The notes under the pieces were generated by a model. The model was not told where the DNA came from. It saw nothing but the letters and a program-made list of their open reading frames with translations, and searched no databases. Made by a program: the position numbers and the translations under genes. From contig NZ_JACCHQ010000021.1 in assembly GCF_016031655.1 (NCBI RefSeq), positions 1 to 64,000 of the forward strand: 64,000 nt of DNA, in the 5' to 3' direction. Source of the stretch: Bradyrhizobium glycinis (GTDB lineage: Bacteria; Pseudomonadota; Alphaproteobacteria; Rhizobiales; Xanthobacteraceae). Shown piece after piece: positions 1-64,000 of this stretch (positions are counted from its first letter, which is position 1; each line of letters starts with the position of its first letter).

Positions 1-234
1 CGCATTGTCCAGCATGGCGTCAGCCAGGAGCCGCTTCAGCTTCGTGTTCTCGTCCTCCAGCGTCCTCAGCCGCTTGGCCTCGGAGACGTCCATCCCGCCG
101 TACTTGGCCTTCCATTTATAGATGCTGGCGTCGCTCAGGCCGTGCTTGCGGCATAGATCGGCGACCGACACCCCGGCCTCGTGCTCCTTCAAGATCCCGA
201 TAATCTGCTCTTCCGTAAAGCGGCTACGCTTCAT
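1..234 (-). CDS. IS3-family transposase OrfA (partial, continues off the window)
   Basis: The first 78 residues of an IS3-family OrfA are visible. The protein opens MKRSRFTEEQIIGILKEHEA and carries the helix-turn-helix stretch GVSVADLCRKHGLSDASIYKWK at about residues 21-42. A leucine-zipper-like stretch (LRTLEDENTKLKRLL, about 57-71) follows. OrfA binds the terminal repeats and, by frameshifting with OrfB, forms the active transposase in this family. No damage is visible in the portion present. An orfB fragment of similar type occurs at 30.1-31.5 kb, but shared identity cannot be tested here. Confidence 0.88.
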   Translation of the reverse strand, partial: MKRSRFTEEQIIGILKEHEAGVSVADLCRKHGLSDASIYKWKAKYGGMDVSEAKRLRTLEDENTKLKRLLADAMLDNA

Positions 235-298
235 GCTCTGGTCCTCGTCGTGGGCCAGAACGAACTTCAAGCTGGATTAAGCTCCGGGGGCAAGGTCA
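1..298 (-). mobile_element. 5' end of an IS3-family insertion sequence
   Basis: The element enters from the left edge of the window and ends at about 298. Read on the minus strand, its terminal sequence begins TGACCTTGCCCCCGGAGC, which fits the TG-starting terminal repeats of IS3-family elements. Its orfA starts 64 nt inside this end. It has landed inside the nuclease/STAND gene, whose reading frame runs about seven codons into the element before a stop. The rest of the element, including orfB, lies outside the window, so its completeness cannot be judged. Confidence 0.8.
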
Positions 299-2372
299 GA
301 GCGCGCGCCGAATTCGAAGCCATGGGCCGAGGAAAAGTGGTCGGTCTTCAGCACTGCATCCAGCGATTTGAATCCCACCGCTTGCAACTCGGGCTCATCG
401 GATTTGAGAAAACCCTCCAGCACCTTGAGCCGCATGGCGATGGGCGCATGCGTGCCAGACAGAACGATGTAGAAGAGCGACGGCACGATTCCCGCAGCGC
501 CGTTTTCATCATCATCTTTCGCCGCAAGCGCAATCTTGATTAGTATGGCAACCGCCCGCTCGAATTGTTCAGGTTCATAGGCAAGCGAGCGAAGGAGCCG
601 CGCGACGTGCGTGGTCTTGGCCAGCGTAGGTTCGTCGGCTTCCTTCAAGGCGTGCTCAATAGCTGCCAGGGTCTCATCCGACATGACAGGTGCAACGTTT
701 GCCAACATCGCTCGCTCATCTTCGCCGAGATTGGGGGTGTCCGCGAGCATCCCTCCCGGGGCGAGCCAGGCCCGGACGATGGACTGGGCTTCCTTGCTTC
801 CGTCGAGATATCCAAGCCTTCGCGAAAACGAGCGCCTCAGGCGCGGAGGTGCATCGGCCACTAGCGCCTTCATTATCGTCGCGGCAGGAATATTCTGCAA
901 GGCGAGTGCAGCAAGGCGATTGGCAATGGCGTGCGGCAGTACCGCGCGCCATTCCGCTCGTTTCTGCAACAGATCGCGTCGTTTCAGCTCGGCGACCGCA
1001 GCGTAAACTTCCGATACCGGCTTGCCGATGAGCCCGGCAAGAATGGGTAGCTCAGCCCCTTCGCCTTCTTTTTGACACCTTCGAACGAATAGACCAGCGA
1101 GCAGGCCTGCGCGATCAGGAGCAAATCAGGGTCGTGTTCATGCCGCTGCTGAAAGAGCCGCTTGAATAAGTCCGGATCGCTGAGCTTGCTGATGGAATCA
1201 TTCTTGCCAACCGTGGCGGCCAGCGCGAGTGCCACGCGCGCGTTGCCGCCCGAAAAGCGCGCGATGGTTCCCGCATCGATTTGTGAGACCTCAGGATAGC
1301 GGCGCGCGACCAGTTTCTCGATAAGAGAAAGCGAGGATGTATCTAACGCGAAGACATCGGTTCCTTCGGGTTGATCATCGCGGATATCGTACTCGACTGT
1401 GATCACACTGATGGTCGAAATTGGCTCGCGAGCAACTTTTGCCAGCTCACTGTGCAGCTCGAAGGGGCAGTTATCGATGACGAGAATGCCGCGCCTGCGC
1501 GCGGCAATCAGGTCGGAGGCAAGGCCGATGGGCGCGGGGTTAGGGTCCTCGGCTACATTCGTGTAATAGGCAAGTGAAGGATCAAGCACTCCCTTGCCGA
1601 CATTCTCGTCGAACAGCGCTTCACAAAGCCGGGTTTTGCCGACGCCTGAAAGGCCAACCAGCCGGACAACCTGCTTCGGTTGACGAAGAACGTCCCGGAT
1701 GCTGTTGATACCATCGACCGCGCTGAGCCCTTCGCCCTCTTTTTCATCGCCGGTCTTGATGCGAGCTTCGGCATCGAAGAGATACGAGTTCTCAGTTCCT
1801 CCAGGTACACGCGACCAGGAGCCAAAGGACTGCCAGCCAGGGATGGATTTGCCGACCAGGGATCGCACCCACGGAATGAGCCCCGGATGATCACGGAGCC
1901 ATGTAGCAACGCGATTGCGGTCATAGAAATCGAGTGCAAGCTTCGATGCACTCTCGACACCTTCAACCGCATCGGTCATGGCCTTCTTGCGGTTCTTGAG
2001 TGCAGAAAGGGCCGTCGATCCTGTTGAGCTTACAATAATGTACGCTCCTGATGCTTTTGCGAGATCCCCAAGGATGGGGCGCACCACGCCGTCCGGCTTC
2101 ATCTCATCAAGAATATCCTGTCTGGGCATATCCGGCTTCTTGACTTGAAACCCGGTCTCAGGACGCGGGATGAAACCCTCGACGCTGGAGCCGGCTGGCA
2201 GCCCTACATGGATGTCAAGGCCACCGTCTTTGGCCGTCTGGCTGCCGCCCCAAGTCACGTGCGAGACCGCATATCCCTGCCGGCGCAGCTCGGCTTCGCA
2301 AAGCCGACCAATCAGCGCGCGCAGATCCGTATCATTCAGAAGAGAAATATCGTCCCCGGTGATTTCAAACAT
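277..2372 (-). pseudogene. Nuclease-STAND NTPase, frameshifted and cut by an IS3 element
   Basis: The N-terminal part looks like a PD-(D/E)XK (Mrr-type) nuclease, with GGLD at about 51-53 and QVKK at about 76-79. It is followed by a P-loop NTPase with Walker A GLSGVGKT (about 240-247) and Walker B ILVID (about 296-300). The first frame stops near 984. Translating the next frame from about 1055 restores a continuous protein (AELPILAGLIGKPVS...), consistent with loss of one A in an A-run near 1070. The C-terminal helical part then reaches the IS end near 298, where the last codons derive from the element. Such nuclease-STAND proteins are typical antiphage sensors, including Avs-like architectures. 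The defence role is inference; the two lesions are seen directly. Confidence 0.72.
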
Positions 2373-2476
2373 GCTTCGAATCTAGGTAAGCTGCGGAGCT
2401 GCGTCAATCAGAGATGGAAAAGCGCCGCTTTACCCGCGGTGCGTGGAGTAAGGCGACAAGCGACACCACAAACGAT

Positions 2477-2879
2477 CTATGACCAGTTGATAATTAGCCC
2501 CATCGTCGATAGTTTTTCTTCGAGCTCACGTCGCTCGCGGTTTGCTTTGAGACTGCCGTCAGGATTCCGGTTCAACAGGCCAAATTCGTGTGCAAGCGAC
2601 CTTGATCGATCATCATTTCCTGCTGCGATTGAAGAGATAATGGACGCTTCCATACGGGACAAGGTGACTGAAAACGTGCCAAACGGTCGGAACCCACTTT
2701 GCGACGATCTCTTTGCCGATGATGTTGGCAAAGCTTCTGATCTCAGCCTGTGCATGCTTGTGCATGCGGAGCTGTAAGAAGATTAACAAGTTGTGCAGAT
2801 CGATCCTGGCGCTGCCTACTGAGACCCGCCAGATCGGCGCCGCAAGTTCGTAGTAATTGAGGGCGGAAAGGTGAGTCAA
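2477..2879 (-). pseudogene. ThyX-like (flavin-dependent thymidylate synthase) C-terminal relic
   Basis: Two overlapping minus-strand frames together resemble the C-terminal half of ThyX. The first contains DLHNLLIFLQLRMHKHAQAE, matching the family's LHN-LxxFLxLRxxxHAQxEIR core, then VPTVWHVFS. The second, joined by a frameshift near 2640-2680, continues RMEASIISSIAAG and ends RERRELEEKLSTMGL. The N-terminal part with the ThyX signature RHRxxSxNExSxRY is absent. ThyX makes dTMP from dUMP using FAD and methylenetetrahydrofolate. The fragment is not functional. Family assignment is by recognition only. Confidence 0.6.
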
Positions 2880-2944
2880 AATGACTCACCAAAAACCCTT
2901 GCAGAATCAATGATTCTGTTACTCTGCCATCTAAGGAGATTCGG

Positions 2945-3541
2945 ATGGCAGACCCAACTTACAACTTGAACGGTGGCTTTAAGCCGACAATGAAAAGGTT
3001 CGCTGATCTCAGCGGGCCTGATTTTTTCCCAACGCCGCCATGGGCGACATTTGCTCTCATCGACAACGAAAAGTTCAGCGGCGAGATTTGGGAAAGCGCA
3101 TGTGGCGATGGCACGATGTCCCGGGTACTAGAGCAGACTGGGCAACCTGTTCGCAGTTCTGACTTGTACGATCGCGGCTATGGTGAAGTCGGCTTTGACT
3201 TTCTTGAGCCAAAATGGTCAGCGGATAACATCGTGACCAACCCGCCATATAACTGCGCCGAAGGTTTCGTCGCGAGCGGCGTCAAGCATTCGAACCGCAA
3301 GTTCGCGCTGCTATTGCGGTTGGCTTTTCTAGAGGGCGCTAATCGCGCAAATACGATCTTCGCGAAGATCCCGCCCGCCCGCGTTTGGGTTTTCAGTGAG
3401 CGCATCACGTTTTACCCGAGCGGCGTTGAGCCCAAAGGAAGCGGGACGACTGCTTATGCCTGGTTTGTTTGGGATAAGGATGCGCCGAGCCGAACCGAAT
3501 TAAAGTGGTTCAAGCCCGGCTACAAGGCAAAATTCGCTTAG
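2945..3541 (+). CDS. Phage-type DNA adenine N6-methyltransferase
   Basis: This 198-residue protein has the compact layout of phage or prophage DNA adenine methyltransferases. A SAM-binding motif-I-like ESACGDGTMS lies at about 50-59 and the catalytic NPPY at about 99-102. The N-terminal DFFPTPPWAT segment is common in this family. It would methylate adenine in DNA; its target site cannot be read from sequence. The start is supported by AAGGAG about 7 nt upstream. Its stop abuts the stop of a convergent winged-helix gene at 3542. No cognate nuclease gene is adjacent, so it may be an orphan modification enzyme or a prophage leftover. Confidence 0.75.
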   Translation: MADPTYNLNGGFKPTMKRFADLSGPDFFPTPPWATFALIDNEKFSGEIWESACGDGTMSRVLEQTGQPVRSSDLYDRGYGEVGFDFLEPKWSADNIVTNPPYNCAEGFVASGVKHSNRKFALLLRLAFLEGANRANTIFAKIPPARVWVFSERITFYPSGVEPKGSGTTAYAWFVWDKDAPSRTELKWFKPGYKAKFA

Positions 3542-3832
3542 CTACGCGGCAGCTTCGCAGCCCGGCAACGCAAGGCCGCCGGAGATGGCAACCAGCTTGC
3601 CTTCGTAAATAGCGTTTCCGGGCGATGCTTTATGGGATGTGATGTTGCGCACCTGTTGTTCCCATAGCGCCTCACCCGGCCGGGTTGGGGACGGCGCAAG
3701 GTCTTCGGCTGAAAGCGCTAGATAGTTCGGAATCTCTTCAATCAACTCTTTAATGGTCGCACGACCCGTAGCACGATCGGTAAGAACTTTGATGGCCGCT
3801 TCGGCAACTTCAGCTTCGGTAACTCGGGACAT
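3542..3832 (-). CDS. Small winged-helix-like protein (Mrr N-terminal-like)
   Basis: A 96-residue basic/helical protein containing ATIKELIEEIPNYL and WEQQVRNITSHKASPGNAI. This layout resembles the winged-helix domain found at the N terminus of Mrr-type proteins, here as a stand-alone module. A strong ribosome-binding site (GGAGG, about 7 nt upstream) supports the ATG at 3832. It is convergent with and directly abuts the methyltransferase gene, with no intergenic base between the two stops. The region upstream of its start holds a small palindrome and a repeated 8-mer that could be its own operator. Function is not known to me. Confidence 0.6.
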   Translation of the reverse strand: MSRVTEAEVAEAAIKVLTDRATGRATIKELIEEIPNYLALSAEDLAPSPTRPGEALWEQQVRNITSHKASPGNAIYEGKLVAISGGLALPGCEAAA

Positions 3833-3849
3833 TCCCTACCTCCATTATG

Positions 3850-3891
3850 GTGGAGTCCACAAATGGGTTCGCGTCATGGTAGTTGGAGTCC
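3850..3891. promoter_or_regulatory. Palindrome plus repeated 8-mer upstream of the winged-helix gene
   Basis: GTGGAGTCCAC at 3850-3860 is a perfect 5+1+5 palindrome, and its core TGGAGTCC recurs at 3884-3891, 33 bp away (about three helical turns). Both lie just upstream of the small winged-helix gene. This suggests autoregulation, as inference only. Confidence 0.35.
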
Positions 3892-4242
3892 GTAAAACTA
3901 CTGGTGTTGCGCAGGGGCCTGCTTTGAAATCCGGACTGGCCTATTTCGGCCAGTGCCCACACGTGGCTGACCAGCTACGATCCAGCGATTTCCCTGGGTA
4001 ACTGAAGAAGATCCTGGCGCCTCAGAACGGCCGTTTGCCGGCGCGCCAATTTGCACGGCACGCAAACGACAGTCAGATGGTGCGGGGCCTCGAATGGTCC
4101 GCCTCCTATGACACTTGCTCGCATGCGCAATCATTCCGACGATTCTCGGAGGCGACATCAGCATGCCTCTGACTGAGCGGTGATTCGCGCAAAAGAAAGT
4201 GCGTTTTCGGGAATGTTGCGGCGATAAACGGAGTCCCAATGC
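3892..4242. other. Intergenic, no gene seen
   Basis: About 350 bases between the winged-helix gene and the pab terminator. No reading frame with recognisable coding character, RNA gene or repeat was found. Confidence 0.5.
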
Positions 4243-4270
4243 AACAAAAGGCCCACGAAGAACCTGGGCC
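4243..4270 (-). terminator. Rho-independent terminator downstream of pabBA
   Basis: On the minus strand GGCCCA (4270-4265) pairs with TGGGCC (4255-4250) and is followed by TTTTGTTG. It sits about 145 nt past the pabA stop and would end the pabB-pabA transcript. Confidence 0.6.
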
Positions 4271-4413
4271 GCATGGGAAAAACCAGTTCATTCGGCCGCT
4301 GCGACTCTTCTCAGGCAGCCGGCTGTCGGCGCCCCACAGCATTGAATTTTCGTTCAATGTTGGCGTTTGCGAACCGCTCTTGGTGTGTGAAATAGCAGCC
4401 CTGGGGCAACGCT

Positions 4414-5016
4414 CTATCCAGACGCTGGGCTGCGCGCCCAGGAAGCCTCCGTCAAGCGTAGGAAGTTCATAAGCAGCACTTGCCCTTGTTCCGTGAGGAT
4501 CGATTCCGGGTGGAACTGCACGCCAAAAGTTGGTTCATACCGATGTGCGAGAGCCATGATCTCGCCCTCCTCCGAACGCGCTATCGCCGTGAGAAGCGGC
4601 GCGTATGGCTCATTGAGCTCAACAACAAGAGAATGATAGCGCCCGACGCGAAGTGGGGATGGGAGCTCCTCGAACAGTCCTCGGCCCTCATGCGTTATGT
4701 AGGAGGGCCGACCGTGCATAGGGCGACGTGCACGCGCTACGCCTCCGCCGAAAGCGCTCCCGATACACTGGTGTCCGAGGCAAATGCCGAGAAGTGGTAC
4801 GCGACCTGAAAGCTCGCGAACGACGGCTGTGGATATTCCGGCCTCAAGTGGAGTGCAGGGACCGGGCGAGATCACCACTGCGCGCGGCTTCAGCGCAACA
4901 AGGTCCGTGACGCTGATCACGTCGTTGCGGACCACCTCCGTTGCCTGACCAAGCCTGCGGAAGTAGCGGGCAATGTTGAAGACGAAGGAGTCGTAGTTGT
5001 CGATGATGACAATCAA
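4414..5016 (-). CDS. pabA: Aminodeoxychorismate synthase glutamine amidotransferase subunit
   Basis: A 200-residue class I glutamine amidotransferase that supplies ammonia to PabB for aminodeoxychorismate synthesis in the folate pathway. It has the N-terminal IIDNYDSF, the nucleophile loop GICLGHQ (Cys79) and the HPES His/Glu pair near 169-172. TrpG subunits of anthranilate synthase look alike, but the partner next door carries the PabB-type lysine motif, so PabA is preferred. The start appears to be TTG at 5016: no ATG lies in frame between the pabB stop and this point, and the protein then begins at the usual family position. It is in the same frame as pabB and 15 nt behind it. Confidence 0.85.
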   Translation of the reverse strand: MIVIIDNYDSFVFNIARYFRRLGQATEVVRNDVISVTDLVALKPRAVVISPGPCTPLEAGISTAVVRELSGRVPLLGICLGHQCIGSAFGGGVARARRPMHGRPSYITHEGRGLFEELPSPLRVGRYHSLVVELNEPYAPLLTAIARSEEGEIMALAHRYEPTFGVQFHPESILTEQGQVLLMNFLRLTEASWARSPASG

Positions 5017-5031
5017 AATGCACCACGTCGT

Positions 5032-6408
5032 TCAGCGCGAAAACGCATCGAAGATGCGCTGCGCCTTGGCGAGCGTCTCCTCGTATTCGGCTTCTGGGTC
5101 CGACATCGCCGTTATGCCGGCGCCTGCATGAAACACAGCCACATCGCCCTCGATTGTTACGGTGCGAATCGCAATGTTTGTGTCCATATGCCCGTTAAAG
5201 CCGATGAACCCGATCGCTCCGCAGTAGAGTTCGCGGGCCACACGCTCGATTTCCGTTATAATTTCCATCGAACGCACCTTTGGCGCTCCGGTAATCGAGC
5301 CGCCCGGAAAGCAGGCGCGAAGCAAGGTGACGGCGTCCTGGTCTTCTGCAAGTTCACCCGTAACGACCGATACGAGGTGGTGCACCGAGGCATAGGATTC
5401 GAGCTCGCACAGTGCTGGAACTTCGATCGAAGGCGCAGTGCAGACACGTGACAGATCGTTGCGTAGGAGGTCGACGATCATGACGTTCTCGGCGCGATCC
5501 TTTTCAGAGGCAACGAGGAGCTCAGCCCGGCGTTGGTCCTCCTTCGGATCAGCGGACCGCGCGATCGTGCCCTTGATGGGGCGCGTTTCGACCCGGCCTC
5601 CGCCGAGCTTTAGAAAACGCTCCGGCGAGCTCGATGCGATGGTCAGCTTGCCATAGCGCAGGAGCGCCCCGAAAGGTGCGGGGTTCGATGACCGGAGCTT
5701 GCAGTAGAAGGTGAGGGGGTCGAAGGACGTCCGGACCTTGGCGCTGAAGCGCTGCGCAATATTGACCTGAAAGACGTCTCCGGCCAGAATGAAGCCGATG
5801 ACGCGCTTGACCGCCGCAATATAGTCGTCACGACGGAAGTTCGATAGCCAGGCGCCAACGCTGCCGGAGAATGCATCGCGCGGCGTCTCTGGAGTAGCAA
5901 GGAGAGCTGCAAATTCGTCAGCTCGGCGCCGTGCACGCTCTACGCGACGTACCGGATCGTGTTCCGGCCATCCTGTGGAAATGATCCAGCATCTGTTGTG
6001 CCGATGGTCGTAGCTGACGACCACGTCATAGAAATGCAGGAGCGATTGGGGCAAACCCTGGCCGGCAATTGTCGGGGTCGGCAAGTGCTCCAACGTTCTG
6101 TTTAGATCGTAGGCCAGAAAGCCGGCCGCGCCTCCCTGGAACGGGGGGAGAGCGGAGCGATGCTCTTGCGAATAGTTGGCGAGAAGGGCGCGAAGAGCGT
6201 CCCAAGGGTCGCCCTCAAGAGGCTCGCCGTTCCAACTCGCATGTCCGTCCGTGACCATGTAGGTGCCGAACGGGTCGCAGGTCAGATAGGAATAACGGCC
6301 GAGCCACTCGTGCCTTGCCGCGCTATCGAAAAACGTAAGGTGCGCGCGAGTGGCGATACGTCGCATCGCTGCGACAGGATCATGCCACTGCAGTTCGCGA
6401 ACGTGCAT
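5032..6408 (-). CDS. pabB: Aminodeoxychorismate synthase component I
   Basis: A 458-residue chorismate-utilising enzyme that converts chorismate plus ammonia to 4-amino-4-deoxychorismate. The key evidence against TrpE is PIKGTIAR at 277-284: PabB has Lys at this site (Lys279) where TrpE has Ala. The C-terminal FPGGSITGAPK and the GAGI segment are also present. It is intact and followed by pabA 15 nt later, forming a two-gene operon ending at the terminator near 4250. A decayed second copy of part of this gene lies at 57981-58200. No aminodeoxychorismate lyase (pabC) is seen nearby. Confidence 0.87.
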   Translation of the reverse strand: MHVRELQWHDPVAAMRRIATRAHLTFFDSAARHEWLGRYSYLTCDPFGTYMVTDGHASWNGEPLEGDPWDALRALLANYSQEHRSALPPFQGGAAGFLAYDLNRTLEHLPTPTIAGQGLPQSLLHFYDVVVSYDHRHNRCWIISTGWPEHDPVRRVERARRRADEFAALLATPETPRDAFSGSVGAWLSNFRRDDYIAAVKRVIGFILAGDVFQVNIAQRFSAKVRTSFDPLTFYCKLRSSNPAPFGALLRYGKLTIASSSPERFLKLGGGRVETRPIKGTIARSADPKEDQRRAELLVASEKDRAENVMIVDLLRNDLSRVCTAPSIEVPALCELESYASVHHLVSVVTGELAEDQDAVTLLRACFPGGSITGAPKVRSMEIITEIERVARELYCGAIGFIGFNGHMDTNIAIRTVTIEGDVAVFHAGAGITAMSDPEAEYEETLAKAQRIFDAFSR

Positions 6409-6504
6409 CGCGCTCTCAGACAGCGATGATACGTATGGGGTGACGACGCTCTGGCGACCACGCCGAGAGCGACGCCCCGAGTGCCGAGCTAGCCGGATCG
6501 ATCG

Positions 6505-6870
6505 TCAGGCCTCGTCCCCGCCCGTTGGCTCGGTGTACCGAGCAAGATCGTTCATCGCGGCCTCAGAGGCGCAACGCGCATCCATTGCTACATGATAATC
6601 GGCCGCGAATCGCAGTTCCCTGAGCGGCCGTACTTGCTTGATCGATTCCTGATACAGATCATGCGCCTTGTAAGCCGCGAGTTCCATCTCGTTGTCGAAC
6701 TCACCATAGACCACGACGTCGACATCGTTGCTCAGCTGATCGGTCTTGCGGTTGCGAGCAATTTCAAGCCGACGTGCATGGGGGATTGCGGTTAGGACCG
6801 ATAGGCCTTCGACGATGCGATCGATGTGGGCCTTATCCTTGGCGGTGAACAAAACGATATGACGAATCAT
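6505..6870 (-). CDS. Dabb (stress-responsive alpha/beta barrel) family protein
   Basis: A 121-residue protein beginning MIRHIVLFTAKD, the characteristic first strand of Dabb ferredoxin-like dimeric alpha/beta barrel proteins. YGEFDNEMELAAYKAHDLYQ follows in the middle. The ATG at 6870 is chosen because the family begins at this methionine. The gene lies upstream of and in the same direction as pabB, about 96 nt away, so co-transcription is possible. Members are known as small stress or polyketide-related proteins, but no specific reaction can be assigned. The C-terminal extension of about 20 residues has no recognised motif. Confidence 0.72.
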   Translation of the reverse strand: MIRHIVLFTAKDKAHIDRIVEGLSVLTAIPHARRLEIARNRKTDQLSNDVDVVVYGEFDNEMELAAYKAHDLYQESIKQVRPLRELRFAADYHVAMDARCASEAAMNDLARYTEPTGGDEA

Positions 6871-7545
6871 GAATGGCCGTAGTCTTTTGCGACAGCTCGT
6901 GCCGCACAACTAGCCTGGGATCGAGCCCGTTGCAACCTTGCGCACGCGCCGTCGCGATCACCGCCGTGGCGGCACTGCGGCATCTCAAGCGAATGAAGAT
7001 TGCAGCACATTCCCTTCAGCGTTCTCGAGCGGCATTCAGACCAGGTGCTACGAAGCTTAGCCGAAGCGGGACATTGCCCTCGATGCGGAGGCGCACACTC
7101 ACTTTCGCTCCTGCAGAGTATCGTTCTGCAACGATTTTGAGATCGGGCTGAGATGCTTTGATGTCAGCCGATCGGCCTTTCCATGTACGCGCATCATATA
7201 CGCCGAAGCTTCGAAACGAGACGAACTTCTGCGTGAAATTGCCCAATATTGCGCGACAGATGCGCCATGAAGGCGAGATTTGGCGGTTTTATTCTGCAAA
7301 CCGAGTGTAAGTGTTTGCTTGGGAACGGGGCTGTGGGAAGCGGCGCGAGTCAAGGTCCAAGGCAAAGCGGGGCAAAGTCCAAGCCAGATGTGCGGCGCAG
7401 GAACAAAGCAGCGTTTTATCGGATGGCGAGGGTAACGCGGCGGTCGAGCGAGCCCAACACTGTTGTTTCATGTGCACGTTGCGCGGCGCTTCGTGCGGCC
7501 AAAATCGCGAACGCGGAATGTGAAACGTAGCAATTGGAGGCGGCG
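6871..7545. other. Gene-poor interval, nothing identified
   Basis: About 675 bases between the divergently oriented Dabb and small zinc-ribbon genes. Several short frames exist on both strands, but none has a recognisable motif or a convincing start. Promoters for both flanking genes should lie here but could not be placed. Confidence 0.45.
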
Positions 7546-7731
7546 ATGTCCAAAGATCTTCAGCAGATTCAGAAGATGACCGTCAAACGCTGCGCCATTT
7601 GCGCAGGTAAGTTTGGCCTAATTCGTTACTACTCCTCACGAAATGCGCTCTGTTCAAAGAGATGCGTTGAGCGCTTCAAGTGCCGCTGCGAGGCTGATAG
7701 CAGTTGGCTACGGAGGTTACGTGCTGCGTAA
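7546..7731 (+). CDS. Small cysteine-rich (zinc-ribbon-like) protein
   Basis: A 61-residue basic protein with CAIC near residue 15 and a second pair (CSKRCVERFKCRC) near residue 37, a layout that suggests one bound zinc. The ATG at 7546 is preferred over an in-frame TTG four codons earlier because GGAGG at 7536-7540 sits directly before it. Small proteins of this look seem common in Bradyrhizobium genomes (recollection). The role is unknown. A second small cysteine-rich gene follows at 7921. Confidence 0.65.
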   Translation: MSKDLQQIQKMTVKRCAICAGKFGLIRYYSSRNALCSKRCVERFKCRCEADSSWLRRLRAA

Positions 7732-7920
7732 GCTTTTTGGTCGCTGAGAGAGCGGGCATCGATGCCGGATTGTCGACCAAGGCCCCCAGCTCGGCGGCGT
7801 GAGGGTGTGCCTTGCTGCCGCGGCTTGGCGCGCCATGTGCGGCCCTAGAAGCCATGCAGGATCAAACAGTAGCCGCCTCGCCAATAGCGCGCGGCCAAAG
7901 TGGAGGCCTAGCACTCCATC

Positions 7921-8232
7921 ATGAAGTTCGTATTAGTCAATCATAGGGGGCCGCTTGATGCGGTGACCTGCGCCGAGTGCGCACAAGCTCTCGCCGTTGG
8001 TTATTTGCGCGATGTGTCGACCCAAAGACTGTATTGCGCATACGATTGCTACCTCCGCTATGAGGCCAAGAGCCTATTTATCCCCGGGCTAAAAGCCTCA
8101 CCTTCCCATCCAGGTGACGGAGCGCTTCCCACCTTGCCGTTCGAGCTTATGGCGTCGTTTGCTGCGGCCTCGTGCTGGTATTCGATTTCACTCGCCAAGG
8201 TCGCCTGCGGGTGGCGGGGCTCGTTGCCATAG
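7921..8232 (+). CDS. Small cysteine-rich hypothetical protein
   Basis: A 103-residue protein starting MKFVLVNHRGP, with CAEC near residue 17 and YCAYDCY near residue 38, again suggesting a zinc knuckle. The C-terminal 40 residues look less conserved in character and may be a read-through past a damaged end. It stands between the other small cysteine-rich gene and the SnoaL-like gene, all on the plus strand. No function is assigned. Confidence 0.5.
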   Translation: MKFVLVNHRGPLDAVTCAECAQALAVGYLRDVSTQRLYCAYDCYLRYEAKSLFIPGLKASPSHPGDGALPTLPFELMASFAAASCWYSISLAKVACGWRGSLP

Positions 8233-8400
8233 AACTGTCCAGCCCCCTCAAGGAGAACATGTAAGCGTTGAGTGCGCGCCTACGACAGGGGTGCCAATGT
8301 GGCCCAAGCCCCACTGCAACGAATTCAGCGGACCTTGAGGCGGTCGACGCGGACGCCGAAAAGCAGCGCGCCTCTGCGACGTTAGTTCAGGAGCATCAAA

Positions 8401-8841
8401 ATGGCAGAACACAGCCTCTGGCGCTTCTCGCGAGCGTTACATCGCGCGATCAACGACCGACAATTCGGGGACATCGAGGCCGTCATCGATGACGATGTCG
8501 ACTGGGTGGTCCATGGTCCGACCGACATTTTTCCATATCTTGGAGCCCGGCATGGCAAGCACGACGTGCTCGAGACGATTCGCCAGATATCTGACACGTT
8601 CAAGATCCGCCGATTCGAACGCGAGACTGTGGTGCTCGGCGTCGATTGTGCAGCGTCCATGCTGCGATGTTCCTTGACGGTCCGGGGTTTCGACAAGCCC
8701 ATGTCGCTGCGAGCGGCGCAGTTCGCTCACTTCAAGGCCGGTCAGCTCGTCGGCATGCGCGTGCTCGTTGACACCTTGGATCTGGTCGAGCAGGCGCTCG
8801 ACCAGCACATTCAATTTCCGAACGTAACTGCGCAGGGTTGA
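8401..8841 (+). CDS. SnoaL-like/NTF2-fold protein
   Basis: A 146-residue single-domain protein with the helix-then-cone layout of SnoaL/ketosteroid-isomerase-like proteins: an N-terminal helical ALHRAINDRQFGDIEAVIDDDVDW, then GARHGKHDVLETIRQISDTF, then strands ending in DTLDLVEQAL. Family members are small isomerases, cyclases or binding proteins; no substrate can be named. The start is the ATG at 8401. A broken paralogue with clearly similar stretches (ALHRAIN, FERE, SAASILR, DLVEQAL) lies at 49404-49829, showing a duplication within the window. Confidence 0.7.
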   Translation: MAEHSLWRFSRALHRAINDRQFGDIEAVIDDDVDWVVHGPTDIFPYLGARHGKHDVLETIRQISDTFKIRRFERETVVLGVDCAASMLRCSLTVRGFDKPMSLRAAQFAHFKAGQLVGMRVLVDTLDLVEQALDQHIQFPNVTAQG

Positions 8842-9136
8842 GAAGGGGCCATGCGGCTTTTGCAGTCCTTGAGACAAAAAATGCTTTGTGCGCGATGGAC
8901 GTGTTGCCCTTCAGCTGTGCTGGAGTCGTTCTTGCAAAGGCATTTGTGACCGACCCTGCGAAGGCAGTTATCGGCGGCTCGCGCCTCCTACGTTGCATCG
9001 GCAAGAGAATAGCGGATGAGCTCGATGATCCTGCGTCCCACTATGAAAGTAGGCAGATCTTACTGCCGCTCAAGACCCGGACAGGCGCTCTATCGTTTGA
9101 ATGTGCCGCGCAAGCAGGTTGGCATGGTTGATCAAT
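8842..9136. other. Non-coding or decayed interval before the bio relic
   Basis: About 295 bases with no recognisable gene. The N-terminal and radical-SAM part of bioB, which should precede the fragment at 9137, is missing here. Confidence 0.4.
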
Positions 9137-9418
9137 GTCGCGTGCGCGGTGGCGCGTCTGGTGGCAACGACCCGCATCATGATGCCGAACAGCGTGCTCC
9201 TCTGCCTGCCAGAGCGACAGCATCTGACGAACGAACTGCAGGCGCTGTGCGTTTTGGCCGGGGGGGAGTTCAACCGTCCTCGGCGACGTTCTGTTGAGCA
9301 CGAAGCATCCGCAAGTCGAACGCGACGCAGAGTTGCTGCGCCAGGTTCGGCACCACGTCCAAGCTGGCTTGAGTGAAACAGGGCGGCGATCGCGGCTGCG
9401 CGAAGCTCGAATGTAGGT
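9137..9418 (+). pseudogene. bioB: 'bioB, C-terminal fragment of biotin synthase
   Basis: Frame-by-frame translation gives AVARLVATTRIMMPNSVLLC, then LTNELQALCVLAGGEFN and, after a one-base shift near 9275, VLGDVLLSTKHPQVERDAEL. These match the BioB C-terminal pattern (AVARI-x-PKS, DELQALCFLAGA, GDKLLTT, DRDAALLRQLG). The N-terminal three-quarters, including the CxxxCxxC cluster motif, is absent. It is directly upstream of panD and bioF/bioA remnants, matching the bioB-panD-bioF-bioD-bioA order I recall from rhizobial biotin operons. It is non-functional. Confidence 0.7.
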
Positions 9419-9423
9419 GACAA

Positions 9424-9695
9424 ATGCAGATTACCTTGATGAAAGGCAAAATCCATCGCGCCTCGGTCACTGAAGCCGATTTGCACTATGAAGGATCGAT
9501 ATCGATTGATCTCGCGCTGTTGGAAGCTGCGGGATTTTTGATCAATGAACGCGTCGAAATCTACAACATCGACACAGGAGCACGCTTTGCTACCTACGTG
9601 ATCGAAGCACCCAAGGGTCCGGCATAATAGGCCTCAATGGTCCGGTCGCGCGACTTGCGATACCTGGAGATAAAGTCATCATCGTTGCGTATGAG
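9424..9695 (+). pseudogene. panD: panD, frameshifted aspartate 1-decarboxylase
   Basis: The first 64 codons are a good PanD: Lys9, His11, Tyr22, the self-cleavage site EGS (Gly24-Ser25), Arg54 and Tyr58. A one-base loss near 9616 (compare P-A-G-S-G in the other copy) causes a stop at 9625. The other frame resumes [19 protein letters not shown] and then runs into the bioF fragment, so the natural C terminus is also lost. PanD makes beta-alanine for pantothenate. This copy keeps the essential serine but cannot make the full protein. A full-length copy without that serine lies at 58676. Confidence 0.85.
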
Positions 9696-9985
9696 TTCAA
9701 TACAGACGGCCAAGGTAGCGTACCATGTCGCAGCCTTGGACTCTGTGAAAGAAGAGGACCGGCTGCGCTGCCTCGAGCCGCGCGAAGGCATCAGTTTCCT
9801 ATCGAACGACTATCTTGCGCTTTCGAACGCACCGCCGATGAAAAAGGCAGTGTTGGCGGCAATCGAGGCCGACACTCCGATCGGAGCGGGTGGGTCGCGG
9901 CTTCTGCGAAAGTTACGAAGAGCACGAACGTCTCGAAGCGGAAGCGGCTCAGTTCATTGGGTGGAGACGGCGCTCTTTTTCGTAC
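9691..9985 (+). pseudogene. bioF: bioF', N-terminal fragment of 8-amino-7-oxononanoate synthase
   Basis: The translation contains LEPREGISFLSNDYLALSNA and PIGAGGSRLLR, both typical of the N-terminal third of BioF. After a frameshift near 9910 the sequence continues YEEHERLEAEAAQFIGW. The catalytic PLP-lysine region is absent and the reading passes straight into bioA-like sequence, so bioF's 3' part, all of bioD and the 5' part of bioA appear to have been deleted. BioF condenses pimeloyl thioester with alanine in biotin synthesis. Confidence 0.78.
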
Positions 9986-10380
9986 GCGTACGTTCTTTTA
10001 TTCGAGCTCATATACGGCCAGTCCAGTGGCCTGCGCCCTAGCCGGGGCCAACCTTGATCTCTGGCAAGAATCGCGAATTTCGACAGCGCGTTAAGTCGCT
10101 CACCAGGATGCAAGAGAACGCAATGATCCCATTCGGCGCCGACCCGCGCTTTGCAAATGTCCGTCCGATCGGCGCCATCACAGCGCTTGATCTCAAAACT
10201 CGCGATGACCGCTATCTCGCAAATGTCGGTGCCAAACTTAGAGAGTTCCTGAGCGAGCGGAATCTCTTGCTTCGGTCACTCGGCAACACGATCTACGTGA
10301 TGCCGCCATATTGCGCCACGGCGGCAGACCTTGATGAAATCTACGCTGGCATACAGGATGCTGCCGATGCGCTCACTTGA
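9985..10380 (+). pseudogene. bioA: 'bioA, C-terminal fragment of DAPA aminotransferase
   Basis: One frame reads RTFFYSSSYTASPVACALAG, matching the BioA HSYTANPIAC region, and stops near 10090. A second frame continues PIGAITALDL and LGNTIYVMPPYCATAADLDE, matching the BioA C terminus. The N-terminal half is absent. BioA makes 7,8-diaminopelargonate. The gene is broken and completes the relic series 'bioB-panD-bioF'-'bioA. No bioZ follows. Confidence 0.75.
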
Positions 10381-10754
10381 ACTCTCTGTTCGCACGACTC
10401 GGGAGCGCTGCCTTTGCCCGGGGAGCCGAGGATTACTTTGACGGGGAGCTGAGACAATGTCGCCAATACGCCGACCCCGCACCCGCCTAAAGATTGCGTA
10501 GATTCAACAGGTCAGGAGGATAGTCATGCTCCGACGCGGTGTAGGAAGCCCTGCTAAAGCCGCTCTGCATGGTAAGAGCGATTGAGAAAACTTGCCAGAT
10601 GGTTGCGCAATCATTTGGACGTTCCGCTGCCTCAGCCTCCCGAAAGAGGAGCAATAGGTTTCCAATGTCCTCCCATTGACAGTTTCACCTCGCCTTTCCT
10701 AGGAAGCCTCTAAGCAAGGCTTGCAAAGGGCAATCCACGGATCACAGGACCAAC
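10381..10754. other. Interval upstream of panB, no gene
   Basis: About 375 bases without a recognisable frame. It should hold the panBC promoter. I found no convincing -35/-10, sigma-54 (GG/GC) or nod-box match. Confidence 0.45.
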
Positions 10755-11618
10755 ATGAGCCATATTGCAGAGGCGCGCACTGAACGCGTCACAATTCCAA
10801 CGCTGCAGCGATGGAAGGAGGAGAGGCGGCGTGTCGCGATGACCACCGCTTACGACGCGGTTACGGCGCGCATCGCCGATCCCATCGTCGACATCGTCCT
10901 TGTCGGGGATAGCGTTGGCAATGTCTGCCTCGGATTCGACAACACGCTACCGGTCAGCATGGCCATGATGAATCATCACCTTGAAGCTGTTGCGCGCACA
11001 AGGCCGCATGCACTGCTGGTGGCTGATATGCCGTTTCTGAGCTTTCACCTCAGCGCTGACGAGACGCTCCGCAACGCCGGAGGGTTTCTGCAGCGTGGGG
11101 CGGATGCCGTTAAGCTCGAGGGTGGTGCCAAGCGTGCCGAAATGGTTCGCGCGTTGGTCGATTGCGAAATTCCTGTGATGGGCCATCTCGGGCTCACCCC
11201 GCAGAGCATCAATGTCATGGGTGGCTTCAAGGTGCAGGGCCGGAACGCCGATGATGCTTTACGTCTGCTCGACGACGCCCATCGTCTGCAGGAGGCCGGA
11301 TGCTTCGCTCTCGTCCTGGAGGGCATCCCGGCGGAGCTCGCTGCGCGAGCAACCGAGTCCCTGACGATTCCAACCATTGGAATTGGCGCCGGCCCCAGTT
11401 GCTCGGGCCAGGTGCTTGTATTCCATGATGTCTTGGGATTGACCGTAGGGCATCGGCCGAAATTCGTTCGCGCCTATGCCGACGGTTTTCAGCTGCTGCA
11501 GGAGGCGCTGTCGCGCTGGGCTGCAGATGTCCGCAGCGGCGTATTCCCGGGACCGAGGGAGTCCTATCGGCTTCCAGAAGGTCTTGGCGAGACGATCGCA
11601 AGCTGGGCCCCAACCTAA
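10755..11618 (+). CDS. panB: Ketopantoate hydroxymethyltransferase
   Basis: A 287-residue PanB, which transfers a hydroxymethyl group from methylenetetrahydrofolate to 2-oxoisovalerate, the first committed pantothenate step. Visible family motifs are VGDSVGNVCLGFDNTLPVS with metal/substrate residues, ADMPF, AVKLEGG, VMGHLGLTPQS, VLEGIP and PTIGIGAG. Length is close to the usual 260-290. It is intact although it sits directly after the ruined bio genes. panC follows about 20 nt later, so the two form an operon. Confidence 0.95.
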   Translation: MSHIAEARTERVTIPTLQRWKEERRRVAMTTAYDAVTARIADPIVDIVLVGDSVGNVCLGFDNTLPVSMAMMNHHLEAVARTRPHALLVADMPFLSFHLSADETLRNAGGFLQRGADAVKLEGGAKRAEMVRALVDCEIPVMGHLGLTPQSINVMGGFKVQGRNADDALRLLDDAHRLQEAGCFALVLEGIPAELAARATESLTIPTIGIGAGPSCSGQVLVFHDVLGLTVGHRPKFVRAYADGFQLLQEALSRWAADVRSGVFPGPRESYRLPEGLGETIASWAPT

Positions 11619-11637
11619 CCTGATGCACCGTAAAGCG

Positions 11638-12477
11638 ATGCAAACAATCACTACAGTTGCTGAACTTCGTCGCGCTCTCGCGAGCGACCGCAGGGCCGGT
11701 AAACGCGTCGGGTTCGTGCCGACCATGGGTTATCTTCACGACGGCCACCTGACGTTGGTTGAGGCGAGCCGCCTGCAATCTGACGTCACAGTTGTCAGCG
11801 TCTTCGTGAACCCCACTCAGTTCGGACCAAACGAGGATCTAAGCACCTATCCGCGCGACTTTGCGCGCGATGAGAAACTGTGCCGCGATGCCAACGTTGA
11901 CATCGTCTTTGCACCGGATGCGAGGGAGGTCTATCCGGGCCGATTTGAGACCTTCATCGAGCCGGGCGAACTCGCAAAGCCACTCTGTGGAGCCTTCAGG
12001 CCCGGGCACTTTCGGGGTGTCGCGACGGTCGTCTGCAAACTGTTCAACATGGTGCAGCCGGATATCGCGTTCTTCGGACAGAAAGATTTTCAGCAATGCG
12101 CGGTCGTGCGTCACATGGCAGTTGATCTCAATCTTCCTATCGAGATCGTTACCGTACCGACGGTCCGGGAAGCGGACGGGCTCGCAATGAGCAGTCGCAA
12201 TCGCTATCTCAGCGAGGAAGAACGTCGACGGGCCCTTGCGATTAGCCGTGGATTGTTCGCCGCGGTGGACAGCTTTCGCGCAGGGGAGCGCGAAGTCGAA
12301 AAGTTGGTTTCATTGGCCAAAGGGCATTTGGATGAGGTCGATCGGTTGCAATATGTTGAGCTTGTCGACCAGGATACGCTCAAGGCCGCAGAGAGTCCGC
12401 TATGCCGGCCGGCCGCAATGTGCGCCGCAGCCTACGTCGGCTCGACGCGACTCATCGACAACGTGATACTGGCATGA
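11638..12477 (+). CDS. panC: Pantothenate synthetase
   Basis: A 279-residue PanC, the ATP-dependent ligase joining pantoate and beta-alanine. Motifs present are PTMGYLHDGHL (HIGH-like nucleotide site), VSVFVNPTQFGPNEDL, FFGQKDFQQ and READGLAMSSRNRYLS (KMSKS-like). ATG 11638 matches the usual family start; an in-frame ATG at 11623 adds five residues and cannot be excluded. It directly follows panB. The beta-alanine it needs would normally come from PanD, but both panD copies in this window look defective. Confidence 0.94.
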   Translation: MQTITTVAELRRALASDRRAGKRVGFVPTMGYLHDGHLTLVEASRLQSDVTVVSVFVNPTQFGPNEDLSTYPRDFARDEKLCRDANVDIVFAPDAREVYPGRFETFIEPGELAKPLCGAFRPGHFRGVATVVCKLFNMVQPDIAFFGQKDFQQCAVVRHMAVDLNLPIEIVTVPTVREADGLAMSSRNRYLSEEERRRALAISRGLFAAVDSFRAGEREVEKLVSLAKGHLDEVDRLQYVELVDQDTLKAAESPLCRPAAMCAAAYVGSTRLIDNVILA

Positions 12478-13890
12478 CGACTTCGGTAGTAGCGATTTCT
12501 ATCAGCAGCGAACTCGGTGCGTTGAAATCCGTCTACAGAAGCGCGTGCGCGCGGATTTTGAGCGCTAGATCGAGATATATTGCAGGTGATCGATATCAAT
12601 ATGGCGCTTATGATGCAGGGGTTAGGCGCGATCCGTTTCACCGACCCGACTGTTTGGCGGCCCAGCAACGATGACTTGGTCGCCCCCATCTTAATACGGT
12701 GGCGCGGCAGAGGAGCAGGATATGGCTAGCCATTTCTACCGACTCCGCATGGGCGCGTATGCCGAGACATTGTTTCGGTGCAGCAATCGCGAGAAGCAGA
12801 AAATGTCCTGGTTGCAATATAACTTGATGCGACTCGGGAATGAAATGTGGTCCCAGCTCTGGTCCAGCGCAACGGACCAGCTAGTTCGGTCCGAAGCTAT
12901 GTCTTTTTGCGCCGTGCCCGCTTCAGCTTGCGACCTTTAGGTAAGGTAGCGGGTGGCGACGCACCCCTGGATGGCCGAACAAACAGCTCTGAGACCGCAA
13001 CCTAGAGCGCTCACCGGAGTCATGCCTTCTCCCCCGTCCAAGATCTACTCGGAAACGGCGTAGGCGCTCCCCGTGCGAGCCAAGATACTCTTGGTGGACG
13101 CGGAGGTATTTTTGAACGAGATGGCAGCAAAGTTCGGGTGGCGGAAACGACGATCGCGAGTGAAGCTGAGCATTGCGTAGCAAGGAATTGCGTGAGTGTT
13201 GTCAATTTGTACTACCAGAACTGGGCGTTTTGGAAGCAGTACCTCCACCATAAGCTTACGGAGGACTGCATACACATAGGTGTGTGCGCAACCATCTCCG
13301 AAACGCAGGGAAAGAACGAGCGAAATGGGGAACACCAATCTCAGTTCCGAACCTATGGCAGATGCACGCGACCGACAGCGAGCCATCACCGATCGAAGGT
13401 TCATAAAATGGAGGGCGCTGGCCCCGAGACGTCGAGGTTCCATAGGATACGTGCAATGAGGCCGATGGCGCGGATGGCCGCAGCAATAAGGCGCGCGCTG
13501 ATCCTTTATGATCTCGACCGGTGCTGCGCAGTCTGGTGGATCTATCGCCTCCATTTCGGAATCACCGGCGAAGTCATGTTGGGCCTTGCCGCGGTTACGG
13601 TCGCCGAGGAAAGATCCCGCTGCGCCATTTAGAAATCGTGACATCGAGTGCCTTCCAAACGGACTCGCCGACCGAACCAGCCGCAGGTTACGCGTTTGGC
13701 TGGCGGCAAAGTGGGCCCAACGCCAATCGCTCTAGTCTCGACCAGCCAACTCGGCCGCAACCAATCTAGCACGGACGATCCGCGCGTGGGGGGCGTCATA
13801 CCCCGGAAAAATAGGATCTGCAGCCTGCAAAATCGTATGGTGCTACATACTTAATGCCTTCAGCAAGCTCTCCGCCAAGGGAGCCAGGTC
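12478..13890. other. Long gene-poor stretch
   Basis: About 1.4 kb with only short, motif-free frames. A frame near 12555-12710 (VIDINMALMMQGLGAIRFTD) looks protein-like but was not recognised and has no start with a ribosome-binding site. The interval is probably decayed accessory DNA. Confidence 0.4.
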
Positions 13891-14514
13891 ATGCTGGTCG
13901 ACACATCGAAGATCTTCGCCTCCATTCGCATCAACAAGCAGGAAGCGCAGGAGAGTCAGACCGCGGCGCTGTGCGAATGGCCTGATTGCCACAACAAGGC
14001 GGCCCATCCCGCGCCTAAGGGCCGCGTACAATGAGTGCGAATATTGGCGCTTCTGCATCGATCATGTTCGCGACTACAATCAGTCCTACAATTTCTTCGC
14101 GGGGATCGACGTCGAAGCGGTCGCGCGCTACCAGAAGGATGCGCTGACTGGCCATCGTCCAACCTGGAAGATGGGCGAGAATATTAGCGTGCGCAAAATG
14201 ACCCGCAGCGCGGCCAATTCCGATGGCGGCTGGGATGCGTTTTGCATGCTTGCCGAGCTGAACGGACGCGCCGGTGCCCGCCTCCGCGCAGAAGCCAAGC
14301 CTGAGCCGCGCAAGATTTTCAATGCCGAGCGGAAAGCGCTGCAGGTAATGGGCCTGGATGCCAATAGACGCTCGACGGTATCAAGGCGAAGTACAAGGAG
14401 ATGGTCAAGCAGCACCATCCCGATGCCAATGGAGGCGATCGCTCTGGGGAGGATCGTCTGGTCGAGTTCATCAAGACTTACCATCACCTAAAGACCGTGG
14501 TGCGCGAGCGCTAG
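13891..14514 (+). pseudogene. J-domain (DnaJ-like) protein, frameshifted
   Basis: The start ATG at 13891 has AGGGAG just upstream and begins MLVDTSKIFASIRINK. After a shift near 14027 the reading continues FCIDHVRDYNQSYNFFAGID and LTGHRPTWKMGEN. After another near 14360 it ends KYKEMVKQHHPDANGGDRSG, which is the J-domain helix II/HPD loop at the C terminus. This matches a family of rhizobial proteins with a C-terminal J-domain that would work with a DnaK-type chaperone. At least two frameshifts make it non-functional. Confidence 0.72.
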
Positions 14515-16082
14515 CCCGGACATCTCAGTGGGCCTCAGCGGCGCATCAGCAGTCGAGGAGGGAACACCCAGACATTGATCGCTTTGCTCTGGTTAGCTGC
14601 CGGCTTAGCTTCGCTGGCTAACCTTTGGGCCGAGATGGCATAAAAGCGAGATGATGAGCGGTTCGTCTCATTCCCACGCGAAGTCAGGCAGAAGTCCCTG
14701 AAAACGATGCAGCAGGTACCTCCTAACTCGCGAAGTAATGCCTCAATTGCGTTCTTCTTTACGTAGCCGACGCCTATTCTCCGTCTCTGCGTTGGTTCCC
14801 GCCCAATCCGGCACGCAGGCGCGAGGACGGAAACCCCAGTGCTTCGCGAACGCGATGAGCATGTGTTTGAACTGAACAGGCCCGCTCTCCTACCTCCGCA
14901 GGCGCAACATCTCCGCTACGTCAGCCGGAGTTGTTTATCAACTGCCCTCGGGATCAATCGACGACGAGCGTTCCGTGATTCCTTCCTCTTTCAGTCGCTC
15001 TCTCCTCGGCTTTCCAAGGAGGTGGCAAGTCCTCGTGACGCCAATGGGGCAGTTCGCAAAGGCGCGCGACAGCAAAACGCCGATAGCACCGGTCCTAGAC
15101 TAACCCGGCTGGACTAAACCGCTGCTCCGCACTCGATTGCAATGATGGGGAGGCTCGTACCGGACTTGGCTCACGCCTTGGGGCCGCAATCAAAGGCCAC
15201 GCCGACCCTCGTTCCGCGTCGATGCAGGTGACGCAACCCGCCTTCAATCGCGCTCTTGATCTATACCAATTCCATGTCGCGTCTGCGACTTTGTCGCATG
15301 TTCGACGTATGTCACATCCCCTCAAACACCTCAGATGAGACCGTCTTTCTGTGAGTGCGTCTCTTCAGGGGGGATTTCGCCGGTCGCAAAGTGGCGCGAC
15401 ATTTGCTGTGCCGTGATGTTCGTTCTTGGAAGGTCATGAGCATCGCATGCACGCTGTCGTCCTCATAAAGCAGATATTGTTCAATGTCGGAGTGTGGCGG
15501 CCCAGGACACGCAAGTGCCTCAGGAAGCCTGCACTGGACCGTGACCTGAGGCGAGCCGAGCTTGGCGAAAACTCCCGTGCCGGGCTCACTTCTTTATGTG
15601 AGCGCGCCAGATACAGGTATGTCCTTAGGAGAAGTGCTGACCCTGCCCGCGAAGGTCCCGCCCTTGGAGCGACCTCTTCTATTACCATTCATCTGCCGCG
15701 GATCGGGGACAACAGATCTCAAATCGCTTCGACGATGTACTTCAACGGAAGCGGCCCAAAACCAAATGACTAGGCGGGCGAGCGCGTCAGGCGCTCGTAT
15801 GGGGGTTCCCTTAGCAGGGCCCGGTGTGGACTTACTGCGCCGTGAATGGGACTCTAGCGGGCCACACCGCCGACGAGCGCAATCCGCCGCTCAGAGGAAG
15901 TTGGAGTCCTACTGCGGACGATGCGCGCTTAGGCGCGAAATCGCATCCTTTGTATATCAGCCACGCGATCCTGGCGCGATTCATGCGAAATTCCATATGC
16001 TTCGGATCGAGGGCGTCGATTTGATAGCCAAGAATCGCGATGGAATAGGTGCTTGCGAGCAAGTGTTGCTAAAAAGGTCTGC
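14515..16082. other. Gene-poor stretch, nothing identified
   Basis: About 1.57 kb without a convincing gene on either strand. Short frames are present throughout but lack motifs, starts with ribosome-binding sites, or neighbours to support them. Confidence 0.45.
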
Positions 16083-16431
16083 TCACCAGTTGTGGCGCGA
16101 TTTCCAGTAACGTGAAGCTACCTGCTCGTGCAGCGAGGTCAATCGCCTATCGATAAGGTTTGTGGTAAGGGTCGTCCAGCCATCGACCTTGCGCAAGTTG
16201 ATCTGGCCGGAGGTGAGCAGGCTAGGACAACATTGGCGCGGTGTCCGCTGACGGCAACAGGATTTTGATCCGTCGCTTGAACTCATCCTGCGGCCGTTCA
16301 ATGGTGTTGGTAACCGATACGAGATATCCCGGTGCCAATGTTCCGCTGCGGTGTTCTACAGTGTGGTATAGGGCGCAACCATCGGCACAGAAGCAGCGGA
16401 GGGCGAATTGCCGGCCCGGCGATACAGGCAC
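16083..16431 (-). mobile_element. IS256-family transposase C-terminal relic
   Basis: The minus strand gives VTNTIERPQDEFKRRIKILL and ADTAPML in one frame. The next frame then gives LLTSGQINLRKVDGWTTL. These match the end of IS256-type transposases (NAIERLHEEFRRRIK, LLASGQIxMRKVDGW). A frameshift lies near 16230 and the N-terminal catalytic part is not visible, so this is a remnant. No terminal repeats were located. Confidence 0.62.
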
Positions 16432-18055
16432 TGAGCCGGGAGTTCGAGTTGGGAGCTGGTCGCCTCTGCGACGCGCCCCGTTGTGCCAAGAACGCGAATT
16501 TGCACTTGTCGGTTCGCCGCAGCCCAGATGCCAATGCGACGGAGCACCATCTCATCGCTGGCCAGCAGGCACTTGCCAGCACTCTAGCGCACTCCGCGTC
16601 ATATCAGTGCTGCCCGCTGAGCCTGCGGCTGTCCGAACTTCGGGGAGGGCGCCGATTCCAATCACATGGGTGATAGGCAAGACAGCATGGCATCTCGCGA
16701 GTACGGACACCTTTCGCGTGCGTTCGATTATCGCCAGTCTGCTGCGAGCGGAACGACTCCCACATGCTCTCGACAACGACAAGATCGTCTTGGGCACGCT
16801 GGTCAATCTGAAGGAGGAAGGCAACATTCGCGGATCCGGACGCGAGAAGGGCTAACCCGACGGACACGTCGGCTATTTGCCGGCCGCGACAGTTAGCAGC
16901 TGCTTGATCCGACCGTGCTATATGCTGCGTGCCGCTCGGCTCACATCGCAGCGGGTCTGAACAAGCGAGTGACGGTGCACACAGGCGACACAGTTTTGCG
17001 ACTCATCTTCTAGAGAACGGCGCCGATCTTCGTGTGGTCCATTGTTGATGCAGTCTGCGCCGCAATCGGCCAGGCACTTCTCGCCTTCTATGCTTTGGCG
17101 GTCGCATGGGGCCAGCCGACCAGGCACCGGATCTCGCAGGGCGCCGCCGGGAAGCTCAATTCTGCGTCGACCTCCTGAGCGGCAATCGGACACTGGGATG
17201 CGCGAGGGGCGGCATCGTCCGAACCCTCAAGACTCGGGCTCGAAGTCGCGTCGGCGTTCTCGCCTCCCGGCAATCGAGCGCGCCGCCGGCAGAGGGATCA
17301 ATCGGCCGCCGCGGATGCGGACATTTGTTCGTATGTTGCCGAGCAATTTCGTATGTTGCCGAGCAATTCAGAGCACTTGTGGCAGCCGCGGCTCAGAACA
17401 TTCTCTCGAAGGAAATATTCGCTCGTCGAGGGGCCGTGCCGGCATTGTTCGCGATCGCTGGCTGCTTGTGTTTTAGAGGGGTTGCTGGCTGGTTAAGTAA
17501 ACACCTAGTGTGCGCGGCTCCGATGACAGAGGACAGCGCGCGAAAATGACTATTACCACCGCGTCCACAACTCCGTGCCTTGACTTGGGTCCGGCTGATG
17601 GTCTTGGTGGCAACTTGCTAGTTGCGCATTCATCGGATCGATTGGGCCTTCGATTAACCGTGGCACATCGATCGGGTCATGGCGCACTGCCAGCAGGAAC
17701 GTCATCGTCTTCCGTTCGCCGCGAGAACCTGGTTCTGTGAGGTCGTGGGGGCAGCGCTAGCCCCGCACTTTGGCGCGCTGTGGCGAACTCATCCGTGCGG
17801 AGCTCTTTTTTCTCCCAAAATCCTCGCCTCGGCTATCTCGTCCGCTATACGCATCGAATCGATAACAGCCGCCTGATCTACTCAGGACGGGCGAGCTCGT
17901 GGGGCTTCAAGATGATCGACGAGGTCTCGGCAGGCAGGACACCATGACCCCTCGCGTGAGCATGCCGAATGGCACGTGTTCTAACCAGGCGGCTCCGAAC
18001 TCGGTGGAAGGTCCAACGTAGCCGCCGACGCACAGATCGGTGGGCAACACCTGAC
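16432..18055. other. Gene-poor stretch
   Basis: About 1.6 kb with no recognisable gene. The only distinct element is a perfect tandem 20-bp duplication at 17329-17368. Confidence 0.45.
17329..17368. repeat. Perfect 20-bp tandem duplication
   Basis: The unit TCGTATGTTGCCGAGCAATT occurs at 17329-17348 and again immediately at 17349-17368. It is in non-coding DNA and looks like a recent slippage duplication. Confidence 0.9.
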
Positions 18056-20296
18056 TCATAGAGTCTTGAGATACTCGACAAGCGCTCGCCGCTCGGCGTC
18101 GGTCAATTCTGGTCCGATCACGCCAGGCGGCAACTTCGTTACGTCGGTTTCCTTGCCCTCGAAGGAATGTCCGCGATTACTGTTCCCAAGCAGCGACACA
18201 TCGAAGTTCGTCAGGCCTGCCGCACAGCTCACGGACGATTGTGCTTTGGTAACAAGTCCGACATTGACTGGGTCGAACGCACGGCTGCCGACGCAAAAGG
18301 ACGTCGGCCGCTGGGCCTGCGGTACCAACATGTCTCTCAGCGTCGGAATGGACCCATTGTGCAGATAAGGAGCCGTCGCCCAGACACCGTCCAACGGGCG
18401 CGCCCGGTACTGAGGTTCAAGCGCGAGAACAACTTCGTCTTTGCCCTTGCGGCTTGCCCGCGCCTCGACATAGACCCGCTGATTTTGGCAGTTCTTTCTT
18501 GGCCCCCACATTTGACGCTTGGTTTCATCAGAAGTGCCGTTCGCAATCATCCACTGGTCGATCGTTTTGCCGACCACGTCCATGAGTGCGAGTACAAACA
18601 GAGGATCTGCCCCTTTATCTGCCGGAAGGCCGCAAGCTCCGGCTTTATTGAGGTCATCTGTAGGACTTAATCCGAGTGACTCCGGTAGGTGAACGCGTCG
18701 CGTCGTGAGGACGCTGGATTGTTGGCGGTCGGTCCCGATCGCTGAGACCGGCATCTGGACCACGTTAAAATAATGCCGGCCGCCGATGTCCACCCAATTC
18801 GTCTCGTTCTTGGCTGAGCGATCGGGGTTCTCTAGGCTCCAGAACGAATCTTCCGGCCACTTTTTGTCGAAGGCGGTATCGTTGACCGGGCCTCGGTGGC
18901 ATTCAAAGCAGTGAGCGCGGTAAAGATCGCGCCCCTTTTCGACGAGCTTTTCATCAATCGCCCAGGCCGGGTCACTGCGGAATTTCTCCGCTGCGTCCTT
19001 CCATCGGGGCGCTACGAGCCCGGTGAATTTTCTGTCGCCTGCATGGCCCGCCGAAAAGGGATCGGCGCCGCGAAGAAGCTCTTCGAACTGTGCGATTTCG
19101 GATAGATGCATCGACGAGGCAAAAAGAGGCCGTCCGGGCGCGGCCGCTGTCATATTGATTTTCGCGCTGACACCGAGCGCCTCGCCGGAATTGCGGACGA
19201 GTTCGTTGAGGACAGAGGCGTCATACTGCGCCCAAAGGAAATGCGGCGTGTCCCAGATTGGCGGAAAGCTCACAGGCGCATCGTGCCGGGCGAAGTTGCT
19301 CTTCAGGAGTGGGTCTCGGAGTTCGCCAGTTAGTGGATCGAGCATGTTGGTATAGAAAACCTGGTTCCCGATCCGGTTCAACGCATCAAGTCGACCGAAC
19401 CCTTCATCGAGATGCGCCACTCCCTGTTCCGTCAAAATTCTGTCGGTCGCCGCCTTTTGATTCTTGATCTTTTGGAGTGCCAGCTCGAGCTGGTTTCGCA
19501 GCTGCTTCCGATCGACGCTTTGCCCTTTGATCTGCTCCAGCTTGCTGGCGAAACGCTCAAATCGCCATGGGAAGATCAGCGTGTAGCCAATCGATAGTCC
19601 GATGATTCTTTCGACCTCGCCGAGATTGACCATCGCCGGCCCACCGTCGAACCGTATGCTGACATTCTTGTATTCGAGATGCCCCGTATGACAGGCGGCG
19701 CAGGTTAGTCCGATCTGGTCTTCATATTTGGCACCCGTCGTCGGATCGAGGCCACCCTCGAGGATGGCAAAGCCGACCGGCAAAGCATTCGGATTGTCGG
19801 GCGCGCTTGGAGCCCAACTGCCCCCATTCGTCGCATCGTCGTGATAACCATATGAGGGCGCACTACCGACGAAGTCCTTTGAGCTAGGACTTGGGATGAA
19901 GCCGAGGCGGCGCAGGTAGTCCTGGTCTGTCAAGCTCGTGTAGAAGAACGACAGCTCCGGGCGTTCCAGGGCCAAAAACCACTGATAGGGAACAGGAATG
20001 GTCGCCGTCCCCTGCGATGTGTGGTGAAACCAGTAACGCTGGCGGGGGCTCCAATTTTGCGGCAGCCAATAAGCGCTTTCGATTTTTGATGGCTCCGGCA
20101 GAGTCGCAGGCAGCAATTGAGCGATCAGATTGGCGTCGTTCTTGAGTTTAAGGGCTGCATCGCGAACCCTCTCCGGCGCGAAATACACCAGGGCGGCCGC
20201 CACGATCGCGACAACAACGATTGCAAACAAAAGCCCGGTAATATGAGGCCAGCGCATCACCCAGGAATAAACACGAGAGCCAGAACGTCTCCCCAT
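18056..20296 (-). CDS. Membrane-anchored di-haem cytochrome c protein (RoxA/CCP-like)
   Basis: A 746-residue protein with one N-terminal membrane anchor (about 20-39) and a large periplasmic part. Two haem-binding motifs are visible: CAACH (about 199-203) and CFECH (about 463-467). The layout and the segment PPIWDTPHFLWAQYDAS recall di-haem cytochrome c peroxidase/RoxA-like proteins, but no substrate can be deduced. ATG 20296 is preferred over upstream starts because GGAGG lies 8 nt before it. It is the last gene of a minus-strand run after a patatin-like membrane protein and a mono-haem protein (72 nt gap), suggesting periplasmic redox work linked to a lipid or polymer substrate. Confidence 0.75.
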   Translation of the reverse strand: MGRRSGSRVYSWVMRWPHITGLLFAIVVVAIVAAALVYFAPERVRDAALKLKNDANLIAQLLPATLPEPSKIESAYWLPQNWSPRQRYWFHHTSQGTATIPVPYQWFLALERPELSFFYTSLTDQDYLRRLGFIPSPSSKDFVGSAPSYGYHDDATNGGSWAPSAPDNPNALPVGFAILEGGLDPTTGAKYEDQIGLTCAACHTGHLEYKNVSIRFDGGPAMVNLGEVERIIGLSIGYTLIFPWRFERFASKLEQIKGQSVDRKQLRNQLELALQKIKNQKAATDRILTEQGVAHLDEGFGRLDALNRIGNQVFYTNMLDPLTGELRDPLLKSNFARHDAPVSFPPIWDTPHFLWAQYDASVLNELVRNSGEALGVSAKINMTAAAPGRPLFASSMHLSEIAQFEELLRGADPFSAGHAGDRKFTGLVAPRWKDAAEKFRSDPAWAIDEKLVEKGRDLYRAHCFECHRGPVNDTAFDKKWPEDSFWSLENPDRSAKNETNWVDIGGRHYFNVVQMPVSAIGTDRQQSSVLTTRRVHLPESLGLSPTDDLNKAGACGLPADKGADPLFVLALMDVVGKTIDQWMIANGTSDETKRQMWGPRKNCQNQRVYVEARASRKGKDEVVLALEPQYRARPLDGVWATAPYLHNGSIPTLRDMLVPQAQRPTSFCVGSRAFDPVNVGLVTKAQSSVSCAAGLTNFDVSLLGNSNRGHSFEGKETDVTKLPPGVIGPELTDAERRALVEYLKTL

Positions 20297-20368
20297 AACA
20301 ATTACCTCCATCAATCGTTTCATGCGTCCAGGCGAACCGGGAGGCTGCCGTAAACGGGACGGCGTCTG

Positions 20369-21724
20369 TTACTTGTTCAGCAGTCGGCTATTGATGAAGG
20401 CCACCACGTCGGCCGTCTCGGCTGCCGTGCGCCGAGTTATCGTCGCCGCCGCCGGGCCGCTCTGCAAGAACGACGGGAACCAACCGAAGTTGCGAACATT
20501 CCAATCTTCTTTCGGCCAGACCGCGCGGTTGACGCCAGGCACCGCGAAGTTTGGAATCTTTTTGGCGAGTGGCTGCGCTGTCTCGGTGTGACAGCTCACA
20601 CAATCGGTATTGAAGAAGTGGCTCTTCTTCGGATCGGCAATGGTGTTGACGATCTCGATGACGCGGCTGTTCGGCACGTTGCCGTCGATGAACTCGGAGG
20701 TTGAAACGCCCTTGCGCTCGGCGGCGGCCAAAGGCGGATTTTGCAATGCCGCGTGTCGACAGGTGATCGGATTTCGATTGTTCGTACCCGGTTGCGGGAC
20801 CACGTGTTTTCCGCCGATAATGCTGAACATCTGTGCTACGTGCAGGCCATCAAGCGTCGGGCCGGGCACGGGTATCAACCCAGCTTGCGGAACCCTCAAC
20901 ATCGACACGAAAATCCAGGGTTCGGGCGGTGCGATGCCCATCACTGCCATCGAGTTGAGACGCTGCGGCGACAGATGCTTCTCAACCAAGGCTTTGAGCG
21001 CATCGCGAAACGCCTTCGCCGATGCCCCTACAAGGCCCGGATGCACTTTCAGATCACCGGCGGTCGAGACTTTGACATTGCTGAAATGTCCGGCTCCAAG
21101 CTGATCGCGCAAGGTCGCTACGTCACGAACGATCGCCTTGAAGGCTTCGTCGTCCGGTTTGAATCGCGGGAACGGTGCGCAACCGTCCAGAGGCGGATCC
21201 GCGTCGAGAGTGAAGCTGAAGATAAGGTGGCCCGCGGTGTCGTGAACCTTGAAGCCGTCTGGCCCATTCGTTACCGGCTGTATGATGAGGCGGATTTGCG
21301 GTTGCCGGCCAAATTGGGCTATGATATCGGCCGACAATCCCGGCGCGCCCGGATCGATACGGATCCCGGCTACAAACCAGGCGTCGATCTTTTTAACGGC
21401 ATCGGGCAACTGAATGTGGCGTACACCCGAGTCCGGCACACCGGGGCGCTCTGGCTGTTCGGCGTTGGCAATAAAGCGCGCGAAGTCCGCGTCGGAAAAC
21501 AGCCGCTGGGGCGATCCTGTGGGGCCGGAGAGATCGGATACCGCGATCAGATTGGCGAGGTCGCCTGCCGACTTCGGCGGAGGAAAGAGAATGGACACAT
21601 CATTTGGCGCAAGCGGCTTTGATGCGGCTTGCGCCGGAGCCGTTGTGACATCCAAAGTTGATGCGAACATCGCTCCCGCCGCAAACAGTCGTGCGAGCCG
21701 CCGACGAAACATAGATCTATGCAT
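20369..21724 (-). CDS. Secreted mono-haem cytochrome c-like protein
   Basis: A 451-residue exported protein. ATG 21724 is chosen because GGGAGGGG sits just upstream and a standard signal peptide follows: basic MHRSMFRRRLARL, a hydrophobic stretch, and an AQA-A cleavage site near residue 34. A single CVSCH haem motif lies near 375-379, with the remaining 72 residues completing a cytochrome-like C-terminal domain. The 340-residue N-terminal part has no motif I recognise. It lies 119 nt after the patatin-like gene and 72 nt before the di-haem gene on the same strand, so electron transfer to that partner is plausible but inferred. Confidence 0.7.
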   Translation of the reverse strand: MHRSMFRRRLARLFAAGAMFASTLDVTTAPAQAASKPLAPNDVSILFPPPKSAGDLANLIAVSDLSGPTGSPQRLFSDADFARFIANAEQPERPGVPDSGVRHIQLPDAVKKIDAWFVAGIRIDPGAPGLSADIIAQFGRQPQIRLIIQPVTNGPDGFKVHDTAGHLIFSFTLDADPPLDGCAPFPRFKPDDEAFKAIVRDVATLRDQLGAGHFSNVKVSTAGDLKVHPGLVGASAKAFRDALKALVEKHLSPQRLNSMAVMGIAPPEPWIFVSMLRVPQAGLIPVPGPTLDGLHVAQMFSIIGGKHVVPQPGTNNRNPITCRHAALQNPPLAAAERKGVSTSEFIDGNVPNSRVIEIVNTIADPKKSHFFNTDCVSCHTETAQPLAKKIPNFAVPGVNRAVWPKEDWNVRNFGWFPSFLQSGPAAATITRRTAAETADVVAFINSRLLNK

Positions 21725-21843
21725 TTCACCCCTCCCTACCATTGGTAGTCCCTGTAAGACAAAAAACTTCAAACATCAGATGTCAAAAGCGGCGATCGGC
21801 CGCTACGCTCGCCATGGCAATGCGAGCAACGGGAGCAACCTCC

Positions 21844-24800
21844 TCATTCCTCACCGTAGAATTGGCTTTGCAAGGTCTTGAGTTTCGTCGGATGCAACGC
21901 CTTCTCGATACAGCTGAGGAACATCTCACCCCTTGCATTGACCCGCTCCCTGTCAACCGGCTCATGTGCCATGTCCGTTTGCAAGGCGCGCACCGCCGTC
22001 CAGTCGTTCGCACGATCCTTGAGCAACTCGAACAGTGTTCGGCGATTGTTGGGCGGAGATAATCGGTCGTCCCTATACCGGTGCAAGCGGAAGTGGGCGA
22101 AAGTGACCTTGGCCGAGATCTTAGCATCCCTTAACGCGTCGGGTAGCGTCAGCAGATCGAGTCCTTCGAGCTCGCCCAGCTGCTGCATTTGATCCTGCGC
22201 TTCCTGATATTGCTCGCGGCCGACCAGTTGATACATTCCTCGCGGGCGAAACAGCCAACCGTCATCCGTTCCGGATTGGTTGCCGAACAGATTGCCGTCG
22301 TAGCCAAGGACGAAGTTGGCCAATTCCTTGGGATGGTTGAGTAGTGAACTAATGTCGACCACGGGCTTGTTTGCGGCCGCAAGCTTTGCGTTATTCTGGT
22401 CGATGCGATCGCGCCATTTCTGTGGGAGTTGTGAAGCCGCGCTGTACGAGAAATTCTCGCTGCTGCGCGTAAAGTCGGCGCTGTCGTAGGACAATGACCC
22501 AAGAATATAGGCCAGGATACGAGGATCTGTCTCCTGGACGCGATCCCATTCCTGCAACAAAGCCCTGACCTGCTCGGCCTGATAATAAGCCATGTAGCTC
22601 TTGCGATATGGCGGAACCGGTAGTGGCGCCGGTGAATGGCCCTTGCTCGATTCGCTTAACTGGTGCTCATAGCTTGAGACTTTTTCCTGATACTTCTCAT
22701 AACCGCGCTCTTGCAGCCAATTGCTCTCATAGCAAGCAAGCAACGGCTGCGGCTTAATCTTTGAAGTTAGTTGATATTCCTTGGCCAGCTGGCCGGCGTA
22801 GGCAGCCCGTGCGAGCTTGGCGTCCTTGAGCGTTTCAAATGCGGACGCGACCGATCCATTCAGAAGATGGAACAACTTCACCTGCAGGCAATCGGCGTTG
22901 CTCTGCCTCTCGCGGGACTGATCGAAGTCATCTTTCGGCACGCAATCCCAAAAGCGACCGCTGCTCAATGAGATGATATCCTCGGTCTTCTGGGACAACG
23001 TCCAGCCGAGTGGAAGGCTATAAAACAGGCCTGTTATGTCCGTCCGGCCGAACGTCGGAAAGCGCTGCACACTGGGGGGCACTTCGGTGTCGTGTCGGCG
23101 ATCAATGCTGGTTGCCTGATTGAGCGCGACATAGGTTCGGGAGGTTCGCGTGCTCAGAAGAGCGCGTACCGGCTCCATGAGCTCGCCGAACATGAATGAC
23201 CCATGATCACCGAATTGTCCGCTCACGAGAGACAGCAGGTAAATCCGGAATTTTGGTGCGTCGGAGGTGCCCTTGATGCTGTTAAGCTTCTCAATGAGAC
23301 CGAGCGCCGTCTCGATCCCGGAGTTCTCCACATATCCGCCGTCCACCAGGCGCGCCTGCGGATTGTTGGTTATGCAGTCATTCCTAACCGAGACGGTCGC
23401 CGCCGGTGTAACCCACGGAAATCGCGCGCTCGTGAAAGCTGCTGTGCTGAGCGGAATACGAAGCGAGTGGCTCTTGACCTTTTGGTCAGCCCCGGTGCCC
23501 GCGCGCTCTAGCGCGGCAAGAACACACAGGTCCGTGTCTTTCGGGTGCAGCGGATCGAAATCGAAGGGGGAAATGACGGCCCGTTTGCCGCTGCCGGCAT
23601 CTGTCGTGTTGAACAACAGCGCCGGCATATTTTTATCGGGCGCCCAATGGGACTGATAGTCGCCCTTAAGCAGATTGGTTCGATCGCTGGCACCCTTGTG
23701 GTTGCTGAGCATCCTGTCAACGGCGTTCTCCAAGGTGTATTCGAGAAAGCGCGCGCGATCGAAGGCGGGGATCGCGACCGGTGAAAACATCTGAGTGAAA
23801 TCAGTAAACAGAAATCCGGCAACCAAAGGCGACAAAAAATCGGTTGCCAAAACGCTTGCAGCGCGCTGCTCGACCGGCCCAGGAGCATCAATATCTTGGA
23901 CCCGCCCCAACCCGGCAAGGAAATCCGCGATTTTGGGACATGTCTTTTCGTCGATGGCATTTGAATCAAGGGACGCATCTCCGGCGTGGAGCGCAGCGGC
24001 AAAGATTGCCGAACCGACGCTGCCCCCGGACACGCCGCTTATCGCAAACAGATGTTGGCGAAATGCCGGACAGAGATCCTGCAGCCGGGCAAGAAACCGC
24101 GCCGCGTTATTCGCGGCATAGATTCCTCCGCCTTGAGCCGCTACAACGAATACTGGATATTCGCCAAGCCTCTTGGCTTCGTCCACCCGCGGCTTTTGTA
24201 AGAGCCACTCGCGGAACGCGGCGGCCGCTGCCGTGCGCGCCTTTTCCGGCGCACTGTTTGCTTCAGAGAGGGTACGCAGTTCGTGGTTGTCACCTCCCAG
24301 TAGGGAGGCAAGCAGGAACAAGCCGCCAAAGACAGCCGGAATAAACGGGAACGCAAATCTAATCGTCAAGAGAGCAAAGTGGACCGTGAGACCAATGACG
24401 CAAACCGCAAAGAGAGCGATCACGCCGAACGAGCCGAGAAATTGTGCGAGCGTATCCGGCAGCAGGAGGAATGCTGCTGTCAATATCACGATGCCGCCGA
24501 TCGAGAGCGCGAGAAACCTGTAGCGGATGAAGTAAGCGTTGTTGGCGCGGCTCGCGATATCAATCGAGCGATCGCTTGATCCTATTCGCCAGGTAAATAC
24601 CACGAAACAGGCGAGCATGATCAGCATGGCGATCGCGAGGATGAACAGCATGTTCCGCTCAAACGCGAGCGCCTGGTCCTGAATGCGGAAGATACTGCCG
24701 ACTTCCTCGACCTCCCCAATCTTTCGCGCCGGTCGCGAGGCGAATTGGCCTGCTGTGGCGGCGATGATCGGCAGTGCTCCAAGTAGGACGGGAGCAAGTC

Positions 24801-25068
24801 TTATATAGAAGGCCAGGCGCCCCGAAGACTTAGGGATTTGCCGCACGGATGCTGTTGTGAGCTGAAACGAGCTTGCCCAAATTGTTATGGCAATCAGGCC
24901 CAGGGCAGCGAACTCCCTGAACGTCGCCCAACCAAGGTCGTCGGCGGCTATCCGGTAGAGCTCCTGAATCTGATCTGGCAGGTAGAGCAATACTGAGATA
25001 GCTAACGACAGAACAATTATCCATCTAAGATTGCGAAATAAGGCAAACAGCTGCTCGCGCACAGTCAT
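21844..25068 (-). CDS. Polytopic membrane protein with patatin-like lipase domain
   Basis: A 1074-residue protein. The first 260 residues contain about six hydrophobic segments (roughly 15-35, 55-75, 88-108, 138-160, 185-205 and 215-258). They are followed by a patatin-like phospholipase domain with a glycine-rich AAQGGGIYAA (about 310-319), the nucleophile elbow GVSGGS (Ser347) and the catalytic DGG (Asp576). The C-terminal 400 residues are unassigned. ATG 25068 has GGAG 8 nt upstream and is preferred to an in-frame GTG at 25086. Patatin domains hydrolyse acyl esters of lipids. It is first in the minus-strand cassette with two cytochromes and is divergent from a DUF2235 hydrolase, an uncommon grouping. 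Confidence 0.8.
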   Translation of the reverse strand: MTVREQLFALFRNLRWIIVLSLAISVLLYLPDQIQELYRIAADDLGWATFREFAALGLIAITIWASSFQLTTASVRQIPKSSGRLAFYIRLAPVLLGALPIIAATAGQFASRPARKIGEVEEVGSIFRIQDQALAFERNMLFILAIAMLIMLACFVVFTWRIGSSDRSIDIASRANNAYFIRYRFLALSIGGIVILTAAFLLLPDTLAQFLGSFGVIALFAVCVIGLTVHFALLTIRFAFPFIPAVFGGLFLLASLLGGDNHELRTLSEANSAPEKARTAAAAAFREWLLQKPRVDEAKRLGEYPVFVVAAQGGGIYAANNAARFLARLQDLCPAFRQHLFAISGVSGGSVGSAIFAAALHAGDASLDSNAIDEKTCPKIADFLAGLGRVQDIDAPGPVEQRAASVLATDFLSPLVAGFLFTDFTQMFSPVAIPAFDRARFLEYTLENAVDRMLSNHKGASDRTNLLKGDYQSHWAPDKNMPALLFNTTDAGSGKRAVISPFDFDPLHPKDTDLCVLAALERAGTGADQKVKSHSLRIPLSTAAFTSARFPWVTPAATVSVRNDCITNNPQARLVDGGYVENSGIETALGLIEKLNSIKGTSDAPKFRIYLLSLVSGQFGDHGSFMFGELMEPVRALLSTRTSRTYVALNQATSIDRRHDTEVPPSVQRFPTFGRTDITGLFYSLPLGWTLSQKTEDIISLSSGRFWDCVPKDDFDQSRERQSNADCLQVKLFHLLNGSVASAFETLKDAKLARAAYAGQLAKEYQLTSKIKPQPLLACYESNWLQERGYEKYQEKVSSYEHQLSESSKGHSPAPLPVPPYRKSYMAYYQAEQVRALLQEWDRVQETDPRILAYILGSLSYDSADFTRSSENFSYSAASQLPQKWRDRIDQNNAKLAAANKPVVDISSLLNHPKELANFVLGYDGNLFGNQSGTDDGWLFRPRGMYQLVGREQYQEAQDQMQQLGELEGLDLLTLPDALRDAKISAKVTFAHFRLHRYRDDRLSPPNNRRTLFELLKDRANDWTAVRALQTDMAHEPVDRERVNARGEMFLSCIEKALHPTKLKTLQSQFYGEE

Positions 25069-25855
25069 CGCGTCATCTCCGTTCACACGTTCTTGGAGAT
25101 TGCTGGCAAGCCACTGAGATGGGCTCTGGTATCGGGCATTCGCGCCAGCTCACATTGAAATGTTTTCAGCCCGTAGCATACGGGCGACTTGAAAAAATTG
25201 TCGTTCAGGGCACGCTCGCAGGTAGCGCGTCAAATATTGTGCACTTCCCTATAGGAGTGTGCCGGCTTTGTCGATATGTTCTGCGCGGCGATCGGAGAGT
25301 TTTCCTCCGAATGGCCTCCACTTGTTTGCATTGGAGCGCAAATCACTTGCCGACGTATGACTCCTCTTGCGGCGGCTTGCAAAGTCTGACCGCAAACGCT
25401 CAGTACGAACCGCACCGTTGCCTGTAGGAAGAATACGCGCCTGCCAGGCACGGGGTGCGTGATGATCCGCGACGAAGCTGCGATCGAGGGCCTCGATAAG
25501 ACGTCTTGCTGCTGGAAAACAAGACCTTGCGCTGTTGTTCAGCGCGACTCCGTGCGTAAACGCAAAAAACCGGCGCCGCCGTTGTTCTAGTCTGTGGAGA
25601 TACGGACTTTGGTCAGGGTGATGTGTTGCACTCCCGCCGCCGGCATCGCTCAGAATCACAGCGATTCCACTTGGGATAGAGAATGGGTTGCTGCGACTCG
25701 CCTTCAGTATCTGCTGTCCGAGCTTGCGTCGCCTATGTTGCGATTGACCCACAAGCTGAGAGTTTGTCGTGCGCCTGCCAGCGCCATGTTTATGTTTATA
25801 GGTGCGCTCGGCTGTCAGAGTTCTCTCTGAGGGCGGCGCCGTCGGGAGCCGTTCC
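25069..25855. other. Divergent intergenic region of the lipase/cytochrome cassette
   Basis: About 790 bases between the divergent patatin-like and DUF2235 genes. It must hold both promoters. No convincing gene, hairpin or palindrome was found. Confidence 0.45.
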
Positions 25856-27157
25856 ATGAATGTTTTTCGCTGGGTTGAGCGCATCGGGCACACGATCGGG
25901 CTGTTACTCGCGATCGTGGCGATTGTCGCCATCGGAGTGATCGTCGGTCGTCCTGCAGAGAAGAGTGGCAATCAACCGAACTTTGCAGGCGCAGAGCAGC
26001 AGCAAAAGCGCCTCGCAGTCTTTCTCGACGGGACATGGAATAGTGTCAACAGTAACACCAACGTCTGGCGAATGCGGGCTCTCTGCGCGAGCAAAAGCGC
26101 CGACGGCAAACCTCAACTCGTCTACTATGAGGTTGGGGTTAACGGGTTTTTGGGCGGTGTTTTCGGTCAGGGACTCGATGAGAATATTCGCCTAGCGTAC
26201 GAGTGGCTCATCGAAAATTACAAAGAAGGCGACGAGATATTTATTTTCGGCTTTAGCCGGGGGGCTTTCACAGCCAGAGCCTTGGCTGGATTGGTTGCGA
26301 TCAATGGGGTCCTGAAAGCTGGCTCTCCGATCGGGGTGACAGAGCTCTTTGATCGCTACAAGAAGGGCGATGAGGAGAGCATTTGGCGATTGAAGGATAT
26401 CGCAGCGACGGGCGAGACCAGCAAGTTGACGCAACAAGAAAAGTGGCTTCTCAAATATTCGCAGCCGGCCCAAGTAAAGGTAATGGGTGTGTGGGACACC
26501 GTCGGTTCCGTCGGTCTAGCGGCGGGGAACATTCCGGGCATTAGCCGTTCTCAGTTCGACTATCTCCAAACAGGACTGCGCATCCATATTTTAAACGGCT
26601 ATCACGCCCTTGCTATTGATGAGCATCGCAACGACTTCGCTCCCACGCTTTGGGATGTTCGTCATCCAAAGGATCCCAGCGCGGTCATCGCAAAGCCGCG
26701 CCCGCTTTCCGCAGTTGAGCAGCGTTGGTTCGTAGGTGCCCATGCCAATGTTGGGGGCGGCTATCAGACCGATCTTCTCGCCCAAGCTCCGCTGCGTTGG
26801 ATGATGAAGAAAGCAGAACTGCACGGTCTTTCGTTCCGATCTGAGGTCGATCTTGATGGAGACGCCGTAACAACGCCGATTGCCGACTCGTATACGTCCT
26901 TTGGTTCTGGTCTCTATGCCTGGTTCACTTCGCCCCTGTATCGGACCGTCGGCAGCGAGCCGAGTGTCAGGGAAGATGGCAGCCATATCAGCGTCAATGA
27001 GACCGTCGACGCTAACGTATTTAAGCGATGGCGAGCTGATCCAACGTATCGCCCAGCGAACATTGTCGAGTGGGCGCAGCGTAAGAAGGTTGATCCAGCT
27101 CAATTTCAAACCTCCGTGCGAGCGGACGACCCCCGCGTCGAGGTGCCAGACCCTTAG
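25856..27157 (+). CDS. DUF2235 alpha/beta hydrolase with N-terminal membrane anchor
   Basis: A 433-residue protein with an N-terminal hydrophobic segment (about 12-31), then the DUF2235 fold known from T6SS phospholipase effectors of the Tle1 type. Characteristic pieces are AVFLDGTWN (about 54-62), the nucleophile motif GFSRGA (Ser134), GVWDTVG (Asp214) and HALAIDEHR (His250), so a complete catalytic triad is plausible. ATG 25856 is preferred because GGGAG lies about 8 nt upstream. The membrane anchor argues for a resident envelope enzyme rather than an exported toxin. It diverges from the patatin-like gene, so two putative lipid hydrolases of different folds face each other. Confidence 0.78.
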   Translation: MNVFRWVERIGHTIGLLLAIVAIVAIGVIVGRPAEKSGNQPNFAGAEQQQKRLAVFLDGTWNSVNSNTNVWRMRALCASKSADGKPQLVYYEVGVNGFLGGVFGQGLDENIRLAYEWLIENYKEGDEIFIFGFSRGAFTARALAGLVAINGVLKAGSPIGVTELFDRYKKGDEESIWRLKDIAATGETSKLTQQEKWLLKYSQPAQVKVMGVWDTVGSVGLAAGNIPGISRSQFDYLQTGLRIHILNGYHALAIDEHRNDFAPTLWDVRHPKDPSAVIAKPRPLSAVEQRWFVGAHANVGGGYQTDLLAQAPLRWMMKKAELHGLSFRSEVDLDGDAVTTPIADSYTSFGSGLYAWFTSPLYRTVGSEPSVREDGSHISVNETVDANVFKRWRADPTYRPANIVEWAQRKKVDPAQFQTSVRADDPRVEVPDP

Positions 27158-27807
27158 GTAGCATTGGTGAGGGCGCCAGCTCACCATATTCCGCTGAGAG
27201 GGACCAATACGGTACGTGAACTCTCCAGAGTGAATAACCAAATAGTTCAGCCCAGTTCCTGAAATCGCTTCTCGGAATCGTGGTGTAGCCGCGAATGATT
27301 CTTTTGACACTTACCGTCTGCAAGCCTAGCCAGGCTACCTGGGGGCGGAATTTTCGATGAGTGCCGAGTACGGACTTTGGCTCTTCCTCTTGCGAGAGAT
27401 TACCAGGACGAGCACGAGCGCTAGGTGGGGCTGCTTCGTTTGAAGCGTCCCGAGTAACTCGTGTCGGTAGATAGTAAGCCGCGTCGCCCCAAGAAAAGCG
27501 CGACGGCTCGGCGGAGCACGGGCTTATTTGAGTGGCGGCAAGCTTGCGGATGTCGACCAGGAGTGAACGCAAACGCAGTGTCTCCGAATTGAACTGCTGC
27601 GCAGGTGCGAGAAAGTGAGTGGCAATTTTCGGCGTTGCGGCTCACGAAGCGGCGTAGTGGTTGCATCGATTGAGAAGAACTACTATTGAGTTTTGTACTT
27701 TTCTCTTTCTAAAAAATCTAAATTTAGGTCCATCACCCCGCGGGGCGCAAATGCCGTCCAGCACGGTTGGTTGAAACGCCGGGGCAAGCTGGGCCGAGGA
27801 GGGGCAC
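27158..27807. other. Intergenic, AT-rich toward the 3' end
   Basis: About 650 bases with no recognised gene. The last 130 bases are AT-rich (around 27680-27730) and probably contain the promoter of the following fusion gene. No precise promoter is claimed. Confidence 0.4.
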
Positions 27808-29703
27808 TTGGCGACGAGATCGAATTCAGCCCGGCAGATTAATCTCAGCGCGATAAAGGCGGAGCTTATCTACGAGAACGTGATCAAGCGCCTCGACCTT
27901 GAGCAGATATCTCGTTTCTTTCAAAAGATGCCAACCCACTTCAAAGGCGCGCGCGTCGCCTACACTGCGAGGGAGGGCATTATTATCAGCTTTAAGACGC
28001 TGAAAGAGCGCTACCCTGAGGATTATGTTTCTTCTTTTTATCGGATACTTGTCCTGTTCAAGATTCACCGGCAGAATATTTTTTCTGATCAGAACCTCCG
28101 AGCGCTTTTAGGCGATTTCGAGCATCTCAAACAGCAGGAGAACATTGCTCAGTTCGTTATCTTTTCCGAAGGCGTGAGAGAGGTTTCTTCTCAAGCTATT
28201 TCTCTTCTAAAAAGCCATGACGTTCATGTCGTATTTCTTGATGGCCGGACGCTGGGGCAAGGCCACGTATTAAGCAGTTTTGTCTTCGACAACAAATTGA
28301 CGGAGGTGCATAACCTTCACGTCAATCTGGTCAGTGATGAGATCGTCAAGCGACTCAAAAAGCTCTTTCATACTGTGCTTTCCGACATTGCGGCTCCAGT
28401 TTATGATAAACTCTACGGTAGCACGAAGTTTGCTACCGAGCTTGCGATGAGGAAGGAGGAGAGTCTTGTCGACCAGATCATGTCAGACCTAGATTTGGAA
28501 CGCCGGCAATCGACTCAGCAACTTATCGCTGTCGATGTTGGGACCGGAACAGGTCGGCATGCCTTCCGTATCTCGAAATACTTCTCGCGTGTTTATGCGT
28601 TCGATTTCTCCACGCACATGATAAGGGTGGCTAAGGAGAAGAAAGTCGCGTGCGACGATCGACGCATAGCCTTTTCCGTTGCCGACTTCGAATACGAGGA
28701 GGTGGACGGCGAAAGCGACTTCGCAGGAAAAGTGGACTTCGTCTGCGCAAGCTTTGGAATGGGCAGTTTTGTGGAGGACACGCCCAGAATGCTTCGGCGC
28801 TTCCATGAGTGGCTGAAGCCCGGCGGAGCCGTGTTGTTGAGTTTCTACAATTCAAACACGATCGTCGAGAGTATGAAGCCAAACTGGAGGGACACCTCGC
28901 TGGCGGCACACATAGACGCCGATCGACAGACGGCCCAAGTCGGGCTCGAGGATATGACCTTCTACATTTTCTGCAAGCCCTATCAACCACAAATGAAAGA
29001 GCAAATTAGCGGCTTGTTTGAGATCCGAAGTATGATCTCATATCCTTGCATCACAGCTATCCTCCCGAACAGCATGTTCGACTTAAAAAATGCTAAGGAC
29101 TATTTTTCCCATTTAGATGAGCTTCTGATAAGAGACGACTCGTACTTTTATGGTCACTATGTTCTCGTTTATGCGGTCAAGAGAGTCGACGCTTCGGGTT
29201 ACGAACGCGTTCGGTCGTTCTTGGCATCGAGGCAAATAGCATGCGAGACCTTACGACACCCCGCGGTATTTCGGATCCGAGATGTACGCAGAGTGCTGAA
29301 TTTGAAAGACAGTCAAATGGCCAAGACGGTCATCTTCTCGGTTGGTAAGCAAAAGCAAGACGGCATGCCTCGCGTCGCTATCGCTGTTGTGCCGGGAGAC
29401 AAGGAAGTCGCAAAGGAGGAGATTGCTAGAGAGCTTGGCATGTCAAAGAACTTGGTTAATCTGGCTACCCACGAGCAAATCAAGAGGATGGGGTTCGTCC
29501 TAGGTGCGGTCTCGCCATTTGGTTTTGAACAGCACAACGCTAACTATTTCATAGACGAGGCTTTCGAGGGGTCGAGTGAAGACTATGTGTACATGGGAAG
29601 CGGGGACAACTTTCAAACGCTCAAGTTGAGAAGGAGTGATTTCTTGGAGTTGACAAAGACCTATACGCGGCTTCGCGCTCAACGTCTGAGATCGCCAGAT
29701 TAG
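27808..29703 (+). CDS. Three-part protein: unknown domain, SAM methyltransferase, YbaK-like deacylase
   Basis: The TTG start at 27808 has a strong GAGGAGGGG just upstream. Residues 1-200 form an alpha/beta domain I do not recognise; the stretch FVIFSEGVREVSSQAISLL faintly recalls Mrr-type nucleases but lacks visible catalytic residues. Residues about 215-460 are a class I SAM methyltransferase with motif I VDVGTGTGRHAF (242-253), FDFS and LKPGG. Residues about 465-620 match the YbaK/ProX aminoacyl-tRNA editing fold: AKTVIF (505-510), LGAVSPFG (565-572) and YMGSGDNFQTLKL (595-607). I know of no described protein with this combination. Roles in modifying an aminoacyl-tRNA or in small-molecule synthesis are guesses. 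The gene stands alone between the DUF2235 gene and IS debris. Confidence 0.72.
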   Translation: MATRSNSARQINLSAIKAELIYENVIKRLDLEQISRFFQKMPTHFKGARVAYTAREGIIISFKTLKERYPEDYVSSFYRILVLFKIHRQNIFSDQNLRALLGDFEHLKQQENIAQFVIFSEGVREVSSQAISLLKSHDVHVVFLDGRTLGQGHVLSSFVFDNKLTEVHNLHVNLVSDEIVKRLKKLFHTVLSDIAAPVYDKLYGSTKFATELAMRKEESLVDQIMSDLDLERRQSTQQLIAVDVGTGTGRHAFRISKYFSRVYAFDFSTHMIRVAKEKKVACDDRRIAFSVADFEYEEVDGESDFAGKVDFVCASFGMGSFVEDTPRMLRRFHEWLKPGGAVLLSFYNSNTIVESMKPNWRDTSLAAHIDADRQTAQVGLEDMTFYIFCKPYQPQMKEQISGLFEIRSMISYPCITAILPNSMFDLKNAKDYFSHLDELLIRDDSYFYGHYVLVYAVKRVDASGYERVRSFLASRQIACETLRHPAVFRIRDVRRVLNLKDSQMAKTVIFSVGKQKQDGMPRVAIAVVPGDKEVAKEEIARELGMSKNLVNLATHEQIKRMGFVLGAVSPFGFEQHNANYFIDEAFEGSSEDYVYMGSGDNFQTLKLRRSDFLELTKTYTRLRAQRLRSPD

Positions 29704-30102
29704 GCTCCCGTTACGCCCCGGGCAAGTGGGAGCTAGTTCGCCGTTGCGTCCGCCAAGCCATGGTCCGCGTCGGAGTAACGCAATATCCGGCAGGGCTCGG
29801 CGTCACAGACACAGCCGAGCTCAAGCCAGATCTCGTTGATCCCTTGATCCCTGTGCTAACATCAGTATGGACACCGCGCGCTGTTGGGCAAGGTTCATCG
29901 CATCGTTATGAAATGGTATGGCGCGCCAGTCGAGGAGGCATCGGCGGTGCGGTCGGCGGCTGGAAAACCGGGTATTTCGATGGGAACTATGTGTTCGACG
30001 AGGCCGACCCCTGGCAGTTTGCCATCCAGCAAGGGGCGTGGGACGCTGGCGACAGGCTCGCGGATGATGATGCGGCGAAACCTGCTGACCTTGCCCCAAG
30101 TT
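29704..30102. other. Interval before IS debris, no gene assigned
   Basis: About 400 bases. Frames on both strands are long but carry no motif I recognise. They may be flanking parts of the mobile elements that follow. Confidence 0.35.
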
Positions 30103-30356
30103 TTATCCAGGGCCATTGGATTTGCCCAGTTGGGCGGTGGTAGCGACGGGAGCTGGCGCGGAGCCATCGGCATAGCGCGGCGCCAGATCCCGGCGCGGGT
30201 GGCAGGTGAAGGCGAACTCGGAGGGCGTCTTCCATCCGAGCTGTGAGTGCGGTCGTGTGTAGTTATAATCGGCGCGCCAGCATCCGAGCGCGACGCGGGT
30301 CTGAGCCAGCGACGCGAACAGCGTCTCGTTCAGCAATTCATCCCGAAGCCGACCGT
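30103..30356 (-). pseudogene. IS3-family orfB, C-terminal fragment
   Basis: The minus strand reads NGRLRDELLNETLFASLAQ and then YTRPHSQLGWKTPSEFAFT, the typical end of an IS3-family OrfB integrase domain. The fragment begins abruptly near 30356 at the codons for NGR. The preceding OrfB codons (QAMQNGFIESF) are found at 31487-31546 on the same strand, beyond an IS110-type element. The orfB gene therefore appears split by a later insertion. Confidence 0.75.
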
Positions 30357-30437
30357 TGATGGGGAAGACGGCCCCGCTCCCTCGGAGCCGGCGATATACT
30401 GCCGATGCACGGAATCGCTAACAGGAGCCATTGACCA

Positions 30438-31225
30438 ATGGAAGCCGCGACAATTGGGTTGGACATTTCGAAGCACGTATTTCACGTCCATGCAGTTGAC
30501 AGCAAGGGCCAAATAACCAGTCGCCAACGCCTCCGGCGACGCTAGGCGAGATCGTGTCGTTCTTCTCCGCGATCGAGCCGTGTCTGGTCAGCATCGAAGC
30601 CTGCGCCACCGCTCACCACTGGGCACCCGAGATTCAGCGGTTTGGACACGAGGTGAGATTGATTCCGCCATTCCGCCTGCCTATGTAAAACCGTATTGGA
30701 TGACGAGGCCCTGGCGTTACCAGCCAATGCTCGTCTGGCACTCGCCGCTCTCGTGAACCACCTGAAGGAATTGGATCAGCAGGTCGAGGCCATCGAGCGT
30801 GAGCTGGCTCTCATGCAGAGAACTAGTTCGATGGCGAAGTTGTTGTCCTCCATTCCCGGCATTGGTCCCTTAACGGCCACGGCTCTCGCTGCGACCGTGC
30901 CGAACCCGACAATGTTTCGCTCCGGGCGAGAGTTCGCGGCCTGGCTTGGCCTGACACCTAAGCAGAATTCAACTGGCGGGAAGGATCGGCTGGGTAGGAC
31001 AACAAAACAGGGCGATTCCTATCTCAGGCATTTGCTCGTGATCGGAGCACGTAACGTCGTACGTACCCAAAGGCACGGTCCAGGGCCGGATGCGGCTGGA
31101 TCGAAGCCCTGCTTGAACGGCGTCGGCCCATAGTGGTCGCCATCGCCGTTGTCAACAAATTGGCCCGGATCATCTGGGCAATGATGACCACCTGGGAATT
31201 CTATCGCCCGAAGCTCGCGGCCTGA
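30438..31225 (+). pseudogene. IS110-family transposase, internally deleted and frameshifted
   Basis: The start reads MEAATIGLDISKHVFHVHAV, the DEDD-type N terminus of IS110 transposases. A stop or shift follows near 30545, and SFFSAIEPCLVSIEACATAH continues in the next frame. Around 30690 the text jumps from AYVKPY to the C-terminal domain, omitting the middle of the protein. The C-terminal part is good: LLSSIPGIGPLTATALAATV, FAAWLGLTPKQNSTGGKDRL and a final WEFYRPKLAA. IS110 elements make a target-guiding bridge RNA from their non-coding end; here the enzyme is broken, so activity is unlikely. Confidence 0.82.
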
Positions 31226-31486
31226 CTTTCCGCGTATGTTGGCCACCTTATGGTGTGAGGGCAAATGACAGCATGATGGACACCGGGGGAGCTGGGGACC
31301 GAGCAAGCCCGAAGAGCTTTAAGCGCAACAAGCGCGACCCGTTGATGAGGCCTCGATCCGTGATCTCCATCAGGGCCGGCGGCCATGGCATCGGTCGCAC
31401 TAACAGGCCGTATACATGAACGCACCCGACCGGTATCCAAAGTATGCTGCCAAAAATCCCTTGCATCCGCGGGGCCGTCTATACAT

Positions 31487-31546
31487 GAAGCTTTCGATGA
31501 AGCCATTCTGCATGGCTTGCCCGAAGCGATATAATGCCAGGCGACG
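31487..31546 (-). pseudogene. Upstream piece of the split IS3 orfB
   Basis: The minus-strand codons YRFGQAMQNGFIESF match the OrfB segment that normally directly precedes the NGRLRDE block found at 30356. The fragment is short and the sequence on either side diverges. Its value is in marking the left side of the insertion that split orfB. Confidence 0.55.
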
Positions 31547-31947
31547 CGGCACCGATCGGCCCGGTTGCTGGTAAGTTCGGTGCCGGGAGAGCGTCGGCCG
31601 GCATGCGATCGGCAAAGCTGCTTTGCGGTGCCTTTTCAAACCGCCCTGATCACCTACATCGCAAGAGCCTTCCTATTGGCCATGCTTGCCAAGGCATAAT
31701 CATGGTCCGCCAGATTTGAGTTATCCCTTGCAATTCAGTTCGATCTTAACACGCTCTTTGGCTGCACTTAGGTCGCTGCGGTCCTTCGCGGCCATTTAGC
31801 GCGAGTATCAGCGTACTTTTCGCAATTGTCGATCCCGATAGGCCTCACCACACCAGGTAGGTATCGATCCACTGATGGTGCCGTATTGTAGACGACGAAG
31901 ATCGCATTGAATCTGAAACGCGCTGAAAAGCGCGGGCGAGGTGCGCA
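31547..31947. other. Interval upstream of the kamA-like gene
   Basis: About 400 bases without a recognised gene. Apart from a GAGGTG ribosome-binding site just before 31948, nothing regulatory could be placed. Confidence 0.45.
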
Positions 31948-33042
31948 ATGGAAACCGCAGCTAGTCAGCTGGATTGCAGAGCACACGAGTTGAAGTTCAT
32001 CGAGGAAACTCGCGTCGTAAGCGAGAGTGAACTGCAAGTTAACAACATCACGCCTTATCATGTCACAAAGTCTTATCGCGAACAGATCGTCAAGAGCGGC
32101 TACTACGATCAGCTGAAGTACATTGTCGAGCCCTCAATCCGAGAGTTCGGCAGCCCAGGCACCTTGGATACGAGCGGCGAGCACGACAATACGGTCGTGC
32201 CGGGACTCCAGCACAAGTACGCCCAAACCGGCTTATTACTGGTCACGGAACGCTGCGGTTCATATTGCCGTTACTGCTTTCGAAAGCGCATTGTGGGGAA
32301 AGTTTCGGATGAAATCGCACCAGACTTCGGTCGGGTCGCGCAATATATTGCTCGCCATCCTGAGATGACGAACGTACTCCTTTCCGGAGGTGACCCGTTC
32401 GTGCTCAGCACGTCCAATCTGAACAAGATCGTCGACCATCTGCTGCCAATAGAGCATTTGAAGTCGATCAGATTTGGCACAAAAATGCTGGCCTATGCGC
32501 CAAAGCGGTTTGATGACTCCGCTCTACCGGCGCTATTCCAGCGTATCCACAAGGCGGGTAAATCCCCAATCATCGTCGCGCATTTCGATCACGTAGGTGA
32601 GATCTCATCCGGCGCGGAGCGCAAAGTACGCGCTTTGCGAGCACAGGGCGTGCAATTCCTTAACCAGTGCGTGCTTCTCGCCAAGGTCAACGATGATCCC
32701 GAGATATTGGCTGCGACGTTTGCCAAATGCCACGAAATCGGAGTGCGGCCCTACTACTTATTTCAAGCGAGGCCGGTGAAGGGCGCGTCCCACTTCCAAG
32801 TTCCGCTGGGGCGCGGACTAGAAATTGTGCGCGGCATCAACCAACGTCTGAGCGGGATTGAGAAGACATTTAAATACATCATGTCTCATTACACAGGAAA
32901 AATAGAGATATTGGACATAGGACAGGATGGTCGTGTGTATATGCGATACCACCAGGATAAGGTTCCCGAGAAGATCGGTAAGATCTTTTCCCGACCGCAC
33001 GTCGTGACAGCCTGCTGGCTTGATGATCTGCCTGAACAATGA
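31948..33042 (+). CDS. KamA-family radical SAM aminomutase-like protein
   Basis: A 364-residue protein with the radical SAM cluster motif CGSYCRYC (Cys103, Cys107, Cys110), LLSGGDPF, and a C-terminal GKIEIL segment that may hold the PLP-binding lysine, as in lysine 2,3-aminomutase relatives. Family enzymes move an amino group from alpha to beta carbon using SAM, a 4Fe-4S cluster and PLP. It is shorter at the C terminus than classical KamA and the substrate is unknown. Start at ATG 31948. A MaoC-type dehydratase begins about 120 nt later in the same direction, then TesB, which would fit a beta-amino acid/acyl-CoA route by inference. Confidence 0.82.
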   Translation: METAASQLDCRAHELKFIEETRVVSESELQVNNITPYHVTKSYREQIVKSGYYDQLKYIVEPSIREFGSPGTLDTSGEHDNTVVPGLQHKYAQTGLLLVTERCGSYCRYCFRKRIVGKVSDEIAPDFGRVAQYIARHPEMTNVLLSGGDPFVLSTSNLNKIVDHLLPIEHLKSIRFGTKMLAYAPKRFDDSALPALFQRIHKAGKSPIIVAHFDHVGEISSGAERKVRALRAQGVQFLNQCVLLAKVNDDPEILAATFAKCHEIGVRPYYLFQARPVKGASHFQVPLGRGLEIVRGINQRLSGIEKTFKYIMSHYTGKIEILDIGQDGRVYMRYHQDKVPEKIGKIFSRPHVVTACWLDDLPEQ

Positions 33043-33165
33043 GATCTGCCGCACGCGCTCCAGCCCACAGGCTCGGAGCGAGTGCGGTACGCCCGCCGCC
33101 CCACGAAGCGCATTCAAGTTGAGCCGCCGCCGGGGCGCCCTTGTCTCAACTGTAGAAAGGCTCAG

Positions 33166-34026
33166 ATGCCCCTCGACTATCCCGCTGCACTAAACCTAAG
33201 GACTTGTGGAGCTCGCTATTCCTGGACTGACCGGGAGGTAATGCTCTATGCGCTTGGAGTGGGCATGGGCTCAGATCCCCTTAAGGAGGAGGAGCTACAA
33301 TTTGTCAACGAGGCGTTTGCAACGTCGAGGCCATTAAAGGTGATCCCGACGTTTGCTTCCGTGTGCGTTTGGGGCGCACGCCCCGGAGTCATTGACCTCA
33401 ATCGCGTCATGGTTGTTGACGGCGAACGTGACCTTACGTTTCACAAGCCGATGCCCGTGGCGGCGAACGTGACGGCGGACGCCCGTGTGAGAGGAATTTA
33501 TGATAAGGGTAAGGACAAAGGCGCGATCATTCAGAACGAGGTGGTGGTCAGAGATAGGGGCGGCGACAAGATCGTCACAATCCTCTCGTCGACCTTCGCA
33601 AGAGGTGACGGCGGCTTTGGCGGGCCATCGGAGGGGATGCCCGAGCCGCACCAAGTGCCCCGCCGAGCACCCGATAGATCAATGGATATCCCGACCCGAC
33701 CTGACCAAGCCCTAATCTATCGTCTTTCTGGCGACCGAAATCCTTTGCATAGTGATCCGGAGTTCGCCTGTCGAGCCGGCTTTCCAAGGCCCATTCTGCA
33801 CGGAATGTGCACGTATGGCCTGACCTGCAGAGCCGTCCTGCAGAGCTATGCCGACTACGATCCGTCTGCCTTTCATCGTCACCGCGCCCGCTTTTCGTCG
33901 CCCGTGTTCCCGGGAGAAGTTGTTACCGTCAATCTTTGGAAGGACGGTAATTCGATCTCATTCGAAGCTTGCGTAAAAGAGCGTCGGGTTACGGTCGTCA
34001 AGAATGGGCAGACGGTGCTACACTGA
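33166..34026 (+). CDS. MaoC-like double hot-dog dehydratase/hydratase
   Basis: A 286-residue protein with two hot-dog halves. The C-terminal half carries the hydratase-2 motif LSGDRNPLHSDPEFACRAGF followed by RPILHGMCTYG, with the catalytic Asp/His pair in this loop. The ATG at 33166 is preferred because AAAGG precedes it and the family begins there (MPLDYPAALNL). Relatives add water to enoyl-CoA or act on similar thioesters. It lies between the KamA-like and TesB-like genes on the same strand, though 730 nt separate it from tesB. Confidence 0.82.
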   Translation: MPLDYPAALNLRTCGARYSWTDREVMLYALGVGMGSDPLKEEELQFVNEAFATSRPLKVIPTFASVCVWGARPGVIDLNRVMVVDGERDLTFHKPMPVAANVTADARVRGIYDKGKDKGAIIQNEVVVRDRGGDKIVTILSSTFARGDGGFGGPSEGMPEPHQVPRRAPDRSMDIPTRPDQALIYRLSGDRNPLHSDPEFACRAGFPRPILHGMCTYGLTCRAVLQSYADYDPSAFHRHRARFSSPVFPGEVVTVNLWKDGNSISFEACVKERRVTVVKNGQTVLH

Positions 34027-34756
34027 GCAGGTTTTGGACCGTTCCTTGTATCTATTCGGCTGCGAGTTTGTCGCGCTGTTTTGGCGGTTCTTGCCGACAT
34101 GCATGAAAGGTCCGCGGCAACGTCTGCGTAGAAGGGTCGCGCAACGAACCTGAGGCGTTCGGAGCACTTCAACCGGAGTACTTCAACTGCGGGCCTCAAG
34201 GCAGGCCATTCGGCTCATCCCGCGCGTGGGCGACCATATGCGATCCATGCTGCAAGCTCAGAGCGCCTTCAGTTTGAATCGTTCAGTTGGCGAGATGGTC
34301 GTATTCAGCGTACCGCCTATGTCTTCCGCGGTGAAGCATCCCCTTGAGTCGCAGCGGGTACGACTTGCGCTTCTAGCAAGCAGCTCGAATAGCTGCTTAC
34401 ATACACCAATCGTATCCCAGCTGTTTGGTTCACGACAGGTCCGGAACCAACCGCTGACAGTGGACCAGTATCGACGGCACAAGAAGCTCCCCGTTCTTTG
34501 CTAGATCAGCTGATGTGCGGGGCGGCATGCCGATTGCTTTAGACTTGAACGACGGTCACGGGCGCTGAGCCTATCGAAAGATGGGCGGGTGAGCTGTCGC
34601 ACGTATGGAGTGCTGCGTGGAGAGGCAGTTCGAACACCGGATCTCAAACGCGGCTTTTCGCTAGGAGGATGTTTCATCTCTCGAAGCCTCACGACGCTGG
34701 GGTTTCATGATCGCACCGCTCCAGCGGTGACACTGGACAAGCTAAGAGCCTCCTGA
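34027..34756. other. Intergenic, nothing identified
   Basis: About 730 bases between the MaoC-like and TesB-like genes. Only short frames without motifs were found on either strand. Confidence 0.45.
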
Positions 34757-35617
34757 ATGCAAAAAAGTCAAATCGACCTTGCAGCCATCATCGACCTCGA
34801 CCCGGTCGGGATCGACCTATTTCGCGGCTACAGTCCGAACGCAAGCGAGCAACGGGTATTCGGCGGCCTAATGATCGGACAAGCGATGCTTGCAGCGTGT
34901 CGCACAGTCAAAGCCCGATTGCCGCATTCACTACATTGCTATTTCATCCACACCGGCGATCCTCGGGTACCCTTGATCTACAAGGTCGAGCGCCTACGCG
35001 ACGGTAAAAGTTATTCGACCCGGCGCGTCACGGCGATGCAGGGCGGTAGCACAATCGTTTCGGCCATGGTCTCGTTTCATAAGGGTGAGGAAGGCGCGTT
35101 CGAACACCAGGAAAACAAGCCGGAGGTGCCAGGGCCGGAGCATTTCGCAGCCGAAGAGTTGTCGAAGCGCTCACTATATCCGGATCTACCGGAAATTGTT
35201 CACCGCTACTATGAACCTGATCGTCCGGTCGAGCTTCGTCCCGTCGATATCGGCCGGTATGTTGGCCAGAAGATCGAGGACGGAAGAGTTCATATGTGGA
35301 TGAAGGCCTCGACAAAGCTGCCCGATGATCCGGCGCTGCACATTTGCGCACTGGCCTATGCCTCGGATTTGTCGCTGCTGGATGCCGTGATGGCACGCTA
35401 TGGGCGTACGCTGTTCGATGAACGCATTTTGTCCGGAAGTCTTGACCACGCAATGTGGTTTCATCGTCCTTTCCGTGCCGATGATTGGCTGCTCTATGCC
35501 AAGGAATCGCCAAGCGCGCAGAGCGGACGTGGCCTCGCTCGTGGGCTGATCTTTACGCGCGACGGCACGCTGGTGGCTTCGGTCGCCCAGGAGGGCTCGG
35601 TCCGCGAGCGACGCTGA
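34757..35617 (+). CDS. Acyl-CoA thioesterase II (TesB-like)
   Basis: A 286-residue double hot-dog thioesterase. The N-terminal domain has FRGYSPNASEQRVFGGLMIG and LHCYFIHTGDP. The C-terminal domain has YASDLSLLDAVMARYG, SLDHAMWFHRPFRADDWLLY and GRGLARGLIFTRDGTLVASV, all strong TesB landmarks including the Asp of the catalytic triad. It hydrolyses acyl-CoA to free acid and CoA in the cytoplasm; chain preference is not readable. Its length matches E. coli TesB (286). Confidence 0.92.
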   Translation: MQKSQIDLAAIIDLDPVGIDLFRGYSPNASEQRVFGGLMIGQAMLAACRTVKARLPHSLHCYFIHTGDPRVPLIYKVERLRDGKSYSTRRVTAMQGGSTIVSAMVSFHKGEEGAFEHQENKPEVPGPEHFAAEELSKRSLYPDLPEIVHRYYEPDRPVELRPVDIGRYVGQKIEDGRVHMWMKASTKLPDDPALHICALAYASDLSLLDAVMARYGRTLFDERILSGSLDHAMWFHRPFRADDWLLYAKESPSAQSGRGLARGLIFTRDGTLVASVAQEGSVRERR

Positions 35618-36306
35618 GCTTGCGCAGTGCGGGGAAAGCCTGGCTTGAGCGAGCGAGTGAGAAGTGGCCCGTCCATGCTGCTTGCCAGCGTGCCTTCGCG
35701 CGAACAAAGGAGTGGCTCAACGACCATTTGATGCCTGGAAAATCACATCCTCGATACTCAGGCGACTGTCGATACGGTCTTCCCGACGCTCCGGATCTTT
35801 CATTCTGCGATGAAGTCTGTGGTGTTAGGACCTTATTCCATCCATAAACACATTCGCGGTGCCGTTGGCCAATCCATATCGGCAGGGCAATGCCTGACCA
35901 TGCGCCTGAGCATTGCACCATCGTACGGAGGCCCGGTACAAACCGTAGTGTTCATCGGCCAACTCAGGCCGCGCACTGGCTCGGTTGAAGTGCTCACAAC
36001 GCTTTTCGGTTTGAAGACGTCGTAAACAAGACTGACCTTCGCTACCTTGTCGTCATTGGTCCAAGTGATTGGCTGGGACATGATCCTCGCTAGGCTGACT
36101 GTCGCCCGAATGCTTAGCTCGTCAGCTCTGAAACTACTAAACCCGGCAGTTGTTACGTCGGTCTCGGGGCGCTTCAGTGTTTGCTGCGGAGGGCTGTGGC
36201 CGCCGGGCACGAATCAGACCGGGGTCTATCCAAGCGCAGAGTTTTGAGAAGGGCGCCCGAGAGAGGAAAAGGCGAAGGCGCAGTATGGCCCAAGATGGAG
36301 ATTTCT
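35618..36306. other. Intergenic, nothing identified
   Basis: About 690 bases with short competing frames on both strands (about 71 aa plus, 125 aa minus). None could be linked to a family. Confidence 0.4.
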
Positions 36307-37482
36307 ATGCTCACAGCGACAGGTTCGGAAATCCCTTGGGCGGGACCTCCATTCCCAAAGTCGGAGTACGATTATCGACAGCAGAAGGTGCTTGAAGCGG
36401 TAGCGCGCGCCGAACTTGATGCAATTGTGGTTACCGCTATCGGCCACCTCAGATATCTCACTGGCTATCATGGATTTGGCGGGTACTTCGCTCCGTTCCC
36501 GTTGATTCTAGTACCGGGATATGCCCCGGTTCTCGTTGTAAGAGAGTACGATGCCGAGGCTGTCCGCGCCGAAGGATGCGTCGATGAGGTCGTGTGTTAT
36601 AGACACCCTCGCGATGTTGCCAAGACCTGTGCTGAGGTTCTTCGCCAGCATCGGCTGCAGGATCGGAGAGTGGGGTTCGAACTCGGATGTTGGAATCTGG
36701 CGCCCGCCGATGTGCGTGCAGTGCAAGGACTGTGTCCAGGCATGAAAGTCGCCGACGGCTCCAATTTGGTTGCGTCAGTCGCGGCAGTCAAAAGCGCGCT
36801 TGAGCTCGATGTGATGCGTCAAGCAATGGCGATAACTGATCTCGCAGTGCGCGTGTTTCGGAACTCGGTTCGCGAAGGCGTGAGCGAAACAGAAACGTAC
36901 GAAGCCATAGTTGGAGAAACTAGCAAAGCTGGCGGCGAAATATGGCGATCCGTTACTCTCGTGTTCGGTGATCGGACGAAGATGCCGCACGGTGTCCCGA
37001 CCCCACACGCACTCCGAAACAATGAACCCGCCATGATTGAGATCGGCGGCGTCAAGCATGGCTATGCCGCAGGGCTGGTCCGCAGCGCGGTGCTTGGTCG
37101 GCATCGTGAGGCCGAATCGTTGCACGCTCTTTCGGTTGAAGCGCTCGAAGCTGCCATTGGCGCGATTAAGCCTGGGGTAAGCGCGACGACCGTGGACGCC
37201 GCCGCGCGGAAGGTGATTGAGCAATCTGGACGCCCGCGCGCCTTTCGCCATCGTACCGGGTACCAAAGTGGCATCCACTGGACAGAACGAGGGAACCTCA
37301 GCCTGGAGCCTGCCGCAGAGGAAATTTTACAGGCGGGAATGACCTTTCATCTTCCCATCATTCTGTTTGGCGAAACCGGTCATCTGTTTGGCTGCAGCGA
37401 GCATGTGGTCGTCACAGACTCTGGCGCGGAAGTGCTCAGCCGTACAGATCACAACCTATTTCATGCTGTGGGCTCCACATGA
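36307..37482 (+). CDS. M24 hydrolase of the creatinase/ectoine-hydrolase type
   Basis: A 391-residue two-domain protein with the pita-bread fold of M24 peptidases. ATG 36307 is preferred because GGAG lies 6 nt upstream. In metal-dependent members two Asp ligands sit in DxG...GYxSDxTRT. Here the segment is IEIGGVKHGYAAGLVRSAVL, so the ligands are missing. This agrees with creatinase and ectoine hydrolase (DoeA), which work without metal. It probably cleaves a C-N bond in a small amide or ring rather than a peptide. Its stop overlaps the start of an M20 amidohydrolase (ATGA), indicating coupled translation. Confidence 0.8.
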   Translation: MLTATGSEIPWAGPPFPKSEYDYRQQKVLEAVARAELDAIVVTAIGHLRYLTGYHGFGGYFAPFPLILVPGYAPVLVVREYDAEAVRAEGCVDEVVCYRHPRDVAKTCAEVLRQHRLQDRRVGFELGCWNLAPADVRAVQGLCPGMKVADGSNLVASVAAVKSALELDVMRQAMAITDLAVRVFRNSVREGVSETETYEAIVGETSKAGGEIWRSVTLVFGDRTKMPHGVPTPHALRNNEPAMIEIGGVKHGYAAGLVRSAVLGRHREAESLHALSVEALEAAIGAIKPGVSATTVDAAARKVIEQSGRPRAFRHRTGYQSGIHWTERGNLSLEPAAEEILQAGMTFHLPIILFGETGHLFGCSEHVVVTDSGAEVLSRTDHNLFHAVGST

Positions 37483-38642
37483 ATGGCATCGAAGCATTTC
37501 AATATTTGCTGGCGGAGGTAACTGCTTGGCGCCACCATCTTCATGAGAATCCCGAGCTGGAATATCGTCTTTACAACACTGCTAGATTTGTAGCCGAGAA
37601 GCTCGGTTCTTTCGGCGTTGATCATATTGAAACGGGGATAGCTGAAACTGGTATCGTCGCCTTAATTGACGGCAAATGTGGAAACGGGCCGAAAATCGCA
37701 TTGCGCGCGGATATGGACGCGCTGCCGATACGAGAACAGTCCGAGAAGCTCTGGTCCTCGAAAGTACCGGGAAAGATGCATGCCTGTGGGCATGATGGTC
37801 ACATGGCCATGCTATTAGGCGCCGCGAAATACCTTGCGACGACTCGGCGTTTCAAGGGATCGGTCGCCTTGATCTTCCAGCCCGCTGAAGAGAGCGGAGT
37901 GGGCGGCCAAAGGATGGTCCAGGCAGGAATCATGGATCGTTTTTCAATATCCAAGGTGTTCGGCCTGCACAATGTGCCGGGAATCGAAGTCGGCAAGTTC
38001 GGCATCTGCCCAGGTCCGATCATGGCCGCTCTCGACGAGTTCGACCTCATCGTGAAGGGGAGGGGCGGCCATGCCGCCAAGCCTCATGAGGCCATTGATC
38101 CGGTAGTCATCGCCGCGCAGATCATCGTCGGCCTGCAAACTCTGGTTTCTCGGAATACAAACCCGATGGAGGCGCTCGTGATATCCGTCACCAAACTCAA
38201 TGCGGCTCAGGCCTACAACGTCATTCCGGATCAGGTCGAGCTGGCGGGTAGTATTCGAACGCTTGTGCCCGGCTTGCGCGACTTCGCAAAAGGGCAGATA
38301 TTTGCGGCTGCGCGAGGGATAGCGCGGGGATTTGGCGCAGATGTCAAATTTGAGTACTGCAGGTCCGCGCCGGTCACGATCAATCATCCGGAAGAAACTA
38401 ATCTGGCGGTCAAAGCAGCACGCAATCTGGTTGGACCCGCTTGCGTCGATGAGAAGATAAGCCCGCGGATGGGCTCGGAAGATTTCGCCTACATGCTTGA
38501 AGCAAGGCCAGGCGCAATCATCTTTCTTGGCAACGGATCGACAGCTGGCTTGCACCACCCGGCGTATGACTTCAACGACGACGCGCTGCCTTATGGCATC
38601 GGCTATTGGGTGAACGTCGTCGAGACGGTGCTGGCTCCGTGA
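37479..38642 (+). CDS. M20-family amidohydrolase
   Basis: A 387-residue zinc amidohydrolase of the hippurate/indole-acetyl-amino-acid hydrolase type. Metal and catalytic motifs are ALRADMDALPI, KMHACGHDGHMAMLLGAA, FQPAEESGVGGQRMV, the dimerisation-domain GRGGHAAKPHEAIDPV and the C-terminal RMGSEDFAYM. It removes acyl groups from N-acyl amino acids or similar amides. It overlaps the M24 gene by four bases, so the pair likely acts in sequence: the M24 enzyme opening an amide and this enzyme removing an acyl group. That order is inference. Confidence 0.9.
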   Translation: MNGIEAFQYLLAEVTAWRHHLHENPELEYRLYNTARFVAEKLGSFGVDHIETGIAETGIVALIDGKCGNGPKIALRADMDALPIREQSEKLWSSKVPGKMHACGHDGHMAMLLGAAKYLATTRRFKGSVALIFQPAEESGVGGQRMVQAGIMDRFSISKVFGLHNVPGIEVGKFGICPGPIMAALDEFDLIVKGRGGHAAKPHEAIDPVVIAAQIIVGLQTLVSRNTNPMEALVISVTKLNAAQAYNVIPDQVELAGSIRTLVPGLRDFAKGQIFAAARGIARGFGADVKFEYCRSAPVTINHPEETNLAVKAARNLVGPACVDEKISPRMGSEDFAYMLEARPGAIIFLGNGSTAGLHHPAYDFNDDALPYGIGYWVNVVETVLAP

Positions 38643-39178
38643 ACTCTCCACCGTCCTGCGCTGTCGCCTGGAGTCTCAAATGAGATCAACGACCGTGCTC
38701 TCTCTCCAGATCTTGAACCCGCCGGGTGTGTGGCGATGCAGCGCTCGACCGGGTCTGCATCGTAGCTGCCTGCCGGCTGTTCGAGCAAGCAGGTTCTGAG
38801 CCTGCTTGCGCCACACCTTCTCTGTCGCGACAGGCGGTGGCGGGCATCCGCGGATGGCGTTTCAACCTCGCGCAACTGGAGGGCCCAACGAGGCGCGGCC
38901 GGTGCTCGCGGCGATGCTTGTTGACTTCTCAAGCGGCACTTACCGGATGCCGACCGAACGTAGTCGATTATGCTGAGTGCTGAACTTCGATGGCGGTATG
39001 AAACGGTAGAGCGTTAGATTCGACAGCATCTAACCCCCGTTTTTTAGAAGCGATCTTTAGTTAGCTCGCTGAACAGGAAGATGGGAGCGGGTGTTACCAG
39101 CAGACCGATGGATTGGAATGAAACGTGACATAACACGTTTCGTCGGGGTCTACGTGTCTCCCGGACGTTCAAGATCTA
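38643..39178. other. Intergenic between convergent genes
   Basis: About 535 bases between the convergent M20 and aldolase genes. No gene was recognised. It contains a clean inverted repeat at 39120-39141. Confidence 0.45.
39120..39141. repeat. Perfect 8-bp inverted repeat (possible terminator or operator)
   Basis: GAAACGTG at 39120-39127 and CACGTTTC at 39134-39141 are exact inverted copies around ACATAA. It lies 38 nt past the aldolase stop, where a hairpin could slow transcription, but no T-run follows on that strand. Confidence 0.5.
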
Positions 39179-39919
39179 TTATGTCGCGTAATCGGGGCTG
39201 ATGCGGTCGAGGCGGCGCTTGAGAGCCGTCCAGGGCCGAAGGTTCCTATTGTAACCCTCTCGTTGGAACTGCTCCGCCGTATGAGCGGCCACTCTGTCCG
39301 ACGGCAGGACGATTTTGTGTCCACCTTGGATAGCCGCGACCTGGACCCGGCACGATTGCTCCAAAAGGTACATGTTGAGGAAGGCTTCGGACACGGTACG
39401 GCCAAGTGTAAGCAAGCCGTGGTGTCTTAGGATCATGACGTCTTTGTCCCCAAGATCGCGCACGAGACGCTCGCGCTCGTTGAGATCGAGCGCAACGCCT
39501 TCATAATTGTGATAAGAAATGCCACCGTAGAAGCACATCGATTTTTGGTTTAATGGCAGCAGTCCTTGTTCTTGAGCCGCAACGGCCATTCCTGCCAAGG
39601 TGTGCGTGTGAATTACGCAATGAGCATCCTGACGAGCCATGTGTACGGCGGAATGAATTGTGAAGCCTGCGTTGTTTACTTTAGCCTCGTTCTCTTTCTG
39701 AAGCGCATGCCCATCCGGGTCGACAACGACGAGACTGGAGGCCGTGATTTCGTCAAACATCATGCCGTAGGGGTTGAGCAGGAAACGATGCGCCTTCCCA
39801 GGTAGGCGCGCTGACAGGTGCGTGGAGATAAGGTCGTCCATGCCAAAGTGAGCGATCAGACGATAAGCGGCAGCCAAATCGCAGCGGATGTCCCATTCAT
39901 CCGAGGCATCGCTTGACAT
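39179..39919 (-). CDS. Class II aldolase/adducin-family protein
   Basis: A 246-residue protein. The zinc-binding His pair of class II aldolases is in VIHTHTLAGMAVA and a third His in ILRHHGLLTLGRT; N-terminal STHLSARLPG and LNPYG also fit. Relatives include fuculose- and ribulose-phosphate aldolases/epimerases and many uncharacterised decarboxylases or aldolases. The C terminus (PDYAT) resembles the adducin-like subgroup, whose substrates are often unknown. It stands alone on the minus strand. Confidence 0.85.
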   Translation of the reverse strand: MSSDASDEWDIRCDLAAAYRLIAHFGMDDLISTHLSARLPGKAHRFLLNPYGMMFDEITASSLVVVDPDGHALQKENEAKVNNAGFTIHSAVHMARQDAHCVIHTHTLAGMAVAAQEQGLLPLNQKSMCFYGGISYHNYEGVALDLNERERLVRDLGDKDVMILRHHGLLTLGRTVSEAFLNMYLLEQSCRVQVAAIQGGHKIVLPSDRVAAHTAEQFQREGYNRNLRPWTALKRRLDRISPDYAT

Positions 39920-40589
39920 GGTCTCTCCTCCTCAAAGCTAGCAAAGGAATCTCGAACTATAATAGCGACGGCGAAAAACAGGTTTTCACCGGTGAATGCC
40001 AATCCCTCGTGGATATTCCGCTCGTGGCGAACGAATTCGCAGCTTTCGCGCGCTCTCACGGACATCTTTCCGGTCCTCTAGGCGGGCCCCTTTGCTGCGC
40101 TTTGCTTGAGGCGCAAGATAGTTGTCCAAAGCCTGCAGGCGTTTCACGCCTCACAGCCGCCAGCACTGTACCGTGAACTCTTGAGAAGCGAGATACCGGG
40201 CATTGTGTCTCGCAGCTGATTGCGTCCCCTAGATGCCGTCATGACCGAGCTCGGCGAATGCCACGCTCGAGCCGCGCAACTGAATCTTAGCCATAAAAGT
40301 TTGTTGCAGAGGCCGCTCGGGACGGTACAGGCGCCTTCGTCTGCACATTCTCCCTCAGCCAAACATAACTGCCGGATTACAGTTGTATCCGTGCGTCTGT
40401 GCAGCACATCGGCCGACTTTGTTTGTGCCGGCGGCGCTACCGGTGTCTCCGATAAGCGTTCCATGAGCGCGAATATTGTGCGCGCATTCTTCAAGACTAC
40501 GGGAGACGGTTAATGTTGGAGGAACCAGGCAGACGGAGGCTTTCACGAGTTAAAGCCCGCGCGAAGCGCCACGTGCTTAGCGAACAATA
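39920..40589. other. Intergenic, nothing identified
   Basis: About 670 bases between the aldolase and racemase-like genes, both read on the minus strand. No gene or regulatory motif was recognised. Confidence 0.4.
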
Positions 40590-41300
40590 TCAACTCGTCG
40601 ATGCCATCGTCAGTCGGCAGAGGTCTGTGATGCTGTAAACTGGGAGCTTCGTGATTCGGCGGACCGCCGGAGCAACAATCGGAAACGCCGCGCATTCGAA
40701 CAAAATTATGGCGATCTCCGGATGGGCTGAGCGGAGACGCGCGATGCACGCGGCAACATCTGCCTCGATCGCGGGGACGTCGAGCGGCGGCGCCGGGCGC
40801 TTGAGCTCGTCATGCCAAAACTTGCCCCCTTCGATGCCGCCGATCACGACTCTGGCCCGCTCCGCCCGATCATCGATCCCGAGCAGATCTTCGCTGCAAC
40901 AGGTCGAATCATAGGTCAGGACGGCGATCTTGGCGCGCTCCGGCAATTGACGAAGCAATGTGGGTAACAACAGCAGGCTTGACATCACGACCGGCACTGT
41001 GACCGAAGCCGCCACCGCCGCTTGATGCCGAATAGAAAAGCCGCAGGTCGAACTTATCGCGACGGCCCCTCGTTCGACCAGGCGCTTGGCGGCGGCTATG
41101 AAGGCGGGCTCAAGCGCCGCATCGCCGCGTACGACGTTCTCAACCCAAGCTCCCGCGACCGTTTCCGAGATGGTTTGAAAATCGAACGTCGCCGGATTCA
41201 GCATTGAGCCGGACGCCGGGGCAGGCGGTATAGCACCGGGGGTGAGCCCGCGCTCGAGATGCAGGATACCAAGGGAGCGGGGGGTTAGGTACGAGGTCAT
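40590..41300 (-). CDS. Asp/Glu/hydantoin racemase-like protein
   Basis: A 236-residue protein of the aspartate/glutamate racemase superfamily. The two candidate catalytic cysteines are in AISSTCGFSIRHQ (near residue 85) and ILFECAAFP (near residue 206). Such pairs deprotonate and reprotonate carbon in racemases, maleate isomerases and hydantoin racemases. The ATG at 41300 gives MTSYLTPRSLGIL. Substrate is unknown. Its presence among amidohydrolases and an aldolase fits a catabolic role for an amino-acid-like compound. Confidence 0.72.
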   Translation of the reverse strand: MTSYLTPRSLGILHLERGLTPGAIPPAPASGSMLNPATFDFQTISETVAGAWVENVVRGDAALEPAFIAAAKRLVERGAVAISSTCGFSIRHQAAVAASVTVPVVMSSLLLLPTLLRQLPERAKIAVLTYDSTCCSEDLLGIDDRAERARVVIGGIEGGKFWHDELKRPAPPLDVPAIEADVAACIARLRSAHPEIAIILFECAAFPIVAPAVRRITKLPVYSITDLCRLTMASTS

Positions 41301-41814
41301 CCAACAACCATAGCCTATTTTTAGGTGGAATTATTTGCAATTCCGGCTGGCGGTCGCCGAAATTCTGCTTTCCATTAGCAGAAGAGTGGAGTTTTGGTAA
41401 TTAAGCCTACCAAGAAAGAGGGCGACAATCCTGGCCTGACCGGCGCAAGCGCTGGACCCAAAGGCGCAAGGCTCATTCTTCGATTCCTATCGGTCGAAAG
41501 ATCATTTTCGAATGAGCGCATAACCGCTTGCTCTCGATGAAAGTGATCTATGGGCACCTTTGACAGCGATGAGCGTCGTCGAGTCGAGCTCAGATAAAGC
41601 ACATTTCGTGGAGATGAAGCAGAATTTCGGCGGCAAATGGCCGCACATCGGCGATCCTCAGCTCGGAGGAATCGTATCATCAAAAATTAAGCAAAGCGGA
41701 ACCCACCGGCGGGTCAGTCACCGTGGATTGGTTGGCTTTATACGAAGCTCCCGTTTGGGTTGTCTAGAGCAATCCTGACCGGTTTTGAGGACTCGCGCTG
41801 AAGGGATGAAACGG
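41301..41814. other. Intergenic, nothing identified
   Basis: About 510 bases between divergent genes. Only short frames are present and no clear promoter or palindrome was found. Confidence 0.4.
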
Positions 41815-42849
41815 ATGTTGCGCGCTGCTTGGCCTGAAGTGACAGGCAATCTTGCGTCCACACGGCAAAGTGCTGTCGTGTTCCTTGATGGTGTCGATCA
41901 GGAAAGCGACGTTGCAAGCAGGAGAAACTGTGCTGCAAAATGGACAAGTATCGGAGACGCTCATTGCCTCTTTGCCAATCTTAGCGTCGAAAGAGGTAAT
42001 CATGATGAAGCGGCCCATGCCTGGCTTTGCGCGCTTACTGCATTTGAAGTTGCCAGGCGACTATCCGATGAAGACGATCCGCAAAGGGTGGACGTTGTGG
42101 CCAAGCTGGAGGCCAGCGTCGGGGGCTTCGGATCCTTAGATCAGAGGGTGGAGCGTGTCGAAATCACACTCTATGATCACGGCGAGTTGTCTGCCTACTA
42201 CGTGCCCGCCAGTACTTCCAGTTCGTGCGTCCCCGCAATTGTTTGCATCAGCCGGGAAGAAGAAACGGCAGAGATCCTGCTTGGTAGACTCTTGCCCCTT
42301 ATAACTGGTCGAAACATGGCGGTTCTCGTCGTTTCTTACGATGATGTCTCAAGTCATTGGCTTCGACCGTCAGAAATATTGCTTTCTTGTTGCTTGGATC
42401 ATTTGTCGACCCTGCCGGAGATTGATGCGTCTCGAATGGCAATCTACGGAGAAGGCCTTTCAGCCGCGCTCGCGACCAATTTTGCTGCGGCTGACCGCCG
42501 CGTGTATGCTGCGATTTGCGACGGGGGGCTTTGGAGCTGGACCCGGACGCGGTCGTCTATTGAATGGATGACTAGGATTGCCGAGACTCCGAACGCGGAA
42601 CTGTCCACGACGCAACGATCGCGTTTGGCGAGGAAGTTAAGATGTCCCATTCTCGTCGTTGCTGGCGAGCGCAGTATTTTCAACGCGTCTGAGGCAATCA
42701 AACTAGAGGCTGATTGCGCCTCGGCGAGCATTGACCTGGAATTGTTAATGCCCCGGACGCCAGAGGGGGCATTCGAGAACTTCATAGCATGCGATGAGGC
42801 CGTCTTCGAATGGCTCGAGCGCAAGCTCGATCGCGCTCCAGCTTCATAG
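41815..42849 (+). CDS. Alpha/beta-hydrolase-fold protein lacking the nucleophile Ser
   Basis: A 344-residue protein. ATG 41815 has AAGGG about 9 nt upstream; an alternative ATG lies at 41806. After a 110-residue helical cap resembling FrsA/dihydropseudooxynicotine-hydrolase relatives, the fold continues with PAIVCIS, VLVVSYDD and MAIYGEGLSAALATNFAA. The last segment is the nucleophile elbow, but GxSxG reads G-E-G-L-S, with Gly at the usual Ser position (residue 214). CPILVVAGERSIF near the C terminus would carry the acid. It may be a pseudo-enzyme or use a shifted residue (Ser216). It is convergent with and overlaps a MarR regulator by 6 nt. Confidence 0.68.
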   Translation: MLRAAWPEVTGNLASTRQSAVVFLDGVDQESDVASRRNCAAKWTSIGDAHCLFANLSVERGNHDEAAHAWLCALTAFEVARRLSDEDDPQRVDVVAKLEASVGGFGSLDQRVERVEITLYDHGELSAYYVPASTSSSCVPAIVCISREEETAEILLGRLLPLITGRNMAVLVVSYDDVSSHWLRPSEILLSCCLDHLSTLPEIDASRMAIYGEGLSAALATNFAAADRRVYAAICDGGLWSWTRTRSSIEWMTRIAETPNAELSTTQRSRLARKLRCPILVVAGERSIFNASEAIKLEADCASASIDLELLMPRTPEGAFENFIACDEAVFEWLERKLDRAPAS

Positions 42850-43332
42850 CAGCCCGAGGCTCAATTTCTGAGATGCCAATCTGCTGTTCTTGGCAATCGC
42901 GTTTAGCCGCTTATTGAGATACGCAAGCGACTCCTCATCCAAGCCATTTAGGATCGTCGAATTGACGGCTTGTCTTTTGTCCGACAGCTTAGCAATTTCT
43001 GTCCGCACCTTTGGGGTCAACGAGATCTGCAAGAATCTCGCATCATCAGGCGAGGTTGCGCGGATTAAAAATTCCAGCTGTTCAAGTTTCTTCGTCTGAG
43101 TCGTGATGAATGCGGGGTGAAACCCCAGTTTATTGGCGACTGCAATGCCGGAAACACCGCTGCCGTGGTCGAGTTCATCGATCGCCATCAGCATCAGCCA
43201 TTGAGGTTCGCTTATACCGATTAATTCAGCCCAACTTTTATCGATTTCTTCCAGTTGAGCGCGAATCTCGACGATGTTCCAGATCAGGTCCCTTACAGCC
43301 CTGTCAAATTGCTCTTGTGTGGCCATCTTCAT
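42844..43332 (-). CDS. MarR-family transcriptional regulator
   Basis: A 162-residue winged-helix protein: helical dimerisation N terminus, then SEPQWLMLMAIDEL, the recognition helix GVSGIAVANKLGFHPAFITT, the wing RATSPDDARFLQISLT, and a C-terminal helix pair. MarR proteins bind palindromic DNA as dimers and release it on binding small ligands. ATG 43332 or 43326 are both possible. It is divergent from the porin gene, and the intergenic region carries two copies of AATTGA-N5-GCAATTGA, good candidates for its operators. Its stop overlaps the convergent hydrolase-like gene. Confidence 0.8.
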   Translation of the reverse strand: MKMATQEQFDRAVRDLIWNIVEIRAQLEEIDKSWAELIGISEPQWLMLMAIDELDHGSGVSGIAVANKLGFHPAFITTQTKKLEQLEFLIRATSPDDARFLQISLTPKVRTEIAKLSDKRQAVNSTILNGLDEESLAYLNKRLNAIAKNSRLASQKLSLGLL

Positions 43333-43451
43333 TCTTTTTTGCCAGTTTTGATTGTCCGCGGCGGCGAGCGGGAGCGGAGTCCGCTGCATCCTATTCAATC
43401 TCAGGAAGACTGAAATAGCCCACCGAGATCTTGCCCACCATCTAATTTATC

Positions 43452-43470
43452 AATTGACTAATGCAATTGA
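43452..43470. promoter_or_regulatory. Operator-like element, copy 1
   Basis: AATTGA-CTAAT-GCAATTGA. It contains the palindromic core CAATTG twice and recurs with the same spacing at 43647-43665. It lies about 120 nt upstream of the MarR start and may be its binding site. Confidence 0.5.
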
Positions 43471-43494
43471 CGGGTGATATCAATACCGCGCTCG

Positions 43495-43525
43495 CTAGAA
43501 GTCCTGCTCAACGAAATCTCCAAGT
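43495..43525 (+). pseudogene. 3' tail of a deleted upstream porin gene
   Basis: The sequence CTGCTCAACGAAATCTCCAA closely follows the last codons of the intact porin (CGCTCAACGCAATTTCTAA), differing at few positions. It is directly followed by a terminator of the same general design as the porin's own. This suggests an ancestral tandem porin whose body was deleted. The match is short, so the call is tentative. Confidence 0.45.
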
Positions 43526-43561
43526 AAGCCCTCGGGATGCCCCCCAAGGGCTTTATTTTTT
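43526..43561 (+). terminator. Rho-independent terminator (relic of upstream porin)
   Basis: AAGCCCT (43526-43532) pairs with AGGGCTT (43547-43553), followed by TATTTTTT. It sits inside the MarR-porin intergenic region with no intact gene before it on the plus strand, which supports loss of an upstream gene. Confidence 0.7.
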
Positions 43562-43646
43562 GCAAATCCTTCTTTTTGCAAGATCTTGAGCGGCTGGCTG
43601 TTGCCAATCAGCAACGATGCTTCACAAACAGATAATTCCAACCATT

Positions 43647-43665
43647 AATTGATTGTAGCAATTGA
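43647..43665. promoter_or_regulatory. Operator-like element, copy 2
   Basis: AATTGA-TTGTA-GCAATTGA, same pattern and spacing as the element at 43452. It lies about 130 nt upstream of the porin start, suggesting control of the porin by the divergent MarR protein. Confidence 0.5.
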
Positions 43666-43797
43666 TGATCGAAAGTATGTCTCCTTAGGACAGCGAGGGG
43701 GTCCTCGAAGTCGTTCCGTCAAGCGGTCCGCCTGGGGTGGAGCTGGCAGCGGATCTTTGAAGGACGGAAACGCGGTTTCCAACTTGGAGGTTCATCG

Positions 43798-45312
43798 ATG
43801 AAAGTGATGAAGGGTATTATTCTTGGATCAGCGGCAATGTTCGTGGGGGCTGGCGCGCAGGCCGCCGATCTCCCCGTCAAGGCCAAAGCGATCGAATACG
43901 TAAAGGTCTGCTCACTGTATGGCGCGGGCTTCTACTACATCCCCGGCACCGACACTTGCATCAAGCTTGGCGGCTATCTTCGTGCCGATGCGGTCTTGGG
44001 AAGCAGCTCTGACTTCGACTTTCCCAGCAGCGGCGCGCCGGGCGCTCAGAACCGCCTGAGCAACTACTACGAGACATTGGCGCGCCAAGCTTTGAGAATC
44101 GATACGCGCACTGCGACCGAGTGGGGCGTGGTCCGGACCTACTATGAGGGTGTGTTCACCTGGAGAACCGGTACCTATTCTGGTGCGGGCACGACCGGTG
44201 TGAATGGCGCAACAACCTATACCACGTCACCTGCTGCCCAGGTCGCTGGTGGTTCGCTCGGTGTCTACTATGCCTTCATCCAATTCGCTGGGTTCACGGT
44301 CGGTAAAGCGGAGTCGCAATTCAGGACGCCTTGGGCCCAATACCCTGCGAATAACCTCGAGCTGCCGGGAAGTGGCTGGGATCCGGTTAACCAGTTCACC
44401 TATACCGCTGATTTCGGTCAAGGAATTACAGCCTCGTTCTCGGCCCAGGATCAGGTCCAAAATTACACAACCAATATCTGGAACGTGAGCGGGGCGACAG
44501 CCGCGGGCCTGGCTAGCGGTGCGTACGGTGCGAACGACATTGGAGGCTCGCGAGCGCCAGACCTCGTCGCGATGGTTCGTGTCGATCAGGCCTGGGGTCT
44601 TTTCCAGGCCTCGGTCGCCGCGCATGACAATCATGCTGCCTACTACGGTGCTGCTGAATCGACCGGCCATCCGGGCGACAAATGGGGCTGGGCTGGTCAG
44701 CTGGCATTGTCGATTAAGAATCTCCCCACCGGTCCAGGTGACACGATCAACTTGACCGGCGTGTATGCAAACGGTGCCAGCCGTTACGTCTTCCAGGACT
44801 ATATGTCGACCAGCTTCGCGATGTATGGCGGCGCGGGCGCGGCGGGCGCTTACCAGAGTCTAGGAGTTGCGGGTGTGTCTGACTCCGTGTTCGTCACCGG
44901 AGCCGGCCAAGAGTTGACCACGACCTATGGCTTCAACGGTGGCTACACCCACAATTGGGATCCATACTGGAACACCTCTCTCTTCGGCGCGTGGGCTGCT
45001 GTCAGGTACAACAACACGGCCAAGGGGTACATCTGCGGTGCGTTCGTCACAAACCTTGCATTGTCGACCGGTGCTGCTGGCTGCAACCCCGACTTTAACT
45101 ATGCGGTAGTTGGTACGAAGACGTCCTGGACTCCGATCAAAAATCTGACATTCACCGGCGAACTCGCGTACCTCATGCTCGACCAGAAGTATGCGGGAGG
45201 AAGCACGGTGACCCTGCCGTTGCAGTCAGGTATCGCAAAGCCCGCAGCTGTGTATGAGCTGAAGGATCAGAACAGCCTTGTGCTGCTGCTCCGCGCTCAA
45301 CGCAATTTCTAA
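43798..45312 (+). CDS. Rhizobial-type outer-membrane porin
   Basis: A 504-residue porin of the alphaproteobacterial porin-2 family. It has a signal peptide (MKVMKGIILGSAAMFVGAGAQ, cleavage after AQA-A), the family start ADLPVKAKAIEYVKVCSLYG, a cysteine pair near the N terminus (GFYYIPGTDTCIKLGGYLR), alternating beta-strand character and a terminal aromatic (LLRAQRNF). It forms a trimeric general diffusion channel. GGAGG precedes the start. Two operator-like repeats and a divergent MarR gene lie upstream, and a terminator follows. The neighbours suggest uptake of a compound degraded by the adjacent hydrolases, which is inference. Confidence 0.93.
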   Translation: MKVMKGIILGSAAMFVGAGAQAADLPVKAKAIEYVKVCSLYGAGFYYIPGTDTCIKLGGYLRADAVLGSSSDFDFPSSGAPGAQNRLSNYYETLARQALRIDTRTATEWGVVRTYYEGVFTWRTGTYSGAGTTGVNGATTYTTSPAAQVAGGSLGVYYAFIQFAGFTVGKAESQFRTPWAQYPANNLELPGSGWDPVNQFTYTADFGQGITASFSAQDQVQNYTTNIWNVSGATAAGLASGAYGANDIGGSRAPDLVAMVRVDQAWGLFQASVAAHDNHAAYYGAAESTGHPGDKWGWAGQLALSIKNLPTGPGDTINLTGVYANGASRYVFQDYMSTSFAMYGGAGAAGAYQSLGVAGVSDSVFVTGAGQELTTTYGFNGGYTHNWDPYWNTSLFGAWAAVRYNNTAKGYICGAFVTNLALSTGAAGCNPDFNYAVVGTKTSWTPIKNLTFTGELAYLMLDQKYAGGSTVTLPLQSGIAKPAAVYELKDQNSLVLLLRAQRNF

Positions 45313-45362
45313 GCAGTTTCTATGGCGAAAGGAGTACCGAACAAGGCTCTATAACCTCCAAG

Positions 45363-45396
45363 AAGGCCTCCGGCATGCCCGCCGGGGGCCTTTCTC
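45363..45396 (+). terminator. Rho-independent terminator of the porin gene
   Basis: AAGGCCTCCGGC pairs with GCCGGGGGCCTT around the loop ATGCCC, 12 bp with one G-T pair, followed by TCTCG. It lies about 50 nt past the porin stop. Confidence 0.75.
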
Positions 45397-45724
45397 GTGC
45401 ACGAGCTGAACTCGGTGGCTTTGACCAGATTTCATCCGGGCGAGCTGCACAGAATAAACCTATTCGGTTTTATTTGAGCACTATCATCAGGTCCTACACG
45501 CAGAATTTAGGCGGATACTCCTGTTATTTAGAGGAATTCGCCTTTCCTGGATTCTCTATATTCTCGCGATCAGGTTCTTTGGCCCCTTTGGAAGGATATG
45601 CACGGCGGGCGTGCCATAACGAGCGAAGTCGTATTGCGCTTTGCAGGTGAAATGGCGCTGTCGTCCTAAACGTGTGGGCTCACCTCAGACAACTTTAGAA
45701 GCCAGGAACGAAGGAGCTAAGACA
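45397..45724. other. Intergenic between porin and M24 gene
   Basis: About 330 bases. No gene is seen. AAGGAG near 45711 is the ribosome-binding site of the following gene. Confidence 0.45.
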
Positions 45725-46894
45725 ATGACCGTCGCTAAAGGACCTCAGGTGTTTCCGCGCGCAGAGTACATGCGAAGGCTTGCCGCGGTAAAAGCAGAAA
45801 TGGTCAAGCGCGGCATCGAAACTCTAGTGGTCACCTTTGATCGCAGTATCAATTATCTGACCGGCTACACCGCGCGATCAGCCTACGTCCCGCAGGCTCT
45901 TGTGGTTTCCGTCCAGGAAGAGGAGCCATCGCTCATTTTGCGCCTCATGGATGTGCCAGCCGGAATCCATCTGACGTTTCTCGAACGGAACAAGATAATT
46001 GGATATCCCGAATCGCTCGTTGGCAACCCCGAGAAGGATGGGTACGACGCTGTCATCGATTTCCTTCAAGAAGCCAACCTTGCCAACCACGGGGTTGGAC
46101 TGGAAATGGGACAGCTTCCAGCGCGAGCGGCGGAAAACTTCAAGAAACGACTGCCGGCTGCGAGGTTCGTTGACTGTACACACGTCGTCACTTGGATCAG
46201 GGTCATCAAGTCCGACCTTGAAATAGCTTTGATGAAAGAAGCTGCCGCGATTGCCGATGCGGGTATGTTGCGTGCGGCCGAAGTCATTCGCCCCGGTGTA
46301 CATGAAGCGGACGCGGTCGCCGAGATTCTGTCGACCCTGGCGCGCGGCGCCAATGGTAAGCACGGGACCGGAATCGCGAATATCTTCATGTGCTCCTCAC
46401 CACGCACGGGGACAAGCCACATCATCTGGAGCGACGACATCTTCCGCCAAGGTTCACAAATCAATCTTGAGCTCGGCGGCGTGCGCCACACTTATACAGC
46501 AGCAGTCATGCGCACCTTCTCGATTGGCAGGCCTTCCGACCGTCTGCGGCGCATTCATGAGGCCGAGGTCGAGGGCCTAGAGGCCGCGCTGGAAAAAGTC
46601 CGACCCGGAGCAACCTGCAGCGACGTCGCCGAAGCATTTAATCGCACGATCGGGAAGTTCGGTTTTCAGAAAGAATCCCGCTGTGGCTATGGCATCGGCA
46701 TTGATTGGAACGAGGCGGTCACTAGCCTTAAAGAAGGAGATATGACCGTTCTTAAACCTAACATGACTTTCCATCTGATGCTGGGCAACTGGATCGATGA
46801 GGATTTCGGCTATGTTCTCAGCGAGACATTCCGCGTCACGGAGTCCGGAGCTGACGTGTTGACCCGGGTGCCGCGTCAGATTTTCGAGATTTAA
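45725..46894 (+). CDS. M24 hydrolase, ectoine-hydrolase (DoeA)-like
   Basis: A 389-residue two-domain M24 protein. ATG 45725 is supported by AAGGAG upstream. The segment corresponding to the metal ligands reads INLELGGVRHTYTAAVMRTF, without the two Asp residues of metallo-aminopeptidases. The C-terminal CGYGIGIDWNEAVTSL, LKPNMTFHLMLGNW and a final PRQIFEI resemble ectoine hydrolase, which opens ectoine to N-acetyl-diaminobutyrate. The exact substrate is uncertain. It is the second such protein in the window (other at 36307) and follows the porin in the same direction. No doeB-like deacetylase of the AstE family is adjacent. Confidence 0.8.
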   Translation: MTVAKGPQVFPRAEYMRRLAAVKAEMVKRGIETLVVTFDRSINYLTGYTARSAYVPQALVVSVQEEEPSLILRLMDVPAGIHLTFLERNKIIGYPESLVGNPEKDGYDAVIDFLQEANLANHGVGLEMGQLPARAAENFKKRLPAARFVDCTHVVTWIRVIKSDLEIALMKEAAAIADAGMLRAAEVIRPGVHEADAVAEILSTLARGANGKHGTGIANIFMCSSPRTGTSHIIWSDDIFRQGSQINLELGGVRHTYTAAVMRTFSIGRPSDRLRRIHEAEVEGLEAALEKVRPGATCSDVAEAFNRTIGKFGFQKESRCGYGIGIDWNEAVTSLKEGDMTVLKPNMTFHLMLGNWIDEDFGYVLSETFRVTESGADVLTRVPRQIFEI

Positions 46895-46901
46895 CCCGGC
46901 T

Positions 46902-46927
46902 GCGGGCTCTTCCGGTGAAGAGCCCGC
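46902..46927 (+). terminator. Hairpin downstream of the DoeA-like gene
   Basis: GCGGGCTCTT and AAGAGCCCGC form a perfect 10-bp stem around CCGGTG, 8 nt past the M24 stop. No T-run follows, so it could be a transcript-stabilising hairpin rather than an intrinsic terminator. Confidence 0.6.
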
Positions 46928-46938
46928 CGCGCTGAAGT

Positions 46939-46964
46939 TGGCAACGTCCCCCGGGACGTTGCCA
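46939..46964. repeat. Perfect 12-bp palindrome
   Basis: TGGCAACGTCCC (46939-46950) and GGGACGTTGCCA (46953-46964) are exact inverted copies separated by CC. It follows another hairpin by 11 nt. It may be a second terminator stem, an operator or an element end; no T-run or coding partner decides this. Confidence 0.75.
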
Positions 46965-47385
46965 GTATACTCGCGGGATGCTCGCAGCTCAGGGCTCCCT
47001 GTCTCGCGGCGCTCGCTCTGCTTCTGCGTCGGTGTATTTGCAAGATGGGCTGATGCATCTGATCCTGCCTCCGGTTTATGAGGGCAGTGCCTCAGTGGAT
47101 TCAGTGTCGCCTTCTGTTAATCACCCCACCGGCACGGTTGCGGTCTGTGCCGGTTTTCGTGCTGCGCAAGCTGATCGTACCAAGCGCGACACGCCGAACT
47201 GGTCGCCTGACTGCTGATCCCTCCTAGCCTACCGCGGCCTGGCCTCACCAAGTCAGGGCGAACAGGGGCAATGTTCCGACGTTCGCCAACTTCCTGAAGA
47301 ATTTCGGCATCTTCGCCCCCATCTTCGCAGCTATCCCGCTATAGTACTCGACTAAATTCTATCTCTGAAGCGGAGAAAAAAAGAG
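46965..47385. other. Intergenic with a possible transporter tail relic
   Basis: About 420 bases. One plus-strand frame ending at about 47343 reads TFANFLKNFGIFAPIFAAIP and then stops, hydrophobic like the tail of a permease, but nothing precedes it. No intact gene is seen. Confidence 0.35.
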
Positions 47386-48252
47386 ATGGGAGCGGCGATG
47401 CGAGTTCCGTCGACGGCGCAAATCAACCGTGAACAGCTAGCATCGGTGCAAGGTCAGATCGCCTTTGCTCGCCGCTCGCCGGGCGAGAAGGCTCCAGCAA
47501 TTGTCGTGCCGGGCTCCGATGGGCCCCTGGTAAGCTATGACGTGACAATACGCGATGCGCGTCCGATTGTGGACGAACTTTCTCTCGACAGCGAAGGCTT
47601 CACTCTCATTCAGCACAAGATCTCCTGCGCGAACGAGCGTGATCCGGAGGTCATGCGCGACAGGTATCTTGAAGAGATGGTCCCGTTCATCAAGGACTAC
47701 TTCAAGGCCTCATGGGTTGTACCCAAGCGGGATGCCGTTATCATTCGCTCTGTTGGCGCAAGCTCTGTTCCGCCGGCGGAGAAGGGGAGCGGTCTGGTCA
47801 GGCCGTATGTGGCCAGCTTTGCGCATATTGACTATGCGCCGATCGCCGGCCCGGTGATGGCCGCGCGGGAAGACCAACTCCAGGGCATTCCGATCCGGGC
47901 CTATTCTCGATTGATGATCATCCAAGCCTGGCATGCACTTTCCGAGCCGCCGCAGGATTTTCCTTTGGCGTTCTGCGATGGCAACTCGGTTGTCGACACG
48001 GACCTGGTCGATACCGTCTACGAGAAATACGACGTCAAGCACAAGACATGGCTGGTCCACTACAGCCCAGTTCACCGCTGGTATTACTTCCCGGACATGA
48101 CGTCGGCGGAGTTCGCTTTGTTTAAGGGGTATGATTCCGAAGACGATCACAATCCGAGGTCCGCTCATGCGGCGTTCGACAATCGTCGCGCTTACCCAGA
48201 TGCGAAACCCCGCAGGAGTGTCGAGGCGCGCTTCTTCGTGTACTACGACTGA
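47386..48252 (+). CDS. CmcJ/NvfI-like oxygenase-family protein
   Basis: A 288-residue protein. The C-terminal part VHYSPVHRWYYFPDMTSAEF, FKGYDSEDD, SAHAAFDN and RRSVEARFFVYYD is typical of the CmcJ/AsaB/NvfI family, which includes Fe(II)/2-oxoglutarate-type tailoring enzymes such as the cephamycin protein CmcJ. Histidines in SPVHRW and SAHAAF are candidate ligands. Starts at 47386 (GGAG 10 nt upstream) and 47398 (GGGAG 5 nt upstream) are both possible. An SDR gene follows 74 nt later, so the two may modify one small molecule. Substrate unknown. Confidence 0.75.
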   Translation: MGAAMRVPSTAQINREQLASVQGQIAFARRSPGEKAPAIVVPGSDGPLVSYDVTIRDARPIVDELSLDSEGFTLIQHKISCANERDPEVMRDRYLEEMVPFIKDYFKASWVVPKRDAVIIRSVGASSVPPAEKGSGLVRPYVASFAHIDYAPIAGPVMAAREDQLQGIPIRAYSRLMIIQAWHALSEPPQDFPLAFCDGNSVVDTDLVDTVYEKYDVKHKTWLVHYSPVHRWYYFPDMTSAEFALFKGYDSEDDHNPRSAHAAFDNRRAYPDAKPRRSVEARFFVYYD

Positions 48253-48326
48253 ATCAGAGAGGGTGAGATCATTCGCAAGTCATAGGAAGGCTTGCGCAGT
48301 TCGGGCGAACGGGAGACGTTCCTTAG

Positions 48327-49013
48327 ATGAGCACAGTTCTGATTACGGGCGCAAATCGGGGCATCGGACTTGCGCTTGCGCAGCAGTACGCGACTGAGGG
48401 TGCCGAGGTTCTTGGCTGCTGCCGTCATCCAGCAAAAGCTGATGAGCTCAAAGCCCTCGCCGCGTCCTCTAGCGGTCGCGTTCGGATTATTGCACTGGAT
48501 GTCGCTGACGAATCCTCGATCGCGTCCCTTAAGCGTACCCTGGGCGATCAACCAATCGACATTCTCATCAACAATGCCGGAATCAGCGGTCTATCGGCCG
48601 ACTGGATCGAGGCCGAAGGTTACATGACCACGATGCGGGTCAACGCCCTGGCCCCCATGTTGATCGCGCAGACCCTCTACGACAATTTGAGACACAGCAC
48701 GCAGAAGAAGCTGGTGGCAATCACCAGCATTATGGGCTCGACGAGCAGCGCTGCAGGCGGCAAGTATGCTTATCGAGCCTCGAAGGCGGCGCTCAACAAT
48801 GGCATGCGTGGCTTGTCGCGTGCCTGGGCTCGAGATGGGATCCTGGTGGCGCTGCTAAATCCAGGTTATGTACAAACAGAGATGGTCAAGGGACAAGTTG
48901 CTTTCATATCGGCTGACGAGTGCGCGAGCGGCCTTATCGCTCGGATCGCGGAGCTCACGCCAGCCACCAGCGGCGTCTTTCAGGACTACCGCGGCGTGAA
49001 GATTCGCTGGTGA
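48327..49013 (+). CDS. Short-chain dehydrogenase/reductase
   Basis: A 228-residue classical SDR. It has the nucleotide-binding TGANRGIG at the N terminus, NNAG near residue 80, catalytic Ser in ITSIMGS and YAYRASKAA (Tyr-x-x-x-Lys), then LNPGYVQTEM. It resembles the C-factor/sniffer subgroup. It follows the CmcJ-like gene in the same direction and probably forms an operon with it. Substrate not assignable. Confidence 0.88.
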   Translation: MSTVLITGANRGIGLALAQQYATEGAEVLGCCRHPAKADELKALAASSSGRVRIIALDVADESSIASLKRTLGDQPIDILINNAGISGLSADWIEAEGYMTTMRVNALAPMLIAQTLYDNLRHSTQKKLVAITSIMGSTSSAAGGKYAYRASKAALNNGMRGLSRAWARDGILVALLNPGYVQTEMVKGQVAFISADECASGLIARIAELTPATSGVFQDYRGVKIRW

Positions 49014-49403
49014 ATGTTTCACGTCAGCTTGATGGATTGATGCCAAGCCGGCCGCCTGGCTCTGAACTTGGCGTCCGTGTCCGTGTCGCACTGGCGGCGG
49101 GCGCAGTTTCTCGTTCGTTTGCGCCCACAGAACGCAATCTGGGGGCACTGCTTCATGTCTGTGAAGGATCGTTGACGGCCTGCTGATTAACGCCAGCGAT
49201 ATTCTGTGGTCGGGCGCTGCTAGCTCCCGATCGATCAAGACGCGCCAGCATTTCGATCATCGGGATGCTGATAGAGTCACCCGCGTTGCTACACGCGGTT
49301 CACATTCCGCGAATAAGTGAAATCGAACGACCTTTGAGCTTATCCGGATAGACGCCAACGCAACCGCTTCTTTTCTCAAAACGGACCTGCAGAAAGTACC
49401 CGC
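49014..49403. other. Intergenic, nothing identified
   Basis: About 390 bases between the SDR and the SnoaL-like relic. The sequence begins with GTCAGCTT at about 49024, which recalls the start of a tts box, but the rest does not match. Confidence 0.4.
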
Positions 49404-49829
49404 GTGACAGAGCATTGCTATTGGCGCTTATCGGTCGCCTTGCATCGCGCCATCAACAATCAATGCTTTGCGGAGGTCGAGTTCTGCTTGACGAAAATGT
49501 TGAGTGGGCGCTCTACGGGCTCGTTCACATGTTTTCCGTTTCTCGGCAGCCGGCAGGACAAGCATGCTGTGCTGGAAGTTATCCGCAACATCGCGGCATT
49601 GTTCAGGTGCAGCGTTTCGAACGCGAGATGACCATACTTGGCTTGGATTCTGCGGCCTCCATTTTACGCAGCTCGCTTCTCTCGCGCGATTCCAAGACGA
49701 CAGTTGCGTTACGCCTCGGCCAGTTCGCGCAGTTCCAGGCCGCCCGGCTCATCAAGATGCGCGCGCTCGTCGACACCTGATCTCGTCGAACAAGCCCTTG
49801 GCCGCTCAATTCATCTTCCAAACATGAGT
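49404..49829 (+). pseudogene. SnoaL-like protein, frameshifted paralogue of 8401-8841
   Basis: Beginning at GTG 49404 (MTEHCYWRLSVALHRAINNQ) the reading shifts frame at least twice. It continues VQRFEREMTILGLDSAASIL in a second frame and ends DLVEQALGRSIHLPN in a third. These stretches align with the intact gene at 8401 over its whole length, so this is a decayed duplicate. Confidence 0.72.
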
Positions 49830-50072
49830 AGCTGTGTCGTGAGAACGCGCGAGAAGCGGACGTCTCCGCAGACCGGGTCACAGCAAACGGCAAAGCCGCG
49901 GTTCGCGCGACTTAGCGGTCAACTCGCCAGCCTTCTTGCACGGCAGCATCTAGTTGCCAGCATCCGACTTCAGGCGCCTCTTTCAGCAGCGGAGGCTGCT
50001 AGCTCATTCGAACCGATCCAGGTAAAAATGATGATTTCTGTATGGAAACTTCAGGATCGAGTCCCGCCGTAG
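49830..50072. other. Short interval, nothing identified
   Basis: About 240 bases between the relic and the end of the minus-strand SDR. No feature was recognised. Confidence 0.4.
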
Positions 50073-50831
50073 CTACAGCGTCAGGCCGCCATCGATGACG
50101 ATCGTCTGCCCCGTGATCATGGGCGCTGCGAAGCCAAGATAGACGATCGTTTCGGCGATGTCCTCAGGAACGCATCTGCGCCGCAAGGGAGTTCGCTCGA
50201 TCGAGCTTTGCCGCTGCGCTTCCGTCCACTCGATCTGCCAGGTGCTGTCAACTGCGCCCGGCGCCACCGCGTTAATCCGGATCTCCGGTGCGAGACCTTG
50301 CGCAAGATGACGCGTGATCGCAATGATACCAGCCTTGCTTGCCGCATAGGCCAAACTAGACCCTCTCGACGTCAGGGCTGACACTGAGGCCAAACTTACG
50401 ATCGCGCCTCTCGATTGCCGCAACGAGGGGGCAGCCGCGCGCGTGCATCGGAAGAGCCCGATGAGGTTCGTATCCAATACTGCCGACCACAGCTCGTCAG
50501 TGATAAGGTCGAGATCGGAGGACGAAATGGACTTCCGTGCTCCCGGCGTCCCGGCATTGTTAACGAGAAGGTCGAGCCCTCCCATCTTGTCAACGGCAGC
50601 GTTTACGAGCTCTGCCTCTTTTCCGTCACCGATAGCGCCCGGTACGCTGAAGACGTCGTAACCGTCCGCGCGAAGCTTGCTCACCTCCTCAGGCCCCCGC
50701 GGATCGTCGGGAAGGTGGTTCAGCGCAACACTGCACCCCGACTCTGCCAACCGCGTCAAGGTCGCCAAGCCGATGCCTGAAGCGGCACCGGTCACGAGCG
50801 CTCTTTTTCCCGACAGTTCGTAGCGGATCAT
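50073..50831 (-). CDS. SDR-family oxidoreductase (FabG-like)
   Basis: A 252-residue SDR. It has TGAASGIG at the N terminus, NNAGTPG, LASVSALTSRGSSLAYAASK with Ser/Tyr/Lys catalytic residues, and a C-terminal TGQTIVIDGGLTL. ATG 50831 is chosen because GGAGAG precedes it and the family begins here; an upstream extension is unlikely. It is divergent from a TPP-dependent enzyme with a 209-nt intergenic region carrying a perfect AT-rich palindrome. Co-regulation of both by the nearby GntR protein is plausible. Confidence 0.88.
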   Translation of the reverse strand: MIRYELSGKRALVTGAASGIGLATLTRLAESGCSVALNHLPDDPRGPEEVSKLRADGYDVFSVPGAIGDGKEAELVNAAVDKMGGLDLLVNNAGTPGARKSISSSDLDLITDELWSAVLDTNLIGLFRCTRAAAPSLRQSRGAIVSLASVSALTSRGSSLAYAASKAGIIAITRHLAQGLAPEIRINAVAPGAVDSTWQIEWTEAQRQSSIERTPLRRRCVPEDIAETIVYLGFAAPMITGQTIVIDGGLTL

Positions 50832-50915
50832 GGTCTCTCCTTTTTGGCTTCTCTGATGAGCGAGCCGGCACGCGCCAGCGCCCGACGCGAGCGGTGAACG
50901 CACATTGACGTGACT

Positions 50916-50932
50916 TTTTATATCATATAAAA
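50916..50932. promoter_or_regulatory. Perfect palindrome in a divergent promoter region
   Basis: TTTTATATCATATAAAA has 8-bp arms around a central C. It sits between the divergent SDR and TPP-enzyme genes, a position suited to an operator for the GntR-family regulator encoded at 52910. Confidence 0.55.
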
Positions 50933-51040
50933 TGCTCGCGCAACGCGAGATAGTCCGCCTGGCTAGGTCGCCAGGGAATAGGCACAGTGCCGCTTTGAGC
51001 CAGTTTGCATCGTGCCAAACCGACAAAGAGATAGAGTAAG

Positions 51041-52765
51041 ATGAACAAGTCTAAGTTGCCGAACGCTAGCCCCGCCCTCCAACCGTCGCGCCGCATGACT
51101 GGGGGGCGCTTCATTGCCGAGACCATCAAGGCGAAGGGTATCTCTCACGTCTTCTTCATGGATGCTGTTCTGCGGCGCGCACTCACCGAGATGGAGGACC
51201 TCGGCATCAAAAGAATTCTTGGGCATTCCGAAAAGGGAATCGCGTATATGGCGGATGGCTATGCGCGGGCGCTGCGACGCCCTGCCGTTTGCATGGCGCA
51301 GTCAGTGGGAGCTGCCAATCTTGCCGCGGCTCTCCAGGAATCGTGGTTTGCGTACGCGCCTGTCGTCGCGTTGACGGGGCGCCACGCGGCCAACTACCAG
51401 TACCGAAACGCGTATCAGGAGCTTCCGCACGAGCCGCTTTACGCCGCCGTCACGAAGTTCAGAGGTCGAGTCGATGAGGTGGCGCAATTGCCTCATCTCC
51501 TTCGTCAAGCATTCAGAGAAGCGACAACCGGTGCCTCGCGCCCTGTCCATCTCGACATCGCCGGCTATACGGGCGACATCGTTGGCGCCGCCGAATTCAC
51601 AGCTAGCATCTTTCCCGAAGAGACCTTCGCAAAGGTGCCAGCGTTCCGTCCTTCTCCGGATGCGGAATCGGTCAGCCGTGCTGCGGCCGCGATCGCGGCT
51701 TCAGAGCGCCCTGTGATCCTTGCGGGCGCCGGCTTGATGATGTCGGGCGCCGAAGACGCCCTTAAGGCATTCGTCGAACGCCACGGAATTCCAGTTGTGA
51801 TGTCGCTCGATGCAAAACACGCTCTTCCGGAGTTTCATCCGCAAAACGGTGGCGTAGCCGGGACCTACTCGCGGAGCTGTGCAAACAAGATCCTGCATGA
51901 TGCGGATCTTGTCATGTTCGTCGGCAGCGATACGGGCGACATGATCACGAATCACTGGAAGCTGCCAAGGCCGGAGGCACAAATTGTACAGATCGACATC
52001 GATCCGGCGGAGCTTGGCCGCAACTTCCCCGAAGCGATTGGTGTACATGGTGACCCGAAAGCGGCTCTCGATCGCCTTGCCTTGGAACTGCCATCCCGTG
52101 CGCGAGCAAGCTGGCAGCGAAAGGTCGATGATTACGTCGCCGAATGGCGCGCGGAAGCGGAGATCGCGCGATCCTCTGAGGCGACGCCGATCAGGCCGGA
52201 GCGTCTATGCCGGGAGATCTCGGACTGGCTTCCGAAGAACGCAATGCTGGTGGCCGATACCGGATACGCATCGCACTGGAGCGGCACGCTCGTCTATTTA
52301 ACCGACCCGGCCCAGGGATATCTGCGAGCCGCCGGGTCGTTGGGCTGGGCTTTTCCTGCTTCACTCGGCGTTCAGTGTGCGGTGCCAGATCGTCCCGTCG
52401 TCTGCTTAACCGGCGATGGTGGTTTTATGTATCATCTCCCCGAACTGGAAACGGCTCGGCGGTATGGCCTTAACGTAATCACGATCGTGAACAACAATCA
52501 TTGCCTTGGACAGGGCAGGAGAAACATCGATATTGCCTACGAAGGAAGGAAGGGTAACAAAGAGGAGATCTTTGCCTATCGAGACACGGATTTCGCGAAA
52601 ATCGCACGCGATTTCGACTGCTTCGGCGTGCGGGTCGAGAAGCCCGGTGACTTGGCAAAGGCCTTCGATGATGCGCGCCGATCCGGTAAGCCCGCCGTCA
52701 TCGACGTGGTGACTGAGTTTGAAGCGCTGGCTCCCTTGCCGTGGACCCCGTCCTCCGGAAGCTAA
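51041..52765 (+). CDS. Thiamine-diphosphate-dependent enzyme (acetolactate-synthase-like)
   Basis: A 574-residue three-domain ThDP enzyme. The N-terminal pyrimidine domain has the catalytic Glu in GHSEKGIAYMADGYAR, the middle domain has RPVILAGAGLM, and the C-terminal domain has the ThDP/Mg motif GDGGFMYHLPELETARRYGL followed by NNNHCLGQG. Relatives include acetolactate synthase, oxalyl-CoA and benzoylformate decarboxylases and sulfoacetaldehyde acetyltransferase; the exact reaction is unclear. It diverges from an SDR and is followed by a terminator and a GntR gene. Confidence 0.88.
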   Translation: MNKSKLPNASPALQPSRRMTGGRFIAETIKAKGISHVFFMDAVLRRALTEMEDLGIKRILGHSEKGIAYMADGYARALRRPAVCMAQSVGAANLAAALQESWFAYAPVVALTGRHAANYQYRNAYQELPHEPLYAAVTKFRGRVDEVAQLPHLLRQAFREATTGASRPVHLDIAGYTGDIVGAAEFTASIFPEETFAKVPAFRPSPDAESVSRAAAAIAASERPVILAGAGLMMSGAEDALKAFVERHGIPVVMSLDAKHALPEFHPQNGGVAGTYSRSCANKILHDADLVMFVGSDTGDMITNHWKLPRPEAQIVQIDIDPAELGRNFPEAIGVHGDPKAALDRLALELPSRARASWQRKVDDYVAEWRAEAEIARSSEATPIRPERLCREISDWLPKNAMLVADTGYASHWSGTLVYLTDPAQGYLRAAGSLGWAFPASLGVQCAVPDRPVVCLTGDGGFMYHLPELETARRYGLNVITIVNNNHCLGQGRRNIDIAYEGRKGNKEEIFAYRDTDFAKIARDFDCFGVRVEKPGDLAKAFDDARRSGKPAVIDVVTEFEALAPLPWTPSSGS

Positions 52766-52794
52766 GCCGGTACTCCCTTGGCCAGACATGTCTT

Positions 52795-52824
52795 AAAGGG
52801 GCCGGGCGGCCCCTTTAATCTTTT
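52795..52824 (+). terminator. Rho-independent terminator after the ThDP enzyme gene
   Basis: AAAGGGGCC (52795-52803) and GGCCCCTTT (52808-52816) form a 9-bp stem with loop GGGC, followed by AATCTTTTG. Confidence 0.85.
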
Positions 52825-52909
52825 GTGGCACCCCAACGCCGTGATACACGGACTTGCCTGTGAGGAGCAGCCCTACCAGAAGGGCGCCAGTCGAGACGGC
52901 GAACAGAAA

Positions 52910-53692
52910 ATGAGAAAACCGGGATCTCAACACGCGAACCGCTCTGCTTCCTCATCCGCACTCCCCATGTCCACTGCACTTGATTGGCCGCACGTCGGAC
53001 GTGACAACTTACACGCGAGGGCATATCTGATGCTTCGCAAAGCTCTCATTGCTGGCCGGTTCCGGCCGGGCCAGCGGCTTCTTCTCAAGCCATTGGCCGA
53101 AGAGCTTGGAGTTAGTGTCACTCCCGTGAGGGAGGCGCTTCTGCGGCTGGCTTCCGAGCGCGGCCTTGTTCCGCATCAGTCGCGCACGATGATGGTCCCA
53201 GTCTTAAGCGTTGCCCGGTTCAGGGAAATTCGTGACATTCGAATCGAGTTGGAAGGGCGTGCGGCAGAAGCTGCGGCGAACAACATCTCGCCGAGCGACA
53301 TCATCGCGCTGGAGAAGATGCAGGAGCAGCTGATGCTGGCAAGACGGCAGCGCGACGTGCAGACAGTCCTCGCGATCAACGAAGAATTTCATTTCAGGAT
53401 CTACAGATCATCCGACTTGCCTGTGGTCTGCGGATTGATCGAAAGCCTGTGGGTTCAAATAGGTCCGCTTCTCACGCTGAATGATTTCAGTGCATCAGCT
53501 ACCGCGAAGGATCATCCGCACCGGGCGATCCTGGCTAGCCTCGCTGCAAAAGATGGCGCAGGCGCACGGCTTGCTCTGGCAAACGACATCATGTGGGCAA
53601 GCAGATATCTTGAGAAGGCTGTCGTCAGGCTCAACAAGCCCGCTGAAGACAAGAAAAAACGAAGTTCGACAACATCTTTCGGCGCGAACTGA
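52910..53692 (+). CDS. GntR-family (FadR/FCD-type) transcriptional regulator
   Basis: A 260-residue regulator. The N-terminal winged helix has RPGQRLLLKPLAEELGVSVT and PVREALLRLASERGLV. The helical C-terminal FCD domain has REIRDIRIELEGRAAEAAA, EEFHFRIYRSSD and a DHPHRAILASLAAKDGAGAR segment with likely metal-binding residues. ATG 52910 is chosen because an upstream extension would overlap the terminator. Its position after the SDR/ThDP pair and the palindrome in their shared promoter region suggest it controls them, usually as a ligand-released repressor. Confidence 0.85.
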   Translation: MRKPGSQHANRSASSSALPMSTALDWPHVGRDNLHARAYLMLRKALIAGRFRPGQRLLLKPLAEELGVSVTPVREALLRLASERGLVPHQSRTMMVPVLSVARFREIRDIRIELEGRAAEAAANNISPSDIIALEKMQEQLMLARRQRDVQTVLAINEEFHFRIYRSSDLPVVCGLIESLWVQIGPLLTLNDFSASATAKDHPHRAILASLAAKDGAGARLALANDIMWASRYLEKAVVRLNKPAEDKKKRSSTTSFGAN

Positions 53693-54305
53693 CGACCAGC
53701 TGCATCGACTGGCGGCGGTTCGGGGCACTTTGGCGAGGTGTGGCAGCATGCGCATCGAACCGAGCGTCTCGGGTTTGGCTGCCATGAGTAAGAGCCTAGC
53801 ATAGCCCATTGCTCTCTACCGAGAATCTCACCGTCAGCCCAGTGCGACAACTTAATACGATGCTTGGGGGCATTCGCGCTGGAATAACGCGCGTCAGCGT
53901 CGATTATCGGCGAAAATTGCATCAGGCATCGTTACTATGAGGCCACGTGTCGGTGGAGCAATGAAGGCCAGTGGTTTGACTGGCTCCAGACCGCGAGATC
54001 GAACTCGCGCAGCCGGCGGGATTGCAGTGGAGTTAAAACCCTAGAGCTTAGTGCGTACTATGTGTTGAAACGTGTTCGCGCCGAATCCAGGTGCGCTCCC
54101 CAGATTTTATTTTGGCATCCTTTGCCTTGCCCGGTTGGTCCGAAGACATGAGCAGCAAACCGGGGGAATTGGAGGAGTAGTTCTGAACCGACTTGTTAGC
54201 AAGGCAGAACGCCCCGCTTCACAGTCCGGGGAATATCGCCGCAACGCATTGATGACAGACTTGAGACCCGAGCATCAGGGCCGGTGCCCACAAGGGAGTG
54301 ACGTC
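53693..54305. other. Intergenic, nothing identified
   Basis: About 610 bases between the GntR and MDR genes. Only short frames occur. AAGGGAG at 54292-54298 is the ribosome-binding site for the next gene. Confidence 0.45.
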
Positions 54306-55373
54306 GTGAGAAATCGATATTGGGCGTTGACGAACGAGCCGGTGACGGGATGGCCACAGCAGGGCACGTTCGTGCTGAAGGAGGGCGCAGTTCCGGTACC
54401 CGCCTTGGGGCAGGCGCTGACGCGGACCATCTATGTGTCGCTCGACCCGTATCAATTGTACTACCAGCGGGAGCGCACCGGGCCAGAAGGCGCGCCCTGC
54501 CATGCTCGCACTGTCTCCCAGGTCATCGAGAGCCGGATGGAGGGATTTGAGGCCGGCGACTTCGTTTTCAACACCAATGGCTGGACCGAATATGCGCTCA
54601 TGGGTGAGGGGGTCTGGCGCCCGGGCTACATGGTGCCGCGCAAGCTCGATCCGTCCATCGGGCGCATCTCGCAGGCCGTGGGCGTGCTTGGAATGCTGGG
54701 GCTGACCGCCTTCGCCGGCATGAATTTGATGGCCTCGCCTCAACCGAGCGAGACAGTGGTGGTCTCGGCGGCTTCGGGTGGCGTCGGACAGATCGCTGGG
54801 CAGCTCGCCAAGCAACGGGGCGCGCGGGTCATCGGGATCGCTGGGCGCGATGACAAATGCAAGTTCGTGACTGATGATCTGGGGTTCGATGCCTGCGTCT
54901 CCCATCTCTCGCCCACTCTGCCGGCCGATCTCGCCGCCGTTTGCCAGGCCGGTATCGACGTCTATTTCGAGAATGTGGGCGGCAAGGTGTTCGAGGCAGT
55001 GCTTCCGCTGTTCAATCAGGGCGCGCGGATGACCATTTGCGGCCTCATCGCCCATTACGGTGATGAGGACGGAGGCGTCGACAGACGCGCAGCGCTGATC
55101 AAGACAGGTGAACCGGTGTTCAAGGCGCGGAACGTGAGGGTCAGGAATCTCTCAGTCAGCGAGTTCGCCGCGCAGCACGACGAGATGTTGGCCTACATCG
55201 CGCCCCTGGCGAAGGCGGGTAAGGTCAAGTACCGCGAGGACATCCGCCAGGGATTGGAGATCATCCCGAGCGCTTTCGCCGAAATGCTGCGCGGCGACAA
55301 TTTCGGCAAGATGCTCGTGCAGGTGAGCCCCGATCCGACGCTTGGAGCCCGTGCGCCCCGGAAGTCCCATTAA
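54306..55373 (+). CDS. MDR-family NADPH-dependent oxidoreductase
   Basis: A 355-residue zinc-less medium-chain reductase of the leukotriene-B4-dehydrogenase/CurA type. It has NRYWALTNEPVTG, YVSLDPYQLYYQ, LGMLGLTAFAGM, the nucleotide-binding SAASGGVGQIAGQLAK, IDVYFENVGG and a C-terminal GKMLVQV. GTG 54306 is chosen because AAGGGAG lies 7 nt upstream and it gives the usual family start; an in-frame ATG exists at 54252. Such enzymes reduce activated C=C bonds in enones. Substrate unknown. Confidence 0.85.
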   Translation: MRNRYWALTNEPVTGWPQQGTFVLKEGAVPVPALGQALTRTIYVSLDPYQLYYQRERTGPEGAPCHARTVSQVIESRMEGFEAGDFVFNTNGWTEYALMGEGVWRPGYMVPRKLDPSIGRISQAVGVLGMLGLTAFAGMNLMASPQPSETVVVSAASGGVGQIAGQLAKQRGARVIGIAGRDDKCKFVTDDLGFDACVSHLSPTLPADLAAVCQAGIDVYFENVGGKVFEAVLPLFNQGARMTICGLIAHYGDEDGGVDRRAALIKTGEPVFKARNVRVRNLSVSEFAAQHDEMLAYIAPLAKAGKVKYREDIRQGLEIIPSAFAEMLRGDNFGKMLVQVSPDPTLGARAPRKSH

Positions 55374-55491
55374 GGTCCATTCGGGACAGCAGCCTGCGTC
55401 GGCGATGTCCGCTGAATTCGGGCGCTGCAGCGGCGACCGCTCGAAATGCGCGCCGCCGGCGGTGCCAAGCAATTGTTAAGCATAAAAAGGG

Positions 55492-56991
55492 CTATCCCAT
55501 CGTCGGCATCACGAATTCGGCTCCGGCCCGAATACCAGTCGGCCACCTGGTCGTGATCGTCTTCAACTTGGTATAGAATCGAATGCCTTCCGGTCCATGC
55601 ATGTGGTGGTCGCCGAACAAAGAAGCCTTCCAGCCGCCGAAAGAATGAAATGCCATCGGGACCGGAATTGGCACATTGATCCCGACCATACCAACTTGAA
55701 TTTGATGTGCGAATTCCCGGGCAGCATCGCCGTCCCTGGTGAATATCGCGGTGCCATTGCCAAATTCGTGCTGGTTGATCATTTCTGCTGCATGATCGTA
55801 TGAATTGGCGCGAGCGACGGCGAGAACCGGGCCGAAGATCTCTTCCCGGTAGATTTTCATGTCCGTCCTCACGCGGTCGAACAGCGTTCCCCCAATGAAA
55901 TAGCCGTCTTCATAACCCTGACGCTTAAAGTCACGCCCATCGACCACGAGCTCCGCTCCCTCGGCAACACCCCCATCTATATAGGCGCGAACTTTCTCGA
56001 GATGCTGCTTGGTCACCAAGGGCCCCATCTCGGCATCGGGATCGGTGCCGGGCCCGATGTTCAACGCGCGCACCTTCGGGGCCAGCTTTTGGATCAGACG
56101 CTGGGCAGTCGTCTCGCCGATCGGGACAGCGACCGAGATGGCCATGCAACGCTCGCCGGCCGAGCCATAAGCGGCGCCCATGAGTGCATCGACCGCCTGA
56201 TCCATGTCGGCGTCCGGCATGACAATCATATGGTTCTTGGCACCGCCGAGCGCCTGGCAACGCTTGCCGTGCCGGGTCGCGGTCTCGTAAATGTAGCGGG
56301 CAATTGGCGTCGAACCCACGAAACTCACGGCTGCAACATCAGGATGGGTAAGAAGCGCATCAACCGCTTCCTTGTCACCCTGCACGACGTTGAAGACGCC
56401 ACGGGGCAGGCCTGCTTCCTCGAGCCATTTCGCCAGGATCAACGAAGCAGACGGATCGCGCTCGGATGGTTTGAGAATGAAAGCGTTGCCGCAGGCGAGG
56501 GCGACGGGAAACATCCACATCGGGACCATGGCCGGAAAGTTGAATGGCGTGATGCCCGCCACAACACCCAATGGCTGCCGCAGCGAATGGCTGTCAACCC
56601 GCGTACCGACGTTCTCCGTAATTTCACCCTTCAAGAGCTGCGGTGCGCCCGTGGCGAACTCCACGACTTCCATTCCGCGTTGAACTTCACCCTTGGCATC
56701 TGAAACCACCTTGCCGTGTTCGGCTGTGATGGCGTGGGCGAGTTCGTCAGTCCGCTCTTCCAAAATGCGCAGGAACCGGTTGAGAATCCGGGCTCGTCGG
56801 AGGGGAGGCGTAGCGGCCCAGGCCGGGAAGGCGGCACGCGCGGCACCTACAGCAGCTCTCACGTCATCTGCCGAAGCCAAACCGAGCGTTCCGGATCGTT
56901 GGCCAGTTGCAGGATTGAAAACCGGCGAGATCCTGCCGCTCCGTCCTTGCACCAGTTCGCCATTGATGAAGTTCCGAATGGTTGCCGACAC
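55492..56991 (-). CDS. mmsA: Methylmalonate-semialdehyde dehydrogenase (CoA-acylating)
   Basis: A 499-residue aldehyde dehydrogenase of the MmsA type. It has [46 protein letters not shown], the catalytic Cys in [14 protein letters not shown], and [19 protein letters not shown]. It oxidises methylmalonate or malonate semialdehyde with CoA to propionyl- or acetyl-CoA in valine, beta-alanine and inositol breakdown. GTG 56991 is preferred: AGGAG lies upstream and the length is typical. It is divergent from a LysR gene that probably controls it. It could consume malonate semialdehyde derived from beta-alanine. Confidence 0.92.
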
Positions 56992-57096
56992 GGCAGTGGC
57001 TCCTCTGTAAACCGCTTGATCGCGTCTGATAATGGATGCATAGATATGCGCATCAACGGCCAAATTCGCGGCTCCGTTGTGCAGAAAGTGTAGTCG

Positions 57097-57984
57097 ATGG
57101 ATTGGGAAAGCGTTCGGATCTTTCTCGAAGTCGCGCGTGCCGGGCAATTCTTGAAAGCGGCAAAGCATTTGCGCCTGAACCATGCGACAGTTGCTCGCCA
57201 GGTCACGGCGTTGGAAAGGAGTCTCAAGGTTAAGCTGCTTGAGCGCCATACTTCTGGCTGCGTGTTGACAGCGGCAGGGGACGCCCTCGTCGTGGCGGCG
57301 GAACGCGCCGAAAGCGAGTTGCTCAGGGTGGGCGCCAGTATCCGGGGCGCCGCTGAAGCGATCACTGGCACCGTGCGCGTTGGGGCGCCGGATGGACTGG
57401 GCAACTACTTTCTGGCAGATCAGCTCGGGGCACTCGCGGCCAGACATCCCGGTCTGATCATTCAACTGGTGCCGCTTCCACGCACCTTTTCATTGTCCCG
57501 CCGAGAAGCTGACATTGCAATAACTCTCGATCGGCCCAAACAGGGGCGATTGATCTTCTCGAAATTGACCGATTACACGCTCAGCGTTTATGCAGCTCAC
57601 AGCTATCTTGCGCGCGAAGGCCAAATCGAGAAACAGTCAGATCTGACGGGCCGGTTGTTCGTCACGCATGTTGAGGATTTCGCTTACAGCAGAGCGCTGG
57701 ACTACGCCTCAGCACTCGGTCGGCTGATGTCGCGCCGCTACGAGTGTGGCAGCGTCGTTGCTCAAATGGAAGCGGTGAGAAGCGGCCATGGCGTTGGCAT
57801 CCTGCACGACTATGCTGCCCGTCGCTATCCGGAGCTTCAGCGTCTGCTACCTGATGTGCGGTTCGTTCGAAGCTACTGGCTCACCTCGCATCCGGATACC
57901 CACGACGTGCGGCGGGTTCAGGAAGTTCTTCGCTTCATAGTGGCTTCTGTAAAGTCGTATCGCCCCAGCTTTGATGCGCACTAA
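57097..57984 (+). CDS. LysR-family transcriptional regulator
   Basis: A 295-residue LTTR. The N-terminal helix-turn-helix is [20 protein letters not shown] with [17 protein letters not shown], followed by the substrate-binding domain ([20 protein letters not shown]). The gene is divergent from mmsA with about 105 nt between starts, the usual arrangement for control of the divergent target. The inducer is not known. Confidence 0.88.
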
Positions 57985-58200
57985 CCGGGTTGCGCCGCGC
58001 CGGAGTGCGCGATCGTGCCTTTGATCGGCCCGCGTTTCAACAGTCCGCCCATCGAGCTTGCGAAAACGTTCCGGTGAGCTCGATGCAATGGTGAGCCCGC
58101 CGTACAAGGAGCAGGTTTCACCAGGAGCGACCGTAGAAGCGAGCGGATGGAACGAGCAACAGGCGAGCCGTGAAGCTCTGCGCAACATTGGCCTGGCCGG
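57981..58200 (-). pseudogene. pabB: pabB relic (internal fragment)
   Basis: The minus strand reads NVAQSFTARLL, then GLTIASSSPERFRKLDGRTV and, after a one-base shift near 58036, RGPIKGTIAHSG. These match the intact PabB (VNIAQRFSAKV, KLTIASSSPERFLKLGGGRV, RPIKGTIARS). It keeps the PabB lysine but is short and shifted. It sits directly after the LysR gene and upstream of a bioB-panD-bioF remnant, mirroring the pabB-bioB-panD-bioF layout at 5-10 kb. Confidence 0.72.
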
Positions 58201-58430
58201 AAGAGCCGGACAAGAGCGTCCGCGCAGAATTTCTGCAATTGCTGCTCGGCTTTCGAAGTCTTTTCGCATCGCGCCGACGTTAGAGTGGCGCTTAGCTTGG
58301 GGGGTAACGAACAAGGGCATTCGGCGGCACGTTTGCCAAGGGCTGTTTTTCGACGTCCTAGCCGCATCCATCCGATCCGAGAATGTCGACATCCCGAGTA
58401 TCCTCTGTCGTGGATGAAGAAGCGAGACTG

Positions 58431-58610
58431 ATGAACGTTCGTGTATTGGTGGGAGCGAAGCCGGCCGGCGACAGCCGGTCCGTCCGCAGTGATTGGACGC
58501 GCGTAGAGGCCGAAAGCCTGTATAGCTTGCCTTCCGATCTAACGTTCCAAGCACAGAGTGCTCATCGCGACCATTTCGATGCAAACCGGATACCGATTGG
58601 GCAGTCTCTA
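58431..58610 (+). pseudogene. bioB: bioB', N-terminal fragment of biotin synthase
   Basis: The frame from ATG 58431 reads SDWTRVEAESLYSLPSDLTF, QAQSAHRDHFDANRIPIGQS, matching the BioB N terminus (W-x-EE-x-LYxLP-xDLLFxAQxVHRxxFDPNxVQ). The text degenerates just before the radical SAM CxxxCxxC segment should appear. panD follows 65 nt later. The C-terminal fragment of a bioB occurs instead at 9137. Confidence 0.68.
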
Positions 58611-58675
58611 TCACCTCCGGCTTATGCCGGTGACGTTAGCAACCGGTTGTGTGCAAAGGTGCTTGTAGGTCAGAC

Positions 58676-59029
58676 ATGCAGGTTACGTTGATGAAGGGAA
58701 AGATCCATCGCGCGTCGGTCACTGAGGCCGACCTGCACCCTGAAGGTGCGATCTCGATTGATCGTAACCTACTCACCGCAGCTGGGTTCTTAGCCAACGA
58801 GCACGTGGAAATCTATAATATCGAGACCGGCGCACGATTTGCCACTTACGTCATCGAGGCACCCGCGGGGTCAGGAATAGTCGGGTTGAATGGTGCAGCT
58901 GCGCGGCTGGCCATACCGGGAGACAAGCTCATCATCGTGGCATACGCCTCTTTCAACGACAACGAGGCACGAATGTTTACTCCGCGCGTCGTGAGAGTTG
59001 ATCGGGATAACCGGATCTTGTCGGATTGA
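58676..59029 (+). CDS. panD: Aspartate 1-decarboxylase homologue lacking the processing serine
   Basis: A 117-residue PanD of normal length with Lys9, His11, Arg54, Tyr58 and the segment [20 protein letters not shown]. PanD cuts itself between Gly24 and Ser25, and the serine becomes the pyruvoyl group needed for decarboxylation. Here codon 25 (58748-58750) is GCG, Ala, in [10 protein letters not shown], and Tyr22 is Pro. By known PanD chemistry such a protein should stay unprocessed and inactive, unless a different residue substitutes. ATG 58676 matches the other copy's start ([19 protein letters not shown]). It is flanked by bioB and bioF relics. Confidence 0.88.
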
Positions 59030-59170
59030 GGGAAGATCGCCTCGAGCAGTTTCGCAGAACCCACCCAAGCGGTCCGAAGCGCTCGCATGAAGGCGGACTG
59101 TGTTTAAGGAGAGTAGCTACGCCGCAGACTTGGGGAGCCCGATACGCGAGCGCCGGCTGCGAGTCCAAGC

Positions 59171-59238
59171 CGCGCCGCAGGTATCGATTCCATCGCAAAC
59201 GGCTATATTGCGCCTGCCAATGCGCCGCGCGTTAAGAG
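59171..59238 (+). pseudogene. bioF: bioF relic (short)
   Basis: One frame reads RAAGIDSIANGYIAPANAPR, resembling the BioF segment PRxGIDFxSNDYLALAxAPR seen at the other locus. It is short and degenerate but lies where bioF is expected after panD. Confidence 0.42.
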
Positions 59239-59571
59239 AGCTGGCGCCGATGCGTTGGAACGAGAACCGCCCTCGCTGCAGCGTGGGGCCCTTACCCGAG
59301 AAGCCCTCGGGGCATCGAGGCTTTGCAAGGGGCGAGCGACGGTCCAGCTGAGCGGTTGATAATGCCAAATCACCCGTTGCAGCGAAGGAGCTGAGCGGGC
59401 TGGCGACATTGTTTGAGTTGAAGGTCGGCGGTAGCCTGTTTTCCGAAGCCAATGCCTCAGAAGCGACCGTCAGGCATTGTCAGGATGAGGGGGCAGGCCT
59501 GGCTCTGTCAGAAAGAAAGTGCTGTGTCGGTTACGTATGCCATGTGCTGCTGTGTGTGGCAGCAAAAAAAT
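59239..59571. other. Interval before the tRNA remnant
   Basis: About 330 bases with no recognised gene. It probably contains further decayed bio sequence. Confidence 0.35.
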
Positions 59572-59618
59572 CTGGCTGTTAATCAGCGGGTCCTAGGTTC
59601 GAGCCCAGGTGCGCCCAC
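59572..59618 (+). other. 3' fragment of tRNA-Lys (attachment-site scar)
   Basis: The sequence TTAATCAGCGGGTCCTAGG followed by TTCGAGCCCAGG and GCGCCCA matches my recollection of the 3' half of tRNA-Lys(CTT): variable region, T arm with TTCGAGC loop and acceptor strand. The T stem has a mismatch, the anticodon reads GTT rather than CTT, and no 5' half precedes it, so it is not a working tRNA. Integrative elements commonly use tRNA 3' ends and leave such duplicates. Confidence 0.62.
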
Positions 59619-59977
59619 AATCCTTTAATAAAATCAATGGATTGCTTGTCACTTGCGAGGTCCTCTGGCCGGCTCAAGGCTTGGGTCACATCTGGGTCAC
59701 AAGATCGCACCGCGGTCAGCGAATTTGCGCGCAAGAACGATCTTCGATGCGCAGCTGCAGCCGACGTTGATCCGCTTGCGCCAATTGGTTCAGCACATGG
59801 TTGATCAGCCGTGGTTTCCAATGTCGAGGACCCGGGAGATCCCTTGTCGGCACGGGAAAGGCAGCCGCCAACAGTTGCCAGGCAGGCCTTCGCCAGTATA
59901 ACGAGCAGCGGGTGTAGGCGGCCGAGGCATCGATTCTCGCCTCCCAATTCGGGCTGTCCCCCACCGGAGAGGCGCAG
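59619..59977. other. Interval between tRNA scar and the three-gene operon
   Basis: About 360 bases. No integrase or other gene was recognised on either strand. The operon promoter should lie here. GGAGAGG at 59966-59972 is the ribosome-binding site for the next gene. Confidence 0.45.
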
Positions 59978-61126
59978 TTGAACGACAGGATGGCCTTGAG
60001 TCTTCTGGCCGAAGTGATGGGCTGGCCGGAGGACGATCAAAGAATCGCCACCGACGAATATGCTTGGCTGCGCATGATGTCCGCCGTCAAATACGACGGC
60101 TACTCGTATTTCCGCGCCGGCGTCCGCTTCCTCGAGACACTGGCGACCTGGCTCAAGCAATTCGAGGCGGCCGATCGACAGGCCGCATACGATTTCATCA
60201 AGTGGCGACTGGTCTACATATCTTTAGCCGAGATGCAGTGTCTGGTCGAAACGTTCGTGCCGGAGGTCGTGACGCCGCACCTGCGCCAGACGGTCGCGTC
60301 GCGCCTCGGTATCAAGGCCTATGAGGTCTGGGCAGACAAAAAGGGCTCCGATGAGTTCAAGCGGAGCTTGCGCAAGACACTTTTCGTCGGGATGAGCGAC
60401 GGCAGCCGGATCGACATGCTCCGGCGCGCGAACGCAGGTCGGATCTCGACCGAGCAGGTCATCCCTATGATGAACGTCGACCGGGAGAAGTGGCTCGATC
60501 TCAGCAAGAACCTCAGGGAGGCGCCAGGAATGTCACCTTCCGAAAAGTTCGATTGCGTTTATCTCATCGACGACTTCACAGCGTCAGGTACCACATTCAT
60601 CCGCCGCAACGAGAAAGGTGAATGGAAGGGTAAGCTGAAGAAGTTCAACGACCTTATCCGGTCCGCACGCGTCGACCTGAATGAAGACTTCCCCATCGCC
60701 GGGGACTACGAGCTGCACATACACCACTACATATCGAGCGATCAGGCCCGACTGGCTCTGGTCGAACGCTTGGAACTCGCGAAGGCGGAATGGAGCGAAT
60801 GGACGTGCTCGGCGTACACGGCCACGGAAAGCCTTCTGCTGCCGAACTCCCTGCCTCTGACCCGCCCCCTCGATGGTCCGATGCTTGACTTGGGTGACAA
60901 GTACTACGACCACGAGATATTCAAACGCGCCGAGAGGCATTGCCGCGAGGCCGGCCAGACCGATATGAAGCTCGGATACGCGAATTGCGCCCTGCCTATC
61001 GTCCTCGAGCACAACACGCCGAACAACAGCATTCCATTGTTGTGGGCAGAAACGGCGGGGAAGGGCGGTTCACACAAGATGCGCCCGTTGTTCCACCGGC
61101 GTGACCGGCACGGATCCCTGCAATGA
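59978..61126 (+). CDS. Phosphoribosyltransferase-like protein of a putative conflict system
   Basis: A 382-residue protein. The TTG start at 59978 has GGAGAGG 5 nt upstream; ATG 59990 is four codons in. The N-terminal 110 residues are helical. VYLIDDFTASGTTF at 194-207 is a PRPP-loop signature (hhhhDDxxxTG/SxT) of type I phosphoribosyltransferases. The LFVGMSDGSRID segment (135-146) and the C-terminal IPLLWAETAGKGGSHKM look family-specific. I recall PRTase-like proteins paired with ORC/CDC6-type ATPases in surveys of bacterial conflict systems; this needs checking. It overlaps the ATPase gene by ATGA, so the products are likely made together. Substrate unknown. Confidence 0.7.
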   Translation: MNDRMALSLLAEVMGWPEDDQRIATDEYAWLRMMSAVKYDGYSYFRAGVRFLETLATWLKQFEAADRQAAYDFIKWRLVYISLAEMQCLVETFVPEVVTPHLRQTVASRLGIKAYEVWADKKGSDEFKRSLRKTLFVGMSDGSRIDMLRRANAGRISTEQVIPMMNVDREKWLDLSKNLREAPGMSPSEKFDCVYLIDDFTASGTTFIRRNEKGEWKGKLKKFNDLIRSARVDLNEDFPIAGDYELHIHHYISSDQARLALVERLELAKAEWSEWTCSAYTATESLLLPNSLPLTRPLDGPMLDLGDKYYDHEIFKRAERHCREAGQTDMKLGYANCALPIVLEHNTPNNSIPLLWAETAGKGGSHKMRPLFHRRDRHGSLQ

Positions 61127-63030
61127 CCAATCCCTTCCTCAGGCGGGCGACGGAATACATCCGAGACGACTCCGCCTTTCTGGCGATCGTCAGCCCGGAG
61201 CCGCTGACCACGTTCGTTGCCAAACACAAGAAGCGCGAGCTTCTCTTCGACTATCCGGTCCGGGTCATCGGAACTCCGGGAAGCGGCAAGACCATGATGG
61301 CGGGCTTGGTCGAGTTTCGGCTCATCGAGTCGATCCTCCGCGACCAGAGCAGCGAGAACAATCGCTCGCTTGCCTCGGTCCTTGCACGCTGTGGCTTCAC
61401 GGAGGACGAGCGGCCCCGTGTTGCGGCGGTCAGGATCCCGATGGAATCGGAATATCGCGATTTCTGGGAGCTTCCTTACGACCCGGCAGTGAAGACCAAG
61501 CTGGTCCTGGCCCTCATTCAGGCTCGCACGATCCTGGAACTCGTTCGAAATCTCACTTCCAATCGGCGGCGCGCGATCAACGAGATCAGGTTCATTCCAC
61601 GCGACGGCGCGGGGGCGCAGCTCGAGCAGATCGGCGGCGCTGACGCCGAGAGCATCGTCGCACGCGCCCGCAGCGTCGAACGCGCGGTCTATTCCATCGG
61701 AGCAAGTCTTCTCCCTCCGTCGCTCGACAACATCCCGGAGGAGGCGCGCGAGCCGTATCAGCCGTTCGAGGCCATTCAGGAAATCGAGATCGAATGGAAC
61801 GGTGCGCCGTGCCGCCTTCGCCCCATGACCATCCTGGACGACGTGCACACGCTGCATCCGGATCAGTTCGAGGCGCTCTTCAGAGCTCTCGCGCGACGCG
61901 AGATACGATTTGCGCGTTGGTTGATGATGAGGATGGATGCCCTCTCGCCCAGCGCAGTCTTCCGATCGGCGGACGCAGATGCTCTTCCCGGGCTCAAGGT
62001 CGAACGCGATTATCTCGATATCTTCATGCAGACCGATAGCGCCCGCTCCGACGAGCGCCGTCAGTTCCGCAAGATGGCGACCGACATGGCGGATCGCTAC
62101 CTCCGTCTCGTGCAACCGCTCCGAGATCGAAACTACACCCGCTTCAAGGATCTCCTCGGCGAAGAGCCGCCGAGCCTCTCTGCCGGCCAGATGAACGAGT
62201 TGCGGGCGCTGATCGATCGCGAGCAGAAGAGCCTCAGGATCTCGCACGACCGTCAGCACAAGATCCGGCAGATCGTTGACCGTTACGTAAAAGGAGCGAA
62301 ATCGCTCGACCTCGGCGAAGACGTCCGCTTGATGATGTTTCGCGTGCTGTTGCATCGCTACGTGGTCCGCACCACGGGCCAGACCAGCGATCTCTTCGCC
62401 GACGATCCCGAGCCCAGGCAGCCGCTCAGGGTCAAAAGCACGATTGCCGATGCGGCTCGCCTGATCTTGAATCACAAGTTCAATCGAGCGTTCCACTTCG
62501 GATTGGACGTTCTTTGTGATGCAAGCAATGAAAACGCAGAGGTTTTTCTGCAGCTCGCAGGCGCGCTCGTGGAGCGAATGGAAACGAAGGCGATCAGGAA
62601 TCAGGATCCGGCATTGACACCGGCGCAGCAGCAGAGCGCGCTCCGCGACAAATCCAAGGAAATGTTGAAGGACTGGCGATTTCCCTTCGCAAGAAAGGTG
62701 CGCGCCTTGATCGATCGGTTAGCGCAGGACTGTCTGGAAGTCTCTGCCGAGCCCAACGCGTCTCTCGGAGCCGGAGCAAATGCCGTGGGCATTCTGGAGA
62801 CAGAGATGCAAGATCTGCTTGCTGGCGACAGCGAAATCGCTCTCGTGCTCAAGTATGCGATCGCGTACCAGGCCATCGTCGCCATCCGCGACTACGGTCA
62901 GGGGGGAAAGAACTGGTGCCTTCTGGAGCTGTCCGGTCCGGTATGCCTCGCATACGGCTTGACCTTGAATCGCGGCGGTTTCCTCGAGCGTCGCGTTCCA
63001 GACCTCGTCTTGGCCGAAGAGAAGGTCTGA
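61123..63030 (+). CDS. AAA+/ORC-like ATPase of the same operon
   Basis: A 635-residue protein. The P loop is GTPGSGKT at 50-57 and Walker B is MTILDDVHTL with the acidic pair at 239-240, followed by QFEALFRALARREIRFARWL. The long helical C-terminal half (about 310-635) has no motif I recognise. The compact N-terminal ATPase with a DD Walker B and helical tail is compatible with ORC/CDC6- or STAND-like sensors. Its start overlaps the PRTase-like stop and the third gene begins 5 nt after its own stop, so the three are one translational unit. A role in sensing, with the PRTase as effector, is inference. Confidence 0.72.
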   Translation: MTNPFLRRATEYIRDDSAFLAIVSPEPLTTFVAKHKKRELLFDYPVRVIGTPGSGKTMMAGLVEFRLIESILRDQSSENNRSLASVLARCGFTEDERPRVAAVRIPMESEYRDFWELPYDPAVKTKLVLALIQARTILELVRNLTSNRRRAINEIRFIPRDGAGAQLEQIGGADAESIVARARSVERAVYSIGASLLPPSLDNIPEEAREPYQPFEAIQEIEIEWNGAPCRLRPMTILDDVHTLHPDQFEALFRALARREIRFARWLMMRMDALSPSAVFRSADADALPGLKVERDYLDIFMQTDSARSDERRQFRKMATDMADRYLRLVQPLRDRNYTRFKDLLGEEPPSLSAGQMNELRALIDREQKSLRISHDRQHKIRQIVDRYVKGAKSLDLGEDVRLMMFRVLLHRYVVRTTGQTSDLFADDPEPRQPLRVKSTIADAARLILNHKFNRAFHFGLDVLCDASNENAEVFLQLAGALVERMETKAIRNQDPALTPAQQQSALRDKSKEMLKDWRFPFARKVRALIDRLAQDCLEVSAEPNASLGAGANAVGILETEMQDLLAGDSEIALVLKYAIAYQAIVAIRDYGQGGKNWCLLELSGPVCLAYGLTLNRGGFLERRVPDLVLAEEKV

Positions 63031-63035
63031 CGATC

Positions 63036-64000
63036 ATGCGCCGTCACTGGGAGAACTGCATCACTCACTTCGACAAGGGCGTCTCCGGCTTCATCGACGA
63101 CTACTTTTCCCAGACGTCCCGTCGTTGCGTTCTCGTGGCGGGAGCGGGCTTCGACCCGCGAGCCAAAAGCATCGCCCACTGGCTTGCCGCCACCATGGGA
63201 GACCGCGTACACGGTCTTTTTATTCGCGAGGATCGCGGCGACCCGGCGGTCAATCTCCAGCAGCTCGCCGACGAGAACGAAGCGCGCCTCAAAGGCATCA
63301 TTGCCGACTGCAAGGTCTCCCACGTGCAGATCTTCTCGGCGGATGACGGGGCACCGATCGGAGGCCATGGCGCGCGCGCCGCTCTCGAGAAATACGATTG
63401 GCCTGCCGAGGTGACCGATATCGTGCTCGACATGAGCGCGCTCTCCACGGGCGTCGGCTTTCCTCTGGCCAGGATGCTGCTCGAATACGCCGAAGCAAAG
63501 CCTGGTCTAAGCCTGCACGTGATGGTCGTATCCAATCCGGAGCTTGACGATCGGATTGTCGGAGAACCTTCGATGCAGGTCCAAGCGGTTCGTGGGTACT
63601 CGGGCCCCTCCGGAGGTTACGAATCGCTGCCGGTGGCCAGAATCTGGCTGCCTCAGCTCGGACGCGGCCGTGTCGAGACCTTGCGACGAATCCGAACAAC
63701 ACTGGACAACGTGTACAAGGTATGCCCCGTCGTTCCCTTCCCAGCCCGCAACCCGCGACGCGCCGACGAGCTCCTGGCCGAATATCAGGCGCCGTTGCTG
63801 AACGAATGGCAGGTCGATGCGCGCGATCTCATCTACGTGTCGGAACGCAACCCGCTCGACTGCTACCGCACGATCTCGACTCTGAAATCGCGCTATGATG
63901 AGACGGTGAAGGACGTATTCTTCCCGCAAATCATCCTGTCACCGTTCGGCAGTAAAGTGATCGCGGTCGGTGCGATGATGGCTGCGATCGAACACAATCT
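63036..64000 (+). CDS. Rossmann-like protein, third gene of the operon (partial)
   Basis: An open frame from ATG 63036 runs past the window edge: at least 321 residues and no stop. The N-terminal part CVLVAGAGFDPRAKSIAHWL has a glycine-rich Rossmann-type turn. TDIVLDMSALSTGVGFPLAR lies near 130 and LSLHVMVVSNPELDD near 165, in alternating alpha/beta order. I do not recognise the family. The position 5 nt behind the ATPase gene says it belongs to the same complex or pathway. Confidence 0.68.
   Translation, partial: MRRHWENCITHFDKGVSGFIDDYFSQTSRRCVLVAGAGFDPRAKSIAHWLAATMGDRVHGLFIREDRGDPAVNLQQLADENEARLKGIIADCKVSHVQIFSADDGAPIGGHGARAALEKYDWPAEVTDIVLDMSALSTGVGFPLARMLLEYAEAKPGLSLHVMVVSNPELDDRIVGEPSMQVQAVRGYSGPSGGYESLPVARIWLPQLGRGRVETLRRIRTTLDNVYKVCPVVPFPARNPRRADELLAEYQAPLLNEWQVDARDLIYVSERNPLDCYRTISTLKSRYDETVKDVFFPQIILSPFGSKVIAVGAMMAAIEHN

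Follow-up and report, generated by a model that had tools for sequence, protein, structure and literature searches.

The features at the locus are collected in Table 1. Within the window (the whole stretch of DNA that was analysed, 64,000 nucleotides) the forward strand carries an open reading frame encoding a protein of 631 residues, here called P0001. The frame begins with TTG, has an upstream in-frame stop at 27772 and runs for 631 codons without a stop; the other five frames over the same interval contain 13 to 35 stops each, and at this composition a run of 632 open codons would arise by chance with a probability of about 9e-15. A Shine-Dalgarno-like sequence lies directly 5' of the TTG. 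The initial annotation had described one 631-residue frame in which an N-terminal domain, a methyltransferase and a YbaK-like domain follow each other in that order; the frame is borne out by these observations and the order proved right when the Pfam matches were placed on the protein. The motifs quoted at that time are also present in the translation (VDVGTGTG at 242, GAVSPFG at 566 and YVYMGSGDN at 593). No convincing promoter or terminator was seen around the gene: one promoter-like site was found, inside the gene, where 2.0 were expected, and five terminator-like sites where 3.3 were expected. Rfam gave no match at E ≤ 0.1 over 25500-33500, and no tRNA genes were found within the window.

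Table 1. Features at the P0001 locus, with their positions in the window and the basis of each assignment.
Feature	Position	Strand	Basis
DUF2235 / Tle1-like catalytic domain protein, left neighbour	25802..27157	+	PF09994 1.8e-68
P0001-containing stretch with no plasmid or phage DNA match	27158..29728		E ≤ 0.01
Shine-Dalgarno-like GAGGAGGGG	27796..27804	+	read from sequence
P0001, 631 aa, TTG start	27808..29703	+	open frame
N-terminal domain without family match, residues 1-190, predicted helix-strand-strand-strand-helix-strand-helix-strand	27808..28377	+	low-confidence models
Class I SAM methyltransferase, residues 191-460, most CmoM-like among five yardsticks	28378..29187	+	Pfam, NCBIfam, PDB sequences, yardsticks
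INS/YbaK-type aminoacyl-tRNA editing domain, residues 461-631, K506 and G566-P570	29188..29700	+	PF04073, alignments
5'-truncated traH (conjugation gene), right neighbour	29729..30143	+	PF06871 2.1e-20; blastn match from 29729
IS110 transposase remnant	30696..31133	+	PF02371 2.2e-26; NF033542 below cut-off

The DNA of the DUF2235 gene on the left of P0001 matches Bradyrhizobium plasmids at 70-74% identity (blastn). On the right, an intact traH would have 207 codons and the match to the copy found here begins near codon 56; the stop codon of P0001 (29703) therefore sits where traH is broken off. The IS110 remnant beyond it aligns with the family models only in their C-terminal part, and the DNA upstream of this remnant likewise resembles IS110 elements carried by Bradyrhizobium plasmids. 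The DNA matches in the plasmid records (the best 40 of 232) fall in three places, the DUF2235 gene as far as 27157, traH starting at 29729, and the IS110 region; the approximately 2.6 kb between the first two (27158-29728) has no plasmid match at E ≤ 0.01, and 27150-29730 has no phage match at the same threshold. Of 34 plasmid records matching the region, 24 are from Bradyrhizobium, the top ten matching mainly via the IS110 element; judged by these matches and those of the DUF2235 gene, the genome is probably that of a Bradyrhizobium. The block from 28001 to 30000 has a G+C content of 0.507, the lowest among 32 blocks of 2 kb, and the first- and second-position G+C of P0001 (0.53 and 0.35) is below that of all eleven neighbours compared; at the third position the three parts have 0.57, 0.62 and 0.60 (0.60 overall), and the eleven neighbours 0.57-0.71. 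None of the repeats listed for 26900-30200 brackets P0001. In our reading the stretch was acquired and became joined to what is left of a conjugative element.

None of the neighbouring genes that could be named has a role in translation. To the left, two adjacent genes on the reverse strand encode cytochrome-c-type proteins, one (18056-20323) containing a cytochrome c domain like that of RoxA (2.2e-18) and the other (20369-21772) barely above the Pfam cut-off (21.7 against 21.3 bits); the 1080-residue product of 21844-25086, on the same strand, has only a sub-threshold patatin match (23.3 against 27.7 bits) and finds nothing in NCBIfam at E ≤ 0.1. To the right, all on the forward strand, 31948-33042 encodes a KamA-family radical SAM protein (196.5 bits against a subfamily cut-off of 199.2) that scores far under the EpmB and lysine aminomutase equivalogs and adjoins MaoC and TesB genes. 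Overlapping genes for M24 and M20 peptidases occupy 36181-38642; the M24 protein is most like the ectoine hydrolase DoeA, below cut-off, and the M20 protein matches the amidohydrolase model TIGR01891 above cut-off, with CpsA and DoeB2 next and both below theirs. A frame of 635 residues at 61123-63030 has no Pfam match at 1e-5 and overlaps a 530-residue frame on the opposite strand.

The YbaK/ProX-like domain proposed for the C-terminus had been made subject beforehand to a profile search as the test that might refute it. The search did not refute it: tRNA_edit (PF04073) matched residues 484-614 with an E value of 2e-15 and 57.4 bits against a cut-off of 25.5, over positions 1-122 of the 123 in the profile. 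The GxxxP loop is a motif of the INS superfamily, and in P0001 it is intact (G566-P570, within GAVSPFG) and aligns with the loop of YbaK and of 3op6. K506 is invariant with the lysine of the three other tRNA_edit proteins of the same genome (7.8 Mb in 83 contigs) and aligns with the corresponding lysine in 3op6, YbaK 2dxa, PRORSD1 8huz and E. coli YbaK; this INS-superfamily lysine (Lys45 of ProXp-ala) is described as strictly conserved and essential in the available text of PMC10164551. The four tRNA_edit matches of the genome at E ≤ 0.001 are P0001, with 61.5 bits, and three short frames of 160-183 codons which score higher (87-93 bits). By sequence, the closest proteins of solved structure are 3op6 (1.3e-4), chain F of 8huz (PRORSD1; 2.6e-4) and YbaK 2dxa (0.0051). 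The domain reaches only 42.6 bits with the model for YbaK proper, the Cys-tRNA(Pro) deacylase (TIGR00011), where the equivalog cut-off is 153.25 and a different protein of the same genome scores 178.1. Judged by its sequence, the C-terminal domain is a member of the INS superfamily and not YbaK proper, and aminoacyl-tRNA as its probable target is well supported by family membership and the essential lysine.

With the trans-editing deacylases of this superfamily (YbaK, ProXp-ala and others) P0001 shares the full-length domain, the lysine and the loop; unlike them, it carries the domain fused to a methyltransferase and to an N-terminal domain of no matched family. According to the available text of a 2024 review (PMC11295145), INS members other than the INS domain of ProRS are single-domain proteins, while it also mentions fusions of ProXp-ala with ProRS and a C-terminal domain in plants. 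ProRS with its inserted editing domain likewise offers a multi-domain setting, and a ProRS model is among the profile matches of the P0001 editing domain; however, P0001 has no synthetase domain match in Pfam.

It is clear that the central part is a class I SAM methyltransferase, as had been claimed. Methyltransf_25 of Pfam matches residues 242-340 (E 2.2e-14, 54.3 bits against a cut-off of 27), the class I methyltransferase models of Pfam together cover approximately 238-369, and the SAM motifs are kept, with VDVGTGTG at its place and D266. The core also matches UbiE/MenG and BioC models. Five E. coli enzymes were used as yardsticks and compared with residues 186-460 by Z score and 300 shuffles; CmoM, a tRNA wobble methyltransferase, gave a Z of 18.4, followed by UbiE (10.8), UbiG (8.1), CmoA (4.0) and BioC (3.5). 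With the core only, CmoM and UbiE were near equal (10.3 and 10.5), so the excess of CmoM over UbiE stems from outside the core. When the segment before the core was compared with CmoM, 5 of 300 shuffles were as good, against 58 to 300 of 300 for the other four enzymes; the segment after the core scored best with CmoM but within the shuffles, 39 of 300 reaching its score. Furthermore, the CmoM model has 13 matches in the genome; P0001 ranks second among them, and it alone has a match that starts at profile position 7 and includes the extension. Y18 and D73, which belong to the SAM site of CmoM, correspond to Y203 and D266 of P0001, and YGxTK before the core and FYN after it are further likenesses between these two class I enzymes, although CmoM is a single domain of 261 residues and P0001 is built of three parts over 631. 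P0001 is nevertheless not CmoM proper; it scores 41.0 bits with NF008264 where the equivalog cut-off is 366, and the UbiE/MenG model of NCBIfam is level with it at 41.1 bits. In the search of PDB sequences CmoM (4.8e-5) was outscored by phosphoethanolamine methyltransferases, which we take to be the plant and nematode proteins (best 3.2e-12).

The CmoM-tRNA interface comprises 18 residues in the available text of PMC10516636. Four of the 18 are identical in P0001 (K22, Y150, R209 and Y247, as K207, Y347, R407 and Y451), ten are changed (for example R26 to E211 and W124 to F321) and four fall in a gap. The two proteins are 26.7% identical, and random aligned columns keep at least four contacts in 54% of draws; the shared contacts are at chance level and were dropped as support for a tRNA substrate. 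The suggestion in the initial annotation that the protein acts on an aminoacyl-tRNA therefore stands for the C-terminal domain and only weakly for the methyltransferase, where the putative link to tRNA is a weak one that draws on the overall CmoM score, the extension before the core and the co-resident editing domain.

Since two tRNA-linked families are found in one chain, a shared substrate is favoured. Our preferred reading, which we offer tentatively and at less than even odds, is that P0001 is a horizontally acquired, probably intact, tRNA-directed methyltransferase/deacylase. Both enzyme domains may be active, because K506 and the SAM motifs are retained. The INS/YbaK-type domain would clear the 3' end of the tRNA of a mischarged or non-protein amino acid, the distantly CmoM-like class I SAM methyltransferase would modify a tRNA nucleoside or a tRNA-borne group, and the N-terminal domain would serve in nucleic-acid binding or in contact with a partner. 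The general chemistry of each domain is more certain than their joint purpose.

For the methyltransferase a small molecule may instead be the acceptor, such as the amino-acid-derived product also suggested in the initial annotation, because the UbiE/MenG model scores level with CmoM and the phosphoethanolamine methyltransferases score higher. P0001 could then be a self-protecting enzyme that makes or detoxifies an amino-acid-like compound, with the editing domain clearing whatever of that compound is misloaded on tRNA. This would agree with the matches of the core to UbiE/MenG, BioC and phosphoethanolamine methyltransferases, with CmoM contacts kept no better than chance and with the KamA-family (aminomutase-like) gene 2.2 kb downstream; a precedent in the available text of PMC11295145 is ProXp-x, which removes the non-protein amino acid Abu from tRNA. 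We nonetheless consider such a role somewhat unlikely: no biosynthetic gene adjoins P0001, the KamA gene is separated from it by the traH and IS110 remnants, and the CmoM-like extension before the core would be left unexplained.

The distribution of P0001 bears on whether its three parts belong together. In its own genome P0001 is the only match to itself at E ≤ 0.001. A search with the whole protein found no full-length relative in 296 genomes of the family (E ≤ 1e-3), where the matches listed cover one domain each; besides its own genome, no match was found in any of the 265 genomes of the genus that were searched (E ≤ 1e-12), nor in 297 genomes of the order (E ≤ 1e-10), nor, at E ≤ 1e-8, in two further classes with 48 and 78 genomes searched. 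Residues 186-631 were searched in 398 genomes of the phylum (E ≤ 1e-6), and here too the matches listed cover one domain each; three of them, with frames of 576-601 codons, look like ProRS. The genome sets of family, genus, order, class and phylum overlap, and single-domain matches (methyltransferase or YbaK only), seen in 50 of the 296 family genomes besides its own and in 8 of the 398 phylum genomes, were left out of the count of homologues. Residues 1-218 gave weak and partial matches in the 385 genomes of the class at E ≤ 1 (22 genomes besides its own; best 0.005, over 51 residues), and these were set aside as chance. By tblastn there was nothing at 1e-5 in 72,556 plasmids or in 50,697 phage records, and the N-terminus has two plasmid matches, one to a 'DNA methyltransferase' of Gordonia (E 3) and the other to a relaxase of Campylobacter (E 2), neither better than chance. 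Peptide-pattern scans, which detect only relatives with short peptides in common, gave one methyltransferase-only match and nothing else in viral contigs; of two such scans of genome contigs the first returned no relative and the second 16 loci, all only within residues 452-620. The phmmer scoring recovers gap-free altered copies of P0001 down to 25% identity (20 of 20), the first-look filter used on the genomes being uncalibrated. In three genomes of one related genus, genes for a class I methyltransferase and for YbaK are neighbours within 3.3 kb of each other, on opposite strands.

Over its full length P0001 thus stands alone in the collections searched, and any function given to it is a prediction; the single occurrence lowers the chance that it is part of a conserved system. 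The initial annotation knew of no described protein with this combination, and none came to light in full-text literature searches from which subscription journals were largely absent; among the papers listed, no title or abstract start describes a fusion with a methyltransferase. P0001 is composed of known parts in a combination not found described, and is possibly a one-off. It may be that recombination during acquisition joined the domains into a one-off or decaying fusion with no selected joint function; the absence from all searches of a relative of the whole protein, and likewise of its N-terminal part, would fit this, as would its position against a truncated traH and near an insertion-sequence remnant. 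We regard this as doubtful, since 631 codons have stayed open against the chance given above, catalytic residues are kept in both enzyme domains, a Shine-Dalgarno sequence precedes the gene, and the third-position G+C of all three parts is inside the range of the neighbours, though that of the first and second positions is not.

The N-terminal domain had been described as an unassigned alpha/beta domain, which agrees with the secondary structure predicted for it. Residues 1-222, searched alone, drew no match from Pfam at E ≤ 10, and a SIS-domain identity was rejected, the best PDB sequence match having an E value of only 0.59. The single-sequence models are poor, with a mean pLDDT of 36.7 for full-length P0001 and 46.3 for residues 1-165; both predict, at low pLDDT, a helix at 31-40, strands near 49-53, 57-61 and 81-85, a helix at 94-111, a strand at 115-121, a helix at 128-136 and a strand at 139-144. 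A second look by structure with the N-terminal model gave a best Z of 5.5, with none of 1,000 chains reaching 8, and a best Foldseek E value of 0.053. Among the 50 best structural rows are 19, with Z of 3.9 to 5.5, which we take to be restriction-endonuclease-like (12 RPB5, 3 EndoMS/NucS, 2 XisH, EcoT38I and Avs3); acetyl-CoA carboxylase, lipase, STAS and Cas1 are found among the others. Retroviral integrases among the 50 matches listed for the full-length model superpose at 13-24 Å rmsd, and these matches were ignored. A resemblance to Mrr (PF04471) was noted by eye, RILVLFKIHRQ..NLR in P0001 against RIKVQVKRW..NLR in real Mrr, and was rejected: a home-made profile of 8 sequences gave -0.8 bits and rank 183 among the 1,527 scored of 2,002, inside the shuffles. 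K85 is on a plausible strand, and L83 is at the position where the nuclease motif wants an acid. A catalytically dead nuclease-like fold for residues 1-190 is only a guess, because of the low Z, the Foldseek value, the result with Mrr and L83.

A match to Mad2 of the MADS defence system (PADLOC, 1e-17) was discarded as generic; it covers only profile positions 252-404 of 492, the own genome has 58 such matches (P0001 being the 25th) and all 14 control genomes match. With Mad2, P0001 shares the methyltransferase core only. A defence or toxin-like protein, in which an N-terminal PD-(D/E)XK-type nuclease controls, or is controlled by, the methyltransferase and deacylase, would suit the mobile-element scar, the predicted order of strands and helices in residues 31-143 and the 19 structural rows, but is improbable given the confidence of the model, the Z values and the unrelated folds among the rows, the Mrr profile, L83 and the generic nature of the Mad2 match.

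The tRNA-directed reading that we prefer is itself weakened, because the CmoM score is far under its cut-off, the contacts are at chance, no homologue was found that might show conservation or context, and no neighbour that could be named has a role in translation. A more specific form of it, which at present we think improbable, would have one chain work on one tRNA at two sites, with CmoM-like methylation in the anticodon region and INS-type editing at the aminoacyl end, so that modification is coupled to proofreading; the N-terminal domain would then be an RNA-binding module derived from a nuclease fold, and P0001 would, to our knowledge, be the first member of the INS superfamily fused to a modification enzyme.

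Editing enzymes and tRNA-modifying enzymes have been studied as separate layers of quality control. If the tRNA-directed reading is true, a natural chain with both activities would be a direct and testable case of coupling between them, and possibly a tool in which a deacylase is combined with a methyl mark. Even as a one-off, P0001 is a combination of domains unrecorded in the literature searched, set in the scar of a mobile element.
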